Assembly (NCBI GenBank): GCA_021463145.1
Contig: JAJTWZ010000020.1
Location: 1-64,000 of the forward strand
Direction of reading: 5' to 3'
DNA from: Blastocatellia bacterium
GTDB taxonomy: Bacteria; Acidobacteriota; Blastocatellia; UBA7656; JADIYM01
DNA: 64,000 bases
A program made the translations under genes and the position numbers. Shown here piece after piece: positions 1-64,000 of this stretch. The stretch's first letter is position 1; every line of letters begins with the position of its first letter. The notes beneath the pieces are model-generated. The model saw only the letters and a list, made by a program, of their open reading frames with translations. It made no database searches and was not told the origin of the DNA.

Positions 1-23
1 GCGGTCGGACCGAGGTTGGCGGC

Positions 24-105
24 GGTACCGCGGGTCGCGTGCGCTCGTTGCACTCGCTCCCGCGACCCACGGCTATTTCCTCTGACCGCTCCGCGGTCAT
101 AGAGC
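24..105. repeat. Palindromic intergenic repeat, family B (single copy)
   Basis: The segment contains CGACCCACGGCTATTT followed by the palindrome GACCGCTCCGCGGTC at 84-98 (six-base stem, three-base loop). It is preceded by GCTCGTTGCACTCGC. The same string order recurs at 36.85-37.14 kb in five tandem copies and, degenerately, at 44985-45045. The window itself begins with GCGGTCGG, which looks like the right half of another such palindrome, so more copies may lie upstream. No transposase is nearby. Confidence 0.8.
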
Positions 106-167
106 GCCTTTGGCGACGTTCCGGAATCATGCGGGTTGATCGCGATGCCGACCGCGGCGACATTACC

Positions 168-251
168 CAGGTTCGAAGCCTTCAGCGATCCAATGCAGGT
201 TCGAAGCCTTTAGCGATCCACTGCAGGTTCGGTGCCTTCAACGATCCACTG
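168..251. repeat. Three 28-bp direct tandem repeats
   Basis: Three adjacent 28-base units start with CAGGTTCGAAGCC or a close variant and end with GATCCACTG (copies at 168-195, 196-223 and 224-251). The copies differ at a few positions each. No ORF with recognisable content spans them. Confidence 0.85.
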
Positions 252-461
252 CGTCGAATTCTGGCGGTGCCATCTATGTGAATCAGTGGACTAATCGCGA
301 CCACGCGCGCATCCGTCTCTTCCTCGAGCAGGATCTCGGCGTTGCTCTCTCAATGGACTCGGAGCACGTTCTCGTGGAGCGACCGCAACTCCCCCGCCGG
401 CGAGGCGGCCAAACGGTGACGTCCGCGGACACCAGCGGCATTGCGACGCCGGCCAACGTCT

Positions 462-1481
462 TCACGTCGCCTTGATCCCGATCACCATCGAATCCGGGCC
501 TACGAGATGTTCCACCCGCGTCGACTGGAATCCCGCGGCTTTCATCCACCCCTCGCAGTCGGCGCCCGTGAAGTCGAACCCGCCCGGCGTTTCGATGAGC
601 ATGTTGAGGCTCATCATGAGCCCGAACGCATTCTTCGAGCGATCGTCGTCGATGATGGATTCGTAGACGACGAGTGCACCGCCGGCAGGAACCGCGGCGT
701 AAGCCTTCTCGATGAGCATCTTCTTCACCGGCAGGTCCCAGTCGTGAAGGATGTGGCCCATCAGGATGACGTCGGCTTTCGGCAGTTCCCGATCGAAAAA
801 ACTGCCAGATACGAATTCGACGCGGCCGGCAACACCGACCCCGGCGACGTACTCTTCGAAGATCGGCCCCACCTCCGGCAGGTCGAATCCGACGCCGCGC
901 AGGTGCGGGTTCGCAAGCGCGATTTGCGCCGCGAGGTCGCCCTGAGCGGTCCCGACATCGGCGAACGTAGCGTAGTCAGCGAACGGAAACTGCCGAGCGA
1001 TCGCAATGTTCGAGCCGTGACTGATGCCGGTCATCGCGGCGAGAAACCCCTCGAGCCGCGCGGGGTCGGAGTAGATCGTCTCGAAGAGCCCGGGCCCGCC
1101 TGATTTCACCTCGTTCTGTGGAAGGCCGGTCTCCAGCGCTTCGGTGAGGCCTCCCCAGAACCCGTACAGCCGGCTGTTCGCCATTTCGAGGATGCCGCCG
1201 ATATACGACGGTTTCGCGCGGTCGAGAAACAGGCCGGTTTCCACCGTGTTCGCGTAATGGCCGTCTTTGCGCTCGAGGAAACCGAGCGCCACGAGTGTGT
1301 CGAAAAAGTCCCGGGCGCCTCGGTCGTGCAGGCCGAGGAGCGCCTGCAGTTCGCCAAGGGACCGCGCTCCGCGCGCCAGTTCAGTGAAAAGGCCGAGCTC
1401 GATGGCACTCAGCAGCGTCTTCGATGGCCAGAAACCGAGGCCGGTCTGAAGGATTCTGTCGGGGGTGGGTTCAGAATTCAT
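462..1481 (-). CDS. SAM-dependent O-methyltransferase (Methyltransf_2 type)
   Basis: This is a protein of about 339 residues. The N-terminal winged-helix-like dimerisation region reads [29 protein letters not shown]. The C-terminal Rossmann domain has a glycine-motif equivalent ([16 protein letters not shown]) and the [12 protein letters not shown] segment typical of hydroxyneurosporene/caffeate-type O-methyltransferases. I infer that it methylates a hydroxyl group on a small molecule; the substrate is unknown. The ORF can start at a GTG at 1517, but the ATG at 1481 (MNSEPTPD) matches the usual start of the fold. The first motif is VGTAQG rather than VGGGxG, a mild deviation. It stands alone, with no pathway partner beside it. 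Confidence 0.8.
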
Positions 1482-1674
1482 GGCATCTGGATACCACCAT
1501 TTGCCGGTGCAGGCCACCCGGGAGCCGTAAGGACAGGGTTGCGAGGGGAAGCGTGATCTTCCCGTGTTCGTTCGCCGTCAAAATCGGGCCCGGGAAACCG
1601 GTTCGCGCAGGTCGCTCTTCGCCATGGCACACGCGCGTTCTCGCACCAAGAAGGCTTTCCACCATGCTTCCGGT

Positions 1675-2061
1675 TCACGAATCCTGAATCGTATTTTCGC
1701 GCCGCTCAGCTACGTGCCAGAGCACACCGCACGGATCGTAGACATATGCGGTAAGAAGCCCCCAGGGCTGCATCGCGGGCGGCTTGGGCGGCTGTACCCC
1801 GAACTTCGCTGGCAGGTCGAGACCGACGATGTGGGCCCACCACTCGTCGAGATCGTCGACCATTAGCTGCACCACGAAGTTCTCGGCCCAATCCTTCTGA
1901 TAGTAGCGCTGTAGGATGAATCCACCCGATCCGGCATTGAAGATCGCAACCTCGCCATCCAGCACTTTTTCGAAGCCAAGTGCTTCCCAGAACCGCTTCG
2001 ACAGATCGGGATCCATCGCCGGCACGAACGGCCGCACTCGCTCTGTACCGCTCCGAACCAT
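1675..2061 (-). CDS. VOC-superfamily (glyoxalase/bleomycin-resistance-like) protein
   Basis: This small protein of about 128 residues has the paired beta-alpha-beta-beta-beta layout of the vicinal oxygen chelate fold: RVRPFVPAMDPDLSKRFWEALGFEK, then GFILQRYYQKDWAENFVVQLMVDDLDEWW, then a DPCGVLWHVAE C-terminus. The ATG at 2061 is preferred over the ORF start at 2181, because a GGAG lies about eight bases upstream of it and homology-like sequence begins there. Function within the superfamily (lyase, dioxygenase, antibiotic-binding) cannot be told. It is transcribed in the same direction as the methyltransferase, 193 bp away, so co-transcription is possible but not shown. Confidence 0.75.
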   Translation of the reverse strand: MVRSGTERVRPFVPAMDPDLSKRFWEALGFEKVLDGEVAIFNAGSGGFILQRYYQKDWAENFVVQLMVDDLDEWWAHIVGLDLPAKFGVQPPKPPAMQPWGLLTAYVYDPCGVLWHVAERRENTIQDS

Positions 2062-2271
2062 AATCGTTCTCCGGACCCCAAGGTCTACGAACGTCAAGCA
2101 TCGGCGGTCGCTCGCGACGGCGTCAAGCGGGAAGGACAGATCCAGGCAGGCCGCTCTCTCGGGGAAACTCCCTGGCTGCAAACAGCAGAGGAATCGACAC
2201 GCTCAGCATAGGCGGGGGATTGAGGTCGCGGGGCGCGTGAGCATCTTGACGTGACGTGGTACAAGTGAGCC

Positions 2272-2472
2272 GTGCGCGATCGCAACACGGTAGTACTTGT
2301 TTCCAGGAGCTCCGGCCAACGGCCCAATGCTGACCTGTCCCGCGTGACCGGTGAGGAGCGGCTGGCGATGATGTGGCAGCTCGCACTCGATGCCTGGGCA
2401 TTCCGAGGAGATCGAGATGTTGAATCCCGACTTTCGCGACATGTTGTCCGCGTTATCAGAACACGAAGTTGA
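2272..2472 (+). CDS. Small basic protein, partner of the downstream nucleotidyltransferase
   Basis: A 66-residue ORF starts with GTG. Its second half (TGEERLAMMWQLALDAWAF, then ESRLSRHVVRVIR) resembles a small conserved protein that I recall being encoded just before MNT/DUF6036-type nucleotidyltransferases in other bacteria. The resemblance is from memory, not a search. It overlaps the next gene by 56 bp in another frame, which suggests translational coupling. Function is unknown; an antitoxin or accessory role is only a guess. Confidence 0.55.
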   Translation: MRDRNTVVLVSRSSGQRPNADLSRVTGEERLAMMWQLALDAWAFRGDRDVESRLSRHVVRVIRTRS

Positions 2473-2866
2473 GTACCTGGTCGTCGGGGCGTATGCACTC
2501 GCTTTTCACGGATTGCCTCGCGCAACGGGCGACCTGGACATCTGGGTACGTTGCTCGTCCGAGAACGCCTTACGCGTCAGGTCGGCGCTGATCGCGTTCG
2601 GCGCACCGCTGGAGGATGTGAGCGTGGAAGACCTGCACAAGCCGGGGATCGTTCTCCAGATCGGAGTCGCCCCGCACAGAATCGACATCCTGACGTCCAT
2701 TGACGGTGTTGGCTTCGATCACGCGGTAGAGAACCGGGACACGGCGACAATCGACGGCGTGGACGTACCGATTCTTGGTCGAAGACAGTTGATCGACAAC
2801 AAGAGAGCCGCCGGCAGGCCGCAGGACATCGCCGACCTGGCTTGGCTCGAGAGCCCGGACACGTGA
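2417..2866 (+). CDS. MNT-type minimal nucleotidyltransferase (AbiEii/DUF6036-like)
   Basis: A 149-residue protein with the nucleotidyltransferase signature VVGAYALAFHGLPRATGDLDIWV, in which GA replaces the GS of the classic motif and DLD supplies the metal-binding acids. A later acid is in RIDILTSIDG. The C-terminal ILGRRQLIDNKRAAGRPQDIADLAWLE is the usual tail of this family. ATG 2417 is chosen because GAGGAG lies about seven bases upstream; the ORF extends further back to 2390 without support. Family members act in type-IV-like toxin/antitoxin or abortive-infection pairs or as orphan enzymes. Here it overlaps a small upstream gene, so a two-gene module is likely. Confidence 0.8.
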   Translation: MLNPDFRDMLSALSEHEVEYLVVGAYALAFHGLPRATGDLDIWVRCSSENALRVRSALIAFGAPLEDVSVEDLHKPGIVLQIGVAPHRIDILTSIDGVGFDHAVENRDTATIDGVDVPILGRRQLIDNKRAAGRPQDIADLAWLESPDT

Positions 2867-3061
2867 CTGGCGCTCTGCGCTGAGTCAATCGTTCGGGATG
2901 CACCGGCGACGTACGATCGACAGTGCGCGTACGTTACCCGCAGTGTGGCTGGAGCCACAGGCACGTCACGCCCCTTTTGACCGAAACACTGCCGGTACGC
3001 CTCCACGGTAGCCGGCCGGTCAGAGAATCGCTACGATAGAGAGTCTGCCTGCAACTCAGCA

Positions 3062-4177
3062 ATGACCCTCTTCGATTCACGGATGGTGCGGGACTTCGAC
3101 TGGGCGCTCGCGGTCGTCCCCGTCGTGCTCGTCTGCTTCGGCACCGTCTTCATCTACAGCTCTCAACCGGACGAGTCCTACTGGAAGCGCCAGCTCCTTT
3201 TCATGGCTGTCGGCCTCGCGATGATGGCCGCCTTCGCGCTCACCGATTACCGGAAGTGGCTCCAGTTCGCCCCGTTTTTCTACGGCCTCGCGATATTCGG
3301 TCTCGTCGCGGTGCTCATCTTCGGTTCCGTCGTCAACGGCGCCCGCGCGTGGATCCGCTTCGGCGCTTTCGGCCTTCAGCCCTCCGAGTTCGCAAAGCTC
3401 GCGACGATCCTCATGCTCGGCCGTTTCCTCCACCAACCTCGCCGCGGTTCCCTCAGCCTGCGCGAGATCGCCATCGCGGGCCTCATCGTAGCCCTTCCCG
3501 TGGGTCTCATTCTTCTGCAGCCCGACATGGGCACCGCGCTCACCTTCTTCCCTGTTCTGTTGACGATGCTCTTCCTGAGCGGACTGCGGAAGAGGATGCT
3601 GATAGTCGCCGTTGCCGGCGCCATCGTCGCCGTCGTCCTTGCCTGGGGCTTCGTCCTGAAGACCTATCACAAAGAGCGCATCCAGATGGCCGTAACCCTG
3701 ATGGCGGGCGACACCGACCAGGTCAGCCGGCAGCAGAAGCGCGCCCAGGGTTATCAATCCATCCAGTCGATGATCGCCGTCGGCTCGGGCGGCACGTTCG
3801 GAAAGGGCGTGCTCCAGGGCACCCAGGGCAGGCTCGGGTTCCTGCCGGAACGCCACACCGACTTCATCGCCTCCATCGTCGCCGAAGAGACCGGTTTCGC
3901 CGGCGCGCTCGCCATGCTCCTGCTGTACGGAGCGGTCATCTGGCGGCTCACCGGCATCGCGAAGCTGTCGGCCGACCGCTTCGGATCCCTTGTCGTCATG
4001 GGACTTGCGGCGCTTTTGGGCTTTCACATATTCGTCAACTTAGGTATGGTGCTTGGCTTGATGCCAATCATGGGTATTCCGCTTCCCCTCCTCAGTTACG
4101 GGGGTTCCTCTCTGCTGATGATGTTCATGGGATTCGGACTCGCTTTGAGCGTGCGTCTGCGGCGGTTCGTGAACTGA
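3062..4177 (+). CDS. rodA: RodA, SEDS-family peptidoglycan glycosyltransferase
   Basis: A 371-residue polytopic membrane protein of the SEDS family, which polymerises lipid II during cell elongation together with a class B PBP. Seen: about ten hydrophobic helices, FIYSSQPDESYWKRQ near the N-terminus, the large extracytoplasmic region with QVSRQQKRAQGYQSIQSMIAVGSGGTFGKG, the ERHTDFIASIVAEETGF motif, and the terminal PLPLLSYGGSSLLMMF motif. Length is normal for RodA. No mre genes or PBP2 are adjacent. The next gene begins 19 bp after its stop, so the two probably share a transcript. The start has only a weak ribosome-binding site. Confidence 0.93.
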   Translation: MTLFDSRMVRDFDWALAVVPVVLVCFGTVFIYSSQPDESYWKRQLLFMAVGLAMMAAFALTDYRKWLQFAPFFYGLAIFGLVAVLIFGSVVNGARAWIRFGAFGLQPSEFAKLATILMLGRFLHQPRRGSLSLREIAIAGLIVALPVGLILLQPDMGTALTFFPVLLTMLFLSGLRKRMLIVAVAGAIVAVVLAWGFVLKTYHKERIQMAVTLMAGDTDQVSRQQKRAQGYQSIQSMIAVGSGGTFGKGVLQGTQGRLGFLPERHTDFIASIVAEETGFAGALAMLLLYGAVIWRLTGIAKLSADRFGSLVVMGLAALLGFHIFVNLGMVLGLMPIMGIPLPLLSYGGSSLLMMFMGFGLALSVRLRRFVN

Positions 4178-4196
4178 GCCGCCTCCGGTCAGAGTA

Positions 4197-7070
4197 ATGA
4201 CGATTTCGTACGACGCCTACCGCTCCGCCCTCGACGACATCCTTCCGCGGGTCGAAAAACCTGTCCGGTACGTCGGTGGCGAATGGAACGCCGCCTCCAA
4301 GAATCCCGAAGCGATCCGTACCCGCATCGCGTTGTGCTTCCCCGACGTCTACGAGATCGGGATGTCGCACCTCGGGCTGAAGATTCTTTACGAGCTCCTC
4401 AACCGTCCCGAGCACTGGTCGGCCGAACGCTGTTACTGCCCATGGCCCGACATGGAAACCGAACTGCGCGCCTCGGGCCTGCCGCTTGCTTCGCTCGAAT
4501 CCTTCACGCCGCTCGTTGACTTCGACATCGTCGGTTTCTCGCTGCAGTACGAGATGACCTACACGAACGTCCTCACGATGCTCGATACCGGCGGCATTCC
4601 AATCCACTCCGGGCAGAGGACGCTCGATCACCCGCTTGTGATCGCGGGCGGCCCGACCGTCTACAGTTCCGAGCCGATCGCCGGCTTCATCGACGTCTTC
4701 CTCATCGGCGACGGCGAGGAAGCCTTCCCCGCGCTCATCCGCGCGTGGGAGCGGCTGAAGGCTGAGGGCGGCCGCTCACGTATCGATATGATCCGTGAGC
4801 TCGTGCAGATCGGAGGCCTTTACGCGCCGGCTCTCTACACCGTCACCGAGTCGGACTACACAGGCATCCAGATCGTCGACGAGCCGGACGATCCGGGCGT
4901 TCCGTATCCCGTTCGGCGCCAGCTCGTCGAAGACCTCTCGAAGTTTCCGTTCCCGTCGAGCTCGCCCGTGCCATTCACCGAACCGGTGCACGACCGGATC
5001 GCCGTCGAGATCGCGCGGGGATGCGTCGACGGATGCCGTTTCTGCCAGGCCGGAACTATTTATCGTCCCGTTCGTGAGCGCGACCCGAAGGAGATCGTCG
5101 ACACGATCATCGGCGGTCTCGAACAGGGCGGCTACGACGAGGCCTCGCTCACGTCGCTATCGACTGCCGACTACTCGTGCCTCACTCCTCTCGTGAAGGC
5201 GCTCGGCGACGAACTCGCCAAACGCGACGTCTCGTGGTCGGTCTCGAGCCTTCGCGCTTCTGGCGTCACGGAAGAGCTATCCGAAGAGATCGCGAAGCAG
5301 CGGGTGACGGGGCTGACGATCGCTCCCGAGGCGGGAACGCAGCGAATGCGTGACGTCATCAACAAGAACGTCACCGAGGAAGACGTGCTGCGCAGTTGCC
5401 GGACCGCGTTCAAGCACGGCTGGAAAGCCGTGAAGCTCTACTTCATGATCGGCCTGCCGACCGAGACCGACGAGGACATCATTGGCATCGCGGAACTCGG
5501 CAAGAAGATCGTCGATCTCGCTCGCACCGAGTTCAAGCGGCCGGTGAAGGTGACCGTATCCGCTTCTTCTCTGGTGCCGAAACCGCACACGCCGTTCCAG
5601 TGGAGCGAAGTCGTCGATCTTCCCGAGATCCGGCGTCGCCAGGAACTGCTCGGCGCGCTGTGCCGCCGCTACCGCCTGACCTACAAGCACCACCACGCCG
5701 AAACGTCGATGATCGAGGGCGTGCTGTCTCGGGGCGACCGCAGACTCGGACGCGTCATCGAGCGTGTGTGGCGAGAGGGCGGACGATTCGACGGCTGGAC
5801 CGAACATTTCAGTTACGACCGGTGGATGCGCGCGTTCGAAGCCGAAGGCATCGACTACCGCGTCTACCTTCGCGAGTTCCCGGTCTACACCGGGTACGAT
5901 CACCGTACTTCGCCGATGGCGCCGCTGCCGTGGGACCACCTCGACACTCTCGTCGAGAAGCGGTTCCAGGCCATCGAGCTTCGGAAGGCGATCAAGGGGC
6001 GCCTGTCGCCGCCCTGCATGCTTCCCGTCCAGATCGTGGACGGACGCCCGACGGCAATCGCGCCGAACGACAATGAATTCGACCGTGTCACTTCGAAGCC
6101 GCTGCTCTGCTATGCGTGCGGCCTGGACTGTGACTTGACCGTGGCGCGCGAGCAATTGGCGCGCGCCCGCCACATGCACGTGGAGGCGGACGAGGCGCTG
6201 CGAGCGCTCGCCGTCACGCCCTCTGCGAGCACTTCGGATTGGACCCCCGACCTGTCAGCGGACACGTCCGACGCGAGCAGCGCCCCAGCGTTGCGTCATT
6301 ACCGCGCCTCGTACACGAAGCTCGACACGGTCAAGTACCTTTCTCACCTGGATCTTGCGCGGACTTTGCCGCGCGCGTTTCGACGCGCGGGCATTCCGCT
6401 CGGGTACAGCATCGGATTCCATCCGATGCCTCTGCTCGCCTACGGCCCGGCGCTCGGCGTCGGTGCGGTCGGCGAAGCGGAGTGGCTCGACTTCGATTCA
6501 CCGGTCGAGCTCACGCCCGAGGCATTCCTCGAACGGATCAACGCCGTCCTTCCGGGCGGCATGCGATTCACGGCCATGCGCGAACTGCCCCAGGGCAGTC
6601 CAGCCCTGACGAAGATCATCAACCGCGCGGAGTATGCAGCGCGTCTGGACGATCCGGTGATTGCCGGAGCTGCCAGACGTCTTGCCGCGGTGCGCGACGA
6701 TCTCGCCGGGCTCGACATCGACGCCGTGCACCGCGCGCTCGCCGAGGAGTTCTTTGCCCGCCAGTCGCTCGTCATCGAGCGGGTTCGCAAGGGCCGCGCC
6801 AAAGAGATCGACATCCGCCACTACGCGAAAGCCTGCCGGTTCGAAGGATCGAACGGCGACCGCGAAGTACGTCTCATCCTGGAGCTGACGAATTCCGGAA
6901 GCGCCCGGCCCGACGAAATTCTCGGCAGTATTTATCGCCTCGACCCGAAGGAGCGCCAGTCGCTCTCGAGTCGTCTGCGACGCTGCCGCCTTTTCGTCTG
7001 GCGCGATGGCGTGGAAACGAGCCCAATCGAGACATCCGATGTTCGAGCCGCGGCGGCCGCGGATAGATGA
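4197..7070 (+). CDS. TIGR03960-type B12-binding/radical SAM protein fused to DUF2344
   Basis: A 957-residue two-part protein. The first roughly 640 residues are a TIGR03960-type radical SAM protein with an N-terminal cobalamin-binding-like region (PDVYEIGMSHLGLKILYELLN) and the Fe-S motif ARGCVDGCRFCQAG near residue 280 (Cys-x3-Cys-x2-Cys). The last 250 residues, from YRASYTKLDTVKYLSHLDLARTLPRAFRRAGIP near 705, are the TIGR03936/DUF2344 domain. A Cys pair (LLCYACGLDCDL) lies between them. In many bacteria the two halves are separate or fused in just this way, next to RNase G and cell-shape genes, as here. The reaction is not established; a tRNA or rRNA modification role is often suspected. 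Confidence 0.88.
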   Translation: MTISYDAYRSALDDILPRVEKPVRYVGGEWNAASKNPEAIRTRIALCFPDVYEIGMSHLGLKILYELLNRPEHWSAERCYCPWPDMETELRASGLPLASLESFTPLVDFDIVGFSLQYEMTYTNVLTMLDTGGIPIHSGQRTLDHPLVIAGGPTVYSSEPIAGFIDVFLIGDGEEAFPALIRAWERLKAEGGRSRIDMIRELVQIGGLYAPALYTVTESDYTGIQIVDEPDDPGVPYPVRRQLVEDLSKFPFPSSSPVPFTEPVHDRIAVEIARGCVDGCRFCQAGTIYRPVRERDPKEIVDTIIGGLEQGGYDEASLTSLSTADYSCLTPLVKALGDELAKRDVSWSVSSLRASGVTEELSEEIAKQRVTGLTIAPEAGTQRMRDVINKNVTEEDVLRSCRTAFKHGWKAVKLYFMIGLPTETDEDIIGIAELGKKIVDLARTEFKRPVKVTVSASSLVPKPHTPFQWSEVVDLPEIRRRQELLGALCRRYRLTYKHHHAETSMIEGVLSRGDRRLGRVIERVWREGGRFDGWTEHFSYDRWMRAFEAEGIDYRVYLREFPVYTGYDHRTSPMAPLPWDHLDTLVEKRFQAIELRKAIKGRLSPPCMLPVQIVDGRPTAIAPNDNEFDRVTSKPLLCYACGLDCDLTVAREQLARARHMHVEADEALRALAVTPSASTSDWTPDLSADTSDASSAPALRHYRASYTKLDTVKYLSHLDLARTLPRAFRRAGIPLGYSIGFHPMPLLAYGPALGVGAVGEAEWLDFDSPVELTPEAFLERINAVLPGGMRFTAMRELPQGSPALTKIINRAEYAARLDDPVIAGAARRLAAVRDDLAGLDIDAVHRALAEEFFARQSLVIERVRKGRAKEIDIRHYAKACRFEGSNGDREVRLILELTNSGSARPDEILGSIYRLDPKERQSLSSRLRRCRLFVWRDGVETSPIETSDVRAAAAADR

Positions 7071-7112
7071 AGGGAAACGGGTCCATGTTGAAAATCCTCC
7101 TCAGGAGAGAAC

Positions 7113-9749
7113 ATGCCCAAAGAGCTGATCATCAGTGCGAACGCGCACGAAAAGAAGGTCGCCATCCTCGAAGATGGCGTCGTTACTGAGTTCTACGTCG
7201 AACGGGTCAACGAGAACACCGGCGTAGTCGGAAATATCTACAAAGGCCGGGTGATGAAGGTGCTGCCAGGTATGCAGAGCGCCTTTGTGGACATCGGCCT
7301 CGAACGCGACGCGTTCCTCTACGTCTCGGACTTCCTCGACGTGCTCGAAGACGAAGCGATCGAGATCAAGTCCGACGCACCCGGTTCCGCCGGGCGCGGC
7401 AAGCGCGAAGCGGCCGATGCAGCCGACGAGGCGCAGGCGGCGGCGGAAGCCGAAGCGACCACGGCCGGACGCTCGTCCGGGCGTGATCGCGATCGAGATC
7501 GCGATCGCCGGACTGCGCGCGACTCGAAACCGGAAGCGGTGCCCGAAGCAGAAGAAGACAACGCGGAATTCCCTCCGGCCGACACGCCGGCGCCGATGGA
7601 GGCTGTACGGGACGACGACGAGGACGATGACGACGACGAGTCCGACGCCGATGCGGCAGGTGGCCGGCGTCGGCGCCGCCGCCGGCGCCGACGCCGCGGC
7701 GACGAAGTGGCGCCCGGGATGGACGAGTACGACGTGCCGCAGAAGGCGCAGGTGCTGGACTCGTTCGGTGACGACGATGCCAGCCGCCTGCGGATCGAGA
7801 CGGCATACGAGCACATCGAGGAAGTGCAATTCGCCGACACAGCGCCTTCGGTTCTCGAGGCTGGGGCGTCGAACTTCGAGCGGGTTTCCGACGACGACGC
7901 GCCGCCGCGAGAACGCGCGCGCAGGGATGTGCCTCAGATCGTCGAGTCCGCACCGTCTTTCCCGACCTATGAAGCACCGGTCGAAGAGATGCCGGCGCCG
8001 ATGCTCGTTGCTATCCGCGACGAAGACGACCTCGAGGCATCGGTCGACGCCGCGCTCGACGCCGTGGCCGCCCCTGCAAAGGGACGTTCGCGCAAGGCGA
8101 AGGCCGAACCGGCGGCAAAGGCCGCGCCGAAAACGGCTGCAAAGAAGACCGCCGCGAAGAAGGACAAGGACGCCGACTCTTCCGGCGACGAGGCTCCGAA
8201 GAAGGCCCGCGCGAAGAAGGCTCCCTCCGCGAAGGCGGCATCGAAGCCCCCGCGAGGCAAAGCGCGCAAGTCGGCGTTGGCCGACGCCGAAGCAGAGGTC
8301 TCCGATTCGCCAAGCCGCGCCGAGATGTCGACGCGAAGGGGAGGACGTGGACGGCGCCGGTCGTCGGGCCCTCGCGAGGGTGACGGAGGAACGCCGGAAG
8401 CTGCAGCCGCGGAAAGGTCACCGGAACCGGAGAAGAAGGAGCGCACCGAGCGAAACGATCGCGGCGAGCGGTCCGACCGGCCGGAGCGCGAGCGCCCGGC
8501 GTCCGGCAACGGGCGCAGCCGGCGGAGCGAACCGCTGATCAGCGAACTGCTGCGAGAAGGACAGGAGATCACGGTTCAGATCGCGAAGGAACCGATCGCG
8601 AAAAAAGGTGCGCGCATAACGTCGCACATCGTGCTTCCGGGCCGCTTCCTCGTGTTCATGCCCACCGTCACGCACGTCGGCGTCTCGCGCAAGGTTACCT
8701 CGGAGGGCGAGCGCACCCGCTTGAAGAAGACGGTCTCGGCTCTGAAGGAGAAGGAGGGCGGACCGGGAGGATTCATCGCTCGAACCGCTGCAATTGGACA
8801 GTCGGACGAGGACCTGCTCGACGACATGCGCTATCTGCAGCGGACGTGGGCGGAACTGAAGCGCGAGGCGGACCGGCGAAAGGCTCCGGCCCTGCTGCAC
8901 CGCGACCTCGACCTCGTCCAGCGCATCCTCCGCGACCAGATCTCGGATGACTTCTCCGCGATCCGTGTCGACAACGAGATCGAGTACGCGAGAATCGTTG
9001 ACTTCGTCAACCGTGTGCAGCCGAGGCTCGTGCGGCGCGTGAAGCTCCACACTCGCGACGAGTCGATCCTCGAGACGTACGGCGTGCAGGCCGAGCTCGA
9101 CAAGGCCGTGAAGCCGCGCGTGTGGCTGAAGTCCGGCGGCTACATCGTGATCAACCAGACCGAGGCGCTCGTCTCGATCGACGTGAACACCGGGAAGTTC
9201 GTAGGAAAGTCGGACCGGCTCGAAGACACGATCACGCGGACGAACATGGAGGCGGTACGCGAGATCGTCCGCCAGGTCCGGTTGCGCGATCTGGGCGGGA
9301 TCATCGTCATCGACTTCATCGACATGGAGGAGCGCCGTAACCGGATGAAGGTCACGCAGGCGCTCGAAGCGGAGATGCGGGCGGACCGGTCGCCATCGAA
9401 GGTGCTCGGCTTCAACGACTTCGGGCTCATAATCATCACGCGGAAGCGTGTGAAGCAGAGTCTGGAGCGCACGCTCTGCAGCCCGTGCCCGTACTGCCAG
9501 GGAGCCGGGCTCGTGAAGTCGACGCAGACGATGGCGTTCGAGATCCTGACCGAGGCACGACGGATCTCGAAGCACCTGGACGGACAGGCGGACGACGTGA
9601 CTTTGCGTGTCAGCCCGGGTGTCGCGCAGGCTTTGCGCTCGAGCGAATCGGCGATCTTCGAGGAGATCGAGGCGCATTTCTCTTCGCCGGTTCGGCTCAA
9701 GGTGGATCACGAACTGCATCAGGAGCAGTTCGACTTCGCGATCCTGTAA
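7113..9749 (+). CDS. rng: Ribonuclease E/G family endoribonuclease with long S1 insertion
   Basis: An 878-residue endoribonuclease for rRNA and mRNA processing. Residues 1-80 hold the first half of the S1 RNA-binding domain (GNIYKGRVMKVLPGMQSAFVDIGLERDAFLYVSDF). The second half resumes at about 470 (LISELLREGQEITVQIAKEPIAKKGARI). Roughly 390 residues of acidic and basic low-complexity sequence, with Arg runs, Asp/Glu runs and AAKKTAAKKDKD, sit between them. Catalytic aspartates are in VSIDVNTG (about 690) and IIVIDFIDM (about 733), and the Zn-link is CSPCPYCQGAG near 790. There is no C-terminal scaffold domain, so RNase G naming fits better than E. AGGAG at 7103-7107 sets the start. Confidence 0.92.
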   Translation: MPKELIISANAHEKKVAILEDGVVTEFYVERVNENTGVVGNIYKGRVMKVLPGMQSAFVDIGLERDAFLYVSDFLDVLEDEAIEIKSDAPGSAGRGKREAADAADEAQAAAEAEATTAGRSSGRDRDRDRDRRTARDSKPEAVPEAEEDNAEFPPADTPAPMEAVRDDDEDDDDDESDADAAGGRRRRRRRRRRRGDEVAPGMDEYDVPQKAQVLDSFGDDDASRLRIETAYEHIEEVQFADTAPSVLEAGASNFERVSDDDAPPRERARRDVPQIVESAPSFPTYEAPVEEMPAPMLVAIRDEDDLEASVDAALDAVAAPAKGRSRKAKAEPAAKAAPKTAAKKTAAKKDKDADSSGDEAPKKARAKKAPSAKAASKPPRGKARKSALADAEAEVSDSPSRAEMSTRRGGRGRRRSSGPREGDGGTPEAAAAERSPEPEKKERTERNDRGERSDRPERERPASGNGRSRRSEPLISELLREGQEITVQIAKEPIAKKGARITSHIVLPGRFLVFMPTVTHVGVSRKVTSEGERTRLKKTVSALKEKEGGPGGFIARTAAIGQSDEDLLDDMRYLQRTWAELKREADRRKAPALLHRDLDLVQRILRDQISDDFSAIRVDNEIEYARIVDFVNRVQPRLVRRVKLHTRDESILETYGVQAELDKAVKPRVWLKSGGYIVINQTEALVSIDVNTGKFVGKSDRLEDTITRTNMEAVREIVRQVRLRDLGGIIVIDFIDMEERRNRMKVTQALEAEMRADRSPSKVLGFNDFGLIIITRKRVKQSLERTLCSPCPYCQGAGLVKSTQTMAFEILTEARRISKHLDGQADDVTLRVSPGVAQALRSSESAIFEEIEAHFSSPVRLKVDHELHQEQFDFAIL

Positions 9750-9753
9750 GTGC

Positions 9754-9872
9754 AGTGCCGCGAGTGGTGGCGGGCGGGTAGACCGTGATGGCGAGCCATC
9801 CGCGGACTGCCCGCTCGCTGTCGCTCGCGGTGCCTATGCACGGACTACCCGCTCGGTGTCGCTCGCGGTACT
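9754..9872. repeat. Palindromic intergenic repeat, family A
   Basis: Between two convergent genes, two near-identical direct copies (9803-9834 and 9841-9872, period 38) read CGGACTRCCCGCTCG...TCGCTCGCGGT. A third, imperfect inverted copy begins at 9754 (AGTGCCGCGAGTGGTGGCGG). The combination can fold into long hairpins and probably ends transcription of both neighbours. The same core, GCTCGCGGTACT, appears in the large inverted repeat at 42214-42301. Confidence 0.75.
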
Positions 9873-9873
9873 G

Positions 9874-10740
9874 TCATTTTTCTACGATGTCGGCCTTGAC
9901 GGAGGACACGATGGCGAGCAGGTCCTTCTTTTCGGCCTCGGGGACGCTGAATGCGTCGAGCGCCGCAACCAGGTGACCGGCCGCCGTGTTCCAGTCGTCC
10001 TCGCTGATGCCCATTCCCTTGTGGGCCGTCTTCATGTCCCGCCCTGTATAGATACAGGGCCCACCGGCGGCGGCGCATACCTGGTCGACGATGTGTTGCC
10101 TGAGCTTGCCGGCGCTGTCCTGGCTGAGCCCCGCGAGGAAACGTTTCATCTTCGGATCGCCGTCCATCCGCTTGATGAACTCGTCGATGACCGCGGCAAT
10201 CGCGTCGTAACCTCCAAGCCGTTTGTAGAGCGACTTCGCCGCTCCGGGCGTCTCTTCCATGGTGACCGTGTCGGAAACGTAGACCCACGTTCCGCCGATC
10301 TTACGGCGCCAGTCGACGGCCCGCAGCGTGTAGGTTCGCTCGGCGGCGCCCTTCATCTTTTCGGTCACGCGCACGTGCCCGATCCACTGCACGACGTCGC
10401 CGTGCACGATGTAGGTGCCGTCGACGGTCTCGAGCTTCAGCGATTCGGCCGCCGAGAACAGACCGGCGTACACTCCTTTCACTGCATCGATTCCCATCGC
10501 GACGGTGCCGTCCGGACCGACGAGCATGACTCGCGGATCGTTCCAGTAGCAGGCCGCGGCCGCTTCTGCGTTGCGGGAATTGAAGGCGGCCTCGAAGCGC
10601 TTCGAGAGCTCCATGGCTTCGACGAGGATCTTGCCCTCCTTCGAGGACTTCTGTGGAAGCGCGAATGCCGGACTGGCGGCAACCGACGAGAGAAGCATGA
10701 TCGCCAGAGCGACCGGGCAACGGCGGAAGAGCGAGGACAT
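9874..10740 (-). CDS. Secreted NTF2-like / group I truncated haemoglobin fusion
   Basis: A 288-residue protein with three parts: a signal peptide (residues 1-28, ending SPAFA), an NTF2/SnoaL-like domain (about 33-165; SKRFEAAFNSRNAEAAAACYWNDPRVMLVGPDG), and a truncated haemoglobin domain (about 172-285; SLYKRLGGYDAIAAVIDEFIKRM). The likely proximal haem histidine is in KTAHKGMGI near residue 240. Known: truncated globins bind O2 or NO, and NTF2-like folds bind small molecules or act as adaptor domains. Export to the periplasm of a trHb1 fused to an NTF2-like domain is unusual; function is unknown. A very strong AAGGAGGAGG ribosome site lies upstream of the ATG. Monocistronic. Confidence 0.85.
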   Translation of the reverse strand: MSSLFRRCPVALAIMLLSSVAASPAFALPQKSSKEGKILVEAMELSKRFEAAFNSRNAEAAAACYWNDPRVMLVGPDGTVAMGIDAVKGVYAGLFSAAESLKLETVDGTYIVHGDVVQWIGHVRVTEKMKGAAERTYTLRAVDWRRKIGGTWVYVSDTVTMEETPGAAKSLYKRLGGYDAIAAVIDEFIKRMDGDPKMKRFLAGLSQDSAGKLRQHIVDQVCAAAGGPCIYTGRDMKTAHKGMGISEDDWNTAAGHLVAALDAFSVPEAEKKDLLAIVSSVKADIVEK

Positions 10741-10860
10741 GAGGGCCTCCTCCTTTGTATGTCGGATTGACGTTCCGGGCCTGGATGAGTGGGTCGACAG
10801 TCGAACCCGGGTGACGTGGCCTCATTTGTACAACAGACGGGCCGTCACTCCAATACCAGG

Positions 10861-11910
10861 CTACCCCTGCCCTGCCGTCGTGTGCTCGGAGCGCTCGATC
10901 TGTCTCGGCGAAAGCAACTCGGTCCTGGTTTCACGCTCGGCGCCACGGACCTCGCGCAACGCGTGCACGAAAGCCGACGCCCAAACGAACGCACCAGCCA
11001 GGTAGCCTGGCGACAGCACGAGCAGCTTCAAAAACAGGACGAAGTCGTGACGCGCCAGCCACACGAGCGCGCGCGCAAGCCTCACAGGCGGCACCAGGAC
11101 GCCAAGCCAGGGATGCCGTATCAGGTAGGGCATCAGCCATCCAAGCGCCGGATACGCGCGAATGACCTCGAACGGTGGGTTCATCCTGTGTCTGGCAAGC
11201 GCCGAACTCTTGCCAAGCGTCCGCTGGTACTGGATGACCTTTCTCCATCCGACCCGGTTCTGGTGCGTCACCCTGATGCCCGGATCGAACAGAATCCGCT
11301 CCCCCGCAATCGACAGCCGCCAGTTGTAGAGCAGGTCTTCGCTTGCCCTCACGTCGTCGAAGAGCCCGAACCGTTCGAATACTTCCCGGCGGTAACAGAT
11401 GTTCGCGGTCGGAATCGTGAACACCTCGCGGCGCGGCGATGTCGGAATGAACTCACGGAACTCGAGGAGGTAGCCAATGAGGCCGCTCGCACTTCCGGGG
11501 GTACCGTCGCAGATTGCGCCTCCAACGGCGGCATACTCCCCGGTGCTGTGCGCCTCTACCACCCGTTCGAGCAAGTCGGGTGCGGCTACACAGTCCGCAT
11601 CGATCATCGCCAGCAGCCCGGCACGGGCCTCGCGGATCGCGGCGTTGCGCGCCGTTCCGGGATAGGCCCTGTGGCCGAGCCTGATGAGACGAACCTGCGG
11701 AAACTGCTTCTCCACTATCGCAGCCGTCAAGTCGGCCGAACTGTCCGCAACGATGACCTCGAAGTCGAACGGTGGACTCTGGCTGACGATAGACTCGAGG
11801 CACGCCGCGATCGTCGCCTCACCGTTGTAGACGGGAATGACCACGGAAAGGCACGGCGACCTCCCCTCTCGACCGTCGTGGCTCACGATACCCAGGATCA
11901 ACGCCTCCAA
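10861..11910 (-). CDS. Family 2 glycosyltransferase
   Basis: A protein of about 349 residues with a GT-A fold: LSVVIPVYNGEATIAACLESI at the N-terminus, nucleotide-binding ADSSADLT, the DxD motif AMIDADC near 105 and the acceptor-side RASEDLLYNWR. Hydrophobic segments near residues 255-275 and 285-315 suggest membrane association. It probably transfers a sugar in surface-glycan assembly. The annotated start is TTG; an in-frame GTG at 11886 is an alternative, and neither has a well-placed ribosome site. A TATAGT box on the minus strand at 11955-11960 could be its -10. It diverges from the exporter genes. Confidence 0.85.
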   Translation of the reverse strand: MEALILGIVSHDGREGRSPCLSVVIPVYNGEATIAACLESIVSQSPPFDFEVIVADSSADLTAAIVEKQFPQVRLIRLGHRAYPGTARNAAIREARAGLLAMIDADCVAAPDLLERVVEAHSTGEYAAVGGAICDGTPGSASGLIGYLLEFREFIPTSPRREVFTIPTANICYRREVFERFGLFDDVRASEDLLYNWRLSIAGERILFDPGIRVTHQNRVGWRKVIQYQRTLGKSSALARHRMNPPFEVIRAYPALGWLMPYLIRHPWLGVLVPPVRLARALVWLARHDFVLFLKLLVLSPGYLAGAFVWASAFVHALREVRGAERETRTELLSPRQIERSEHTTAGQG

Positions 11911-12171
11911 AACTCTGCGACAGACGACCTCGGGGGCAGCAAGTGCAGTCCAGCACTATAGTTGACACGCCCCGCTCCCGTCCACGTACCGCTTCGGAAT
12001 GAGTCGCGCTCCGCTCCGAATGATACCAGTGTCGCCCTGGCTGACCGGATCGCAGCAGGACTACGCGACGAACCATTCAATCGGATGGATGCGGCGGAGA
12101 AATCTTGGCGACTCCTTCCACTCGGAGCACGGCGTCACCGCCTTTTCTGCCCATTCGAGCGGCCTCGTAGC

Positions 12172-12177
12172 TATAAT
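12172..12177 (+). promoter_or_regulatory. Putative -10 box for the exporter operon
   Basis: A perfect TATAAT lies 30 bases before the permease ATG at 12208, in a GC-rich stretch where such a hexamer is unlikely by chance. No good -35 hexamer is visible 16-18 bases upstream. It would give a 5' leader of about 25 bases. Confidence 0.4.
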
Positions 12178-12207
12178 GCGCGTTTGAGTTCCGCAACTTT
12201 TCACGAC

Positions 12208-12987
12208 ATGACGACCGCCGGCCAGGTTCGATCGCTGTGGCGATACCGCGAACTGCTCCGCAATCTGGTGGTGCGCGATATCAAGGTCCGGTACAAGCGC
12301 TCCGTGCTCGGTTTCGCATGGATGCTGCTGAATCCTCTCATCTCCATGATCGTGTTCTCGATCATTTTTCGCGAAGTATTCGGGATGGAGCAGGACTATC
12401 CGCTATATGTGATCTCCGCGCTTCTTTTCTTCAATCTGTTCTCGCTCGGCAGTTCGCAGGGGCTCAACAGCATCGTCGCGTCGTCGGGCCTGATTCGGAA
12501 GGTTGCCGTGCCGAAGTCGATCTTCCCGCTTGCCTCGGTGCTGGCCAACCTCGTCAACTTCGGGCTTTCGCTCATACCACTTGCGGCAGTCATGATTTTC
12601 ACCGGAGCGAAACTCACGCCGGCGCTCCTTGTGGTACCGGTCGGAATCCTGTCGATCTCGCTGTTTACCTACGGCATTTCACTCGCACTTGCGACGGCAA
12701 ACGTCTTTTATCGAGACGTGAGGTGGTTCTACGACTCGGCGCTTCTCATCCTCTTCTACGTCACGCCCGTGATCTATCCGGCGAAGGTCGTGCCCGAGCA
12801 GTTCCGTTTCCTGCTGGCGCTCAATCCGTTGACGACCATGCTCGAGGTCTTTCGCGCCCCGATCTACGAAGGTGTCCTGCCGGCGCCAGCGGCGCTCGGC
12901 GCCTCGTTGCTGTACGGACTGGGGGCGACGATCGTTGGCTGGATGGTATTCCACCGGTACGAAGACCGGTTCATCAACTTCATCTGA
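12208..12987 (+). CDS. wzm: ABC-2 polysaccharide export permease (Wzm/TagG-like)
   Basis: A 259-residue permease of an ABC-2 exporter that moves a lipid-linked polysaccharide across the inner membrane. Seen: the cytosolic N-terminus LWRYRELLRNLVVRDIKVRYKRSVLGFAW, diagnostic for this family, then six hydrophobic segments and the NVFYRDVRWF...VTPVIYPAKVVP loop. The ORF runs back to 11962, but the conserved sequence begins at ATG 12208, which also follows a TATAAT box. The ATPase gene starts 13 bp after the stop; the pair forms one transporter. Confidence 0.92.
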   Translation: MTTAGQVRSLWRYRELLRNLVVRDIKVRYKRSVLGFAWMLLNPLISMIVFSIIFREVFGMEQDYPLYVISALLFFNLFSLGSSQGLNSIVASSGLIRKVAVPKSIFPLASVLANLVNFGLSLIPLAAVMIFTGAKLTPALLVVPVGILSISLFTYGISLALATANVFYRDVRWFYDSALLILFYVTPVIYPAKVVPEQFRFLLALNPLTTMLEVFRAPIYEGVLPAPAALGASLLYGLGATIVGWMVFHRYEDRFINFI

Positions 12988-13000
12988 CCGGAAGCACGCG

Positions 13001-14605
13001 ATGGCCGCACCGAGCATTCCCTCAACGTCAGCCGCGCCGGGCACGCCGTCCGCAGCAGCTCAGGAGGCGGCGGCCTCTGGGGTCGCGATTCGCATCGACG
13101 ACCTGTCGGTCCGCCTGTCGCTTCAGAAGGAGGTCGTTCTCTCGTTGCGAGAGACGGCCATCCGATGGATCCAGCGCCGTCCCGTCGAGGTAGAGGAGTT
13201 CTGGCCGGTCCGCAACGTGAGTTTCGACGTCCAGCGCGGCGAGGCATTCGGCATCGTGGGCCGCAACGGCGCCGGCAAGTCGACAGTGCTGAAGGTCATC
13301 GCCGGCGTGCTGTCGCCGACGCTCGGAACGGTCGACGTGCGTGGACGCATCGCGCCGCTACTCGAGCTCGGCGCCGGGTTCGACTCCGAGATGACGGGCC
13401 GGGAGAATATCTACCTCTACGGCTCGCTGCTCGGGTTCCCGAGGCAGAAGCTCGACGAGCGGTTCTCCCACATCGTCGAGTTTGCCGAGTTGGAACATTT
13501 CATAGACGTGCCGCTCAAGAACTACTCGTCGGGAATGGCGTCGCGGCTCGGGTTCGCAGTCGCGACGGACGTGGACCCCGACATCCTCATCGTGGACGAA
13601 GCGCTCACGGTTGGCGACGCGCGCTTTCAGTTGAAATGCATGGAACGGATCGAGCTGTTCCGCCAGCGTGGCGTGACGATACTCTTCGTTTCTCACAATC
13701 CAGACCAGGTTAGACGGCTGTGTTCCCGCGCCTTGTGGCTCGACAATGGCGTCGTCCGGCTGCTCGGCGGCGTCGATGAAGTCGTGGACGGCTACACGGC
13801 GGTGGAGTACGAACTCCCCAGGCGCAGGACGGCCTGGACCAAGCCCGATCTTCCGTCGTTCGTCGAAGAGTCGGGCTCTGCCGGGAAACAGTCGGCGGTT
13901 TCGGTCGCGTACCGGTCGCCGAACGAGAATCGGCAAACCCCGCCGGTGCACGGCGAGTACGACTTCATCGACTTTACGCTCGTGGACGCAAGGTCGATGG
14001 AATTCTGCCGTGAAGCGTTCGGGGGCCGGGGACTGTCGGTTTCGAACAACATCGCGGTAGCCGAGCGAGTCCGGGCTGCGGGCGGCGATGCAGTGACGGC
14101 TGACCTCTCCGTCATCGATTTCCCCGACGACTCGTTCTCGTTCGTTTCGCTGATGGACTCGATTCACTTGCTGCCGGGACTCGAAGCCATCTCCCACGTG
14201 CTGGCGAGCTCCGCTCGCTGGGCGCGCGACTTCATATTCGTCCGGATGCCGAGCTACGAGGATGAAGAATATCTTCGAGCGTTGGGCCTCAAGCACTATT
14301 GGCACGACTGGTCGTGGTATCCGACGCACCCGCGCGTGGACCAGATCTCCAGCATCCTTCAATCTCTCGGTCTGGAGCAGTACCACGTGTCTCACCGCAG
14401 TCCGGCGCTTTCGAGCGACGCGGCTTCCATCCTTCCGCTTGCCGCTCCGCCTGACCAGGGCGTTTACGACGCAGAAATTCACGGTCCGAAGCTGTCGATC
14501 GAGTTTCCGCGGCCGATTTACGGCCAGATCGACGTTTTCATTGCCCTGCGTCGCTTCGAGACCGCCCAATGGCATGACATCATCACGAAAGGCACGCAGT
14601 CCTGA
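13001..14605 (+). CDS. wzt: Polysaccharide exporter ATPase (Wzt-like) with degenerate methyltransferase C-terminus
   Basis: A 534-residue protein. Residues 20-275 form the ABC ATPase: Walker A GIVGRNGAGKST (about 84), signature NYSSGMASRLGF (about 174), Walker B DILIVDEAL (about 195) and the H-loop LFVSHN. Residues about 315-530 align by eye with the methyltransferase encoded at 20253-21746: ARDFIFVRMPSYEDEEYLRALGL matches ARDFAFIRHPSFEESEYLESVGL, and EIHGPKLSIEFPRPIYGQIDVFI matches AVHGPKPFVRFDRPIYTQFDIFV. The SAM-binding glycine motif of that paralogue (DLGCGTGG) is replaced by DFTLVDARS, so this copy is probably not catalytic. Wzt C-termini normally recognise the glycan end; this one may do so with a dead methyltransferase fold. 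ATG 13001 follows GGAAG. Confidence 0.9.
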   Translation: MAAPSIPSTSAAPGTPSAAAQEAAASGVAIRIDDLSVRLSLQKEVVLSLRETAIRWIQRRPVEVEEFWPVRNVSFDVQRGEAFGIVGRNGAGKSTVLKVIAGVLSPTLGTVDVRGRIAPLLELGAGFDSEMTGRENIYLYGSLLGFPRQKLDERFSHIVEFAELEHFIDVPLKNYSSGMASRLGFAVATDVDPDILIVDEALTVGDARFQLKCMERIELFRQRGVTILFVSHNPDQVRRLCSRALWLDNGVVRLLGGVDEVVDGYTAVEYELPRRRTAWTKPDLPSFVEESGSAGKQSAVSVAYRSPNENRQTPPVHGEYDFIDFTLVDARSMEFCREAFGGRGLSVSNNIAVAERVRAAGGDAVTADLSVIDFPDDSFSFVSLMDSIHLLPGLEAISHVLASSARWARDFIFVRMPSYEDEEYLRALGLKHYWHDWSWYPTHPRVDQISSILQSLGLEQYHVSHRSPALSSDAASILPLAAPPDQGVYDAEIHGPKLSIEFPRPIYGQIDVFIALRRFETAQWHDIITKGTQS

Positions 14606-14631
14606 GTTACTGGTAGTCCGAGAGGATTCCG

Positions 14632-16092
14632 ATGGATCAGACGAAGCCCTCTGCCGACAACGCACCGCCAGCCCCGACGCCTTCGCGCAGCGAAGCGTTG
14701 TTCGAGCGGTCAATTGCGCCGCCAGTGGCGGCCTCGAGGGCCAATCCTCTCTCGGCGTGGCGGCTTCACGCGCGATTCGGCCCCGTAGTTGCCGCTCTCG
14801 AACGATTGCTGCGTCACGGCCGTCAGGCTTCGGCATCGCGCGTGCTCGCCCTCGGCCGTCGAAGCCCGGCCCTGGAGTCGCTGCTTCAACAATCGTTGTC
14901 AGCCAGTGCGGCCGGGCCTGCGCCGGCAGTCGAGCTCAATTGGATTGACGGGTCCTTGTCATTGCCATTGCCATACGAGGATGCGGCGTTCGACGCTGTC
15001 GTTGCGATAGATGCGCTTCCACTCGTCCCACCGTCGGCGCGCGAGCGCACCGTGCTCGAGCTTGGACGGGTCGCACGCCTGGGCGTCGTGCTGTCCTCGC
15101 CGTTCGACGGGCCGAATGTCGTTGCCGCCGAGCGCGCCGTCAATGGGCTGCATCGCTCTTCGCGCGGAGTGGATCATCCGGAGATTGGCCGGCACCTGGA
15201 GTACGGACTGCCCGATCTGGCGCTTACGTGCAGCTGGCTCGAACGCGTGTTCGCCCACGTGGCCACGATGCCGGTGGAGCACTTGCACGTGTGGCAGTCC
15301 ATGGCGTCGCTCGAACTCTTCGAACATTCCGAACCCACTGCCGCGGACGCAGCAGACGCGACATTCTTTCCGATCTCCGTTGGCGTCGGGGAGGGCGATC
15401 CCGCGTACCGGACGCTCGCCGTTGCCTCGAACCGGCCGTATGCGGTCGAGTTCCGTCCGCCGGGCGCCGGAAACGCCGAGTTCACCGCCCTCGCAATGCA
15501 TGTCGCGCTGGAAGGCGCAGCGCAGCGCCAGAGCCTTGACCGGCTCTTCCTCGCCGTTACGGCGGATCGGGAACGGGAGCGGCAAGAGTTCAGCGAGACA
15601 GTCGCCAGCCTGGCTGCCGAATTGCACGAGCGTGAGGCCATTGGCGAGAAGCTGCAGAGGGACCTTCGCGAGCGCGACCTGACCGTTGACCACCTGCAAG
15701 CGACGGTTGCCGAGCTTGAGCAGCGGATCGAGCTGACGGACGACCACGTCGAGAATCTGGAGGCCGCGATCGAGGCGACGCGCCTGCACGCCCGCAATCT
15801 CGATGCAATGCGCGATGAACAGCGGGCTCGAGCCGACGATCTCCAGGTCACCGTCGACGGCATGCACGATTCGGCAACCACATCGGCGCAACACATCGAA
15901 AATCTCGAGCAACTGGTCGCCACGCTGAGGGCGGAACTTTCCGAAGCAAGCGATCGGTGCCTCGAGGCCGACGCCCGGGCGTCGCAGGCGGTACAGAAGT
16001 TGGATGAGGTGTTCTCCAGCCGCGGCGGACGAGCGCTCGGTGGCTACGTTCGGATGAAACGGAGGCTGCTGGGGAAGGGCAAGGGGGAGTAA
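14632..16092 (+). CDS. Methyltransferase-like protein with long C-terminal coiled coil
   Basis: 486 residues. The N-terminal half has Rossmann/type-11 methyltransferase features (SRVLALGRRSPALESLLQQ, then SLSLPLPYEDAAFDAVVAIDALPLVPP), but the glycine-rich SAM motif is missing, so activity is doubtful. Residues about 300-460 form a near-continuous coiled coil with recurring units such as DDHVENLEAAIEATRLHARNL and AQHIENLEQLVATLRAEL. It ends in a basic tail (GYVRMKRRLLGKGKGE). No signal peptide. It lies 26 bp after the exporter ATPase with GAGAGGA before the ATG. A length-setting or scaffold role like that of WbdD, in which a coiled coil separates a terminating enzyme from the membrane, is inference from context. 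Confidence 0.75.
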   Translation: MDQTKPSADNAPPAPTPSRSEALFERSIAPPVAASRANPLSAWRLHARFGPVVAALERLLRHGRQASASRVLALGRRSPALESLLQQSLSASAAGPAPAVELNWIDGSLSLPLPYEDAAFDAVVAIDALPLVPPSARERTVLELGRVARLGVVLSSPFDGPNVVAAERAVNGLHRSSRGVDHPEIGRHLEYGLPDLALTCSWLERVFAHVATMPVEHLHVWQSMASLELFEHSEPTAADAADATFFPISVGVGEGDPAYRTLAVASNRPYAVEFRPPGAGNAEFTALAMHVALEGAAQRQSLDRLFLAVTADRERERQEFSETVASLAAELHEREAIGEKLQRDLRERDLTVDHLQATVAELEQRIELTDDHVENLEAAIEATRLHARNLDAMRDEQRARADDLQVTVDGMHDSATTSAQHIENLEQLVATLRAELSEASDRCLEADARASQAVQKLDEVFSSRGGRALGGYVRMKRRLLGKGKGE

Positions 16093-16245
16093 GGTGAGGC
16101 GCCCTTCCCCCCCCGAGCGCGGCAGGTTCGTCCCAGGCGGGAGGACGGCTCTCCCGAGCATCGATGCACTCCCTGGTCAAGGAGTCCCGATTCCCGGAGG
16201 GACGCACGTAATTCCCGGTGTCGCGAGAGGGAGAGGTCAGTCTGT

Positions 16246-19200
16246 ATGTGCGGGATAGCCGGCATCCTACTGAGCGACACAACCTCGCCGAATGCTCAGA
16301 GCCGGTTTGCGCGTCTCGACGCGATGGTCGAAGCCCTCGTCCGCAACGATCGAACAGCTCGACGCAGACTATCGGGAGAGAGAATCGCAATCGGCGAGTG
16401 CGGGCCGGCAATCGGCGGCCTGCCCGAATCCCGCCAGCTCGTTTCGAACGAGGATGGCACTATCTGGCTGGCGTTTGACGGCGAGTGCTTCAACGGGCGG
16501 GAACTGCGTGACGCCCTGATGGGCTCCGGTCATCGATTTGCGACCGGTCACGCCGCCGAGGCCGTCGTCCACGGATACGAGGAGTGGGGCATTCGAGGCG
16601 TCGCCGAGCGACTTGTTGGAGCCGCGGCCTTCTGCCTCTGGGACGCGAGAGCGGGAAAGGCATTCCTCGTTCGCGACCGGCTCGGGGTCAAGCCGCTCTA
16701 CTTCACGGCACGAGCTCCCGCACTGGCTTTTTCTACCGGACTACGGTCACTGGCGCGCTCCGGCCTTCTCTTGCCCAAACTGGACGAAGAGGCCCTGTGG
16801 GCACACCTCTACTGTGGGTTTACGCCTCTATCGAGAACGCTGGTCGCGGGCGCACAGCGCTTGCCAGCAGCGCACATTCTCGAATGGTCAGCCGAGTCTG
16901 GCGCGACGAGCGTCTCGCGCTACTGGGACTTCCCATTTGAGGACGAGGATTGCCGTCTGACGATGGCCAGCGCGGCGGGCGAAGTGAGGGACCTGCTCGA
17001 CGACGCCGTCCTCGGGCAGACGGGCGACGGCCCGGCCGGATGTTGGCTCACCGGAGAACTCGATTCGTCGGCAGTAGCGGCGTTTGCGGCGCGGCACTCG
17101 AATCGCTCGATCCGGGCGTTCTCGCCTCTGCTTCCAGGTATCGGCGAGACAGCATTGAACGCCGCTCGCCGTGTTGCGAAGCACATCGGCGCCGAACATA
17201 CGACCGCTCAGTTCGACGAGGCTGCTTACATCGCCGGGTTCGACCAGACGCTCGGCAGCACCGATGAGCCGGCTTCTGACGATTCGGCGCCGGTCGCGGG
17301 ACTGCTCTCGGAGTTTGCAGCAACCGGTGTTGGGATAGTACTCACTGGCTTCGGCGCGGATGAGCTCTTTGGCGGCCGTAAGTCTCATCGCCGTTTCGTG
17401 TTCGGCGAGCCCACGCTGCCAGCGGGCGCCCGATCCGAGCGACGCCGCAGCTTGTCCAACTTGCGAGAAGCTCTGGCCGTCCGGGCCGGAATCCACGCGC
17501 CGGCTCCGGTCCTGGACCTGACAAGCCCGCACAGCGGAATCCCGTATTCAATACAGCCCGAGTTCCTGTGGTGCCTGTTGAATCCGGACCGTCGTCCGTC
17601 GCTCGAAGTGTTCCGCGGATCTCTCGAGCGGATCGAAGGAGACATCGATGCTGGCCCTCCGGGCTCGCTGCGTCGGGCAATGGCCATCGATATCCAATTG
17701 CGGCTCGGCCAGGGAAACCTGATGACGGCCGGTGCGGAGGCGAGGTCCGCAGGCATCGATTTGAGGGCGCCATTTCTCGACCACCGCTTAGTGGAATATG
17801 CCTTCCGGCTGCCGGACCGGTTCAAGGTTGAACGCGATCAGGGCAACCTGGTGCTGCGCGAAGCCTTGCGCGGACTGTTGCCCGACGACGTCGTCGATGA
17901 CCGCTCGCGCGGTCCGCGTCTGCCGCTGGCGTCGTGGTTCCGCGGTCCGTTGCGTGACTACATTCGTGAAGCGCTGCTCGACTCCCACCTGGTCGACGAT
18001 GGAATGTTCACGAGGCAGATGCTGGAGGCGATACTCGTTGCGCATTTCGACCTGGACGTCGACATGTCGCGAACGATCGGATCGCTCGTGCGCATAGACC
18101 GATGGTGGCGGGCAGTTCGGGACGAGATCGTCGCGGCGCTGCCGCCCGACGGGGCAATTCCAGCCGGACCTCGCACCAGTGAGCCGACGGTCGACATCCT
18201 GATTCCGGTCTACGAGAACTTCAATCTGGTCCGCGACTGCGTCCGGTCGATTCGGGCATTCACCAGAATGCCGTTTCGCGCGATTCTGCTCGACGACAGG
18301 TCAAGCGATGCGACGCAGGAGAAGCTGCGACGGCTGGTGGCCGACGACTCGCGCTTCGAGCTCGTCTGCAACGAGGAAAACCTCGGATTTCTGGCCAACT
18401 GCAACCTTGGTTTCGAGCGTTGCTCCGCCGACTACATTGTCCTGCTCAACTCGGACACCGTAGTTGCCCCTGGGTGGCTGGAGCGCATGGTTGCCTGTGC
18501 CGAGAGCGATCCGGCGATCGCGATCGTAAATCCGCTCACGAACGAATCGGGCAACACCTCCGTCCGATTCGCGCCAGGGCTGAACCTGCTGACGATGGCG
18601 AAGGCGATTGCGGAGTCGTCTCCGCGCGATTACCCGGATCTCACAACGGCCGTCGGGATGTGCATGCTCGTGCGACGCTCGGCCACGCAGTTGCTCGGTA
18701 CGTTCGATCCGGCGTACCTGAATGCGTACTGCGAAGAGTCGGACCTCTGCATGCGATTCACAGAAGCAGGGCTGCGCGTGGTCGCCGCCGACGATGCCTT
18801 CATCTATCACAAGGGTTGGGCTTCGTACGACGAGCTGAAGAAGAAGCGCTACTACGAGCACAACCGGGCGATCTTCGACGCTCGCTGGTCGGTTCCGTAC
18901 GATCGCGATTGGGGGAGATATGCCCGGCGCGATCCACTCCAGCCTACGCGCGACCGGTTGTTGCGCTTTTCGATCGGTCGAGAAGATGCCGACAACCTCG
19001 ATCTGATCGATGCCCGATCGTCTCGGCTCTCGACAAGCGCGACCCTGCACGCCGTCGGCGATGGCAAGCGTGCGTCGTCGGCTGCGGTTCTGCTTCCCGG
19101 GCGATCGCCAATCGGCGGAAAGCCGGAATACGACTCGTTCCTGCAGAACCGCGCGGCCAATCCGCTCATGCGATTCGACGAGCGACGGCTGGCCTTACCG

Positions 19201-20313
19201 ACCTCAGCAACGATTCGGTCCCTGCCTTCGCTCGACCGCAACCGGCTGAGGATCACGTTTCTGGTTGCCAGTCTCCATCTTTCCGGAGGTGTCATCCAGA
19301 TCGTGCAACTGGCGCGAGAGATGCTGCTGGCCGGTCACGACGTCCGGATCGTCACCGAGTCGCCAGAGGACACTCCCGAAAAGCAGAACCTGTGGTTGCA
19401 GCCCCTCGTCTACAGGAACCGCCGCCACCTCATCGAGAACTTTCCCGAGAGCGACGTGGTCGTCGCCACCTTCTGGGTCACGGCTCATCGATATCTGCGC
19501 GAGTTGCGTGAGCGATACGACTTCGTTTCCGCATACTACATCCAGGACTACGAGGCGTGGTTCTACCCGGAGTCGGACTGGCTCAATCGAAACAACGTCA
19601 TCCATTCGTATTCGCGAGCCGAACACCACATCGTGATGTCGAGATGGCTGGCGAACCTCGTCGACGCGCACGGCCCACGCTGCGAGATTGTCTCGCTGGG
19701 ACTGGATCTGGGCGTCTTTTATCGGAGGGATACTCAACCGGCAACGCATCCGCGGGTGCTTTCGGTAGCCGCCATCGGGCCGGAAGTAGCCCGCCGTGGC
19801 TTTCCGGACACCGTCGAGGCTTTCCGGCGCGTGAAGGAGGCCCGGCCCGATGTCGAAATCGTTCTTTACGGGACGGAGCGTGAGCAGCTGCCCGGCCTGC
19901 CGTTCGAGGTGACTTGCGCCGGCCGCATCTACGATCAGAACAAGGTCGCGGAACTGATGTCGTCAGTGGATGTCGTGCTGGATGCTTCGCTCTGGCAGGG
20001 CTTCGGCCGGCCGGGACTCGAGGCGATGGCCTGTGGCGCCGTCCCGGTCCTCACGAATTTCGGCGGATTGAACGAGTATGCCGTCGACGGCGTAAATTCG
20101 CTGCTCGTGCCGCCAGGCGATCCCGCCGCCGCTGCAACGGCAATTCTCGACCTGCTCGGCGATCCAACTCGATACGCCAGGATGCGGAACGAAGGACTGG
20201 CAACCGCTCCCAGATTCGCCCACACCCTGGAAGCGGAGCGTCATCTCGAACTCTACGAGCGATGGGTATCCGAGAAGTTCCCGCAGAGAGGACGCGAGTT
20301 GTCGATGCGATAG
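16246..20313 (+). CDS. Asparagine-synthase-like / GT2 / GT4 three-domain fusion
   Basis: 1355 residues. Domain 1 (1 to about 630) is glutamine-dependent asparagine synthase-like. It begins MCGIAGILL, so Cys2 fixes the start. It keeps LTGFGADELFGG and APFLDHRLVEYAFRLP, but the PP-loop SGGLDSS reads TGELDSS, the RGPD motif is lost (VRNDRTAR) and the glutaminase NGE reads DGE. Domain 2 (about 645-900) is GT2: VDILIPVYENFNLVRDCVRSI, LLDDRSSDAT, LLNSDTVV. Domain 3 (about 1000-1345) is GT4: ITFLVASLHLSGGVIQIVQLAREM and WQGFGRPGLEAMACGAVPVLTN. Asparagine-synthase paralogues amidate sugars or build glycans in other surface loci. With damaged catalytic motifs, domain 1 may be regulatory or structural here. 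The 3' end overlaps the convergent gene by 61 bp. Confidence 0.88.
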   Translation: MCGIAGILLSDTTSPNAQSRFARLDAMVEALVRNDRTARRRLSGERIAIGECGPAIGGLPESRQLVSNEDGTIWLAFDGECFNGRELRDALMGSGHRFATGHAAEAVVHGYEEWGIRGVAERLVGAAAFCLWDARAGKAFLVRDRLGVKPLYFTARAPALAFSTGLRSLARSGLLLPKLDEEALWAHLYCGFTPLSRTLVAGAQRLPAAHILEWSAESGATSVSRYWDFPFEDEDCRLTMASAAGEVRDLLDDAVLGQTGDGPAGCWLTGELDSSAVAAFAARHSNRSIRAFSPLLPGIGETALNAARRVAKHIGAEHTTAQFDEAAYIAGFDQTLGSTDEPASDDSAPVAGLLSEFAATGVGIVLTGFGADELFGGRKSHRRFVFGEPTLPAGARSERRRSLSNLREALAVRAGIHAPAPVLDLTSPHSGIPYSIQPEFLWCLLNPDRRPSLEVFRGSLERIEGDIDAGPPGSLRRAMAIDIQLRLGQGNLMTAGAEARSAGIDLRAPFLDHRLVEYAFRLPDRFKVERDQGNLVLREALRGLLPDDVVDDRSRGPRLPLASWFRGPLRDYIREALLDSHLVDDGMFTRQMLEAILVAHFDLDVDMSRTIGSLVRIDRWWRAVRDEIVAALPPDGAIPAGPRTSEPTVDILIPVYENFNLVRDCVRSIRAFTRMPFRAILLDDRSSDATQEKLRRLVADDSRFELVCNEENLGFLANCNLGFERCSADYIVLLNSDTVVAPGWLERMVACAESDPAIAIVNPLTNESGNTSVRFAPGLNLLTMAKAIAESSPRDYPDLTTAVGMCMLVRRSATQLLGTFDPAYLNAYCEESDLCMRFTEAGLRVVAADDAFIYHKGWASYDELKKKRYYEHNRAIFDARWSVPYDRDWGRYARRDPLQPTRDRLLRFSIGREDADNLDLIDARSSRLSTSATLHAVGDGKRASSAAVLLPGRSPIGGKPEYDSFLQNRAANPLMRFDERRLALPTSATIRSLPSLDRNRLRITFLVASLHLSGGVIQIVQLAREMLLAGHDVRIVTESPEDTPEKQNLWLQPLVYRNRRHLIENFPESDVVVATFWVTAHRYLRELRERYDFVSAYYIQDYEAWFYPESDWLNRNNVIHSYSRAEHHIVMSRWLANLVDAHGPRCEIVSLGLDLGVFYRRDTQPATHPRVLSVAAIGPEVARRGFPDTVEAFRRVKEARPDVEIVLYGTEREQLPGLPFEVTCAGRIYDQNKVAELMSSVDVVLDASLWQGFGRPGLEAMACGAVPVLTNFGGLNEYAVDGVNSLLVPPGDPAAAATAILDLLGDPTRYARMRNEGLATAPRFAHTLEAERHLELYERWVSEKFPQRGRELSMR

Positions 20314-21746
20314 GCGACGATCCTGTCGGCCGGCCCGTTGGTATTCGTGTCGCGGAGAATCCACAGGCCCCATTCCGGGACGTAGACTCCGATAGAGTCG
20401 ATACCGTCGCCATCCCAGTCGCCGACAACGGGCAGACCGCCTGGCGGACCGAATACGAAGCTCGTGTCCTCGCTGTCGAAACTCCCTTCGCCCCTCAGAT
20501 ACCAGGCGCCATCTGCCGGATCGTAGAGACCGACTTTGTCGCGGCCACTGCCGTTCCAATCGCCGGCAATCGCAAGCCGGTTCTCCTGAGGAGGGCCGAA
20601 CTGGAACTCCTCGTCCGCAGGACCGGGTCCGTTGGAATGGCGAACCTTCCAGCGCGACGCATCGGAATGGTAAACGCAGATCGTGGAAATTCCAGACCCG
20701 GTCCAGTCCCCGGTGGTTGGCTGCCCCCCGGGCGACGAGAACGACAAGGTAACGTCGGCGAGCCCGGCATCCTGCGAGTTCCGGAGAAAGAAGCTGGCGT
20801 CGGCCGGATCGTAGGCGCCAATCCCTTCGTGTCCGTCGCCGTCGAAGTCTCCAACCAATGGCAGCCAGCCGCGGCCTTCGGCTCCGTACTTCGCCGTCCT
20901 CTCCGAGCCATCACGGCCGCGCAATCTCCAGATCGACGTGGAAGGATCATAGCCGCCGAGATCCGTCGCCAATGGGCCGGCTGGAGGCTTCCGTGACGAG
21001 ACAATTCGAATCGGCCATTGCGGCGAACTCTCGTAAAGATCCGAAAAAACGATGGCTCGCCAGGCGTCGTCGGTCATCTCCGGGTTCAGCCTGACGAAGA
21101 TATCGAATTGCGTGTAGATCGGCCGGTCGAATCGGACGAACGGCTTCGGCCCGTGGACCGCCTCGTCGTAAGTGACCGTATCCCGGGGAGCGGTGATCGG
21201 GATAATCTGGTCGAACGAAGAGTCGGCAATAAGCAGTCGTGGCACTATCGCGTACTCGGTCCACCCCATTCGCTCGAAGAACCTCTCGAAGTCCTCGATC
21301 CGCATCATTGCCGGATGTCCGGTCCAGTCGGTCCAGGCAAGACGGAGGCCCACCGATTCGAGGTATTCGGATTCCTCGAAGGACGGATGTCGAATGAAGG
21401 CGAAGTCCCGCGCGGCGCGTGCGAATCGCTCCAGCACGTCGAAGGAAATGGCGTCGCCAGGCAGATGCTCGAGGAAATCCATCGCCGAAACGAATCGCAC
21501 GCAACGGTCCGGTACCGTGGTTGCGACGACGTCAGCTTCGACGACCGGGTAACCTGCCTGGCGCGCTCCCGCAACGTCCTTTGCGTCCAGTTCCAGTCCA
21601 AGCGACGACTTCGCGCCGAACCGGCGAATGCAGTGATCCGTCGATCCGCCGGTGCCACAGCCGAGGTCGATGAACTCGAATTCGCCCCTGGAAAGTCCGT
21701 CAATGGCTCGCTGGATGTCCACGGCCCACCGAGTATGCGAGAGCAC
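20253..21746 (-). CDS. SAM-dependent methyltransferase fused to FG-GAP/VCBS-like repeats
   Basis: 497 residues from GTG 21746. The N-terminal methyltransferase domain has an intact SAM motif (FIDLGCGTGGSTDHCIRRFG, glycines at 29-34), an acidic ELDAKD and a post-motif EADV. Residues about 295-490 hold four repeats of roughly 46 residues around GDFDGDGHEGIGAYDPA and GDWDGDGIDSIGVYVPE, with Ca-binding-like DxDxDG loops. The same repeat builds the lipoprotein at 23465. No signal peptide is visible, so the repeats would be cytoplasmic unless exported by an unseen route. The methyltransferase half is paralogous to the C-terminus of the exporter ATPase. A TTGACA-17-CATACT promoter suggests the true start may be the in-frame GTG at 21722. 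Confidence 0.85.
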   Translation of the reverse strand: MLSHTRWAVDIQRAIDGLSRGEFEFIDLGCGTGGSTDHCIRRFGAKSSLGLELDAKDVAGARQAGYPVVEADVVATTVPDRCVRFVSAMDFLEHLPGDAISFDVLERFARAARDFAFIRHPSFEESEYLESVGLRLAWTDWTGHPAMMRIEDFERFFERMGWTEYAIVPRLLIADSSFDQIIPITAPRDTVTYDEAVHGPKPFVRFDRPIYTQFDIFVRLNPEMTDDAWRAIVFSDLYESSPQWPIRIVSSRKPPAGPLATDLGGYDPSTSIWRLRGRDGSERTAKYGAEGRGWLPLVGDFDGDGHEGIGAYDPADASFFLRNSQDAGLADVTLSFSSPGGQPTTGDWTGSGISTICVYHSDASRWKVRHSNGPGPADEEFQFGPPQENRLAIAGDWNGSGRDKVGLYDPADGAWYLRGEGSFDSEDTSFVFGPPGGLPVVGDWDGDGIDSIGVYVPEWGLWILRDTNTNGPADRIVAYRIDNSRPLCGNFSDTHRS

Positions 21747-21760
21747 CGGTAAACTGTCAA
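21732..21760 (-). promoter_or_regulatory. Putative sigma70-type promoter inside the annotated 5' end
   Basis: On the minus strand TTGACA (21755-21760) is followed after 17 bases by CATACT (21732-21737). Transcription would begin near 21725, just before the in-frame GTG at 21720-21722. This implies a leaderless or near-leaderless message for the methyltransferase/repeat gene and argues against the GTG at 21746. Confidence 0.45.
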
Positions 21761-21858
21761 AGCAGCACAGATGCGACGGACTCCATTACCAGGTCTATGC
21801 TGCGGACCAGATGCCGGCCCACGAAACGGGCTCGCCTTTCCAACTCCCGCCCGCTCGG

Positions 21859-22452
21859 TCAGCGATTCACGGGCGGAACCTCGAGGTTGCGGGTAGTCGC
21901 CTCGGTCACACTGTCGGGAGGGCCTGCAAGGGCGCGGTCCTGACGGTCCTGCCACTCGGCCTGCCTGTCCGTCGACCCGTTCTCAGCGCCCTTCAAGGCC
22001 GGATTCGCGAGCCATCGCTTCGATCCCAATCCGTTCAGGATGAGTCCGATTCCCACGAGAATCGGAATCAGCCCGGCCACCCACACCCGGCTCAGGATGG
22101 CCACCGCAACGGGATTCAACTCGGCGCTCGAGACAATCCCCTGCATTATCACGAAGACAACGATCGTAAAGGCGAGGCCGACGCTGGCAGTGACCGTGCC
22201 GTTCTTGATGTTCCGTGCGCCCTTGTGCTCGAGCGTGATGCCACGCCGGCGTTCGAGTTCCTCCTCGCGCGCCCGGCGTTCCGGCCCCGTGAGAAACATC
22301 GTCGCAAGCCAGGTCTGACCGAGTGAGATCCCGTCGTCATTCGGCTGCGGTCCTGCAGTCAATGCCTGTCGAACTGCCTTCAGGTTCGCGCCGCAGGAGT
22401 TGCAGAAGTTCAAACCGTCGGCCGGACTCGAGCCGCATTGCGGGCAGAACAT
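21859..22452 (-). CDS. Zinc-ribbon membrane protein
   Basis: A 197-residue protein. The N-terminus is a four-cysteine zinc ribbon (MFCPQCGSSPADGLNFCNSCGANLK). Two transmembrane helices follow in the middle (about 90-110, VGLAFTIVVFVIMQGIVSS, and about 118-145, VWVAGLIPILVGIGLILNGL). The remainder is charged and polar. Function is unknown. A clean GGAGG precedes ATG 22452. It is oriented with its neighbours on the minus strand but separated by gaps of over 100 bp. Confidence 0.75.
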   Translation of the reverse strand: MFCPQCGSSPADGLNFCNSCGANLKAVRQALTAGPQPNDDGISLGQTWLATMFLTGPERRAREEELERRRGITLEHKGARNIKNGTVTASVGLAFTIVVFVIMQGIVSSAELNPVAVAILSRVWVAGLIPILVGIGLILNGLGSKRWLANPALKGAENGSTDRQAEWQDRQDRALAGPPDSVTEATTRNLEVPPVNR

Positions 22453-22592
22453 CGGATTCCCTCCTCATCGGGATCAAGCGCAGCCGCTCGGATCAAAACG
22501 CCTGACAAGCTGGACGTAGAGCACGCTTCACACTCTACGTACCGGCTCAGCATAGCGGTTCGACCCAGGTCCGTCACGCCGGACGCAGGCGG

Positions 22593-23201
22593 TCAACGCC
22601 TGCGCCGCCCGCGCGAGAACGGGTCGCCGGAAGGACCGGATCCTCCGCTTGCCTTCTTCGCACGCTCGATGTAGCCGCGCAGTTCTTCACCGTCCACCAG
22701 CGTGCCGTTGCGGTCGTCCCAGACGTAGTAGTCCGAGATCCACGCATCCGCACCGTAGCGCATCCGTCCGGTTTCGTCGCGCTCGAGGAAGAGGACGAAC
22801 TTCCTTCCAGGCTCGAAGTAAGCGCCCGACAATCCGATCGCGCGGCTGTCGACGAATGGGCGGCCGAGACAGACGGGATGTGCCACGCGAAGCTCTTCGG
22901 AAGCGGTTTCGCCTTTGAGGACCTCGACGATCCGATAGGTGACGCCCTGCAGCGTGCACGGTGCGGCGGCCTGACTCGACACAGGTTCCAGCCGCAGAAC
23001 TTCCACTGCGGCGACGAGGTCGGCCCTGCGCATGTTGTCGATGAGATCGGCCGTAGTCGGCGCCGGGAGAGAGATCTCTACCGCGGGCGTCGGCGCGATC
23101 ACGAGTGGATTGCCCGGCGGTGGTGGCGGTGGCGTCTCGGAGCACGCCGCCACGATTGCGGCGAAGAGCAGAAACGTGGCCAGTTGGACGATCCGGAACA
23201 C
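22593..23201 (-). CDS. Predicted lipoprotein of unknown function
   Basis: 202 residues with a signal peptide and lipobox (FLLFAAIVAAC, lipidated Cys at 20), then a proline-rich spacer (ETPPPPPPGNP). The body includes a Cys pair (APCTLQGVTYRIVEVLKGE...HPVCLGRP) and AYFEPGRKFVLFLERDE, and resembles OB-like secreted domains by layout only. The C-terminus is strongly basic (SRGRRRR). It starts with GTG. The role is unknown; I place it in the outer membrane or periplasm by its lipobox. Confidence 0.7.
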   Translation of the reverse strand: MFRIVQLATFLLFAAIVAACSETPPPPPPGNPLVIAPTPAVEISLPAPTTADLIDNMRRADLVAAVEVLRLEPVSSQAAAPCTLQGVTYRIVEVLKGETASEELRVAHPVCLGRPFVDSRAIGLSGAYFEPGRKFVLFLERDETGRMRYGADAWISDYYVWDDRNGTLVDGEELRGYIERAKKASGGSGPSGDPFSRGRRRR

Positions 23202-23464
23202 AGGCAGATCAGGCTCGACGCGTCCCGCCAGTCCCTAACGGCCGGGCGTGAACTTCGAAGCAGGACAGAACAACTCTTCAGGCGCCGTCAGCATACTCCA
23301 GGCGGCTGACAGGATCATTCGTGGAGCGACAAGCGGCCACATTTTTTCGTCACCCCCTAATTCGCCAGTGTCCGAAGGGATGATGCAACCCCGAGTGCGG
23401 TATACTGCCCGGCTTTGGCGCGCGACAAGCGTGCCGCCATTCAGATCCAGAGGTAGCAATCAGA

Positions 23465-24286
23465 ATGAAGGCAGCAGGAACGATCCTGAGATTCGGAGCA
23501 CTGGCCATTGCAGTCGCCACGGCCGCGTGCTCCCCGGCAACCGAGACCGCCAACAAGCCTGCGACGAACACCGGCCCGGCGCCCGTTGCTTCGAAGAAGG
23601 ACACGCCCGGCGTCTACGACCCGGCGGCCGGAACCTTCTGGGTCAGCGTGACCGGTGCCCCGGAAGCGAAGGCCGTGCAGTTCGGCGCCCCGAACATGGT
23701 TCCGGTGGTGGGCGACTGGAACGGCGATGGCGTCACGTCGCTCGGCCTGTACCAGGCCGCCGACGGGTCGTTCTTCCTGTCCGACAAGCTCGAACCGGGC
23801 GCTGCCACGATGACGTTCACCTTCGGCGCCCCCAACCAGAAACCGATCGCCGGCGATTGGGACGGCGACAACAAGGATACGATCAGCGTCTACGCGCCGC
23901 AGTCAGGAACGTTCTTCATTACCAACACGAACGCCGCGGGACCCGCATCGATCGTGGCAACGTTCGGCGCCTCGGACATGCTTCCGATCGCCGGCGACTG
24001 GGATGGTGACGGCAAGGACTCGATCGGAGTCTACGATTCGAAGTCAGGCACGTTCTTCCTGTCGAACGTGATCGAGAACCCAATGGCCTTTGCGACGTTC
24101 GCGTTTGGCGCGCCGAACCTCGTGCCGGTTGCCGGCGACTGGGACGGCGACGGGAAGGACACCGTCGGCGTTTACGACGCGGCGACGGCAACCATCCATA
24201 CGGCGTCGGAGAACACGGCATCGGCCAAGGCCACTTCGTCCGTCGCAGGACGACCCGGCCTCGTTCCAATCGTCGGCCGGTGGTAG
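23465..24286 (+). CDS. FG-GAP/VCBS-like repeat lipoprotein
   Basis: 273 residues: signal peptide plus lipobox (ALAIAVATAAC, Cys at 22), a short Thr/Pro/Ala linker, then about five repeats of about 46 residues on the pattern PxAGDWDGDGKDxIGVYDxxxGTFFLSN...FGAPN. Each repeat has an acidic GDWDGDG loop like a calcium site, as in beta-propeller or FG-GAP domains. The repeats closely resemble those at the C-terminus of the methyltransferase encoded at 20253-21746. I infer surface display or a periplasmic glycan- or protein-binding role. A TATACT at 23401-23406 might be its -10; no clear -35. Confidence 0.85.
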   Translation: MKAAGTILRFGALAIAVATAACSPATETANKPATNTGPAPVASKKDTPGVYDPAAGTFWVSVTGAPEAKAVQFGAPNMVPVVGDWNGDGVTSLGLYQAADGSFFLSDKLEPGAATMTFTFGAPNQKPIAGDWDGDNKDTISVYAPQSGTFFITNTNAAGPASIVATFGASDMLPIAGDWDGDGKDSIGVYDSKSGTFFLSNVIENPMAFATFAFGAPNLVPVAGDWDGDGKDTVGVYDAATATIHTASENTASAKATSSVAGRPGLVPIVGRW

Positions 24287-24337
24287 CACGAAGCACGTTG
24301 ACCCGACTCATCTGGAGTAGCCGGGAATTCGCGAAAG

Positions 24338-24390
24338 GCTGACGGACGAACTGGCGTGCCGGCCGTAAAATTCGCGGCAACCGCGTCAGC
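24338..24390. terminator. Weak inverted repeat between convergent genes
   Basis: GCTGACG (24338-24344) and CGTCAGC (24384-24390) can pair around a 39-base loop that has further short internal complementarity. It lies between convergent genes and could end transcription, but lacks a T-run. Weak. Confidence 0.25.
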
Positions 24391-24405
24391 CCTCCGAGTA
24401 CCGGT

Positions 24406-27400
24406 TCAATCCTTACGGCTTTCGAGGCCGGCCAGGACGTGCGTCAGCCAGGCGTTCGTCAGTTTCTCGGAGACGCTGTTCATCTTCAGCCGCGCGGCGA
24501 GGTTCCCGAAGTCCACCTCGTCGAGAATCTGATCCTGATTGAAGCACGAAAAGACGACCGTTTCCTTGCCGGTCTCGGGGTCAACGTGCTTCTGCAGGCA
24601 CTGTGCGCATATCTCCTTCATCATGCACTGCATCGACGAATTGATGGATCCGATCGCCACGTGCCCGGCTTTCAGGTATGGCTGCAGCACTCCGTGACGA
24701 GCCGCCTTTACCGCCGCCATCATCCGATCGGAGCCGATCGCGATGATCCTGTCCACCTCGTGGAACTGGAATCGAGGCGCACCGAGTGCGCCGTTCGCGT
24801 AAGCGACCATGCATTCGACGATGTTGCCAGTGAAGCTCAGGTCGCCGTCGCGGCGAGGCTCGATCCGGGGCTCGACATCGGCGGTCCAGACGACCTGGTC
24901 CGTACCGGCTTCGATCTCGTCGCGTTTGAACACGTCGCCCGGATGCTTGTAACCGGCAAAATAGAGCACGCGGTTGCCGTGGTCCTTCAGTGCCTTCGCG
25001 ATCGAGAAGAGCACGGCGTTGCCAAGCCCGCCGCCGGCCAGCAGCACGGTCTCTCCAGTGGGAATTTCAGTCGGGGTCCCGGTCGGGCCCATGACGACCA
25101 CGGGGTCACCGGGCGCGAGTCGGGCGCACAGCCGCGAACTGCCTCCCATCTCGAGCACGATCAAGCTCAACAGTCCCTTCTCACGGTCAACCCACGCGCC
25201 AGTAAGTGCAATGCCTTCCATCATCAGCCGCGTGCCGTTGGAGAATAGGCTCCGGGTCTCGAAGTTCTGCAGGCGATAAAACTGACCCGGTTGGAATTTT
25301 CTGGCCGCAAGCGGCGAGCGTACGACGACCTCGACGATCGTTGGCGTGAGTCGTTCGACGCAGACGACCGAGGCGAGCAACTCGTCGTCGAGTCTCGCGA
25401 AGAGTCCGCGGAGTGCATCGTCGCGCTCGACCTGCCGAGTAGGATCGAGTCTCTCGAGCCGGTCCGCAAACAGCCGGACGACGTGCGGATACCCGTCCTT
25501 CGCGGAGGCCATCGCCTTGACGACGTTGCCTGCGTATATCGGATGGTTGTCGCCGTAAAAACTCACCGTGCGGCCATCCTTGCAGTAGGAAGTGAAGAAG
25601 CCCGACTTGTCGGCTTCGACACGGACGCCATCCGTTTCGGTAACCTCGGCGCGATACGTCTCGAAGTACTCTCCCCAACGGTCACGCTCGAACGTTCCAG
25701 GGTGCTCCTTCTCGTAGACGGCGTTCGGGTGCGTTCCGGCAGCGACCATCATCGATCGCGCCGGGAGCGTCACCCTTTCGCCGGTCGGCGTGAATTTTCC
25801 ATCGCCGGAAAGCGTGAGCCGCTCGAAGACGACGGACTCCAGGGCGCCGTGAGCGCCTGCGACGGCCTCACGCGGATCCAGCATCTCCGCAAAGTAAATG
25901 CCCTCTTCGAGCGCCTTGATGACCTCTTCGTGGTTGAGACGGTACGCCGGCGCATCCTGCAGCCGTTTTCGATAGGCGATCGTGACCCCGCCCCACGCGC
26001 GGCAGAGCGACGCGAAATCCGGCGACTCGCCGGCAGCCGCCGCGCGCTCGCGCTCGGCAGCGATTGCGCGAGCGTGAAGCAGAAACTCGTCCGCCACCTC
26101 CCGTTCCTCGGCGTCGTATCCTCGCAGAACCTGTTCGGCCCCTCCCGGTGCGGCCGCCGCAAGCTCCGCGAAGCGCGCCGCGTATTTTTCGCACTGCACG
26201 ACGTAGTAAGCGAGGCACTCGGTAGCGGTGTCGATGGCCGTCAGCCCGCCGCCCACGACGACCGCCGGCAGGCGCACCTGGAGATTCGCCATGGATTCGC
26301 GCTTGAACGCTCCCGTGAGCTGCAGCGCCATCAGGAAGTCGCTCGCCTTGCGGATGCCCCGCATCAGGTTGTTCACCATGGGGACGATCGTCGGCCGGCC
26401 CGCGCCCGAGGCGAACGCGACGTGATCGAATCCCATGGACCAGGCGTCGTCGAGCTCGATGGTCCCCCCGAAACGGACACCGCCGTAGGAGCGAATCGAA
26501 CGCCGGCGCGCCAGAGTAAGCTGCACGAGCGTGAGGAAGTTCTTGTCCCACCGGACAGTGATGCCGTATTCGGAGACGCCGCCGAAGCCCGACAACACGC
26601 GCTCGTCGAGCTCGCACTCGATCTCTCGCACGTCACGGATCGGCTGCGGGACGGAGCCGGCGGCCCCGGTCCAGTCGTCCGGCAGCGGCTCAACCTTGAG
26701 CCCGTCGATGCCAACGACGCCGAATCCCTCGTTTGCGAGGTAATGCGCGAGCGTATAGCCGGCCGGCCCCATTCCCACGACCAGGACGTTGATGCCGTTG
26801 TAAGGCAGCGCGTGGGGACGGCGTATGTTCAGCGGATTCCAGCGTGTGAGCAGGCCATAAATCTCGACGCCCCACGGAAGCTCCAGTACGTCGGTCAGCA
26901 CTCGCGTCTCGGCCTGTGGGATGTTCACCGGATCCTGCTTCTGGAAGATACAGCTCTTCATGCAGTCGTTACAGATCCGATGCCCGGTGCCCGGACACAT
27001 CGGGTTGTCGATCATTATCGTGGCGAGCGCCGCGATCGTTTCGCCGTCCCGTTCGAGCAGATGCATCTCGGAGATCCGCTCGTGGAGCGGGCAGCCGGCC
27101 AACGGAATCCCGAGCGGATTCTTCCTGACGGTCGAATCCTTCTCGCGTATTCCAGTCGAGCAGGAGTCCTTCTCGCGCTCGTGGCAGTAGAGACAGTAAT
27201 CGATTTCGTCGAGCGCGAGCTTGCGGGGCATTCGACGGTCGGTGAGCTCGAATCCGTCGCGCCGGCGGCGCCGCGATTCCGGCGCTGCAATCAACTCGGG
27301 AAGTTCCGTAAACGGACGCTCGATCTGCACGAGTTGCTGATAGTCCATCGGCTCGGCCACGCGCAGTGACGCCCAACGCCGATAGCCATGGTCGCCAGCG

Positions 27401-28047
27401 TGCAGCTGAGCGAGGTGATGGCAATAGACTTCGACGGGATCAAGGATCGCATCGATGGCGGCGAGTTCGGCGTCTTCGGACGAAACAGGCGCAACCTCGA
27501 GTCTCGTCGCGAGCGCTCGCACGCGTGATCTCGACGCAGTGTCGCCATCCGGGCCCGGCTTTCGGATGTCCGCGTCGAGTCCGAGCAACTCCATTACGGC
27601 TCTTGCAACCGCGACCTCGTCATCGGCCGGGCGTTCGCGCAGCACTGCGGCGAGGATACGGTCAACCGCGGCGCTCGCTTCGGCGAGCCCCATCTCCGGG
27701 TCTTCCCTGGCGAAGCGTTTGTGGACCCGCCGCCGCACGAACTGCTTCTTGAACTCGAAGACTACGGCGTGGTCGCGGGCCGCCTCTCGAAGCGCGCCGG
27801 CGTCTTCGCTCACACCGAACATCCGCTCGAGGAATGCCGCGAGGCGTGGCGCCATGCGCACGAGCACGTCCGAAACCTCCGCCGGCTTCAGCTCGGCGCC
27901 ACTTGCGTATGCTTCCCACGCGGCCGCCAGTTCAGGATCGAGTGCCGCCACTTCGAGGCGAAATGCAGTTGTCAACTCCGCAAGCTTTCGAGGCTCGTAG
28001 AGGTCGGCGTAGGAGAATCCGGGAATGCCAAGCGCTTCAAGCGTCAC
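24406..28047 (-). CDS. Large Fe-S flavoprotein: GltD-like plus PyrK-like modules
   Basis: 1213 residues from GTG. After a helical N-terminal region of about 270 residues come clustered cysteines (YCLYCHEREKDSCSTG near 282, then MCPGTGHRICNDCMKSC near 350), as in the Fe-S region of glutamate-synthase small-subunit-type oxidoreductases. The FAD/NAD Rossmann motif is NVLVVGMGPAGYTLAHYLA near 417, with a second one, VVVGGGLTAIDTATE, near 600. From about 895 to 1175 there is an FNR/PyrK-like module (FQPGQFYRLQNFE, VLLAGGGLGNAVLFSIAKAL) ending in a ferredoxin-like cysteine set (SMQCMMKEICAQC...VFSC). It probably moves electrons between NAD(P)H and a quinone or ferredoxin partner; the substrate is not identifiable. 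Divergent from the next gene. Confidence 0.8.
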   Translation of the reverse strand: MTLEALGIPGFSYADLYEPRKLAELTTAFRLEVAALDPELAAAWEAYASGAELKPAEVSDVLVRMAPRLAAFLERMFGVSEDAGALREAARDHAVVFEFKKQFVRRRVHKRFAREDPEMGLAEASAAVDRILAAVLRERPADDEVAVARAVMELLGLDADIRKPGPDGDTASRSRVRALATRLEVAPVSSEDAELAAIDAILDPVEVYCHHLAQLHAGDHGYRRWASLRVAEPMDYQQLVQIERPFTELPELIAAPESRRRRRDGFELTDRRMPRKLALDEIDYCLYCHEREKDSCSTGIREKDSTVRKNPLGIPLAGCPLHERISEMHLLERDGETIAALATIMIDNPMCPGTGHRICNDCMKSCIFQKQDPVNIPQAETRVLTDVLELPWGVEIYGLLTRWNPLNIRRPHALPYNGINVLVVGMGPAGYTLAHYLANEGFGVVGIDGLKVEPLPDDWTGAAGSVPQPIRDVREIECELDERVLSGFGGVSEYGITVRWDKNFLTLVQLTLARRRSIRSYGGVRFGGTIELDDAWSMGFDHVAFASGAGRPTIVPMVNNLMRGIRKASDFLMALQLTGAFKRESMANLQVRLPAVVVGGGLTAIDTATECLAYYVVQCEKYAARFAELAAAAPGGAEQVLRGYDAEEREVADEFLLHARAIAAERERAAAAGESPDFASLCRAWGGVTIAYRKRLQDAPAYRLNHEEVIKALEEGIYFAEMLDPREAVAGAHGALESVVFERLTLSGDGKFTPTGERVTLPARSMMVAAGTHPNAVYEKEHPGTFERDRWGEYFETYRAEVTETDGVRVEADKSGFFTSYCKDGRTVSFYGDNHPIYAGNVVKAMASAKDGYPHVVRLFADRLERLDPTRQVERDDALRGLFARLDDELLASVVCVERLTPTIVEVVVRSPLAARKFQPGQFYRLQNFETRSLFSNGTRLMMEGIALTGAWVDREKGLLSLIVLEMGGSSRLCARLAPGDPVVVMGPTGTPTEIPTGETVLLAGGGLGNAVLFSIAKALKDHGNRVLYFAGYKHPGDVFKRDEIEAGTDQVVWTADVEPRIEPRRDGDLSFTGNIVECMVAYANGALGAPRFQFHEVDRIIAIGSDRMMAAVKAARHGVLQPYLKAGHVAIGSINSSMQCMMKEICAQCLQKHVDPETGKETVVFSCFNQDQILDEVDFGNLAARLKMNSVSEKLTNAWLTHVLAGLESRKD

Positions 28048-28217
28048 CGGATGAAAGTACCAGAGACGGAGGAAATGTGGACAGGATTACAGTACTGTCA
28101 GGAGCGTCAGCGGTGACGGGATTCGGATTCGATCCTGCCGGAGCTGTCGATCTTGCGTGTCCCGACTACTCTGTTGTGCAACGTGAGGGTGCGCCTTGGC
28201 CCTCATACCGATTGACC

Positions 28218-29465
28218 ATGAAAATCCGAAGATCGATTGCGCTCTTCCTCGTCATTGCGGCCCTCGCAACCGGCGTTCGTGCGGCCGAGCAGGACGCCGT
28301 CGCGATATCCGCCCGGATACAGGCTCAGTGCCTTCCGCAGGGAACTGTCCTCGGACCGGTATTCGACACTCCAACGAGCAACGTAATTCGCGGATATTCG
28401 CGCGGCGGCGACTCCGCGCTGTGGACAGGCGCTTACGTCGCGGCGGAGGCGTACCGATTCCGCGCGACGAACTCGCCGGACGCGCTTGCAAACGTCGTGA
28501 AGGGCCTCAAGGCGTTACGCAGGCTCGTCAAGGTCACGAAGTCGGGCGTGCTCGCGCGGGTGTGCGTAAGCGTGTCGTGGGAAGAGATCGAAGACCGGCG
28601 CGCCATCGTCACGGAGGAAGCCGGTCACGGCGTGTACAGGTCCACGCTGAAGGGCGTCGACTATTACTGGATTGGAAACACGTCGCGCGACCAGTACATC
28701 GGAGTGTTCTTCGGCCTCGGCGTCGCCTACGAACTCATCGACGAAGCGGCTCACCCCAAGGTCCGGACCATCGCGCGGAAGATCGCGACCGAGTTGCTCG
28801 AGTACCTCCTCGAGAACGATTGGACGGTCCGGATGCCGGACGGCGCGATCTCGACGACTTTCGCGGGCCGGCCGGACCAGCAACTCGCGCTGCTCCAGGT
28901 CGGCCGGTTGGTCCATCCGTCCGTGTTTGCACTGCCATACGAGATCGGCCGGAGCGAATCGGCGTCATCGGTACCGCTCGTGATCGGCTTCGAATGCCTG
29001 AACGACCACGACAGTTATTTCAAGTTCAATCTCGCGTATCTGTCGATGTATTCGCTCTTGCGTTACGAAGAGGCCGGCTCGCAGGCGCGCGGCTCGTATC
29101 GCCTCGCCTACGGCCTGTTGCGTGAGACGACGGCGCTGCACGGGAACGCGCACTTCAATGCCGTCGATCTGGCGATCGACGGGCCCGACGAGTTGCGAGA
29201 TGCCGAGACGCGCCGTCTACTCGACGAATGGCTGGAGCGACCGATCCGCGACGAGTGGGTGGACCTGCGGACCGAGGTGGCGATGTGCGGGGAGGATCGG
29301 GCGTGCCTGCCGATCCCGGTTCGCGATCGGGTGCGAACGGACTTTCTGTGGCAGCGAAGCCCGTTCCTCGCATTCGGCGGAGGAGGAGGCACGATCGCGT
29401 CGCCAGGGGTGGACTACATCCTGCCCTACTGGATGGATCGGTACTTCCGGCAATCCGCGCATTAG
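28218..29465 (+). CDS. Secreted helical-repeat (alpha-barrel-like) protein of unknown function
   Basis: 415 residues from ATG 28218; the ORF track extends it to 27834, but a signal peptide (MKIRRSIALFLVIAALATGVRA) begins here. The mature part is rich in amphipathic helices and has ALWTGAYVAAEAYRFRATNSPDALANVVKGLKALRRLVKVT, a pattern I associate with six-hairpin-like alpha/alpha folds in secreted proteins. Two cysteines (MCGEDRACLP) may form a disulfide late in the chain. No catalytic motif is recognised. A glycosidase- or glycan-related role is possible but not supported. Confidence 0.7.
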   Translation: MKIRRSIALFLVIAALATGVRAAEQDAVAISARIQAQCLPQGTVLGPVFDTPTSNVIRGYSRGGDSALWTGAYVAAEAYRFRATNSPDALANVVKGLKALRRLVKVTKSGVLARVCVSVSWEEIEDRRAIVTEEAGHGVYRSTLKGVDYYWIGNTSRDQYIGVFFGLGVAYELIDEAAHPKVRTIARKIATELLEYLLENDWTVRMPDGAISTTFAGRPDQQLALLQVGRLVHPSVFALPYEIGRSESASSVPLVIGFECLNDHDSYFKFNLAYLSMYSLLRYEEAGSQARGSYRLAYGLLRETTALHGNAHFNAVDLAIDGPDELRDAETRRLLDEWLERPIRDEWVDLRTEVAMCGEDRACLPIPVRDRVRTDFLWQRSPFLAFGGGGGTIASPGVDYILPYWMDRYFRQSAH

Positions 29466-29598
29466 AATCGGCCGAGAAGAAAATCTCGGCTCTCGTCCTG
29501 TCGAAATTCCCATCGGCCGCTCGTCGTGTAAACGGAGCGGGAATTCCGAGGCTCAGCGCTTCGAATGGCTCGACCAATCCGACCAAGGAGAAACGACG

Positions 29599-30018
29599 AT
29601 GCGATTCATGATGTTGATGTACCCGGGCGCCCACGCCGAGGCGGGCCAGATGCCTACGACGGAGCAGATGGAGAACATGATCCGGTTCAACGGAGAACTC
29701 GGGAAGGCGGGCGTGTTGCTCGCACTCGACGGGCTGCAGCCGTCGGCGGAAGGCGCCCGCGTCACGTTCGAAGGCGGGAAAGCTCACGTTGTCGACGGAC
29801 CGTTTACGGAGTCGAAGGAACTGATAGGTGGCTACTGGATCATCCAGGTGAACTCTCGCGAGGAAGCTGTCGAGTGGGCCAGGCGTATCCCGCAGGATGG
29901 AGTGAGTTTCATCGAGGTTCGACGTATGTGGGAGCTTTCGGACTTCCCTGAAGACCTCCAGGAAGTGGCCATCCGCGAAATTGGAAAGGTCGCTCCTGAA
30001 AAAGTCGCGAATCGCTGA
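29599..30018 (+). CDS. YCII-related (DGPF-type) protein
   Basis: 139 residues. It starts MRFMMLMYPGAHAEAGQMPTTEQMENMIRFNGELGKAGVLL and contains VVDGPFTESKELIGGYWIIQVNSREEAVEWARRIP, the signature of the YCII/DGPF family often encoded near sigma factors. Function is unknown for most members. ATG 29599 is chosen because AAGGAG lies eight bases upstream, although the reading frame is open back to 29122. No ECF sigma factor is encoded nearby. Confidence 0.88.
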   Translation: MRFMMLMYPGAHAEAGQMPTTEQMENMIRFNGELGKAGVLLALDGLQPSAEGARVTFEGGKAHVVDGPFTESKELIGGYWIIQVNSREEAVEWARRIPQDGVSFIEVRRMWELSDFPEDLQEVAIREIGKVAPEKVANR

Positions 30019-30041
30019 CTGGAGTGATGTCGAAGGCTTGG

Positions 30042-30087
30042 GGGCCCGATGAACGACCGATAGCGATCGCCCGCCGGGATCGGGCCC
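30042..30087 (+). terminator. Possible terminator hairpin after the YCII gene
   Basis: GGGCCCGAT (30042-30050) and ATCGGGCCC (30079-30087) are perfectly complementary, separated by 28 bases. The position just after the gene suits a terminator, but there is no T-run and the loop is long. Confidence 0.3.
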
Positions 30088-30280
30088 AGGAGCCGCAACG
30101 GTTGGCCGCTCGCCCCACGTCCGGCCACGGAAGAATATTCCCCCGTGCCGAACATCCGAGAATCCTGTCGCCTTTGCGCGCGTGTAAGTCATCCGGAGAC
30201 GCGGGCGGCCAAAGCCCCCGTTCCGGAGCGCCGCAGGCGCACAACGTGCGGCAAGCCATTCCTTCAGGAGCCCTGGCAAA

Positions 30281-31657
30281 ATGAAATACACGATCTTGAT
30301 GCTGGTCATCGGCGTCTTTGGCCAGCCCGCCTTTGCGGGCTCGTCAGAAGGCGCTGACTCCTCGGCGCTCGCTTCGCTCGTTGCGAAGGCCGTCAACGCG
30401 GATCCGTCCGTGGCCGGTCCGGCGATCGACGCACTCCGCTCGCGCGGAACCGACGGCCTCGCGGCCCTGCTCGACGCGAATCGCGATTCCCTCGACGTCG
30501 TACGCAATGGCGGACCTGCGCCGGCGAACTGGGAGGTTCTTCGGACGGCTGTCGATCGCGTGGCCGGACAGCGCGATGCCTACGCCTCGCGACTGTTCTG
30601 GCATACCGGCCTCGATGCCGCGATCGCCGAGGCCCGCGCGAAAGGCAAGCCGGTCCTTTCTTTGCGCCTGCTGGGCCGCCTCGACGAGGAAATGAGTTGC
30701 GCGAACAGCCGCTTCTTCCGGACAGTGCTCTACGCGAACGCCGCAGTGAGCGCACGGATGGCGAACGGCTTCGTGCTGCACTGGTCGACCGAGCGGCCCG
30801 TTCCGCGGATCACGATCGACTACGGCGACGGACGGACGATCGAGACGACGATTACCGGAAACAGCGCGCACTACGTCCTCGACACGAATGGCCGTGTCGT
30901 CGACGTGATCCCGGGTCTCTACGGTCCCGATGCGTTCCTTCGCGAGCTCGACATCGCCGGCTCGCAGGCGGCTCGTGTCGGCACGTTCTCGAACGGTGAG
31001 TGGCGCGACGCGCAGATGGCGTACTGGCAGTCGCGTGCTGTCGCGGCCGAATCGGAATGGAACGCGCTCGCGGATCGAGCTGGAATGCTACCGGCCAGCC
31101 TCGAGGCTGAATCCGCCGTGGCGAGACCAGCGGCGAGGACGGGACCAACGCAGCGCCGATCGCACGTCGCGTCGAGGCCCGCGCCGGCTCCCGGCCCTCA
31201 GGACAACCAGGCCGCGCCGACCGCTACGGAAGCGGCGGTCCGGGTTGTCGGAAAGCGCGCCATCGAAAGGCCGATCGTGCGAGAGATCGACCTCGCGCCT
31301 TTGCCGGACGTGACTGCGGCATTCGACCGCACGGTCCGCGCGATCGTGCCGTTCGTCTACCAGGAGTGTCGACTCGACTCAGGCGGTGTCGCTCTCATGG
31401 CGCGAAAGGCCGGCGCAGATACCGACTTCGCGACCTTGCGGCTGAATTTCGAGAGGTCGGTCACCGAGGACACGATCCTGAACCGCTACCGGATTCATCC
31501 GATGATCCTCGGCGTGCTCATGACGAACCCGGACGCGTCCTTCGAAGCCATAAACCGTGTCGTGTACGACCAGGTGTTCCAGACGCCAGCCAGCGATCCG
31601 TGGCTGGGACTCAAACCCGACGGGGTCTATACGGCACTCGAGCCCGCATCCCACTGA
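30281..31657 (+). CDS. Secreted protein with thioredoxin-fold-like domain
   Basis: 458 residues with a signal peptide (MKYTILMLVIGVFGQPAFA). Residues about 108-235 resemble a thioredoxin-like fold: AIAEARAKGKPVLSLRLLGRLDEEMSCANSRFF, VSARMANGFVLHW and a YVLDTNGRVVDVIPGLYGPDAFL strand-helix end. There is a single Cys (SCAN) instead of CxxC, so dithiol redox activity is unlikely. A Pro/Ala-rich linker and a C-terminal domain of about 120 residues follow. GGAG lies ten bases before ATG. It is convergent with the TonB receptor gene. Role unknown. Confidence 0.7.
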   Translation: MKYTILMLVIGVFGQPAFAGSSEGADSSALASLVAKAVNADPSVAGPAIDALRSRGTDGLAALLDANRDSLDVVRNGGPAPANWEVLRTAVDRVAGQRDAYASRLFWHTGLDAAIAEARAKGKPVLSLRLLGRLDEEMSCANSRFFRTVLYANAAVSARMANGFVLHWSTERPVPRITIDYGDGRTIETTITGNSAHYVLDTNGRVVDVIPGLYGPDAFLRELDIAGSQAARVGTFSNGEWRDAQMAYWQSRAVAAESEWNALADRAGMLPASLEAESAVARPAARTGPTQRRSHVASRPAPAPGPQDNQAAPTATEAAVRVVGKRAIERPIVREIDLAPLPDVTAAFDRTVRAIVPFVYQECRLDSGGVALMARKAGADTDFATLRLNFERSVTEDTILNRYRIHPMILGVLMTNPDASFEAINRVVYDQVFQTPASDPWLGLKPDGVYTALEPASH

Positions 31658-31800
31658 GCTAGCGGACGGGACTGCAGGAACGGCGGAGGAAGATCCGGAC
31701 TCACTTCCCTTCTTTGACCGATCGTCGCGCGAGTCAGTCCAATGAGAGTCGCGACAGTCCGCGAGCAGACTTCTTGACCACTTCAGCCCAAAATGCAGCC

Positions 31801-31830
31801 GGGCCGGCGTTCCCGAAAGAACGCCGGCCC
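31801..31830. terminator. Strong bidirectional terminator-like hairpin
   Basis: A perfect 12-bp stem (GGGCCGGCGTTC at 31801-31812 pairing with 31819-31830) with a six-base loop sits between the convergent genes ending at 31657 and 31862. There is no long T-run on either side, but position and symmetry fit a shared terminator. Confidence 0.65.
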
Positions 31831-31861
31831 GATTGCGACCGAACAGGCAGCTGCCGAATCC

Positions 31862-34800
31862 CTAGAAGTTGATTCGCGCCGCGAGCTGAATGACGCGCGA
31901 CTCGGCAGCACCCGTGTACTTGCCGAACGAGCTCTTCAGCGGATCGGGCCGCCCCGTGTTCGGGTCGAGCACGATGTTGCCGAGGTTCAGGTCGATCGCA
32001 TTGAACTGGGTATGGTTGAAGGCGTTGAAGGCCTCGAAACGAAGCTCGAGGTTCGACGTCTCGCCCCAGAGTCGCGTCTTCTTCGACACGATCAGGTCCC
32101 AGTTGTTGACACCGTTGTTGAGACGGTGCTCGTTGGCGGCATGCGTACCGCGCCGGAAGTCCGTCGCCAGCACGAAGCCGGAAGCCGGGTCGCCGAACGA
32201 GCGGAACGCGTCCACATTGAACGCGCGCGAGTCGTTCGCCCGAGGATCCAGCAGCACGAACGGAGCACCGTTGTCAGCGAAGCTGAAAACGCCGCCGCCC
32301 GTGCCAAGCGTGTCGAACAGGTTTCCAACCGTGAACGGAGTTCCCGACTGGAAAGTTGCGATCGCGCCAACGCCCCAGCCGTCAGCCAGCCGGTTCGTCA
32401 CGCCAGTGGTTCCCTTCCAGAACGGAAGCTCCCAGATGAAGTTCCCGACGAATCGATGCGGGGCATCGAACGAGGAAAGGCTGCGTCCGAAGCTGAGATC
32501 GATGATGTCGAGCGATCCGCGCTGCGAGTCCGCGTCGCTGATCGACTTCGACCAGGTATACGCGAGCTGGAACGTGAGGCCGTCCGCAAAGCGCCGCTGG
32601 AGCTGCGCCTGGAAGGCGTGATAGTCCGACGTTGCCGCCGAGCTGAGCTGCTGAATTCCGCCGCGAATGTCGTCGTTGTCGCGACGCGAGTTCGCGTTCG
32701 ACGCCGTCGGGACGGGAATCGCCCTCTGGGTCGGGAAGAAGGTTCCGAGCGCCGGATTGACCTCGACACGCGTATAGAGCTTTCGCCCGCGCGTTCCGAC
32801 GTAACTGACGGTAGCGACGTAGTTCTCGAGGAAGCCACGTTCCACCGTCAGGTTCCACTGGTAGGTGTACGGCGTACGGATGTTCGGATCGATCGGCTGG
32901 GCCGTATTCGTGATCGGAGCCGTGACGTACACGTTCTCCGTCGCGAACGGGTTGGGCAACGTGCCCTGGTCACCCCGGAAATTGGGGAACGGGTCCGGCG
33001 CGAACGGATCGGCCAGCGTACCGCTGCCCGGGAAGAAGAAAGCTCCAGTCGCATTGAAGCCAGGCGCGCTCAACTGCTGCAGCGCCGTGTCGCCAATGAT
33101 ATAGCCGTAGTAGACGCCGAGTCCGGCGCGGATGGCCGTCTCGCGATCGCCAAGGAGCTTGCGCCAGATTCCGTCTTCGGCGTAAGGCGCGTAGGCGAGA
33201 CCGACGCGGGGAGCGAAGTTGTTGAAGTCCTTCGCAACACCGCCGTCAGGAACGGTTCCGCCGAGCACGTTGTCCGGATCGCCAACGAAGACGATGCCGT
33301 TGGGCGGACGTCCACCAGGCCGGACACCGATGACAGCGCCGGTCTGAGGCTCGATCAGGCCGCCGTTGACGAGCAACTGCGACGTGGATCCAGGACGGTA
33401 GTACGACACGCGGTTGCGCTCGTCCGTGATCGGCGAGGTGTACTCGTAGCGAACGCCGAACGTGAGGGTCAGGTCGTCGCGCAGACGCCAGGAATCCTGA
33501 CCGAACAGCGCCACGTACTTCTGCTCGTAATCGCGCTCGCCGGCGTTGCCGGTCTGGAATGCGATCGGAGAGTTACCGATCAGAAGATCGGCGAAATCGT
33601 CACCGGTCGTGTTTCCACCGAAGCGGCCCGAGTAGGTGAAGATGCCCTGGTTGATGAACAGGAACGCCTGGTCCTGCAGGTACAGCGTGCCATCGAATCC
33701 GAACTTGAACCGATGGTCGCCCTTCGACCAACTCACCGACTCCTGAATCTGGAAGTTCTCGGGAATTCGGATCTGCGGTCCTTGAATCGTGTTGCCGAGG
33801 ACGAGGCCTCGATCGTTGAGCGTGATGCGCGGTGCGCCGGCAAGGTCTTCGTTGATGATGAAGTTGCCAGTGAACCCGATGTCGCGCGGCGAAACCTTGC
33901 TCGTGGGGAGTACCGCCGGGAAGTTGTTCCGGGAGTAGTTGACCGCGAAGCTGTTTACGAGCGTCGGAGTGATCGTCCAGGTGTGGCGGATGATGTGGTT
34001 CTGGGTCGTCGCCTTATCGGTCGATCCGAAGCCCGGTACCGACGAGCCGCCAAACGCAAAAGCGCTGATGCCAGCCTGATCGAAGTAGTTGAAGGTGTAG
34101 TTGATCGTCTGGTTCTGGGTGAGGTAGTGGTCGAACCTCATCGTCCACTGATCGTAGTTGGTGATGTTGTCGCCACCCACGGTCGCGCGGCCGGTGGCAT
34201 CGCCAACCGGGAGGAACTGCGTGTAGTAGCCAGCGATCGGGGAAAACCGGTCGAGCGGAATCCGGTTGCCCGGGAACGGATCGCCGGTGGCCGGGTCGCG
34301 AATCACACGGCCGAGGCCGCTGAAGTCGCCGAGTCTCTCGGCCGCCAGCGGCAGACCGGAGAGAGTGGCGGTCGCACCGACCTTCTGGCGACGTCCCTCG
34401 TAGTCGACGAAGAAGAAAGTCTTCTCGCGACCGTCGTAGAGCTTTGGAATCCAGATAGGACCGCCGAGGTTTCCGCCGAACTCCTTGCGCTCGAACGGTC
34501 GGCGGAAATCCCCATCCGCATTCTTGATCGTGATCGGGTTCGTCGTGGCCTTGTCGAAGTATCGCGCGGCCGAGAGGACCGTCGGGCGCCAGAATATGCG
34601 CGCATTGCCGTGGTACTCGCTCGTTCCACTGCGCGTAACGACGTTCACGATTGCGCCGGAATTTCGTCCAAACTCGGCGTCGTAGTTCGACGTGAGAAGA
34701 CGGAACTCCTGAACGGCATCAGGACGCGGCTGGAAGCCGACCGTGCCGCCCGTGGCGACTTCGTTGTTGTTGGCGCCGTCGAGCTGGATGTTGTTCTCGA

Positions 34801-35395
34801 CCGGGCGGGCGCCGTTGACGCTGAAGCCCGTGCCGCTGCCGAATCCACCTCCAGACGGGGTAACGCCGGGCTGCAGAGTCGCGAGTTGGAGAACGTTGCG
34901 TCCATTGAGCGGGAGGCCCTGAACGCGCTTGCGATCGACGGTAGTGCCGAGCGTAGACGACTCTTTCTCAATGAGCTCGGTCGCCGCCGTGATCTCGACC
35001 GTTTCGGTCGATCCCGAGACGTTCATCGTCGCGTCGAGCCGCACGTTGCGGTTGGGCTCGACCTTCAGATCGAGGAGTCGCGTCTCGGCGAAGCCGGTGG
35101 CCGTGATGACGATGTTGTAGTTGTCCGGGTCGACTTCGAGGAAAGTAAAACTGCCGTCTTCTCCCGTCTGCAGCGTCTTGAGGATCTTCCCGGAGGAGAC
35201 GCTTTCGATCTGGACGGTGGCTCCGGCTACAACGGCTCCATTCGGGTCCGTTACGGTACCGCTGATGGTGCCGCGGACGCCCTGAGCAAAAACGGCGACG
35301 TTCGCAACTATCAGGCAGACCAGAGCGAACGTGAAGTGCGCAAGAAACGCGCTTCGACGGCCGGCCGGTCCGCGGTGAACAGGATTGAGTCTCAA
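31862..35395 (-). CDS. TonB-dependent receptor with carboxypeptidase-regulatory-like domain (Oar-type)
   Basis: 1177 residues. Signal peptide 1-38 (ending VAVFAQG), then a carboxypeptidase-regulatory-like beta-sandwich (about 41-125; GTISGTVTDPNGAVVAGATVQIESVSSG), then a plug (VQGLPLNGRNVLQLATLQPGV, NIQLDGANNNEV, RSGTSEYHGNARIFWRP) and a long 22-strand-type barrel ending in LAARINF with a terminal Phe. Such receptors import large or complex substrates in Acidobacteria and relatives. The start codon is TTG at 35395; GGGAGG lies eight bases upstream, which decides it. No susD-like partner is adjacent. A 26-base palindrome lies about 125 bp upstream. Confidence 0.93.
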   Translation of the reverse strand: MRLNPVHRGPAGRRSAFLAHFTFALVCLIVANVAVFAQGVRGTISGTVTDPNGAVVAGATVQIESVSSGKILKTLQTGEDGSFTFLEVDPDNYNIVITATGFAETRLLDLKVEPNRNVRLDATMNVSGSTETVEITAATELIEKESSTLGTTVDRKRVQGLPLNGRNVLQLATLQPGVTPSGGGFGSGTGFSVNGARPVENNIQLDGANNNEVATGGTVGFQPRPDAVQEFRLLTSNYDAEFGRNSGAIVNVVTRSGTSEYHGNARIFWRPTVLSAARYFDKATTNPITIKNADGDFRRPFERKEFGGNLGGPIWIPKLYDGREKTFFFVDYEGRRQKVGATATLSGLPLAAERLGDFSGLGRVIRDPATGDPFPGNRIPLDRFSPIAGYYTQFLPVGDATGRATVGGDNITNYDQWTMRFDHYLTQNQTINYTFNYFDQAGISAFAFGGSSVPGFGSTDKATTQNHIIRHTWTITPTLVNSFAVNYSRNNFPAVLPTSKVSPRDIGFTGNFIINEDLAGAPRITLNDRGLVLGNTIQGPQIRIPENFQIQESVSWSKGDHRFKFGFDGTLYLQDQAFLFINQGIFTYSGRFGGNTTGDDFADLLIGNSPIAFQTGNAGERDYEQKYVALFGQDSWRLRDDLTLTFGVRYEYTSPITDERNRVSYYRPGSTSQLLVNGGLIEPQTGAVIGVRPGGRPPNGIVFVGDPDNVLGGTVPDGGVAKDFNNFAPRVGLAYAPYAEDGIWRKLLGDRETAIRAGLGVYYGYIIGDTALQQLSAPGFNATGAFFFPGSGTLADPFAPDPFPNFRGDQGTLPNPFATENVYVTAPITNTAQPIDPNIRTPYTYQWNLTVERGFLENYVATVSYVGTRGRKLYTRVEVNPALGTFFPTQRAIPVPTASNANSRRDNDDIRGGIQQLSSAATSDYHAFQAQLQRRFADGLTFQLAYTWSKSISDADSQRGSLDIIDLSFGRSLSSFDAPHRFVGNFIWELPFWKGTTGVTNRLADGWGVGAIATFQSGTPFTVGNLFDTLGTGGGVFSFADNGAPFVLLDPRANDSRAFNVDAFRSFGDPASGFVLATDFRRGTHAANEHRLNNGVNNWDLIVSKKTRLWGETSNLELRFEAFNAFNHTQFNAIDLNLGNIVLDPNTGRPDPLKSSFGKYTGAAESRVIQLAARINF

Positions 35396-35770
35396 AATGA
35401 GGTCCTCCCTTTGGTTTTGTGAGCCAGGCGGTAAGCCAAGCCTCGGTCAGACCCGAAGAGCGGGTGCAGACGGAATCGAGCAACTTGCGTTCCACGTTGA
35501 AGGCACTCCGGCACCATCCAAAATCGGCGATTTCTCGCCGATTTTCGACAGGCCGGTCAGGAAAATGATCGGAAATGTGGAAAGCTCTCCGAGAATATGG
35601 TCATGAGGGCGGATTCGTCCAGTCCGGTCCGTGCCGGCGGATTCTGGAAGGCCGGGCCCATTGCCTGTCGGACGCCATTAGAGTTTTACTAGATCGCATT
35701 AAGGATCTTGCCGCCTGGGCAGAGTTAAGATAAGGCCACTGAGACTCTGTTCTCGGGAAAGGAGCCCCAC
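35396..35770. other. Divergent intergenic region
   Basis: These 375 bases separate the TonB receptor gene (minus) from a secreted-protein gene (plus). The region holds the receptor ribosome site, a perfect 11-bp inverted repeat at 35520-35545 and the ribosome site of the plus-strand gene. No ORF is convincing. No clear sigma70 promoter was found by eye. Confidence 0.7.
35520..35545. promoter_or_regulatory. Perfect palindrome upstream of the TonB receptor
   Basis: AAAATCGGCGA and TCGCCGATTTT flank a four-base loop (TTTC): an 11-bp perfect inverted repeat. It lies between divergent genes, so a terminator makes little sense. It is either a regulator-binding site or a 5'-UTR hairpin of the receptor message. 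Confidence 0.6.
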
Positions 35771-36490
35771 ATGTACAAGCGCTCAATCGTTGCTTTCCTC
35801 GTCGGTGTGTTTGTCCTCTCCGCAGGCATCGAAGGCCGCGCCGACGTGATCTTCGACACCAGGATCCGAGCGATGACGCACTATGTCGGCCACGTCCTCG
35901 CTCCCGACGGCGCGGACACCGGAGCGTTCGTCGCGATCGCGGTCGGACCCAGTCCGATCAAGGGCAGCCTCGAGATCGCCGGCTACGTCTGCGATGGGAC
36001 GCCGATGGGTCAGTTCCAGTACTACCGGGGACTCGTCCCTAACGATGGCGGCGGCGCCCTGCTTTCGCTCAGCGCCGAGACGACGCTCTCGGTGCGCGTG
36101 GACAAGAAGACGGCGACCGGCACGATCGCCATTTCGGATGGAACGAGCAACACGTTCACTGCCTCCAGGATGACCAACGGCGGGGGCTTCTATACGGTGA
36201 CCCTCATGCCGGACGGTCAGATTTTCGGCGACCAGTTCCGGTCCCGGAGCCGTATTCGAGGACGGGTAGCGAGCAACGGATCCGTGACGACTATCGTTGG
36301 AGAGTTCATACGGATTGGCGGTCCGGTGCTGGCGTTCGACGGACTCCTCGATATCGTTGGAGAGCCCGGTGACTACCGGTTGATCGTGTCCGATGACGGA
36401 AACATCATCGGAGCAAGTCATCGGCCGTACATAGAACAGGACAGCGCCGCGCCCGGGACGACACTCCGAGGCCAGTTCACGGTGCGGTAA
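35771..36490 (+). CDS. Secreted protein of unknown function
   Basis: 239 residues with a signal peptide (MYKRSIVAFLVGVFVLSAGIEGRA). The mature part is beta-rich with many Gly, Thr and Ser residues (ATGTIAISDGTSNTFTASRMTNGGGFYTVTLMPDG; SRIRGRVASNGSVTTIVGEF) and two or three similar strand pairs. No recognised domain. AAGGAG lies nine bases upstream of ATG. It diverges from the TonB receptor and could share control with it through the palindrome between them; that is inference. Confidence 0.75.
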   Translation: MYKRSIVAFLVGVFVLSAGIEGRADVIFDTRIRAMTHYVGHVLAPDGADTGAFVAIAVGPSPIKGSLEIAGYVCDGTPMGQFQYYRGLVPNDGGGALLSLSAETTLSVRVDKKTATGTIAISDGTSNTFTASRMTNGGGFYTVTLMPDGQIFGDQFRSRSRIRGRVASNGSVTTIVGEFIRIGGPVLAFDGLLDIVGEPGDYRLIVSDDGNIIGASHRPYIEQDSAAPGTTLRGQFTVR

Positions 36491-36616
36491 GTGTCTCGCA
36501 TTGAAGCACGGAGGGGCGCTGACGCGTACCCTCCGCCCGATTCATTGCCGGGGGTACGCCGCAGGCCAATGGGGTAATGATTCACTGGCCTCTCCGCACC
36601 TCTTCCGATCCTCTTA

Positions 36617-36693
36617 ATCGGAAGGACGGCATCGGGTCGACAAGGACGGCACTGGATCGGAAGGACGGCTCCGGATCGGAAGGATCACTCCGG
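36617..36693. repeat. Four imperfect 19-bp tandem repeats
   Basis: Units of 19-20 bases on the pattern ATCGGAAGGACGGCNNCGG at 36617, 36636, 36656 and 36675. The last copy is degenerate. They lie upstream of the 52-bp array. Confidence 0.8.
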
Positions 36694-36880
36694 ATAGGCA
36701 TGACCGCGAAGCGGTCCCACCGACCCAGCGGATCGGACCGACCGCGGAGCCGTCGCACCGTCGTTAACGCGGTAAGCGCGGAGGAATCGCGTCCTTTGGG
36801 AACCTGTGCGACCGCTCCGCGGTCGGCGCGTTGGGGTTGGGGTGTCCGCGGGTCGCGCAGTGGCTCGTTGCACTCGCCGC

Positions 36881-37140
36881 GCGCGACCCACGGCTATTTT
36901 ATCGACCGCTCCGCGGTCGCTGACTCGCCCTCGCGCGACCCACGGCTATTTTATCGACCGCTCCGCGGTCGCTGACTCGCCTGCGCGCGACCCACGGCTA
37001 TTTTGTCGGCCGCTCCGCGGTCGCGGACTCGCCCTCGCGCGACCCACGGCTATTTTTTCGGCCGCCCCGCGGTCGCGGACTCGCCGCGCGCGACCCACGG
37101 CCATTTTATCGACCTCTCCGCGGTCGCGGACTCGCCCTCG
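36881..37140. repeat. 52-bp tandem array of palindromic repeat family B, five copies
   Basis: Copies begin with GCGCGACCCACGGC at 36881, 36933, 36985, 37037 and 37088 (periods 52, 52, 52, 51). Each contains CTATTTT (fifth copy CCATTTT) and then a palindrome around GACCGCTCCGCGGTC, ending GACTCGCC. Base changes in later copies affect both palindrome arms and T-tract length. Single copies occur at 24-105 and 44985-45045. Confidence 0.9.
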
Positions 37141-37320
37141 CGCAATTCCCGGCTGACACGAAGCACGGCCGTGCGTGTACGCCCACCCTCCGCCCATTCA
37201 ATTGCCGTGGGTTCGCAGCTGAGGTGTGGGGAACTGCTTCCTTTCGCCGTTGCGCCCGATCGCACCGTTTTTCCCACGCCGCCGCTTGACGCTGGCGCGT
37301 GCGCGCTTCGATCCTTTCGC

Positions 37321-37911
37321 GTGCAGTCCTTCAGCTCACTACTTTCGGAGGTGCGCGCGTGCACCATCTGCGCCGGGCATATTCCCCACAATCCCCGACC
37401 CGTCGTCCAGGCGCATCGCTCGGCCCTCATCCTTGTTGCGGGCCAGGCGCCCGGCCGCCGCGTTCACGATTCGGGAATTCCGTTCAACGATCCGAGCGGC
37501 GACCGGCTGCGCACCTGGCTCGGACTGTCGCGAGACGAGTTCTACGACCCGCGAAAGATAGCGCTGCTTCCAATGGGCTTCTGCTACCCGGGCAAGGGAC
37601 CGGGCGGCGACTTGCCCCCTCGTCCCGAGTGTGCGGCTGCCTGGCGCGCCCCATTGCTCGCCCAGCTAACGAACGTCGAGTTGACTCTCGCCATCGGGCA
37701 GTACGCTTTGCGGTACCACCTCCCGGATGCGCGTGGATCTCTCACGGAGATCGTCCGCAACTGGCGCGACTTCGGCCCTCGCATCATGCCGCTGCCGCAT
37801 CCGAGCCCTCGCAACCTGATGTGGTTGCGCCGCAACCCGTGGTTCGAGGAAGAGGTCGTGCCTGAACTGCGACATCGAGTCGCTGCAATTCTCCGGTTGC
37901 ATCGACGCTGA
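37321..37911 (+). CDS. Uracil-DNA glycosylase family protein
   Basis: 196 residues. Uracil-DNA-glycosylase superfamily features are LILVAGQAPGRRVHDSGIPFNDPSGDRLRTWLG (GxxPG motif near 46) and the C-terminal LPHPSPRN motif near 160. Two cysteines near the N-terminus (RACTICAGHIP) and later MGFCYPGKGPGGDLPPRPECAAAW recall the Fe-S-bearing family 4/5 relatives, but a full four-Cys set is not certain. The ORF track starts at 37003 inside the repeat array. GTG 37321 is the last start before conserved sequence, although no ribosome site is obvious. Probable role: removal of deaminated bases. Confidence 0.82.
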   Translation: MQSFSSLLSEVRACTICAGHIPHNPRPVVQAHRSALILVAGQAPGRRVHDSGIPFNDPSGDRLRTWLGLSRDEFYDPRKIALLPMGFCYPGKGPGGDLPPRPECAAAWRAPLLAQLTNVELTLAIGQYALRYHLPDARGSLTEIVRNWRDFGPRIMPLPHPSPRNLMWLRRNPWFEEEVVPELRHRVAAILRLHRR

Positions 37912-37954
37912 CTGTCTCGCGACTGCGCATATCGCGCTTACCGGCCGGTCCGCT

Positions 37955-38401
37955 TCAGCGATTGCGTGGAGCGGCCGGTTCGGCTACGAATGGCCGGATC
38001 GCCTCGACGAGTGGCGGCGGGATCGGGACGGGACGCATCGACTCGCGGTCGGTAGCAACCATCACGACGTGCCCGGTAGCCGTTACCGTCGACTTGCCGT
38101 CCGCAAACTTCGACGTAGAGAAATCGAGCTGCAATGACGTACGGCCGACGCGTCCTATCCACGACTCGACGTCGAGCAGATCGTCGAGAAGCGCCGGATG
38201 GTGGAACTCGAAGTGAAGCAGCTTGCGGGGAAGCCAGATGTCGAGGTCGTCGAACATGGTCGAATACGGGTAGCCGACCGAGCGGAACAGCTCGGTTTCG
38301 GCTATCTCGAAGAACCGGACGTACGACCCGTAACAGATGATCCCCGCCTTGTCGACGTCACTCCACCGGACGAACTCGCGACTGCGATAGCGCTCAGACA
38401 T
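37955..38401 (-). CDS. Acyl-CoA thioesterase, hotdog fold (YbgC/4-HBT type)
   Basis: 148 residues of the hotdog fold: VRWSDVDKAGIICYGSYVRFFEIAETELFRSVGYPY carries the catalytic Asp15 of the YbgC/4-hydroxybenzoyl-CoA thioesterase type, and the rest alternates strands (LLHFEFHHPALLDDLLDVESWIGRVGRTSLQLDFST). It hydrolyses acyl-CoA thioesters; which acyl group is unknown. Its end lies 44 bp from the end of the convergent glycosylase-like gene. Confidence 0.87.
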   Translation of the reverse strand: MSERYRSREFVRWSDVDKAGIICYGSYVRFFEIAETELFRSVGYPYSTMFDDLDIWLPRKLLHFEFHHPALLDDLLDVESWIGRVGRTSLQLDFSTSKFADGKSTVTATGHVVMVATDRESMRPVPIPPPLVEAIRPFVAEPAAPRNR

Positions 38402-38565
38402 GCCGACACTCTAGCAAACTCGGGATGGGGCAGGGCTACGCACTCCATTGATCTGAAAATCGAGGACGGATCCGGCCGCGGCAATACCGCACCTTCGTAA
38501 CCGTCGGATTGGCTCAATCCGTCAATCTGTGGTCTTCCGCCGAACAAGTCCGGGGGCTTCCCGGC

Positions 38566-40011
38566 TCAACCCCGTACCCGTTCGAGGATCTCGGCAAACA
38601 GGTGCTCGTACTGCAGCGCCGAACGCTCCCACGAGAAGTCGTCTCTCATCCCGTTCCGCCGAAGGTCCCCCCAGAGTTCCTGGTTCTGCCAGGTAAGCAG
38701 GCTTTCGTAGAGCGTCTCCATCAGCCGATCCTCGCGGTACTCATAGAACTTGAACCCGTTCCCGAGCCTCGAGGCCCGGTCGAAGTGCGTGATCGTGTCG
38801 TCGAGACCGCCAGTTGCCCGCACGATCGGCACCGTCCCGTAGCGGAGGCTGTAGATCTGGTTCAACCCGCACGGCTCGAACCGGCTCGGCATGAGAAATG
38901 CGTCGGCGCCGGCCTCGATGACATGCGCGAGCGGATCGTTGTACCCGCGGTAGGTGCCCACGCGTGTCGGGTACGTGTCGCGCATCGCCTGGAACATGTC
39001 TTCGTACTGGCGCGACCCCGACCCGAGCTGGATGAAGTATGCACCGCCTTCGATCAGCCGCGTCGCGGTTGCGGCGACGAGGTCGATGCCTTTCTGGTCG
39101 GACAGCCGCGACACCATGCCGTATATCGGCCGGTCGAGTTCCCAAGGCAAGCCGAACCGGGAGAGCAGGTCCATCTTGCACGTTCGCTTGCCTTCCATGT
39201 CGTCGACCGAGAACGGCGCGGCAATATGCTTGTCGTGCCGCGGATCCCAGTCGTCATAGTCGACGCCATTCAGGATGCCGACGAGGTCCTTCGCACGCGC
39301 CCGAAGGAGTCCGTCCATCTTGAAGCCGAACTCCGGCGTCTGGATCTCCTCCGCATATTTCCGGCTCACCGTCGAGATCATGTCCGACGCGAGCAGGCCG
39401 GCCTTGAGCATGCTTGCCGTTCCGTTGAACTCGAAGCCGCCGTCCGTGCGATACGTAGCCGGCGAGAAGCCGAACCTGGGGACGTCGCGCGGATCGAAGA
39501 GTCCCTGGAACGCCAGGTTGTGGATCGTCAGGAGCGTGCCCGCTCCTTGCCAGTAAGGGTCGTCGCCGTAGGTCACCTCGATGTGAGCCGGCACGAGGCC
39601 CGTCATCCAGTCGTTGCATTGGACGATGTCGGGCGCCGGTCCGAGCACGCGCATCGTCTCGACCGCCGCGCGGCAGAAGTACGCAAAGCGCTCGCCGTCG
39701 TCATACTCGCCGTATGGCGACTTCTTGCCGCGCATGAAGTACTGCGGCGCATCGATGAAGAACGTCGGAATGCCTGTCGACTCGTCGAAGTAGACGTCGG
39801 ACCATTGGTCGCGATAGTCGAACGGCACCTGGACGCCGAAGCCCGCAGGCCATGCCCGCTCCAGAATCTGCTTCGCATCGTAGCGCGGCATAATCAGCGC
39901 TACGTCGTGGCCGCGCTTCTGCAGAGCCTTCGGCAACGCCGCAGCCACGTCGGCAAGACCACCGGTCTTCACCCAGGGATTGGCTTCGGAAGCTACGAAA
40001 ACTATTCGCAC
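38566..40011 (-). CDS. glgA: Glycogen synthase (ADP-glucose type, GT5)
   Basis: 481 residues, normal for GlgA, which extends alpha-1,4-glucan from ADP-glucose. Seen: the N-terminal VFVASEANPWVKTGGLADVAAALPKAL with the KTGGL substrate-binding motif, VQCNDWMTGLVPAHIEVTY, and the C-terminal PSRFEPCGLNQIYSLRYGTVPIVRATGGLDDTI with the two retaining-GT glutamates. Start is GTG 40011 with GGAG nine bases upstream. No other glg genes are in the window. A large inverted repeat separates it from rho upstream. Confidence 0.95.
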   Translation of the reverse strand: MRIVFVASEANPWVKTGGLADVAAALPKALQKRGHDVALIMPRYDAKQILERAWPAGFGVQVPFDYRDQWSDVYFDESTGIPTFFIDAPQYFMRGKKSPYGEYDDGERFAYFCRAAVETMRVLGPAPDIVQCNDWMTGLVPAHIEVTYGDDPYWQGAGTLLTIHNLAFQGLFDPRDVPRFGFSPATYRTDGGFEFNGTASMLKAGLLASDMISTVSRKYAEEIQTPEFGFKMDGLLRARAKDLVGILNGVDYDDWDPRHDKHIAAPFSVDDMEGKRTCKMDLLSRFGLPWELDRPIYGMVSRLSDQKGIDLVAATATRLIEGGAYFIQLGSGSRQYEDMFQAMRDTYPTRVGTYRGYNDPLAHVIEAGADAFLMPSRFEPCGLNQIYSLRYGTVPIVRATGGLDDTITHFDRASRLGNGFKFYEYREDRLMETLYESLLTWQNQELWGDLRRNGMRDDFSWERSALQYEHLFAEILERVRG

Positions 40012-40034
40012 GGGGCGCTCCGGGGAGAAGAGCT

Positions 40035-40146
40035 GACAGGATTACAGGATTATCTGGATTTACAGGATTCCATTTGGGTTGAGAAGTCGGCATTCGAGCC
40101 AACCAAAGAGAATCCTGTTAATCATGAAAATCCTGTTAATCCTGTC
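40035..40146. repeat. Inverted repeat, family C (GACAGGATTaACAGGATT type)
   Basis: The left arm (about 40035-40070) reads GACAGGATTACAGGATTATC and on to ACAGGATTC. The right arm (about 40110-40146) is its near-perfect reverse complement (GACAGGATTAACAGGATTTT on the minus strand). The arms are 36-37 bases and the spacer about 40. Internally each arm is built of repeated ACAGGATT units. I recall similar AATCCTGTTAATCCTG strings between genes in unrelated bacteria. It lies between rho and glgA. Confidence 0.85.
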
Positions 40147-40156
40147 CACTCTCTCT

Positions 40157-41449
40157 CTACATACTCTGCATCGCGTCGAGGAACTCCGCGTTCGATCGCG
40201 TCTTTCCGAGCTTGTCGAGCAGCAGTTCCATTGCCTCGACGGGCGAAAGCTGGCTGAGCACGCGGCGCAACACGTAGATTCGCGCCAGATCCTCGGCCGG
40301 CATGAGCAGCTCTTCCTTGCGCGTGCCCGATTTGTTGATGTCGATCGCGGGGAAGATGCGCTTCTCGACGAGCTTGCGGTCGAGATGGATCTCGAGGTTG
40401 CCCGTGCCCTTGAACTCTTCGAAGATCACGTCGTCCATCCGCGATCCCGTGTCGATGAGCGCGGTCGCGATGATCGTCAGGCTGCCGCCCTCCTCGATGT
40501 TGCGAGCGGCGCCAAAGAACCTCTTCGGCTTTTGCAGCGCGTTCGAATCGATGCCGCCCGAAAGGATCTTGCCGGACGGCGGCACGACCTGGTTGTGGGC
40601 GCGCGCGAGGCGCGTGATCGAGTCGAGCAGGATGACGACGTCACGGCCGTATTCGACCAGCCGCTTCGCCTTCTCGATGACCATGTCGGCGACCTGCACG
40701 TGGCGCTGCGCCGGCTCGTCGAACGTCGAGCTGATGACTTCGCCGTGCACGGAGCGCTGCATGTCGGTGACTTCCTCCGGGCGTTCGTCGATGAGCAGAA
40801 CGATGAGCGTCGCTTCTGGATGATTGCGCGTGATCGAGTTGGCGATCGACTGCATGAGCATCGTCTTGCCGGTGCGCGGCGGAGCGACGATGAGGGCGCG
40901 TTGGCCCTTGCCTATCGGAACGACCAGGTCGAGGACTCGCGACGAAAGATTGTCGCTCTCTGCCTCCATCCTGAGCCGCTCGTTCGGGTAGAGCGGCGTA
41001 AGATTGTCGAAAAAGACCCGTTCGCGAGCCATCTCGGGAGGCTCGAAGTTGATCGCCTCGACCTTGATCAACGCGAAATAGCGCTCGCCTTCCTTCGGCG
41101 GACGAATCTGTCCGGATATCGTGTCGCCCGTGCGGAGGTCGAACTTCCGGATCTGCGACGGACTGACGTAGATATCGTCTGGCCCCGGCAGGTAGTTGTA
41201 GTCCGGCGCGCGCAGGAAGCCGAAGCCATCAGGGAGCGTCTCGAGGACGCCTTCCGAAAAGATAAGGCCCGATTTCTCGGTCTGCGCCTGCAGGATCTTG
41301 AAGATGATCTCCTGCTTCCGCATTCCCGTGGCCCCGGCGATGTCGAGCGTCTTCGCGATCGTCGTGAGCTTCGAGATAGACATGTCCTTGAGTTCGGCGA
41401 TGTCCATCAGTTCGGGTTCTTCTGAGTGCACTGGTTCTTCAGACGACAT
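40157..41449 (-). CDS. rho: Transcription termination factor Rho
   Basis: 430 residues. N-terminal helical domain ([23 protein letters not shown]), cold-shock-like RNA-binding domain ([35 protein letters not shown], about 75-110) and the RecA-like motor with Walker A APPRTGKT, Walker [16 protein letters not shown], the Q-loop region ([15 protein letters not shown]) and the R-loop. All features of a functional hexameric helicase are present. The ORF track starts at GTG 41455; ATG 41449 with GAGGTG upstream is preferred. Confidence 0.97.
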
Positions 41450-41596
41450 AAACACCTCGAAAAAGCGCGGGCGCTCCTGAAACTCCGCTTGTGTGAGGAA
41501 TGTTCCCTGGGTTGGGAGGTCGGTGGCAGGGCAGGCGTGCGGTCCGTCGTATGTGGAGGAGCGCCTGCTCCTTCGTCGATCGACTACTGTGTTACG

Positions 41597-42190
41597 TCAG
41601 TCAGGTCGAAACTGCTCGGTGCGATCGGTGATTGCCTTCCAGATCCGGTCGGCGCCCCGCCCCGTGATCGATGAGTACGGCAGGATCGAGTCGAGTCCCA
41701 TGCCGAGGCTCTCGGAAGTGGTGCGCAGTGAGTTCCGGAGTTGGTTGTTGGAGAGACGATCAGCCTTCGTGGAAACAACGATGAACGGCAACCCGCTGTG
41801 CTCCAGCCAGGACTTCAACTGCAGATCATTTGCCGTGGGAGCGTGCCGCGAGTCGAGGATGAGGATTGATAGCACGAGCTCCTTTCGATTCGCAAGGTAA
41901 TTCTCCACCATCGCGCCCCACTGTTTCTTTATCGCCATCGGCACTTTCGCGTAACCGTATCCGGGGAGATCCACGAACAGAATCGCGCGATTCACGCGAA
42001 AATAATTGATGAGCTGGGTGCGTCCCGGGGTGTTGCTCGTGCGGGCGAGCTTCTTGTTGAGAAGGCTGTTGAGGAGGCTGGACTTGCCGACGTTCGACTT
42101 CCCCATGAACGCCACTTCGGCCAGGCGTTCCTTGGGGTAGCCCTCTGGTCCGGCGGCGCTGGTTACGAACTCGGCGGAGGTTACTTTCAT
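41597..42190 (-). CDS. engB: Ribosome-biogenesis GTPase EngB (YsxC/YihA)
   Basis: 197 residues of the TRAFAC EngB family: G1 FMGKSNVGKSSLLNSLL, G2 TSNTPGRTQLINYF, G3 LFVDLPGYGYAKVP and G4 VSTKADRLS, followed by the C-terminal helix. It assists late 50S assembly. The gene follows lon in the same direction, separated by 177 bp that hold two large palindromes. The tandem lon-engB order is common in bacteria. Confidence 0.95.
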   Translation of the reverse strand: MKVTSAEFVTSAAGPEGYPKERLAEVAFMGKSNVGKSSLLNSLLNKKLARTSNTPGRTQLINYFRVNRAILFVDLPGYGYAKVPMAIKKQWGAMVENYLANRKELVLSILILDSRHAPTANDLQLKSWLEHSGLPFIVVSTKADRLSNNQLRNSLRTTSESLGMGLDSILPYSSITGRGADRIWKAITDRTEQFRPD

Positions 42191-42213
42191 CAGGGGAGCC
42201 GTCCACTCGTTGG

Positions 42214-42301
42214 ATCAGTACCGCGAGCGGTAGCGAGCGGGTCGACCGTGCCGAGCGAGCACCGCACGATCGACCTGCTCGCTACCGCTCGCGGTACTGA
42301 T
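42214..42301. repeat. Large inverted repeat, family A
   Basis: Two 32-base arms (42214-42245 and 42270-42301) are complementary at all but one position around a 24-base spacer; each arm begins ATCAGTACCGCGAGCGGTAG. The core matches the elements at 9754-9872. It lies between lon and engB, just before the EngB start, and abuts another palindrome. Confidence 0.9.
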
Positions 42302-42307
42302 CTGCGA

Positions 42308-42366
42308 CCACGGATCGACACAGATCTCCACAGATCGGATCTGTGGCCTTCTGTGTCGATCCGTGG
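42308..42366. repeat. Palindrome, family D
   Basis: A 59-base element. Arms beginning CCACGGATCGACACAGA pair for 17 bp, then a 3x3 internal mismatch, then nine more pairs (CCACAGATC), with a single base at the centre. It ends two bases before the lon stop codon, so it may act as a lon terminator or a 3'-end stabiliser. Its sequence is unrelated to families A, B and C. Confidence 0.88.
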
Positions 42367-42367
42367 G

Positions 42368-44800
42368 CTATTCCGCCCGTCCCTCGGCCCCAACCTCGGG
42401 ACGGCGCGCCGTCCAGAGCGGAACCTTCGCGAACGAGTCTTCCTGCACCGGATACTCGACGAGTGCAATCTGGAGGGCTTCGTCGGTCGTCTCGACGAGG
42501 TGGATCTGCATCGCGCCACGGACGTCTTCCGGCAACTCGACGAGGTCCTTCTCGTTGTCCTTCGGCAGGAGCACGGTCGGAATGCCCGCGCGATGCGCGG
42601 CCAGGAGCTTCTCCTTGATGCCTCCAACCGGAAGAACCTTGCCACGGAGCGTGATCTCGCCCGTCATCGCAACGTCGCGACGCACCGCCGTGCGCGTGAG
42701 CGCCGATACGATGGCCGTTGCCATTGCGACGCCGGCCGAGGGACCGTCCTTCGGAATCGCCCCCTCGGGCACGTGGAGGTGGAAGTCGAAGTTCCGGTAG
42801 AAGTCGCTCGCGAGGTCGAACGCGATCGCGCGCGAGCGAACGAACGTCATCGCGGCCTGCGCCGACTCCTGCATGACGTCGCCGAGCTTGCCCGTGATCG
42901 AGATCTTGCCGCGGCCGGGCATGAGCGTTGCCTCGATCTGCAGCACCTCGCCACCGACCTCGGTCCAGGCCAACCCGTTCGATAGCCCGATCTCGTTGGT
43001 CGCGCCGATCATCTGCGGCCGGAAGCGCGTCGGTCCGAGGTACTCCTTCACTACGTCGCCATTCACCGTGACCTTGAAGTTCTCCGGATCCTCGGAGCTG
43101 ACGACGCGACGCGCGATCTTCCTGAACGTGGAAGCGATTTCGCGCTCGAGGCTGCGCACGCCGGCCTCGCGCGTGTAGTACTCGATGATGGTCTTCACTC
43201 CGTCCGTCGTGTACTCGACCTGCTCGGGCTTGAGGCCCGATTGCTCGAGCTGCTTCGGCACGAGATGACGGTTCGCGATCTCGAGTTTCTCGCGCTCGGT
43301 ATACCCGGGCAACCGGATGATCTCGAGCCGATCCTGCAGCGGGGGCGGGATCGAATGGAGCACGTTCGCCGTGGCGATGAACATGACGTTCGAAAGGTCG
43401 TACTCGACGTCGAGGTAGTGATCGTGGAACGAATGGTTCTGTTCGGGATCGAGCACCTCGAGAAGAGCAGACGAGGGATCGCCACGGAAATCCATCCCCA
43501 GCTTGTCGACCTCGTCGAGCAGGATCAGCGGATTCACGGTGCCGGCCTTTCGCATCATCTGGATGATCTGTCCGGGAATCGCACCGATGTACGTACGGCG
43601 ATGGCCGCGAATCTCCGCCTCGTCACGCACTCCGCCAAGAGAGAGCCGGACGAACTTGCGTCCCGTTGCCTTCGCGATCGACCGGCCGAGCGACGTCTTT
43701 CCAACGCCCGGAGGTCCGACGAAGCAGAGTATCGAACCCTTCGGATTCGCAACCAGCTGACGGACGGCGAGGTACTCGAGGATGCGTTCCTTGACCTTCT
43801 CCAGGCCGTAGTGATCGCCGTTGAGAACCTCTTCGGCGACGTGGATGTCACGCGTCTCTTCCGTGCGCTCCTTCCACGGCACGGCCAGAAGCCAGTCGAG
43901 GTAGTTGCGCGAGACAGTGGATTCGGCGGACATCGACGGCATCTGCTCGAGCCGCTTTAGCTCGGTCATCGCCTTGGCGAGCGCGTCCTCGGACATTCCG
44001 GCGTTCTCGATCTTCGCGCGAAGCTCGTCGAGTTCGGCCTTCTCGTCCTTCCGGCCGAGCTCCTTGTGAATCGCCTTGATCTTCTCGTTGAGGTAGTACT
44101 CCTTCTGCGCCTTTTCCATTTGGCGCTTCACGCGGCCCTGAATCGAGCGATCCACCTGGAGCTTGTCGAGCTCGACTTCAATGAGATCGATGAGCCGCAC
44201 GAGACGGTCGCGCACGGGATAGACCTCGAGCAGCGACTGCTTCTCGTCCACGGAAATCTTGAGATTCGACGCAATGGTGTCGGCGATGCGCTCCGGTTCG
44301 TCCATACGGAGCGCCGCCTGTATGGACTCGGGATTCTGGAGATCGCTCGCCTGGCGCACGTACTGGTCAACGAGCGAGCCCAACCGCCCGAGAATCGCAT
44401 TGAAGCTCGCCTTCGGCTCGGTCGACGCGGTCGCGAGACGGACGGTAGCCGACCATGATCCCGCCTTCGGGTCCGTGTCGACGCGAACGGTGCGTCCTCG
44501 GCCGGTGCCGTCGACCATTACCTTGATGTTTCCGTCCTGGAGGCGAAGGGAGTGACTGATGCGGGCAACGGTGCCGACCTCGAACACCTGGTCAGGTGTC
44601 GGCTCGTCGATCGTCGCGTCGTGCTGCGTCGCGAGAAAAATCAATCGATCGCCGGCTAGCGCCGTCTCCAGCGCGTGGACCGATGCCGGCCGGCCGATGA
44701 CGAACCTCGCCATCGTGTGCGGGAACACCACGACGTCTCGAATCGGCACCATCGGGAGGCGCACGACATCGGTCGGCGTACTGTCGTTGAACTCTTGCAT
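42368..44800 (-). CDS. lon: ATP-dependent protease Lon
   Basis: 810 residues. N-domain ([25 protein letters not shown]), coiled middle, AAA+ module with Walker [18 protein letters not shown] and Walker [13 protein letters not shown], and a C-terminal Ser-Lys protease domain with the catalytic serine in [14 protein letters not shown] and lysine in [15 protein letters not shown]. It degrades damaged and regulatory proteins. The ORF opens at 44839, but ATG 44800 (MQEFNDST) with GAGAGG upstream is the likely start. Confidence 0.97.
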
Positions 44801-45116
44801 TGAACCTCTCTCGAGCGCCAGCGAACGCAGATTCGGCACGCATGCGAGCCTGTTCGGGGCGCGGACTGCATTGTAACACCCGGACCGGCAAGCGCGAGTG
44901 ACGGCTGGTGCCGCCCGCGTCGTGTCCGGTGTTCCGCGACCGGGAACGGCCGGTGTCGGACTCCTTTCTTATTGCGGACACGCCGCAACTTACCCACGGC
45001 CATATTGCCGGCCGCTCCGGGGTCGCGGACTCGCCCACTCGCGGCGGGCGGTTCCGGCAACATCCGGACTCCAGTCACACAGCGGCCGCGGACACCCAGG
45101 AAGAGCCGGCCCCTCC
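44801..45116. other. Intergenic region between clpX and lon
   Basis: These 316 bases hold no credible gene. The region contains the lon ribosome site and a degenerate family B repeat at 44985-45045. Promoter elements for lon were not recognised; no CIRCE or HrcA-like palindrome is visible. Confidence 0.7.
44985..45045. repeat. Palindromic repeat family B, degenerate single copy
   Basis: Contains ACCCACGGCCATATTG, then GGCCGCTCCGGGGTCGC and GGACTCGCCC, matching the last parts of the 52-bp unit at 36881-37140 with several changes that weaken the palindrome. Confidence 0.75.
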
Positions 45117-46352
<1,236 letters not shown>

Positions 46353-46397
46353 TCGTTCCGCTCCACTCGTGCCGGACGTTATCCGGCAGATTCAACC

Positions 46398-47000
46398 TTA
46401 TTCGCGATGCGAAATCACCTGATCGATCAGGCCATATTCCCGAGCCTGCTCGGCATCGAGCCACCGGTCGCGTTCCACGTCGCGCTCGATCTGCTCCATC
46501 GGCTGGCCCGTGTGCTTGGCCAGAATACCGGACGTCATTTCCCGCATCCGCATGATCTCTTCGGCGTGAATCCGAATATCTGTAGCCTGCCCGCCAATCC
46601 CCGAGATCGAGGGCTGGTGAATGAGAATCCTGGAGTTCGGCAAGGCGAACCGCTTGCCCTTGGTTCCCGCCGTAAGCAGGAGCGCGCCCATCGAGGCGCA
46701 CTGCCCGATGCAGATCGTGGTCACGTCGGGCCGGATGAACTGCATCGTGTCGTAAATAGCCATCCCCGCGGTAATCGATCCACCAGGACTGTTCACGTAG
46801 AGGGAAATGTCCTTGTCCGGGTCCTCGGCCTCGAGGAAAAGCAACTGTGCGACGACGAGATTCGCGATCATGTCGTCGATCGGCGTACCGATGAAGATGA
46901 TGTTGTCCTTGAGCAGCCGAGAGTAGATGTCGAATGCGCGTTCACCGCGCGGCGTCTGTTCGACGACCATCGGGACCAATGCAGCGTGCGGAGCGTTCAT
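46398..47000 (-). CDS. clpP: ClpP protease subunit
   Basis: 200 residues. Catalytic Ser103 in [11 protein letters not shown], His128 in ILIHQP and an Asp in the IERDVERDR segment; oxyanion GG in [11 protein letters not shown]. It forms the tetradecameric barrel of ClpXP. AGGA lies eight bases upstream of the ATG at 47000. The gene sits 77 bp after tig and 45 bp before clpX, so the three are probably co-transcribed. Confidence 0.98.
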
Positions 47001-47077
47001 CCGTGTGTTCCTGTCCGATTCCTGCCCGTCACCCGATCCGGCGGATCCAATGCGACGGCTGTTCGTGTCCCGGCTCC

Positions 47078-48478
47078 CTACGAGCCGCTCTCTTCCTCGG
47101 CGCTGCCTGCGTCATCCGTCGACTTCGGCTCTCCGCCAGTGCCTTTCCCTGGCTCCAGTCCCTCGACCGTTTCGACCTTCACCGTCGCCGTATCAATAAC
47201 ATAATTCAGGGCTTTACGGCTACGAAGATGGTGGCGGATGCTATCGGCGCCCCCCTCCTTTGTCAAGCGGGCCTTCATCTGCTCCACCGGTTGCCCAAGG
47301 GCCTCGGCCAGTCGCGTTACTTCGGCCTCGAACTCGTCGTCACTTGGATCCAACTTTTCGGTGGAAGCGATCTTTTCGATTATCAGCATCGAGCGGACAT
47401 CCCGTTCCGCCCCGGCAAGCGCCGAGTTGCCGATCGCGGCCCAGTCCAACGACATCCCTCGCGGATCCATTCCGCCCTGCTCGAAGGCCCGTACGATCTG
47501 CTGCATCCGCGAGTTCGCCTGCTGGGCGCGCATGGCGTCAGGCACCGGAAACTCGTTGCCATCGATCAGGGCCTCGACCACGGATTCGTCGAGCTCGGCT
47601 TTCGTACGGTTTTCGGCCGACCGTTCGAGGTCGGCGCGGATCGCGGCCCGGAACTTCTCGGTCGTCTCGTACTGGCCGTTACCCTGTTCGCTCGCAAACT
47701 CGTCGTTGAACTCGGGCACCTCGCGAACGCGGATCGCCACGAGCTTCGCCGTGTATTCGATCGAATGGCCGGCCATTCCAGGCGCACCCGTGTCCGGGTA
47801 GGCCACCGTAAAGGTCTTCTCCTCTCCAACCTTCATGCCCTTGAGCGCCTCGTTGAACTCGGGATGAACGCCCTCTCGCCCGATCTCGATCGAATGGTCT
47901 CTCGCTTCGATCGGCTCGTGCTCGTGGCCCTCGTGGCCTTCGCCCTCGTCGAGGTGCTTGCCGATCACGTCGATCGAGACGAAGTCGCCGTCGGCCGCGA
48001 CGCGGCCCTCGTCGTCAACGGCGACGAGTTGCGCGGCGTCCTCGAGCATCCTTTCGATGACCGCGTCGACGTCAGACTCGAGCACCGTGTAGACGCGCTT
48101 CGTTATCGATAGCCCCTTGTAGTCCGCAAGTTCGAAGTCCGGGATTACCTCCACCAGCACGACCACGTCGAGCGTATCGTCCGAGGCGAAGTCGAGCGAC
48201 GCGACACCCGGTTCCCCGATCAGCCGTAACTTGTGGGTCTCGACTGCAGTCTCGAGGGCCGACGGCAGCAGGTTTCTGAGCGCTTCCTGACGAAGTTCCG
48301 ACTTGAAGCGCTGGCGGATGACCGACACCGGGACCCGGCCCGGACGAAACCCCGGCACTTTCGCGTACCTGGCCATTTCGGCGCTCGCGCGCTTGATCTC
48401 GCCACTGACGATTGACCCCGGGATCTGGATATCGAGCCGCCGTTTACAGCCGTCGAGGTTCTGGACTTCGATCTTCAA
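47078..48478 (-). CDS. tig: Trigger factor
   Basis: 466 residues. N-terminal ribosome-binding domain with the signature [17 protein letters not shown], a PPIase domain ([11 protein letters not shown]...[24 protein letters not shown]) and a helical C-terminal chaperone domain. The PPIase part carries a loop [17 protein letters not shown], unusually rich in His and Glu. It binds nascent chains at the ribosome exit. A tRNA gene lies 25 bp upstream on the same strand. Confidence 0.96.
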
Positions 48479-48503
48479 GGACGCGCCTCTCTTTGTTCGA
48501 GTG

Positions 48504-48579
48504 TGGTGGCCAAGGTGGGAGTCGAACCCACACTGTCATGCTCCTAAGGCATGCGCCTCTGCCATTGGGCTACTTGGCC
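48504..48579 (-). tRNA. Class I tRNA with UAG anticodon (nominal tRNA-Leu)
   Basis: A 76-base cloverleaf with encoded CCA. Acceptor GGCCAAG/CTTGGCC, D-stem GCC/GGC, anticodon stem CATGC/GCATG around loop CTTAGGA (anticodon TAG, reads CUA), variable loop of only five bases (ACAGT), T-arm GTGGG-TTCGACT-CCCAC, discriminator A. Bacterial tRNA-Leu normally has a long variable arm, so the decoded identity is Leu but the body is class I. It lies directly upstream of tig. A GCTTCG/CGAAGC hairpin abuts its 5' end (48580-48599). Confidence 0.9.
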
Positions 48580-48637
48580 GCTTCGATCTACGCCGAAGCG
48601 AACCCGGAAGGGTACTCGCATGATCGGGGAGCGTCCA

Positions 48638-48756
48638 GACAGGATTTGAGGATACTCGGAATTGACAGGATTGCCGGCCGATCCCGGCACTGCGACATAA
48701 TCGCGGACCCGGTCCTTTCAATTCCGAAAATCCCGTGGATCTATAGGTTTCCTGTC
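48638..48756. repeat. Degenerate family C inverted repeat
   Basis: GACAGGATTTGAGGATACTC and GAATTGACAGGATT near 48638-48672 face an imperfect reverse-complement partner ending CCTGTCAG at 48751-48758. This is like the rho-glgA element but eroded. It touches the stop codon of the minus-strand gene beginning at 48755 and lies upstream of the tRNA. Confidence 0.55.
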
Positions 48757-49489
48757 AGTATCCGATCGTCCGCACGTAGACGAGCCGGACCTCCTGCCCT
48801 GCCCGAGTCCGGACATCCTCCCTCCTGATCCAGTTTCCCAGGGGGTCCAGTGTGTCTGTCCACGTCCGCTTCTCCGGGCTCGGAAAAACCGGATCGTAGA
48901 CGATCGTCTCGGTCCAGACTCGTTGCCGGTCGTACACGAACACTTCGCGGCGCACCTGTTGCTCCGGAAAACGCTCGAAATAGGTCGCGGCGCTCGGCCT
49001 TCCTGCCGTGTACTGATACACGACGCGAGCAGCCGGCGGTCCCTTCCTGGGTTCGCGCCCCGCGTACGTGAACTCGGCGAGCGGCCTCCCGCCAGCGTCG
49101 AAGTCGATCGTCCGGCAAAAGAGCTCCGCACCCGATTCGTCGAAGTAGCGCGGCGGAACGCGGCCGTTCTTCGGCTCGAGCCTGCTGAGCGGCGGACGGT
49201 CCGCGTATCGCCGAACCTCGACTCGCACCCCGCCCTCGGGATGCTCGAACGTCGACGTGTACAGGACTACTCCGGCGCGATAGACGATGCGTTTGACAAG
49301 CCGGCCCTCGCCGTCGAAGGTGGATTCGTCGACCTGCTCTTTCGCACCGGACGGCCGCTCGATCGCGGTGCTTACCGTGCGCGGTCCAGCCTTCAGTCCG
49401 TCCATCTTCACGTCCGTCCACCGAGCAGGCACGGTTCCGGCCTGCGCAAGCATCAACGATCCGAACAGAACGACTAGCAGTCCCTGCAC
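48755..49489 (-). CDS. Secreted protein in a two-component operon
   Basis: 244 residues from GTG 49489, with GGAGGGG close upstream. A signal peptide (MQGLLVVLFGSLMLAQAGTVPA) precedes a beta-rich body with YD/RHS-like phrases: STFDGEGRLVKRIVYRAGVVLYTSTFEHPEGG, RTIDFDAGGRPLAEFTYAGREP and LDPLGNWIRRED. The ORF track extends upstream into the regulator gene, which is unlikely. It starts 21 bp after the response-regulator stop, so it is probably the third gene of the operon. It may be an envelope protein linked to the kinase. Confidence 0.72.
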   Translation of the reverse strand: MQGLLVVLFGSLMLAQAGTVPARWTDVKMDGLKAGPRTVSTAIERPSGAKEQVDESTFDGEGRLVKRIVYRAGVVLYTSTFEHPEGGVRVEVRRYADRPPLSRLEPKNGRVPPRYFDESGAELFCRTIDFDAGGRPLAEFTYAGREPRKGPPAARVVYQYTAGRPSAATYFERFPEQQVRREVFVYDRQRVWTETIVYDPVFPSPEKRTWTDTLDPLGNWIRREDVRTRAGQEVRLVYVRTIGY

Positions 49490-49509
49490 CGCCCCTCCTT
49501 GGCGCCCCT

Positions 49510-50235
49510 TCAGGCCTCGCTCCCGCGGCCGTCGGAAGCCACGAACTTGTACCCGACGCCGCGCACGGTCACAAGATGCTTCGGGCGAGACGGCACGTCT
49601 TCCAGGTACCGGCGCAGTCGCACGATGAAGTTGTCGATCGCGCGAGTGTCCGTATCCTCGCGCAGCCCCCACAAATCGGTCAGGATCACCTTGCGCGACA
49701 CGACGCTTCCTTCACGCTCGACGAGAAACCGAAGCAGGTCGGCCTCCATCGTCGTCAATCGCGTTACCTGGTCGCCGGCGCGCAATTCGAGCTCTTCGAA
49801 GTCGATGGTGCGTCCGTTCACTTCGATCGGCAAGATGGGCTTCTGCGATGCAGGCTCCCCGCGCGACCACTCGCGCCGACGCAGCAGTCCGCGAAGACGC
49901 GCCTGCAGAATCGCGAGCTCGAAGGGCTTCGGCAGGTAGTCGTCGGCGCCCGCTTCGAACCCCCTTAGCACGTCCTCGGGTCGTGACCGCGCCGTCAGCA
50001 TCAATACCGGCACGAATTCGCCCTTCTCGCGCAAAGAAGCGACAACGTCGAAGCCAGATATTCCGGGCAGCATGACGTCGAGCACGACGGCCGCCACATC
50101 GTGGCCCGTGGCGAGGCGCTCGAGCGCGGTCTCGCCGTCGTCAGCCACGTCGACCACGTAGCCCTCGGCCTCGAGGTTGAACGTCAGCCCCTCGGCGAGA
50201 TGGGCCTCGTCCTCGACTACCAGTATGCGCGTCAC
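49510..50235 (-). CDS. OmpR-family response regulator
   Basis: 241 residues. Receiver domain with acidic pair E8/D9, phospho-acceptor Asp53 (VVLDVMLPG), TAR near 82 and Lys103 (LPKPFE), followed by a winged-helix DNA-binding domain (VTRLTTMEADLLRFLVEREGSVVSRKVILTDLWG, VRLRRYLEDVPSRPKHLVTVRGVGYKF). Start overlaps the kinase stop by four bases (ATGA), so the two are translationally coupled. Confidence 0.95.
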   Translation of the reverse strand: MTRILVVEDEAHLAEGLTFNLEAEGYVVDVADDGETALERLATGHDVAAVVLDVMLPGISGFDVVASLREKGEFVPVLMLTARSRPEDVLRGFEAGADDYLPKPFELAILQARLRGLLRRREWSRGEPASQKPILPIEVNGRTIDFEELELRAGDQVTRLTTMEADLLRFLVEREGSVVSRKVILTDLWGLREDTDTRAIDNFIVRLRRYLEDVPSRPKHLVTVRGVGYKFVASDGRGSEA

Positions 50236-51137
50236 GATGCCGCGACCTTCGGAAGTTGAATCGTGAACGTGCTTCCGCGTCCCTCACCCTCGCTCTCGGC
50301 CAACACCCGGCCGCCGTGACGCTCGACGATCGCCCGGACGATGTACAAGCCCAGCCCGGTCCCCTTTATGCGTTGCCGCACCGCGCTCGGAACACGATAG
50401 AAGCGTTTGAAGATCCGCTTGGCCTGGCCAGCCGGGATGCCCATCCCGCGATCTCGAACCCGGACGATCGCCCGCCTGGTGTCGATGGACGCGACCTCGA
50501 CCGAGACATCCACGCACTCGCCCGAGTACTTCACTGCGTTGTCGAGCAGATTCGACACCGCAACTGTCAGTTCCTCGATATTGCCCCGAACGGTTGGGAT
50601 GTCCGCACCCTCGGGCTCAGCGAACCTGAACGAGTCGACGTCGAGACCGTACCTGAGCTTTGCAAGCTCGACGCAAGCACGGACGAGTCCACCGAGGTCG
50701 ATGTTCTCGTCCGTGATCGCGCGCCTCTTGACCCCGACCTGGCCCGCACGCAGCACCTGCTCGACCGTGGCCAGCAGCCGGTCGCTGTCCGCAAGCATGA
50801 CGTCGTAGAACTCCCTCCGCTTCGCGGGCTCTACTTCTCGGCTCTTCAGCGTTTCGAGGTAGAGACGAATCGATGCGATCGGCGTCTTGAGCTCGTGTGT
50901 TACCGCGTTGATGAACGCGTCGTGCTGCTCGTTCCGCCGGATCTCGCGGACCAGAAAGATCGTGTTGAGGACGAGTCCCGCGATAATCAGCAGGAAAAAT
51001 ACGATGCCGAGGACAAGCATCGCCGCTTGTCGCCAGCCAATGATCACCCAGCCGACGTTCAACGCGATCGCAAGACCGACCAGAATCGAACCGAACGCGA
51101 TGAAGAAGACCGGCCGGAATGTGCGTCTGGTTCGCAT
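50232..51137 (-). CDS. Membrane sensor histidine kinase
   Basis: 301 residues. Two N-terminal transmembrane helices (about 10-32 and 38-62) with almost no periplasmic loop, so it likely senses within the membrane. HisKA region with His81 (FINAVTHELKTPIASIRLYLE), then HATPase: N-box SNLLDNAVKYS, G1 VRDRGMGIP and G2 KGTGLGLYIV. The gene is first in the kinase-regulator-secreted-protein operon. It diverges from the DUF4139 gene. Confidence 0.94.
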   Translation of the reverse strand: MRTRRTFRPVFFIAFGSILVGLAIALNVGWVIIGWRQAAMLVLGIVFFLLIIAGLVLNTIFLVREIRRNEQHDAFINAVTHELKTPIASIRLYLETLKSREVEPAKRREFYDVMLADSDRLLATVEQVLRAGQVGVKRRAITDENIDLGGLVRACVELAKLRYGLDVDSFRFAEPEGADIPTVRGNIEELTVAVSNLLDNAVKYSGECVDVSVEVASIDTRRAIVRVRDRGMGIPAGQAKRIFKRFYRVPSAVRQRIKGTGLGLYIVRAIVERHGGRVLAESEGEGRGSTFTIQLPKVAAS

Positions 51138-51255
51138 CGGTGAGAGTCTAGGAGGCGAAAGGTCCGTTGTCGACCGGACCGCGCCGGCTGCGGGGGCGAC
51201 TCGCCTCGCGACCCGCGCTAGTTGCCAGAATCGCCTACTCGGCTATCATCGGGAC

Positions 51256-53220
51256 ATGGACCAGAGACTTCGGATTCGCAAGGTCGTGCTCTACAAGCAC
51301 GGTGTCGGATTCTTCGAACGGGAAGGACGCGTCGATGGATCTACGGAACTCGAACTGGCCTTCAAGACCGCGGACATCAGCGACGTCCTGAAATCGCTGA
51401 CGGTCCTGGACCTGGATGGCGGTCACGTCAGCTCGATTTCCTACGACGCGCTCACGCCGGCCAGAAAGCTCCTCGAGGATCTCGCCATCGGCGGGCTCGA
51501 CGGTCGCGGCCTGCTGGCTGTCCTTCCTCAGATACAGGGGGCCGAGATCGAGATTGCGGCCGGATCCGAGCGATTGCGCGGCCGCGTTCTCGGCGTCGAC
51601 ATTTTCGACCGCGATGACGGCAACGGAATCGTCCCGGTCCATTGGCTCTCCGTACTAACCGACAGCGGCGAAACTCTGCGCGTCGACGTCGTCGAGACCA
51701 GCTCGATCCGATTGCTTGACGAGAAGGTCAGGCGCGACCTCGAGTTCTATCTGCGGACGACGCTGGCGGCGAAGAAGCAAGATGCGCGGCAGTTCACGCT
51801 GTTCGCACAGGGAGAGGGTGAACGCCGGCTGCGCGTCAGTTACACGGTCGAAACTCCGGTGTGGAAGGCCACCTACCGCATTCTGCTCCCGCGCGAGGAT
51901 ACCGGCGACGAGCCCCTGATTCAGGGCTGGGCCGTCGTCGACAACACCCAGGATGAAGACTGGGACGAGGTGGAGCTTTCCCTGATCTCAGGGCTGCCGA
52001 TTTCCTTCGTTCACGATCTCTACAGGCCCAGGTACGTCCGCCGTCCGGTCGTCGCCGTGGAGGAACAGGCGTCCATCGCACCGCCAGCGGTGCAGGAGGC
52101 CTCTGCCCGACTCGCCGCCCGCATGCCAGTCGACGCGTTAGCCTTCGAGGTGGCCTCTCTCGGGGCGCCCACTGCCGGACTCGCGCCCGCAGCGCCGGCG
52201 CCCCGGATGGTCAGTTCGGTCGACGTGCAGACGCGCGAACGGCAGGTCGGCGACCTTTTCCAGTACGCCATCTCGCGGCCGGTCACCATCAAGCGCAACC
52301 AGTCGGCCCTCGTACCGATCGTGCTCAAGCCGTTTGGCGGGCAGCAGGTGCTGCTCTACAACCCGGAGAATCGCCCGAGGAACCCGTTGTCGGCCGTCGA
52401 GTTCGAGAACACAACCGGCCTTACGCTCGAAGGCGGCCCAGTGACCGTCATCGACGGCGACACTTATTCCGGCGAGGCCATGATCGAGACGATCAAGCCT
52501 GCGCAGACACGGATCATTCCCTACTCGGTGGAGCTTGCGGTCCTCGTCGACGGCGTCGCCGACACCCGGACGGAACGCATCCACCGCACGCGCATCGCAC
52601 ACGGCGTGCTCTGGACGTTTGCGATGGAGCGGCGACAAACGGTCTACACGATTTCGAACCAGAGCGGGCGCAAACGAACTCTGTATCTGGAGCATCGCCG
52701 GCACGACAACTGGGACCTGTTCGAGACGCCCTCGCCGCACGAGACGACGCCCGATTTCCACCGGTTCCGCATCGAGATCGCCGAGTCGGGCGCGACCGGG
52801 TTCACCGTCACGGAACGGATTCAGATCTCGCAGACGTTCAGTGTGCAGAATTTCGACTCCAGACTCGTGGCCGACTATCGCTCGGCGCGGTTCTTCGACG
52901 ACCGCGTTTCGGCGGCGCTCCACCACGTCCTCACGCTCAAGGACCGCGTGGCGCAGATCGACGTCGAGCGCGCCGAGGCGGCGCGCGAACTTGCCGCGAT
53001 CGCGGGAGACCAGCAGCGCATTCGCGAAAACCTCAAGTCGATCGGCGACGGGATCGACGAGAAACGGCTGCGCGCCACGCTCGTCGAAAAGCTCATCGCG
53101 CAGGAGCAGCGCCTCGAGCAACTGACCGCTGCCCAGAATTCGCTCGAGTTGAAGCGGCAGCAGGCCCAGGCCGAGGTCGACGCGGCAATCTCGTCGATCG
53201 AATTCGAAGGCGAAGTCTGA
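51256..53220 (+). CDS. DUF4139-type protein with C-terminal coiled coil
   Basis: 654 residues from ATG 51256. The body matches the DUF4139 layout: an N-terminal beta domain (VVLYKHGVGFFEREGRVDGSTELELAFKTADISDVLKSLTVLDLDGG), a middle VSYTVETPVWKATYRILLP...GWAVVDNTQDEDWDEVELSLISGLPISF, and a C-terminal coiled coil (DRVAQIDVERAEAARELAAIAGDQQRIRENLKSIG...LEQLTAAQNSLELKRQQAQAEVD). No signal peptide is visible, whereas many DUF4139 proteins are exported. Function is unknown. The ORF opens at 50887 across the kinase gene, which is ignored. Confidence 0.85.
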   Translation: MDQRLRIRKVVLYKHGVGFFEREGRVDGSTELELAFKTADISDVLKSLTVLDLDGGHVSSISYDALTPARKLLEDLAIGGLDGRGLLAVLPQIQGAEIEIAAGSERLRGRVLGVDIFDRDDGNGIVPVHWLSVLTDSGETLRVDVVETSSIRLLDEKVRRDLEFYLRTTLAAKKQDARQFTLFAQGEGERRLRVSYTVETPVWKATYRILLPREDTGDEPLIQGWAVVDNTQDEDWDEVELSLISGLPISFVHDLYRPRYVRRPVVAVEEQASIAPPAVQEASARLAARMPVDALAFEVASLGAPTAGLAPAAPAPRMVSSVDVQTRERQVGDLFQYAISRPVTIKRNQSALVPIVLKPFGGQQVLLYNPENRPRNPLSAVEFENTTGLTLEGGPVTVIDGDTYSGEAMIETIKPAQTRIIPYSVELAVLVDGVADTRTERIHRTRIAHGVLWTFAMERRQTVYTISNQSGRKRTLYLEHRRHDNWDLFETPSPHETTPDFHRFRIEIAESGATGFTVTERIQISQTFSVQNFDSRLVADYRSARFFDDRVSAALHHVLTLKDRVAQIDVERAEAARELAAIAGDQQRIRENLKSIGDGIDEKRLRATLVEKLIAQEQRLEQLTAAQNSLELKRQQAQAEVDAAISSIEFEGEV

Positions 53221-53290
53221 TCACAAGTTACCCCGAATTGCGAGCCCCCGGTTCCAAAGCGGATCGGGGTTGAGTTGCTCGAGGCCGCGG

Positions 53291-54595
53291 CTACTCCTCC
53301 GGCGGGACTCCTGGCCTCAGGCGGCGGCCGGTGATGATGCGCGCACCGCGCTGGTACACGAAGTACGAGTACGCCCAGTTGAGCAGTACCGCGACCCGGT
53401 TCTTGAACCCGATCAGAAAAAAGATGTGCACGGCCAGCCAGGCCATCCACGCCGGGAAGCCGCTCATCCTGAACCTGCCGAGCTGGGCGATCGCTCGAGA
53501 ACGGCCGATGGTGGCCATGCTGCCCTTGTCGACGTAGTGGAACGTCGAACGGTCCTTGCTCGCCAGGTCGTTGGATATCATCTTTGCGACGTGCCGCCCC
53601 TGTTGCATTGCTACCGGGCTCACGCCGGGAAGCGGACGGTCGCCCTGATGCACGAACGCCGCGGTATCTCCGATAGCGAATGCCTCGGGGTGACCCGGCA
53701 TCGAGCAATCCTTCTCGACCAGGACGCGTTTCGCGCGATCGAGCGGCACGCCGAGCGACTCGGTAAGCGGGGTCGCACCGACGCCAGCACCCCAGATCAC
53801 GGTCCTCGCCTCCAGGAAGTCACCGCTCGTGAGCCGCACGCCGTCGGGAGTCACGTCAGTCACCTTCGTATCGAGGCGAACCTCGACGTTGAGTTCCTCG
53901 AGTTGCCGAAGCGCGCTTGTGGACAGTTCCTGCCTGAAAGAGTCGAGGATGCGTGGGCCCGCTTCGATGAGGACAACGCGGGCTACCTTCGCGTTGATGG
54001 CGCGAAAGTCCCGGGCAAGGACGAATCGCGACAGTTCCGCGAGAGCGCCGGCGATCTCGACGCCCGTGGGCCCTCCTCCGATGATCACGAAGGTCATCAG
54101 CCTGCGGCGTTCGTCCGGATCCTTCGAGCGTTCGGCGGCTTCGAAGGCGAGCAGCACCCGCGTCCGGATCTCTACGGCATCGGAGAGGTCCTTGAGCCCG
54201 ATTGCCGATTTCCCCCATTCGTCGTGACCGAAATACGTCGTTCGCGCTCCAGTTGCGAGCACGAGGTAGTCGTACTCGATTCGCGCGTCGTCCTCTCCGG
54301 TGTCGCCGTCTCGAACCCGGACTTCACGGGCCGCGAGGTCGATGCCGGTTGCCTCGAGCATCAGCACCCGAGCGTTCTTCTGCGTGCGCAGGATCGACCG
54401 GAGCGGCCACGCGATCTCCGCCGGCGAAAGACCAGCCATCGAGACCTGGTAGAGAAGCGGCTGAAACAGGTGAAAGTTCGTGCGGTCCAGCAACGTGACG
54501 TCCACCGCCGAGTTCGCGAGCCCTTTCGCGGCCGAGAGTCCGCCGAAACCGCCTCCGATCACGAGGACGCGCGGGCGCTGACTCGACGTGTTCAT
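53291..54595 (-). CDS. ndh: Type II NADH dehydrogenase (NDH-2)
   Basis: 434 residues. N-terminal FAD Rossmann motif VLVIGGGFGGLSAAKGL, second NAD-binding motif FVIIGGGPTGVEIAGALAEL, FAD-binding EAFAIGDTAAF and a C-terminal hydrophobic helix (WMAWLAVHIFFLIGFKNRVAVLLNWAYSYFVY) for membrane attachment. It oxidises NADH and reduces quinone without pumping protons. It follows the aldehyde dehydrogenase gene on the same strand, 64 bp away. Confidence 0.9.
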   Translation of the reverse strand: MNTSSQRPRVLVIGGGFGGLSAAKGLANSAVDVTLLDRTNFHLFQPLLYQVSMAGLSPAEIAWPLRSILRTQKNARVLMLEATGIDLAAREVRVRDGDTGEDDARIEYDYLVLATGARTTYFGHDEWGKSAIGLKDLSDAVEIRTRVLLAFEAAERSKDPDERRRLMTFVIIGGGPTGVEIAGALAELSRFVLARDFRAINAKVARVVLIEAGPRILDSFRQELSTSALRQLEELNVEVRLDTKVTDVTPDGVRLTSGDFLEARTVIWGAGVGATPLTESLGVPLDRAKRVLVEKDCSMPGHPEAFAIGDTAAFVHQGDRPLPGVSPVAMQQGRHVAKMISNDLASKDRSTFHYVDKGSMATIGRSRAIAQLGRFRMSGFPAWMAWLAVHIFFLIGFKNRVAVLLNWAYSYFVYQRGARIITGRRLRPGVPPEE

Positions 54596-54659
54596 TCGAT
54601 GGCTCCCGTTCCCTGGAGTGGATGTTCGTGCTGCTTCGGCGTGACGTCCATCGTAGCGT

Positions 54660-56075
54660 TCACCCGCGCGTAACCAGCACTCGCGGCTCGGTCATCTCTT
54701 CCATCGCATAGCGCACTCCCTCTCGCCCGCGTCCAGATGCCTTTACCCCTCCGTAAGGAAAATTGTCCATGCGCACCATCGGGTAGTCGTCCACGATCAG
54801 GCCCCCCACCTCGAGCGTTTCGAATGCGCGCCGGATGAGACCGGCGTCTCGCGTGAAGACAGCCGCCTGCAGTCCGTACTCCGAAGAGTTGACGCGTTCG
54901 AGCGCGTCGTCGAAATCGGAAAACCGGTCTACTACGACGACTGGTCCGAAGACCTCCTCACAGCTTACGCGCAGGTCCGGGCCCGCTCCGGAGATAACGG
55001 TCGGCCTCACGAGTCGTCCCTCGCGCGTACCGCCCGTCAGGATCCGCGCTCCGGCCGCGCGAGCCTCGTCGACCCACGCCACGATCCGTTCGGCGGCTGC
55101 GTCGTCGATGACCGGCCCGGCGATCGTCGAAGCGGCTCCAGGATCACCAACCGGCAATGCTCGGGCAGCCTCGACGAACCGCTCGACGAACTCGTCGTGG
55201 AGTGAGTCGTGGACCAGTAGCCGCTGGATCGAAATGCAGATCTGACCGGCGTATGCGAATGCTCCTAGCACGCATCGCCGGACGGCCCAGTCGACGTCGG
55301 CATCGGCGTTCACGATCGCTCCGGCATTTCCGCCGAGCTCCAGCGTGACCCGCTTACGCCCGGCGACCGAACGCAGATGCCAGCCGACCTTCGCGCTGCC
55401 GGTAAAGGAGAGCATCCCCGGCCTCTCGTCGGTCGCCAGCCGTTCGGCATCGGCTGGAAGCGCGTGCACCACGTTGAACTGTCCCGGCAGTGCGCCCAAC
55501 GCGTAAACGATCTCGGCAAGAGCGAGTGCAGTCAGCGGCGCCTGCGGAGCTGGTTTCAGAACCACCGAACTGCCGACTGCGAGCGCCGGCGCCAGCTTGT
55601 GCGCGACCAGGTTGAGGGGGAAGTTGAACGGCGCGATGGCCGAGATCGGGCCGACTGGGAAACGCCGCGTCACGCACTGGTATCCCTCGAAGGCCGGCTC
55701 GATGTCGACGGGGACCACCTCGCCTCCGAAGCGCGAAAGTTCGTCTGCTGCCAACTCGAACGTGGACGCGGCACGGGCAACCTCACCCCGCGCGAAAGAA
55801 ATCGGCTTGCCGGCCTCGGCGCAGATGAGGTTCGCGAGCTCGCCGGAACGTGAGCGAATTCCATGGGAGATCTCGCGGCAGAGCAGGCGACGGGTATATG
55901 CCGACTGACGGCGCGAAGTTTCGAATGCCACGGCCGCGGCCGCAATCGCGGCGTCGACGTGTTCTGCGCCTCCGACCGCCACGGTACCGACGACCGAACC
56001 GTCATACGGATTGACGACTTCTTCCCGAACGCCGGAGTCGATCCACTTACCGTCGATGAAGAGATCTCGATGCAC
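54660..56075 (-). CDS. Aldehyde dehydrogenase family protein
   Basis: 471 residues. Features are the ALDH NAD-binding and catalytic segments: PFNFPLNLVAHKLAPALAVGSSVVLKPAPQAPLTAL, SFTGSAKVGWHL, the general-base Glu in TLELGGNAG, the nucleophile Cys in YAGQICISIQR, and EVFGPVVVV. Substrate is not identifiable; the subgroup resembles non-phosphorylating glyceraldehyde-3-phosphate or semialdehyde dehydrogenases. A GTG at 56102 would add nine residues; GTG 56075 (VHRDLFIDGKW) matches the family start. Confidence 0.9.
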   Translation of the reverse strand: MHRDLFIDGKWIDSGVREEVVNPYDGSVVGTVAVGGAEHVDAAIAAAAVAFETSRRQSAYTRRLLCREISHGIRSRSGELANLICAEAGKPISFARGEVARAASTFELAADELSRFGGEVVPVDIEPAFEGYQCVTRRFPVGPISAIAPFNFPLNLVAHKLAPALAVGSSVVLKPAPQAPLTALALAEIVYALGALPGQFNVVHALPADAERLATDERPGMLSFTGSAKVGWHLRSVAGRKRVTLELGGNAGAIVNADADVDWAVRRCVLGAFAYAGQICISIQRLLVHDSLHDEFVERFVEAARALPVGDPGAASTIAGPVIDDAAAERIVAWVDEARAAGARILTGGTREGRLVRPTVISGAGPDLRVSCEEVFGPVVVVDRFSDFDDALERVNSSEYGLQAAVFTRDAGLIRRAFETLEVGGLIVDDYPMVRMDNFPYGGVKASGRGREGVRYAMEEMTEPRVLVTRG

Positions 56076-56193
56076 GGGCCGATTGTGGCATGAACCGGCC
56101 ACGAGCGAGGAGACGGATTACCGGAATCACTAGCCGGCAGGCCGAGCCCCGATTCGATTCACGTCCGGCCAGGCGTGTCCGAATCGTGGTCTA

Positions 56194-57150
56194 ATGTTGA
56201 CCGTGCTTGCCGACGACGTCCGCATCAACATCCTCACCGGCTTTCTCGGCAGCGGGAAGACCACCCTGCTCCGGCACATCCTCGACCGCGGGCTCGATGG
56301 ACGACGCGTCGCCGTCATCATGAACGAGCTCGGCGACATCGGAATCGACGGCAAGGTGTTGCAGGGATTGAACATCGAACAGATGATCGAGCTCGGGTCG
56401 GGCTGCGTCTGCTGCACCGTGAACCGCGAATTCGGCCTTGCCCTTCAGGAGCTCGTCGAGACGGTCGCGCCCGAGTTGATCATTGTCGAGACGACAGGTG
56501 TCGCGGATCCGCCGAACATCGTGGTCGAGACCAGGCAGGCCGGGCTCCGCGTCGATGCGACAATCACGGTCGTGGATGCGTGCAACATCGACAGGCACCT
56601 CGATGTCAGCACCGCCGCTGCCGATCAGATCGCGGCCGCCGACTTCATAGTCCTGAACAAGGTCGATCTGGTCGACGGCGCGACGCTCGACAGGGTGGAA
56701 GCGGAGCTCCGCCGCAGAAACGGCAGGGCGTACATCGCTCGAACGGTGCACGGCGTGGCCGATGCTTCGGTGCTGTTTGCCACCGCCGCCGCCGTTCATC
56801 TGGAAGCGGTGGCCGGCGCAACCGGGCAACTGCCGGGACATTCGACTACCGGCCACCTGGAACGTGACCGAATTTCGGCGTTCGCGTACGAAACGCCACG
56901 GGCCTTCGACCGCGAAAGGCTCGAACGATGGATCGAGCGACTGCCGCCGGCCATCTACAGAGCCAAGGGAATCGTCCGCGTCACGGAGTCGGAATGGACG
57001 ACTCTCTTCAATGTGACGTGCGGCCGCGCGGACTTCGAATGGCAAGGGCGCGCCGCTGACGGATTCGTCGGACAGGTTGTGGTGATCGGCAAAGATGCGG
57101 CATCCATGCGCGACGAGCTCACGACGGAGCTCGAGGCGTGCCTGGCGTGA
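56194..57150 (+). CDS. G3E-family GTPase (CobW/COG0523 type)
   Basis: 318 residues. Walker A GFLGSGKTTLLRHIL, MNELGDIGIDG, the metal-binding CxCC motif GCVCCTV, Walker B and ETTGVADP, NKVDL, and the C-terminal CobW-C region (YRAKGIVRVTESEWTTLFNVTCGRADFEW). Members are metal chaperones for Zn, Co or Ni enzymes. No cobalamin genes or Zur box are visible nearby, so the metal is unassigned. GTG 56206 is an alternative start. Confidence 0.9.
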   Translation: MLTVLADDVRINILTGFLGSGKTTLLRHILDRGLDGRRVAVIMNELGDIGIDGKVLQGLNIEQMIELGSGCVCCTVNREFGLALQELVETVAPELIIVETTGVADPPNIVVETRQAGLRVDATITVVDACNIDRHLDVSTAAADQIAAADFIVLNKVDLVDGATLDRVEAELRRRNGRAYIARTVHGVADASVLFATAAAVHLEAVAGATGQLPGHSTTGHLERDRISAFAYETPRAFDRERLERWIERLPPAIYRAKGIVRVTESEWTTLFNVTCGRADFEWQGRAADGFVGQVVVIGKDAASMRDELTTELEACLA

Positions 57151-57192
57151 TTGAAACCCGTTGCGGCCCTCCGCCGGTCCTGGATCCAGTCC

Positions 57193-58278
57193 TCAACGTG
57201 GCTTCGCGGTCGGAAGTGGCACGGGATCGCCCTGTCGGGGTTCACGCAACCACCGGGCGCTTTCGCCCGCCAGAAAATCGTCGAGGATTCTCGCTCGCTT
57301 CACCCTCATCTCGCCTGAGGGAGCGTTGTCGACGAGCATGCGCCGTAACTCCTCCTCGCCCTTCTCGAACTCGCCGGTGTAGCAACGCACGATGTAGATC
57401 GACAGCGCCAGGCCGAGGTACCGCTCGTCGCTCGCATCATCCGCTGCGTTGATCATCGCGATCGCTTCGGCGAGCTCGCCCCGGTACCTGTCGATCTCTT
57501 TGTCGTAGAAACCCTTCGCATCCGCTCCCGCGAACACGTATTTCCCCTCCCGCCATTCGTAGACCATCGTGCCGCCTGGCGCCGATGCGTGCGAGAAGTC
57601 GTCGTAGGATTCCCATCTGGCGTCGCCGACGAGCAACTCGAGGGTTCCGTCGCCGTTCAAGTCGCGAAGCGTCATCGGTTCGGCAACAAGCAGCCGAGGC
57701 GCCGGTCCGCCAAGCGCGTAAATCCGCACGTTGGAACAGGCCCAACAGTTGCCACCGTTCGCCGCGCTCACGACGAACTCGAGCACGCCGTCCTTGTTGA
57801 TGTCGGCGAAGGCCAGGTCGGGCTCCTCGTAGGTGCCGAACCCGATCGACATCTCGTCGAACAGCTCAGAAGAAGACACGACAGAACTGCCCGCGCGCTG
57901 GAAATACAATTTGAGCGACTTCATTCCCGCCCTGTCGCCCGCCGCCTCCGGATACTGGAAGATCACGGCGAGGTAACGCCCGGCGACCGCGCGATACTCC
58001 GAGAAAGCCGACACGCCGAGGCCCTTCCGCTCGAAGGCCGCGATAGCGGGCCGGAACGCCGCCGGGATCGGGTCCGGATCCGGCACGCGAGCGTCTGCGC
58101 GTGCCTTCTCGAGCGAGGGATCCGGAGTAGATTCCTCCATCGTGTTCTGCTGGCGCGCCTGGGCGCATACAACGCCGAACGCCCCGATGGTAATTGCGAA
58201 CGCCACCAGTACCTGCACCCCGAACCGCCTGACCGCGGCGGACGGAGTCCTCGTAAACTCCTCGTTCTTTCGAAGCAT
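57193..58278 (-). CDS. Secreted protein with FG-GAP-like segment
   Basis: 361 residues. Signal-like hydrophobic N-terminus (VQVLVAFAITIGAFGVVCAQA), then a body including DLAFADINKDGVLEFVVSAANGG and MTLRDLNGDGTLELLVGDARWESYDD, two FG-GAP/EF-hand-like DxNxDGxxE units, and a helical C-terminus. No enzyme motif. AGGAG six bases before ATG 58278. Its start is 11 bp from the stop of the upstream inositol-monophosphatase gene, so the two are co-transcribed. Confidence 0.75.
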   Translation of the reverse strand: MLRKNEEFTRTPSAAVRRFGVQVLVAFAITIGAFGVVCAQARQQNTMEESTPDPSLEKARADARVPDPDPIPAAFRPAIAAFERKGLGVSAFSEYRAVAGRYLAVIFQYPEAAGDRAGMKSLKLYFQRAGSSVVSSSELFDEMSIGFGTYEEPDLAFADINKDGVLEFVVSAANGGNCWACSNVRIYALGGPAPRLLVAEPMTLRDLNGDGTLELLVGDARWESYDDFSHASAPGGTMVYEWREGKYVFAGADAKGFYDKEIDRYRGELAEAIAMINAADDASDERYLGLALSIYIVRCYTGEFEKGEEELRRMLVDNAPSGEMRVKRARILDDFLAGESARWLREPRQGDPVPLPTAKPR

Positions 58279-58289
58279 TTAGGAACTCC

Positions 58290-59066
58290 TCACTGGCGGC
58301 GCTTCTGGAGCACCGCGATCATTTCGTCGTGGATGCGCCCGTTGGTGGCAAGGCATTCCGGAGTCCGAATGTCGAAGGACCGGCCGTCGAACTTCGACAC
58401 CTGGCCGCCGGCTTCGATGGCGATCAGAGCGCCGGCCGCCGTATCCCACGGCCTGAGCGCCAACTCCCAGAATCCGTCGAACCGGCCACACGCAACGTAG
58501 CACAGATCGAGCGCCGCCGACCCGTCACGACGAACCGCGCGCCCCGCGAGGCTGAAGTCGCGAAAGTGGTCGAGGTTCGTGAACTTCTCCTCGGCAATGC
58601 TGTACGGGAATCCGGTGACGAGAAGCGCCGAATCGAGCGGCGACGTGTCCGACACTCGGATCGGGCGCTGGTTGAGCGTGGCGCCGGCGCCACGTTCGGC
58701 GACGAACATCTCGTCGCGCGTTGGGTCGTAGATGACACCGACGACGACTTCACCGCGCCGCTCGACGGCGATCGACACGCAGAAGCACGGATAGCCGTGG
58801 GCGTAGTTTGTCGTGCCGTCGAGCGGGTCGACGATCCAGCAGTACTCGGCGCCGTCGCCAGCGCCCGACGAACCCTGCTCCTCGGCGAGAATTGAATGAC
58901 GGGGGTAGTGAGTCGAGATCAGGTTCGTGATCAACGCTTCCGACGCGAGGTCCATTTCGGTCACGAGATCGATCGGACCCTTGTGAGAGACCTCGATGCG
59001 CCTGCCGAGATTTGCAAGTAGCAGCGCACCGGCTTCCCGGGCCGCGCGGAGAGCGAGTTCGAGCAC
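58290..59066 (-). CDS. suhB: Inositol-monophosphatase family phosphatase
   Basis: 258 residues. Metal-binding and catalytic motifs of the IMPase family: AEEQGSS (Glu pair), WIVDPLDGTTNYAHGYP and the late WDTAAGALIAIEAGG. Substrate could be inositol-1-phosphate or another small sugar phosphate; the symbol follows common usage. GTG 59066 has GGAGG just upstream and is preferred to the ORF start at 59123. It diverges from the heparinase-like gene. Confidence 0.9.
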   Translation of the reverse strand: MLELALRAAREAGALLLANLGRRIEVSHKGPIDLVTEMDLASEALITNLISTHYPRHSILAEEQGSSGAGDGAEYCWIVDPLDGTTNYAHGYPCFCVSIAVERRGEVVVGVIYDPTRDEMFVAERGAGATLNQRPIRVSDTSPLDSALLVTGFPYSIAEEKFTNLDHFRDFSLAGRAVRRDGSAALDLCYVACGRFDGFWELALRPWDTAAGALIAIEAGGQVSKFDGRSFDIRTPECLATNGRIHDEMIAVLQKRRQ

Positions 59067-59170
59067 AATGACCTCCGTGACGCGTTCGTCGACGGGCCGG
59101 ATCTTAGCCGACTCTCGGGCCACTCTCCACCGGGCACGTAGCCCGGGAGTCCTCTGGTATCCTCCCGCGC

Positions 59171-61267
59171 ATGTCCATCGAACGATGGCGACAGTTCAGG
59201 ACCAAGGCGCGAGGGATGAAGCCCTCTGAACTGCTCCGCGAGGCCGCACGGCGGAGCGTGGAGTATTCGCGTCGCCGCAGGCGGGCCGCCGATGCGCTCC
59301 ACGGCCAGGCCCACGCCTCCGCTCCGGACGACGAGGTTCGTCTGGCGCTCGATACTTCGCTCGTCACCGTGCCGCCGTCCCCGGGACTCCGCTCACCGCG
59401 ACTCGACGGCGCGTGGATCGCGGAAGCACACCCGGACGTAGCGCAGCGCGCCATCGACGAGGGAGAACGGATAATCGGGGGCTTCCTTCGCCCTTTTACG
59501 GGCGACCCCGTCGCCTTCGAATGGCCGATTGCCTGGCGCACCGACTGGGTCTCGGGACGCGAATGGCGCCTCGAGCACTTCACTAAACTGCAGACGTTCT
59601 ATTGGGACGACTCGGACATCCGGCGCGTCTGGGAGTTCAACAGACTTCAGCACACTGTCGCCCTGGGAAGAGCGTGGTGCGTAACCGGCGACGAGCGTTA
59701 CCCTGAAGCCTTCGCCAGACACTTCGCATCCTGGTGCGAAGCGAATCCGATAGAGATGGGGCCGAACTGGTCGAATGCGATGGAGGCCGGGATTCGTGTC
59801 TCGAATCTGATCGTCGCCTTCCACCTGATGCGCGACTCGAAGATTGCAACGATCATACGTGAGCGCTTCGTGCGCACGGCTATAGAGCACGGACGCTTCA
59901 TCGCCGACAACCTGGAGGTCACTCACCGAGTAACCAGCAACCATTACCTCTGCGACCTCGCTGGATTGCTCTTCATCGGACTGGCGATGCCTGACCTTCC
60001 GCCGTCGAAGTCCTGGATCGACTTCGCCTGGCCGCGCTTCCTCGCCGAAGTGCGCAAGCAGGTGCATCCGGACGGCGTGGATTACGAAGCGTCCACGGCT
60101 TACCACCGCTTCGTGCTCGAGATCGTGCTTTCCGTCGTCCTTCTCGCTCGAGAGGCCGGGAGAATGATACCGGCCGACGTGTGGCGGCGCCTCGAGGACA
60201 TGTGCGTCGCGCAGGCCGCCATGCTGCGTCCGGACGGAACTCTGCCACTCCTTGGAGACTCTGACGACGGGCGTTTCATCGTGTGGGGCGAACGCCCGGC
60301 TGTCGACTGCGCATATCTGCTTTCGGTCGCGGCAGTCTGTTTCGACAACGCCGGATTCAAGTCTGGAGAGCTGTCCGATGAAGCCATCTGGCTCTTCGGC
60401 CGCGACGGGGACGTTGCGTGGCGCGCAATGACCGCTCCGGAGACGCGCCGGGCCTCCACTGTCTTCCCGGACGGCGGAATCGTTTCGATGTGCGGAGAGG
60501 ACACCTTCCTGCTGATCGACGTCGGCGGACACGGCATCTCCGGAAGAGGATCGCACGATCACAACGACGCTCTTTCGTTCGACCTCTACACGAATGGCCG
60601 AACCCTGCTGACCGATCCCGGCACCTACGTCTACACGGCCGACCCGGTCTGGCGCGACCGCTTCAGGCAGACGCGGTGGCACAACACCATCGAGATTGAC
60701 GGGGAAGAGATATCTCCCTTCCCTCCGGGCGCGATCTTCGCCCTCGGCGCCGATCCCGGCCCGCGTATCCTCTCGTGGACTACTGACGAAGCGAAGGAGG
60801 TACTCATCGCGGATCACCGCGGCTACGCACGGCTGCGGCATCCGGTCACACACAAGCGGACGTTCCGCCTTCACAATTCCGGAATCGTCGACATAATCGA
60901 CGACTTGTCGGGTTCGGCCATCCACGACTTTGCGCTGTCGTTCACCGTGGACGACCGATGTCGCATCGCAGTTCCGGGAGTTGCCGGACCGGTGGCCGCA
61001 GGGGATCCCGGACTCCACGAAATCCCGGTCGACGCAGTCGTCGTGCACTTCGAGGATCTGACGACAGGTGAATCGATCGCGAAGATCGAGGTGAAATGCG
61101 ACAGGGACCTGTCGTTCGCAGTCGAGGAGCGGTTCGTATCCCGGTCTTACGGTCACAAGAACCCGGCGATCGGACTCACCTGGTCGGGACGCGCCCGGTT
61201 TCCGCTGCACCTCGAAGCGACGGTGTACCCGGCTTGCGAGTTCCGGCCTTCCCGCGGGTCCAACTGA
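59171..61267 (+). CDS. Heparinase II/III-like polysaccharide lyase family protein
   Basis: 698 residues. N-terminal alpha/alpha toroid (YWDDSDIRRVWEFNRLQHTVALGRAWCVTGDERYPEAFARHFASWCEANP, then NWSNAMEAGIRVSNLIVAFHLM) and a C-terminal beta-sandwich containing GSHDHNDALSFDLYTNGRTLLTDPGTYVY, the HxHND-type site of heparinase II/III. No signal peptide is clear. Such proteins often sit in surface-polysaccharide loci beside glycosyltransferases, where they may trim or assemble glycans. Its stop overlaps the next start by one base. Confidence 0.87.
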   Translation: MSIERWRQFRTKARGMKPSELLREAARRSVEYSRRRRRAADALHGQAHASAPDDEVRLALDTSLVTVPPSPGLRSPRLDGAWIAEAHPDVAQRAIDEGERIIGGFLRPFTGDPVAFEWPIAWRTDWVSGREWRLEHFTKLQTFYWDDSDIRRVWEFNRLQHTVALGRAWCVTGDERYPEAFARHFASWCEANPIEMGPNWSNAMEAGIRVSNLIVAFHLMRDSKIATIIRERFVRTAIEHGRFIADNLEVTHRVTSNHYLCDLAGLLFIGLAMPDLPPSKSWIDFAWPRFLAEVRKQVHPDGVDYEASTAYHRFVLEIVLSVVLLAREAGRMIPADVWRRLEDMCVAQAAMLRPDGTLPLLGDSDDGRFIVWGERPAVDCAYLLSVAAVCFDNAGFKSGELSDEAIWLFGRDGDVAWRAMTAPETRRASTVFPDGGIVSMCGEDTFLLIDVGGHGISGRGSHDHNDALSFDLYTNGRTLLTDPGTYVYTADPVWRDRFRQTRWHNTIEIDGEEISPFPPGAIFALGADPGPRILSWTTDEAKEVLIADHRGYARLRHPVTHKRTFRLHNSGIVDIIDDLSGSAIHDFALSFTVDDRCRIAVPGVAGPVAAGDPGLHEIPVDAVVVHFEDLTTGESIAKIEVKCDRDLSFAVEERFVSRSYGHKNPAIGLTWSGRARFPLHLEATVYPACEFRPSRGSN

Positions 61268-62949
61268 TGTCAACGGCAGAGCGACCGGACCGGGCCGGGA
61301 GTGCCGCAGTCCGAAACATCAGACTCGTCGTGCTCTCTGGCGGCCTCGAGCCGGGTCTCGGCGCGGTCGAGCTGCGATACCCGGGCGCGTCCATAGACAT
61401 TGTCGACAAGGAGCAACTCCGCGGCCGGGAACGTTACAGACTGCTGCGCGAACTGCGGCGGCAGCCGTGCGACAGGCTCGTCTACTTCACTTTCGTGAAC
61501 GCCTGGCAACTGGACCGTTTCCGGATGGCCGTCTATGGCCTGCTTTCGGGTGCGCGGCGTGTCGAGTTGATCGACACAGAACACGCCGTGGAAGAGTTCG
61601 GGTACGGACGAGTGCTTCTGCGCGAGGCGCCTCGCTCCATTGTGGAGGTCGCACTGGCCGGCCCCGTTATCCTGCTCGGCCTGCTGCTTTCCTTTTTCGT
61701 GTCCGCCATCTGCGGGCGCGCGGCCCGGCGATTCCCGAATGCGCGGGCATCGGGTGACAGAGCACTCGATGTGCTCTTCGTTCGAACATCTCCGACGATC
61801 GGAGTCATGGAGGCGGGAGAATCGGCCCACATGCGCGGCGTTCTCGATGGACTGAAGGAACTTGGTCACCGTCCGCGAGTACTCTCGAACGACAGCCTGC
61901 CAGCCATCGATCGCGCGGGATACGAAGTCGACGTGCGCCGGCCCGGCGCGATGTTCAACGCAATGCCGCTCGCGTTCGAGATCTGGCAGAACCTGCAATT
62001 CGCCGTCTCGCTCGCCCGCGAGACGCGCGCCGTGCGGCCGGACTTCCTGTATCAGCGACACGGCCGCAACAGCTGGGCTGGAGTTGCCGCGTCTCGCCTC
62101 GCCGGCGTTCCTCTGGTGCTCGAGTGGAACGGTTCGGAAATCTGGTCGATCCGCCACTGGGCACCCGTCTCGGGCTGGTCCTGGATAGTGTCGGCGTTCG
62201 AGCGAGTGAACTGCCGCGGCGCCGACCGGATCGTCGTCGTGTCTCGCGCGCTCGTTGACACCCTGGTCGCGGAAGGCGTCGATCCGGAGCGAATAGTCCT
62301 CAACCCCAACGGAGTCGATCCTGCCCGCTTCCATCCTGGCGCCGGCGGCGCCGCTATCCGAAAGAGATGTGGCTTCGGCGACGATGTCGTGGTCGGGTTC
62401 GTCGGCAGCTTCAATCATTACCAGGGCACGGAATTGCTGATGCGGGCGGCGCCCGCAGTATGTTCGGCCACGAAGGCTTCGTTCCTTATGGTTGGCTTCG
62501 GGGAGACCCTGCCGGCGGCCCGCGCAGCGGCAGAGGAAGGGGGCGTCTCCGGCCGAGTCGTTTTCACCGATCGCGTACCCGTCGACGACGTGCCGGGCTA
62601 CGTGGACGCGAGCGACATCGCGGTTGCCCCGATGGTGCCGAACCCCGACGGCAGCGCTTTCTTCAATTCGCCGGTAAAGATCTTCGAGTACATGGCTGCG
62701 GGCAAGGCAATTGTCGCAAGCCGGTTGGGGCAGATCGGCGACGTCATCGAGGATGGCCAGACCGGTCTTCTGGTGGATCCGGACTCACACGAAGCGCTCT
62801 CGGAAGCGATCGTCCGGCTGGCCGGCGACCCGGCGCTCCGCGATCGTCTGGGGCGCGCTGCCCGAGTTGCGGCGGTCGAGCGCCACACATGGAAAAAGAA
62901 CGCCGCTCGAGTCATCGAGTCGTACGAGGCAATCCGGCGAGCCACTTGA
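61267..62949 (+). CDS. GT4 glycosyltransferase with N-terminal extension
   Basis: 560 residues from ATG 61267; TGATG overlap with the preceding stop fixes the start. The first about 170 residues include a membrane helix (VEVALAGPVILLGLLLSFFVSAICG). From about 170 the GT-B fold follows: VLFVRTSPTIGVMEAGESAHMRGVLDGLKELGHRPRVLS, LEWNGSEIW, RIVVVSRALVDTLVAEGVDPERIVLNPNGVD, GFVGSFNHYQG, and the donor-site NSPVKIFEYMAAGKAIVASRLGQIGDVIEDG. Retaining transferase in surface-glycan assembly; donor unknown. Translationally coupled to the heparinase-like gene. Confidence 0.9.
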   Translation: MSTAERPDRAGSAAVRNIRLVVLSGGLEPGLGAVELRYPGASIDIVDKEQLRGRERYRLLRELRRQPCDRLVYFTFVNAWQLDRFRMAVYGLLSGARRVELIDTEHAVEEFGYGRVLLREAPRSIVEVALAGPVILLGLLLSFFVSAICGRAARRFPNARASGDRALDVLFVRTSPTIGVMEAGESAHMRGVLDGLKELGHRPRVLSNDSLPAIDRAGYEVDVRRPGAMFNAMPLAFEIWQNLQFAVSLARETRAVRPDFLYQRHGRNSWAGVAASRLAGVPLVLEWNGSEIWSIRHWAPVSGWSWIVSAFERVNCRGADRIVVVSRALVDTLVAEGVDPERIVLNPNGVDPARFHPGAGGAAIRKRCGFGDDVVVGFVGSFNHYQGTELLMRAAPAVCSATKASFLMVGFGETLPAARAAAEEGGVSGRVVFTDRVPVDDVPGYVDASDIAVAPMVPNPDGSAFFNSPVKIFEYMAAGKAIVASRLGQIGDVIEDGQTGLLVDPDSHEALSEAIVRLAGDPALRDRLGRAARVAAVERHTWKKNAARVIESYEAIRRAT

Positions 62950-63102
62950 CGGCGGGCCGCTCGATTCCGGCTACAGCCAGGGGCTCGCCTTCGACTTGCG
63001 AATTTTCCCGGCAACCGGGCAAAATTTGCAGTTCTCTCGGTCTCACCGTTCACCTACAACCCATTCGCTGTTTTCCGTTGCAGCAAAGGAAGGATTTCCA
63101 CA

Positions 63103-64000
63103 ATGAAGGTCCATTCATCACGCAGTCGAGCGGGGCACGCCGCCACTATCGGCGTCGTGTCTCTCGCACTGTTTGTCGTCGGATCGCCGCTTGCCGTGGC
63201 CAAGCGGTCTGCCGAGCACTCGAAGCGCTCGATCCCGGTTGCGGAGATGCGCACTGTCGATCAGAAGGTGACAGCGCCGGGGCCTGCGTTCGAAGCGCAG
63301 TGGTTCCAGTTCAAGGGCGCCGCCGCCAGCAAGGCCGCGCCTGGCGCGACGCCGATGTTTGGCGACGATCACATCTTCGCGCGTTTCAGCACGATCACCG
63401 GTTCGCCGCGTCTGGTATTCGGCGATCTCGGCCTGGCGCCCGTTGCCGGCAAGATGGGCGATCGAGCCCTCGCGTTCCTCAGCCAGAACGAGCACGTATT
63501 CGGCGTCGACACGTCGAAGCTCTCGCTCGTCCGGGCGATGGAGGGCGCGACCAAGCCGATTCACTTCTACTATGAGCAGCGCCACCAGAGCCTCCCGGTT
63601 TTTGGGGCTGAAGTCGCCGTCCACATGGACCGCGACGGCCGGGTCTGGGCGATCAACAACACATTCGTGCCGGTGACGGTGTCGAACCTCACGCCCGAAG
63701 TGACGGCCGACGGCGCAATCGCGACCGCCGCCGAAAAGCTGGGCGTCGACGTCAGCGACCTCGTGACCACGCACGTCCCCGCGCCCGAGCTTGGGATCTG
63801 GCCGACGGCCGACGGCGGCGCGCTGGCCTGGCGCACTGTCGTCGACGTGCGCGGCATCGGCGTTTACGAAGTGATCGTCGACGCCGCAACCGGGCGCGCG
63901 CTCGAGCCCGCGGTCTCGCGCGACTGCTATGCAACCGGCACCGGCAAGGTCTTCCAGCCCGGTCCCGTTGTGACGCTGGCGAACGATTCGCTCACTGACG
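63103..64000 (+). CDS. Secreted metalloprotease-type propeptide (FTP) protein, truncated by window end
   Basis: Partial: about 299 codons are visible and the frame is open at the right edge, which is why the ORF track lacks it. Signal peptide (GHAATIGVVSLALFVVGSPLAVA), then an FTP-like propeptide: HIFARFSTITGSPRLVFGDLG, HFYYEQRHQSLPVFGAEVAVHMDRDGRVWAINNTFVP and YEVIVDAATGRALE. Fungalysin/thermolysin-type peptidases (M36/M4) have this prodomain before an HExxH catalytic domain, which would lie beyond 64000. AAGGAAGGA precedes ATG 63103. Confidence 0.85.
   Translation, partial: MKVHSSRSRAGHAATIGVVSLALFVVGSPLAVAKRSAEHSKRSIPVAEMRTVDQKVTAPGPAFEAQWFQFKGAAASKAAPGATPMFGDDHIFARFSTITGSPRLVFGDLGLAPVAGKMGDRALAFLSQNEHVFGVDTSKLSLVRAMEGATKPIHFYYEQRHQSLPVFGAEVAVHMDRDGRVWAINNTFVPVTVSNLTPEVTADGAIATAAEKLGVDVSDLVTTHVPAPELGIWPTADGGALAWRTVVDVRGIGVYEVIVDAATGRALEPAVSRDCYATGTGKVFQPGPVVTLANDSLTD

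Follow-up and report, generated by a model that had tools for sequence, protein, structure and literature searches.

A Blastocatellia fusion of an eroded asparagine synthetase-like module with two glycosyltransferase domains in a Wzm/Wzt polysaccharide locus

A modification module joined to two glycosyltransferase (GT) domains and encoded beside Wzm/Wzt is an already known layout, represented by WsaE and by ORF6 of the Klebsiella pneumoniae O7 locus. ORF6 combines a methyltransferase-kinase, a coiled coil, and two GT2 modules (PMC11231755), and glycosyltransferases of the WsaF type carry a proline-rich signature, PHPSYPPLE (PMC3898925). Sugar amidation is represented by WbpS and WbqG, members of family TIGR03108 that make uronamides by converting uronic acid to uronamide (PMC7468200).

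We analyzed a 64,000-nucleotide stretch of Blastocatellia DNA (the window), in which an AsnB-like module is fused to GT2 and GT4 domains (Table 1). The surrounding region is an ABC-transporter-dependent polysaccharide locus: the permease and ATPase genes are adjacent and co-directional, and an operon-like run comprises Wzm, Wzt, a methyltransferase-like protein with a coiled coil (P0002), and, last, the fusion gene. The convergent methyltransferase is 36% identical to the C-terminal domain of Wzt and is its intact paralogue. Relatives of the GT2-GT4 part also adjoin Wzm/Wzt in two other loci (L023 and L024). In a genome from the same taxonomic order (G003), a P0002-like domain is fused to a coiled coil, GT2, and GT4, which ties P0002 to the GT2-GT4 type of protein.

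Table 1. Features of the fusion gene and its neighbors, in window coordinates
Feature	Coordinates	Strand	Remarks
Standalone GT2, divergently oriented	10861..11910	-	
ABC-2 permease, Wzm-like	11962..12987	+	Pfam; NCBIfam NF050109 under its cut-off
ABC ATPase, Wzt-like, C-terminal methyltransferase-like domain (13949-14548)	12998..14605	+	SAM motif missing (FIDFTLVDARS)
Methyltransferase-like domain, eroded motif I, and C-terminal coiled coil, P0002	14632..16092	+	
AsnB-like + GT2 + GT4 fusion, P0001	16246..20313	+	single ORF, 1355 aa; AsnB-like part at residues 1-625
Class II glutaminase-like (Ntn) domain, residues 1-200	16246..16845	+	Pfam and alignment
RGPD position, reads NDRT, residues 34-37	16345..16356	+	alignment
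Asn_synthase (synthetase) domain, residues ~231-625	16936..18120	+	predicted fold complete; ATP and catalytic residues eroded
PP-loop TGELDSS (consensus SGGxDSS), residues 269-275	17050..17070	+	sequence and alignment
TGFGADELFG, Phe369 at E348 position	17344..17373	+	alignment
Ser554 at essential K449 position	17905..17907	+	alignment
GT2 domain, residues ~645-870	18178..18855	+	Pfam; motifs LDDRSSD, NSDT, EESDLC kept
GT2-GT4 linker, low confidence, residues ~871-1000	18856..19245	+	pLDDT <50 over most of linker
GT4 (GT-B) domain, residues ~1005-1340	19258..20265	+	QGFGRPGLEAMACG family-typical; donor-site Arg near 1176 lost
Convergent methyltransferase, intact motif I (FIDLGCGTGGS), FG-GAP-like repeats	20253..21746	-	

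Integrity and distribution of the fusion

The sequence-only reading had described one 1355-residue ORF with no frameshift, and this description held. The ORF is uninterrupted, and GGGAGAGG stands nine bases upstream of its ATG as a ribosome-binding site. All four Pfam matches (GATase_7, residues 60-169; Asn_synthase, 246-620; Glycos_transf_2, 651-814; Glyco_trans_1_4, 1169-1306) score well over their curated cut-offs. A codon-usage score favored one frame across all the domains, with its weakest signal in the glutaminase-like part (0.015 versus 0.14 to 0.31 elsewhere). Because this score backs a single frame throughout, a frameshift or the joining of separate genes is unlikely. At the AsnB/GT2 joint there is no in-frame ATG, GTG, or TTG; the closest such codon, a GTG, precedes the joint by 78 bases and, by eye, falls within the conserved C-terminal helix of AsnB. 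The genome is a draft of 173 contigs and the fusion occurs in no other genome searched, as might be expected if a sequencing or assembly error had joined separate genes. We regard such an error as most improbable, however, as the joint is in frame and well inside the contig, shows no composition break, and is crossed by a continuous coding signal.

A search for the AsnB + GT2 + GT4 architecture, proposed in the sequence-only reading, returned no second fusion from the genomes and plasmids covered. No AsnB-GT fusion was present in 80 genome-collection loci, 7 other genomes of the order, and 72,556 plasmids, where a collection locus had to contain at least one of six 8-residue words to be reached and near relatives of the window may be left out. 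Nor was one found in 161 other genomes of the class or 395 others of the phylum sample (which overlaps the class), in scans that scored only the best two to three candidates per genome at E <= 1e-85. The open-access papers searched likewise yielded no account of AsnB fused to a glycosyltransferase. High-scoring relatives of the GT2-GT4 part were missing from the class and phylum samples, and lateral gain is therefore possible.

Ancestry, fold, and active sites of the AsnB-like module

The best NCBIfam match of the AsnB part is TIGR03108, at 293.3 bits (cut-off 816.9), and its score against TIGR01536 (AsnB), 256.2 bits, is below the cut-off of 267.1. Since the closest curated family consists of surface-polysaccharide amidotransferases, the ancestor of the module probably amidated a sugar. 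In a tree of AsnB domains the fusion has a terminal branch of 2.56, versus a median of 0.66, and because of this long branch the domain has no reliable placement. The host genome has two further AsnB genes, both with standard motifs.

An AlphaFold2 model of residues 1-640 (pLDDT 88.5, pTM 0.91) predicts a complete AsnB fold, and the two-domain arrangement with its interdomain cleft is thus predicted to be retained. The top Foldseek matches of this model were TsnB9 (7ylz), human ASNS, AsnB (1ct9), and beta-lactam synthetase. Beta-lactam synthetase and carbapenam synthetase (CarA), AsnB-fold proteins in which the glutaminase half is no longer used, were both among the matches.

Judged by alignment, the module is missing most of the residues on which its chemistry depends, and both active sites are affected. 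The sequence-only reading had reported decayed AsnB motifs: a PP-loop altered from SGGLDSS to TGELDSS and changed RGPD and NGE motifs (here NDRT and DGE), with Cys2 kept at the exact N terminus. These observations were borne out, Cys2 directly following Met1, but the extent of decay had been understated, as the positions of R49, V53, N74, D98, D/E279, E348, K449, and K534 (E. coli numbering) have changed too. In the glutaminase-like domain, which keeps Cys2, Gly79, and Glu80, the first four of these form part of the glutamine pocket, with Gly in place of R49, Asp for N74, and Ala for D98. Of the six residues described as forming hydrogen bonds with glutamine, with roles taken from human ASNS (PMC6748925), four are substituted.

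In the synthetase domain, the motifs GADELFGG and PFLD are present, as had been claimed for the later AsnB motifs, but the residue preceding GADELFGG is Phe369, at the E348 position where relatives have mostly Glu or Asp. Variants at the human E364 position are inactive (PMC6748925). Of 91 aligned homologues, 86 have Lys in the K449 column and four a gap, the sole other residue being the Ser of the window's own copy; the equivalents of D/E279 and of the near-invariant K534 are likewise changed. Among the features of a glutamine-dependent asparagine synthetase, the nucleophile Cys is therefore present, and the glutamine pocket, the PP-loop SGGxDSS, and the catalytic Lys449 are absent. Overall, 22 of 64 near-invariant columns are altered in the AsnB part, versus 1 for the median homologue; gap-free members of the homologue set reach at most 6, and the outgroup, E. 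coli AsnB, reaches 12.

Fold-wide conserved residues are retained (G125, D133, R143, D144, G147, K149, and P150), as are Cys2, E80, D273, S274, S275, and D372, which include the equivalents of E. coli E76, D238, S239, S240, and D351. The second set exceeds the needs of a purely structural role and counts against the non-catalytic reading preferred below.

The sequence-only reading had offered a regulator, a nucleotide sensor, or a divergent amidotransferase. A non-catalytic accessory role fits best, and sensing and active amidation are disfavored. A live amidotransferase acting on the added sugar with relocated catalytic residues would make use of Cys2 and the other retained equivalents, and sugar acids are the substrates of WbpS-type relatives (PMC7468200). 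It is nevertheless quite improbable, because the glutamine pocket is eroded along with the synthetase site (PP-loop Gly to Glu, essential Lys to Ser), unlike in any of about 90 homologues; gaps aside, R49, N74, D98, G236, and K449 are unchanged in all those aligned. A nucleotide or metabolite sensor gating the glycosyltransferases could occupy the predicted cleft and the partly kept PP-loop region. We consider this very improbable, because the Glu in the PP-loop and the Ser replacing K449, which contacts the nucleotide intermediate in E. coli, would disturb ATP phosphate binding; the changes at D98 and R49 would also take away glutamine recognition.

Glycosyltransferase domains and proposed role

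The GT2 domain matches PF00535 at 93.7 bits and has the DD, DxD-like, and ED-type motifs (LDDRSSD, NSDT, EESD). In GT4, the second Glu of the EX7E motif is present and the first is replaced by Gln, a feature shared by all close relatives, and an Arg invariant in the five closest relatives is missing (A-R-P reads A-A-I-G-P near residue 1176). The earlier view that both glycosyltransferases look functional thus stands for the GT2 motifs, but the competence of GT4 is uncertain from its sequence. The GT2-GT4 model has a mean pLDDT of 67, with low confidence in the linker and part of GT2. GT4 weakly resembles WsaF in sequence (WsaF_N, E 0.0027). Rhamnose was considered as the donor by this likeness and rejected, because the WsaF signature is absent and QGFGRPGLE stands in its place.

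The reading we favor, with confidence a little better than even, is that of a GT2-GT4 chain builder carrying a WbpS-like amidotransferase module turned non-catalytic scaffold or glycan-recognition domain. The fusion would be a surface-polysaccharide glycosyltransferase of a Wzm/Wzt-dependent pathway, whose GT2 and GT4 each probably add one sugar linkage. Its AsnB module would descend from a WbpS-type AsnB-fold amidotransferase making sugar uronamides in such pathways, and would keep the fold but no longer bind glutamine or carry out the ATP-dependent synthetase reaction. We infer that the module is inactive and now most likely works as a scaffold or dimerization domain, or alternatively by binding either the growing chain or partner proteins, in the vicinity of two proteins encoded just upstream, Wzt and the methyltransferase-like protein with the coiled coil.

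Purifying selection on the eroded domain would show in a second copy of the fusion, and none exists among the genomes and plasmids covered. Selection may have been relaxed along the entire gene, because GT4 has lost its invariant Arg and the codon signal is weakest in the glutaminase-like part. The gene or the whole operon might then be decaying, the ORF still open and the AsnB module and partly GT4 functionless; erosion of both AsnB active sites, the missing motif I in two neighboring methyltransferase-like domains, and the long terminal branch are consistent with this. We hold decay to be unlikely, since 1355 codons run without a stop behind a good ribosome-binding site, the complete fold is confidently predicted, and, by eye, the motifs of GT2 are intact, as are the Walker A and B motifs and the signature motif of Wzt. 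Moreover, the changes cluster on ligand residues, not across fold-defining conserved positions.

On the preferred reading, a polysaccharide-making machine would have retained a modifying enzyme as one of its non-catalytic parts. An AsnB-fold module in such a Wzm/Wzt fusion, with both active sites eroded and the fold predicted intact, was not found elsewhere in this analysis; if kept by selection, it would be an asparagine-synthetase-family pseudoenzyme at work in glycan assembly. A broader proposal, which we think plainly unlikely, is that modification enzymes of this locus repeatedly became readers that steer chain building and export. On Wzt, a pseudo-methyltransferase would take the place that a carbohydrate-binding domain usually has, and the pseudo-amidotransferase on the GT2-GT4 protein would recognize a modified (amidated or methylated) sugar. 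Together with the eroded domain of Wzt and its intact paralogue, the fusion makes it a testable question, concerning export and chain-length control, whether dead modification enzymes act as glycan readers.

Comparison with known systems

In O7 ORF6, as in the fusion, two GT modules follow an N-terminal modification module and the locus is ABC-transporter-dependent (PMC11231755), but ORF6 has an active terminator and an internal coiled coil, whereas here the N-terminal module is AsnB-like and the coiled coil is encoded by a different gene upstream. The modification module of WsaE of Geobacillus stearothermophilus, a protein encoded beside wzm/wzt and built as methyltransferase + GT + GT, is a methyltransferase and not AsnB. 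WsaF of the same species, a GT4 rhamnosyltransferase, is not among the Foldseek matches listed for the GT4 of the fusion. The upstream P0002 is similar in layout to WbdD of E. coli O9a, a coiled-coil methyltransferase ruler beside Wzm/Wzt, but has no recognized kinase and an eroded SAM motif.

WbpS and WbqG (TIGR03108, XrtA/PEP-CTERM system amidotransferase) share with the fusion its best curated family and a surface-polysaccharide context; known members are catalytic and, in the literature consulted, not described with a GT fusion, whereas the module here is eroded in both active sites. Beta-lactam synthetase and CarA keep a working synthetase site, whereas in the fusion the synthetase site is eroded too, yet the Cys is kept.

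The fused gene and its surroundings

The fusion ORF runs uninterrupted for 1355 aa, with Pfam domains in the order GATase_7, Asn_synthase, GT2, and GT4, and a plausible putative ribosome-binding site (GGGAGAGG) lies nine bases 5' of its start. The same frame had the best codon-usage score in every part of the fusion (0.015, 0.209, 0.309, 0.137, and 0.218; five other frames lower), GC by codon position was likewise continuous, and no start codon was found in frame where AsnB meets GT2. These signals bear out the single-ORF fusion claimed in the sequence-only reading, and on them we take the fusion to be real.

Gaps from permease to ATPase to P0002 (the protein encoded directly before the fusion) to the fusion are about 10, 26, and 153 bases; between these genes we found no promoter-like site above expectation and no terminator-like site. 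The convergent methyltransferase gene shares its last 61 bases with the 3' end of the fusion gene (20253-20313).

Features of the polysaccharide locus and other ORFs in the window
Feature	Position	Strand
SnoaL/DUF4440-like domain + bacterial globin domain	9874-10740	-
ABC-2 permease	11962-12987	+
ABC ATPase, Wzt-like, C-terminal methyltransferase-like domain without motif I	about 12998-14605	+
P0002, methyltransferase-like domain with eroded SAM motif, then long coiled coil	14632-16092	+
AsnB-GT2-GT4 fusion, last gene of co-directional run	16246-20313	+
Methyltransferase, intact motif I, FG-GAP-like repeats, convergent to fusion	20253-21746	-
1213-aa ORF; sole Pfam match weak, Pyr_redox_2 (residues 419-610)	24406-28047	-
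Outer-membrane beta-barrel protein, 1177 aa, carboxypeptidase-regulatory-like domain (PF25183, PF13620)	31862-35395	-
ORF of similar length (1209 aa) opposite the beta-barrel gene, without Pfam match		+

Erosion of the AsnB active sites

We aligned fusion residues 1-640 with about 90 fetched homologues, counting the own-genome relative L002, and with E. coli AsnB, added for residue numbering. The fusion deviates at 22 of the 64 near-invariant columns (at least 95% identity among homologues); leave-one-out deviations in the homologues have a median of 1 and a largest gap-free value of 6, compared with 12 for E. coli AsnB as outgroup. Lost residues (E. coli numbering) are R30-G-P-D33, R49, N74, D98, G236 of the PP-loop, acidic residue 279, and K449, and those retained are C1, G75, E76, D238, S239, S240, and D351. 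The decay of AsnB motifs noted earlier is confirmed, with RGPD, N74, and G236 among the changed columns and C1 kept. Position 348 is Phe in the fusion and Glu or Asp in most relatives, and because it is not invariant there it carries little weight alone. By eye, the standard motifs are intact in the closest homologues and in L003, another own-genome relative.

In human ASNS, glutamine is recognized by a hydrogen-bond network of R48, V52, N74, G75, E76, and D96, K466 (equivalent to K449) is indispensable in AS-B, and the E364A and E364Q variants are inactive (PMC6748925). The fusion is without four of the six network residues, and the K466 and E364 equivalents are also gone. The AsnB module is very probably inactive as a glutamine-dependent amidotransferase.

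An AlphaFold2 model of residues 1-640, with 48 homologues as input, had a mean pLDDT of 88.5 and a pTM of 0.91; its low-confidence stretches include residues 57-62, beside the former glutamine pocket. Foldseek matched it to the hydroxyamidotransferase TsnB9 (7ylz), human ASNS, E. coli AsnB, and beta-lactam synthetase. Since the input homologues have intact sites, the model indicates compatibility with an AsnB fold, short of proof.

Most likely, the module would now serve as a structural or recognition part of a polymerase/exporter assembly. The main rival is relaxed selection, with the module or gene in decay; in the AsnB tree, the terminal branch of the fusion's domain is 2.56 versus a median of 0.66.

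Glycosyltransferases and methyltransferase-like neighbors

Both glycosyltransferase domains had been read as functional. This stands for the GT2 motifs, with LDDRSSD, NSDT, and EESDLC kept, but GT4 activity is uncertain because its version of the A-R-P motif, otherwise invariant, has no Arg (AAIGP near residue 1176). By our by-eye alignment, this Arg corresponds to positive residues that stabilize the pyrophosphate of the donor in GT4 enzymes and are important in WsaF (PMC3898925). QGFGRPGLEAMACG, a GT4 motif in which Gln replaces the first Glu of EX7E, recurs identically or nearly so in relatives from four loci (L022, L023, L024, and L058). Foldseek with a GT2-GT4 model returned general GT4 enzymes, e.g., MshA and BshA.

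The Wzt C-terminal domain is paralogous to the convergent methyltransferase (36% identity), with motif I reading FIDFTLVDARS in the Wzt copy versus FIDLGCGTGGS; a third relative lies at G000:C85:36316-36945. Motif I of P0002 is eroded as well (RVLALGRRSP; GVLDVGDSAG in its relative P0007), and yet P0002 might just as well be active, as an atypical enzyme. In a more novel but less likely reading, dead modification enzymes would act as glycan readers at this locus, a possibility best supported by the paralogous pair, one intact and one eroded on Wzt. Wzt proteins have a carbohydrate-binding domain that recognizes the modified chain end (PMC9445017).

Comparison with known systems

A genome of the same order (G003) encodes a single 1141-aa protein in which a P0002-like domain precedes a coiled coil, a GT2, and a GT4, the last giving no alignment to the fusion's GT4 in pairwise comparison. 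Near Wzm/Wzt in a Xenococcaceae genome, a 1153-aa protein (L023:5347-8808) joins a sulfotransferase domain to a coiled coil, a GT2, and a GT4. GT2-GT4 relatives are also found on Methylosinus and Enterobacter plasmids, with an ABC transporter pair adjoining in Enterobacter. The best curated match of the fusion protein is TIGR03108, far under cut-off, the family of WbpS/WbqG, which make uronamides (PMC7468200). Polymerase and terminator modules are flexibly arranged among systems of ABC-transporter-dependent glycan assembly, and coiled coils serve there as rulers (PMC11231755). The layout of P0002 resembles the WbdD chain-length ruler, although, unlike WbdD, it has no recognized kinase. WsaE combines a methyltransferase with two GTs, and the Paenibacillus alvei S-layer glycan cluster lists an asparagine synthase homologue, wsfA (PMC2943079).
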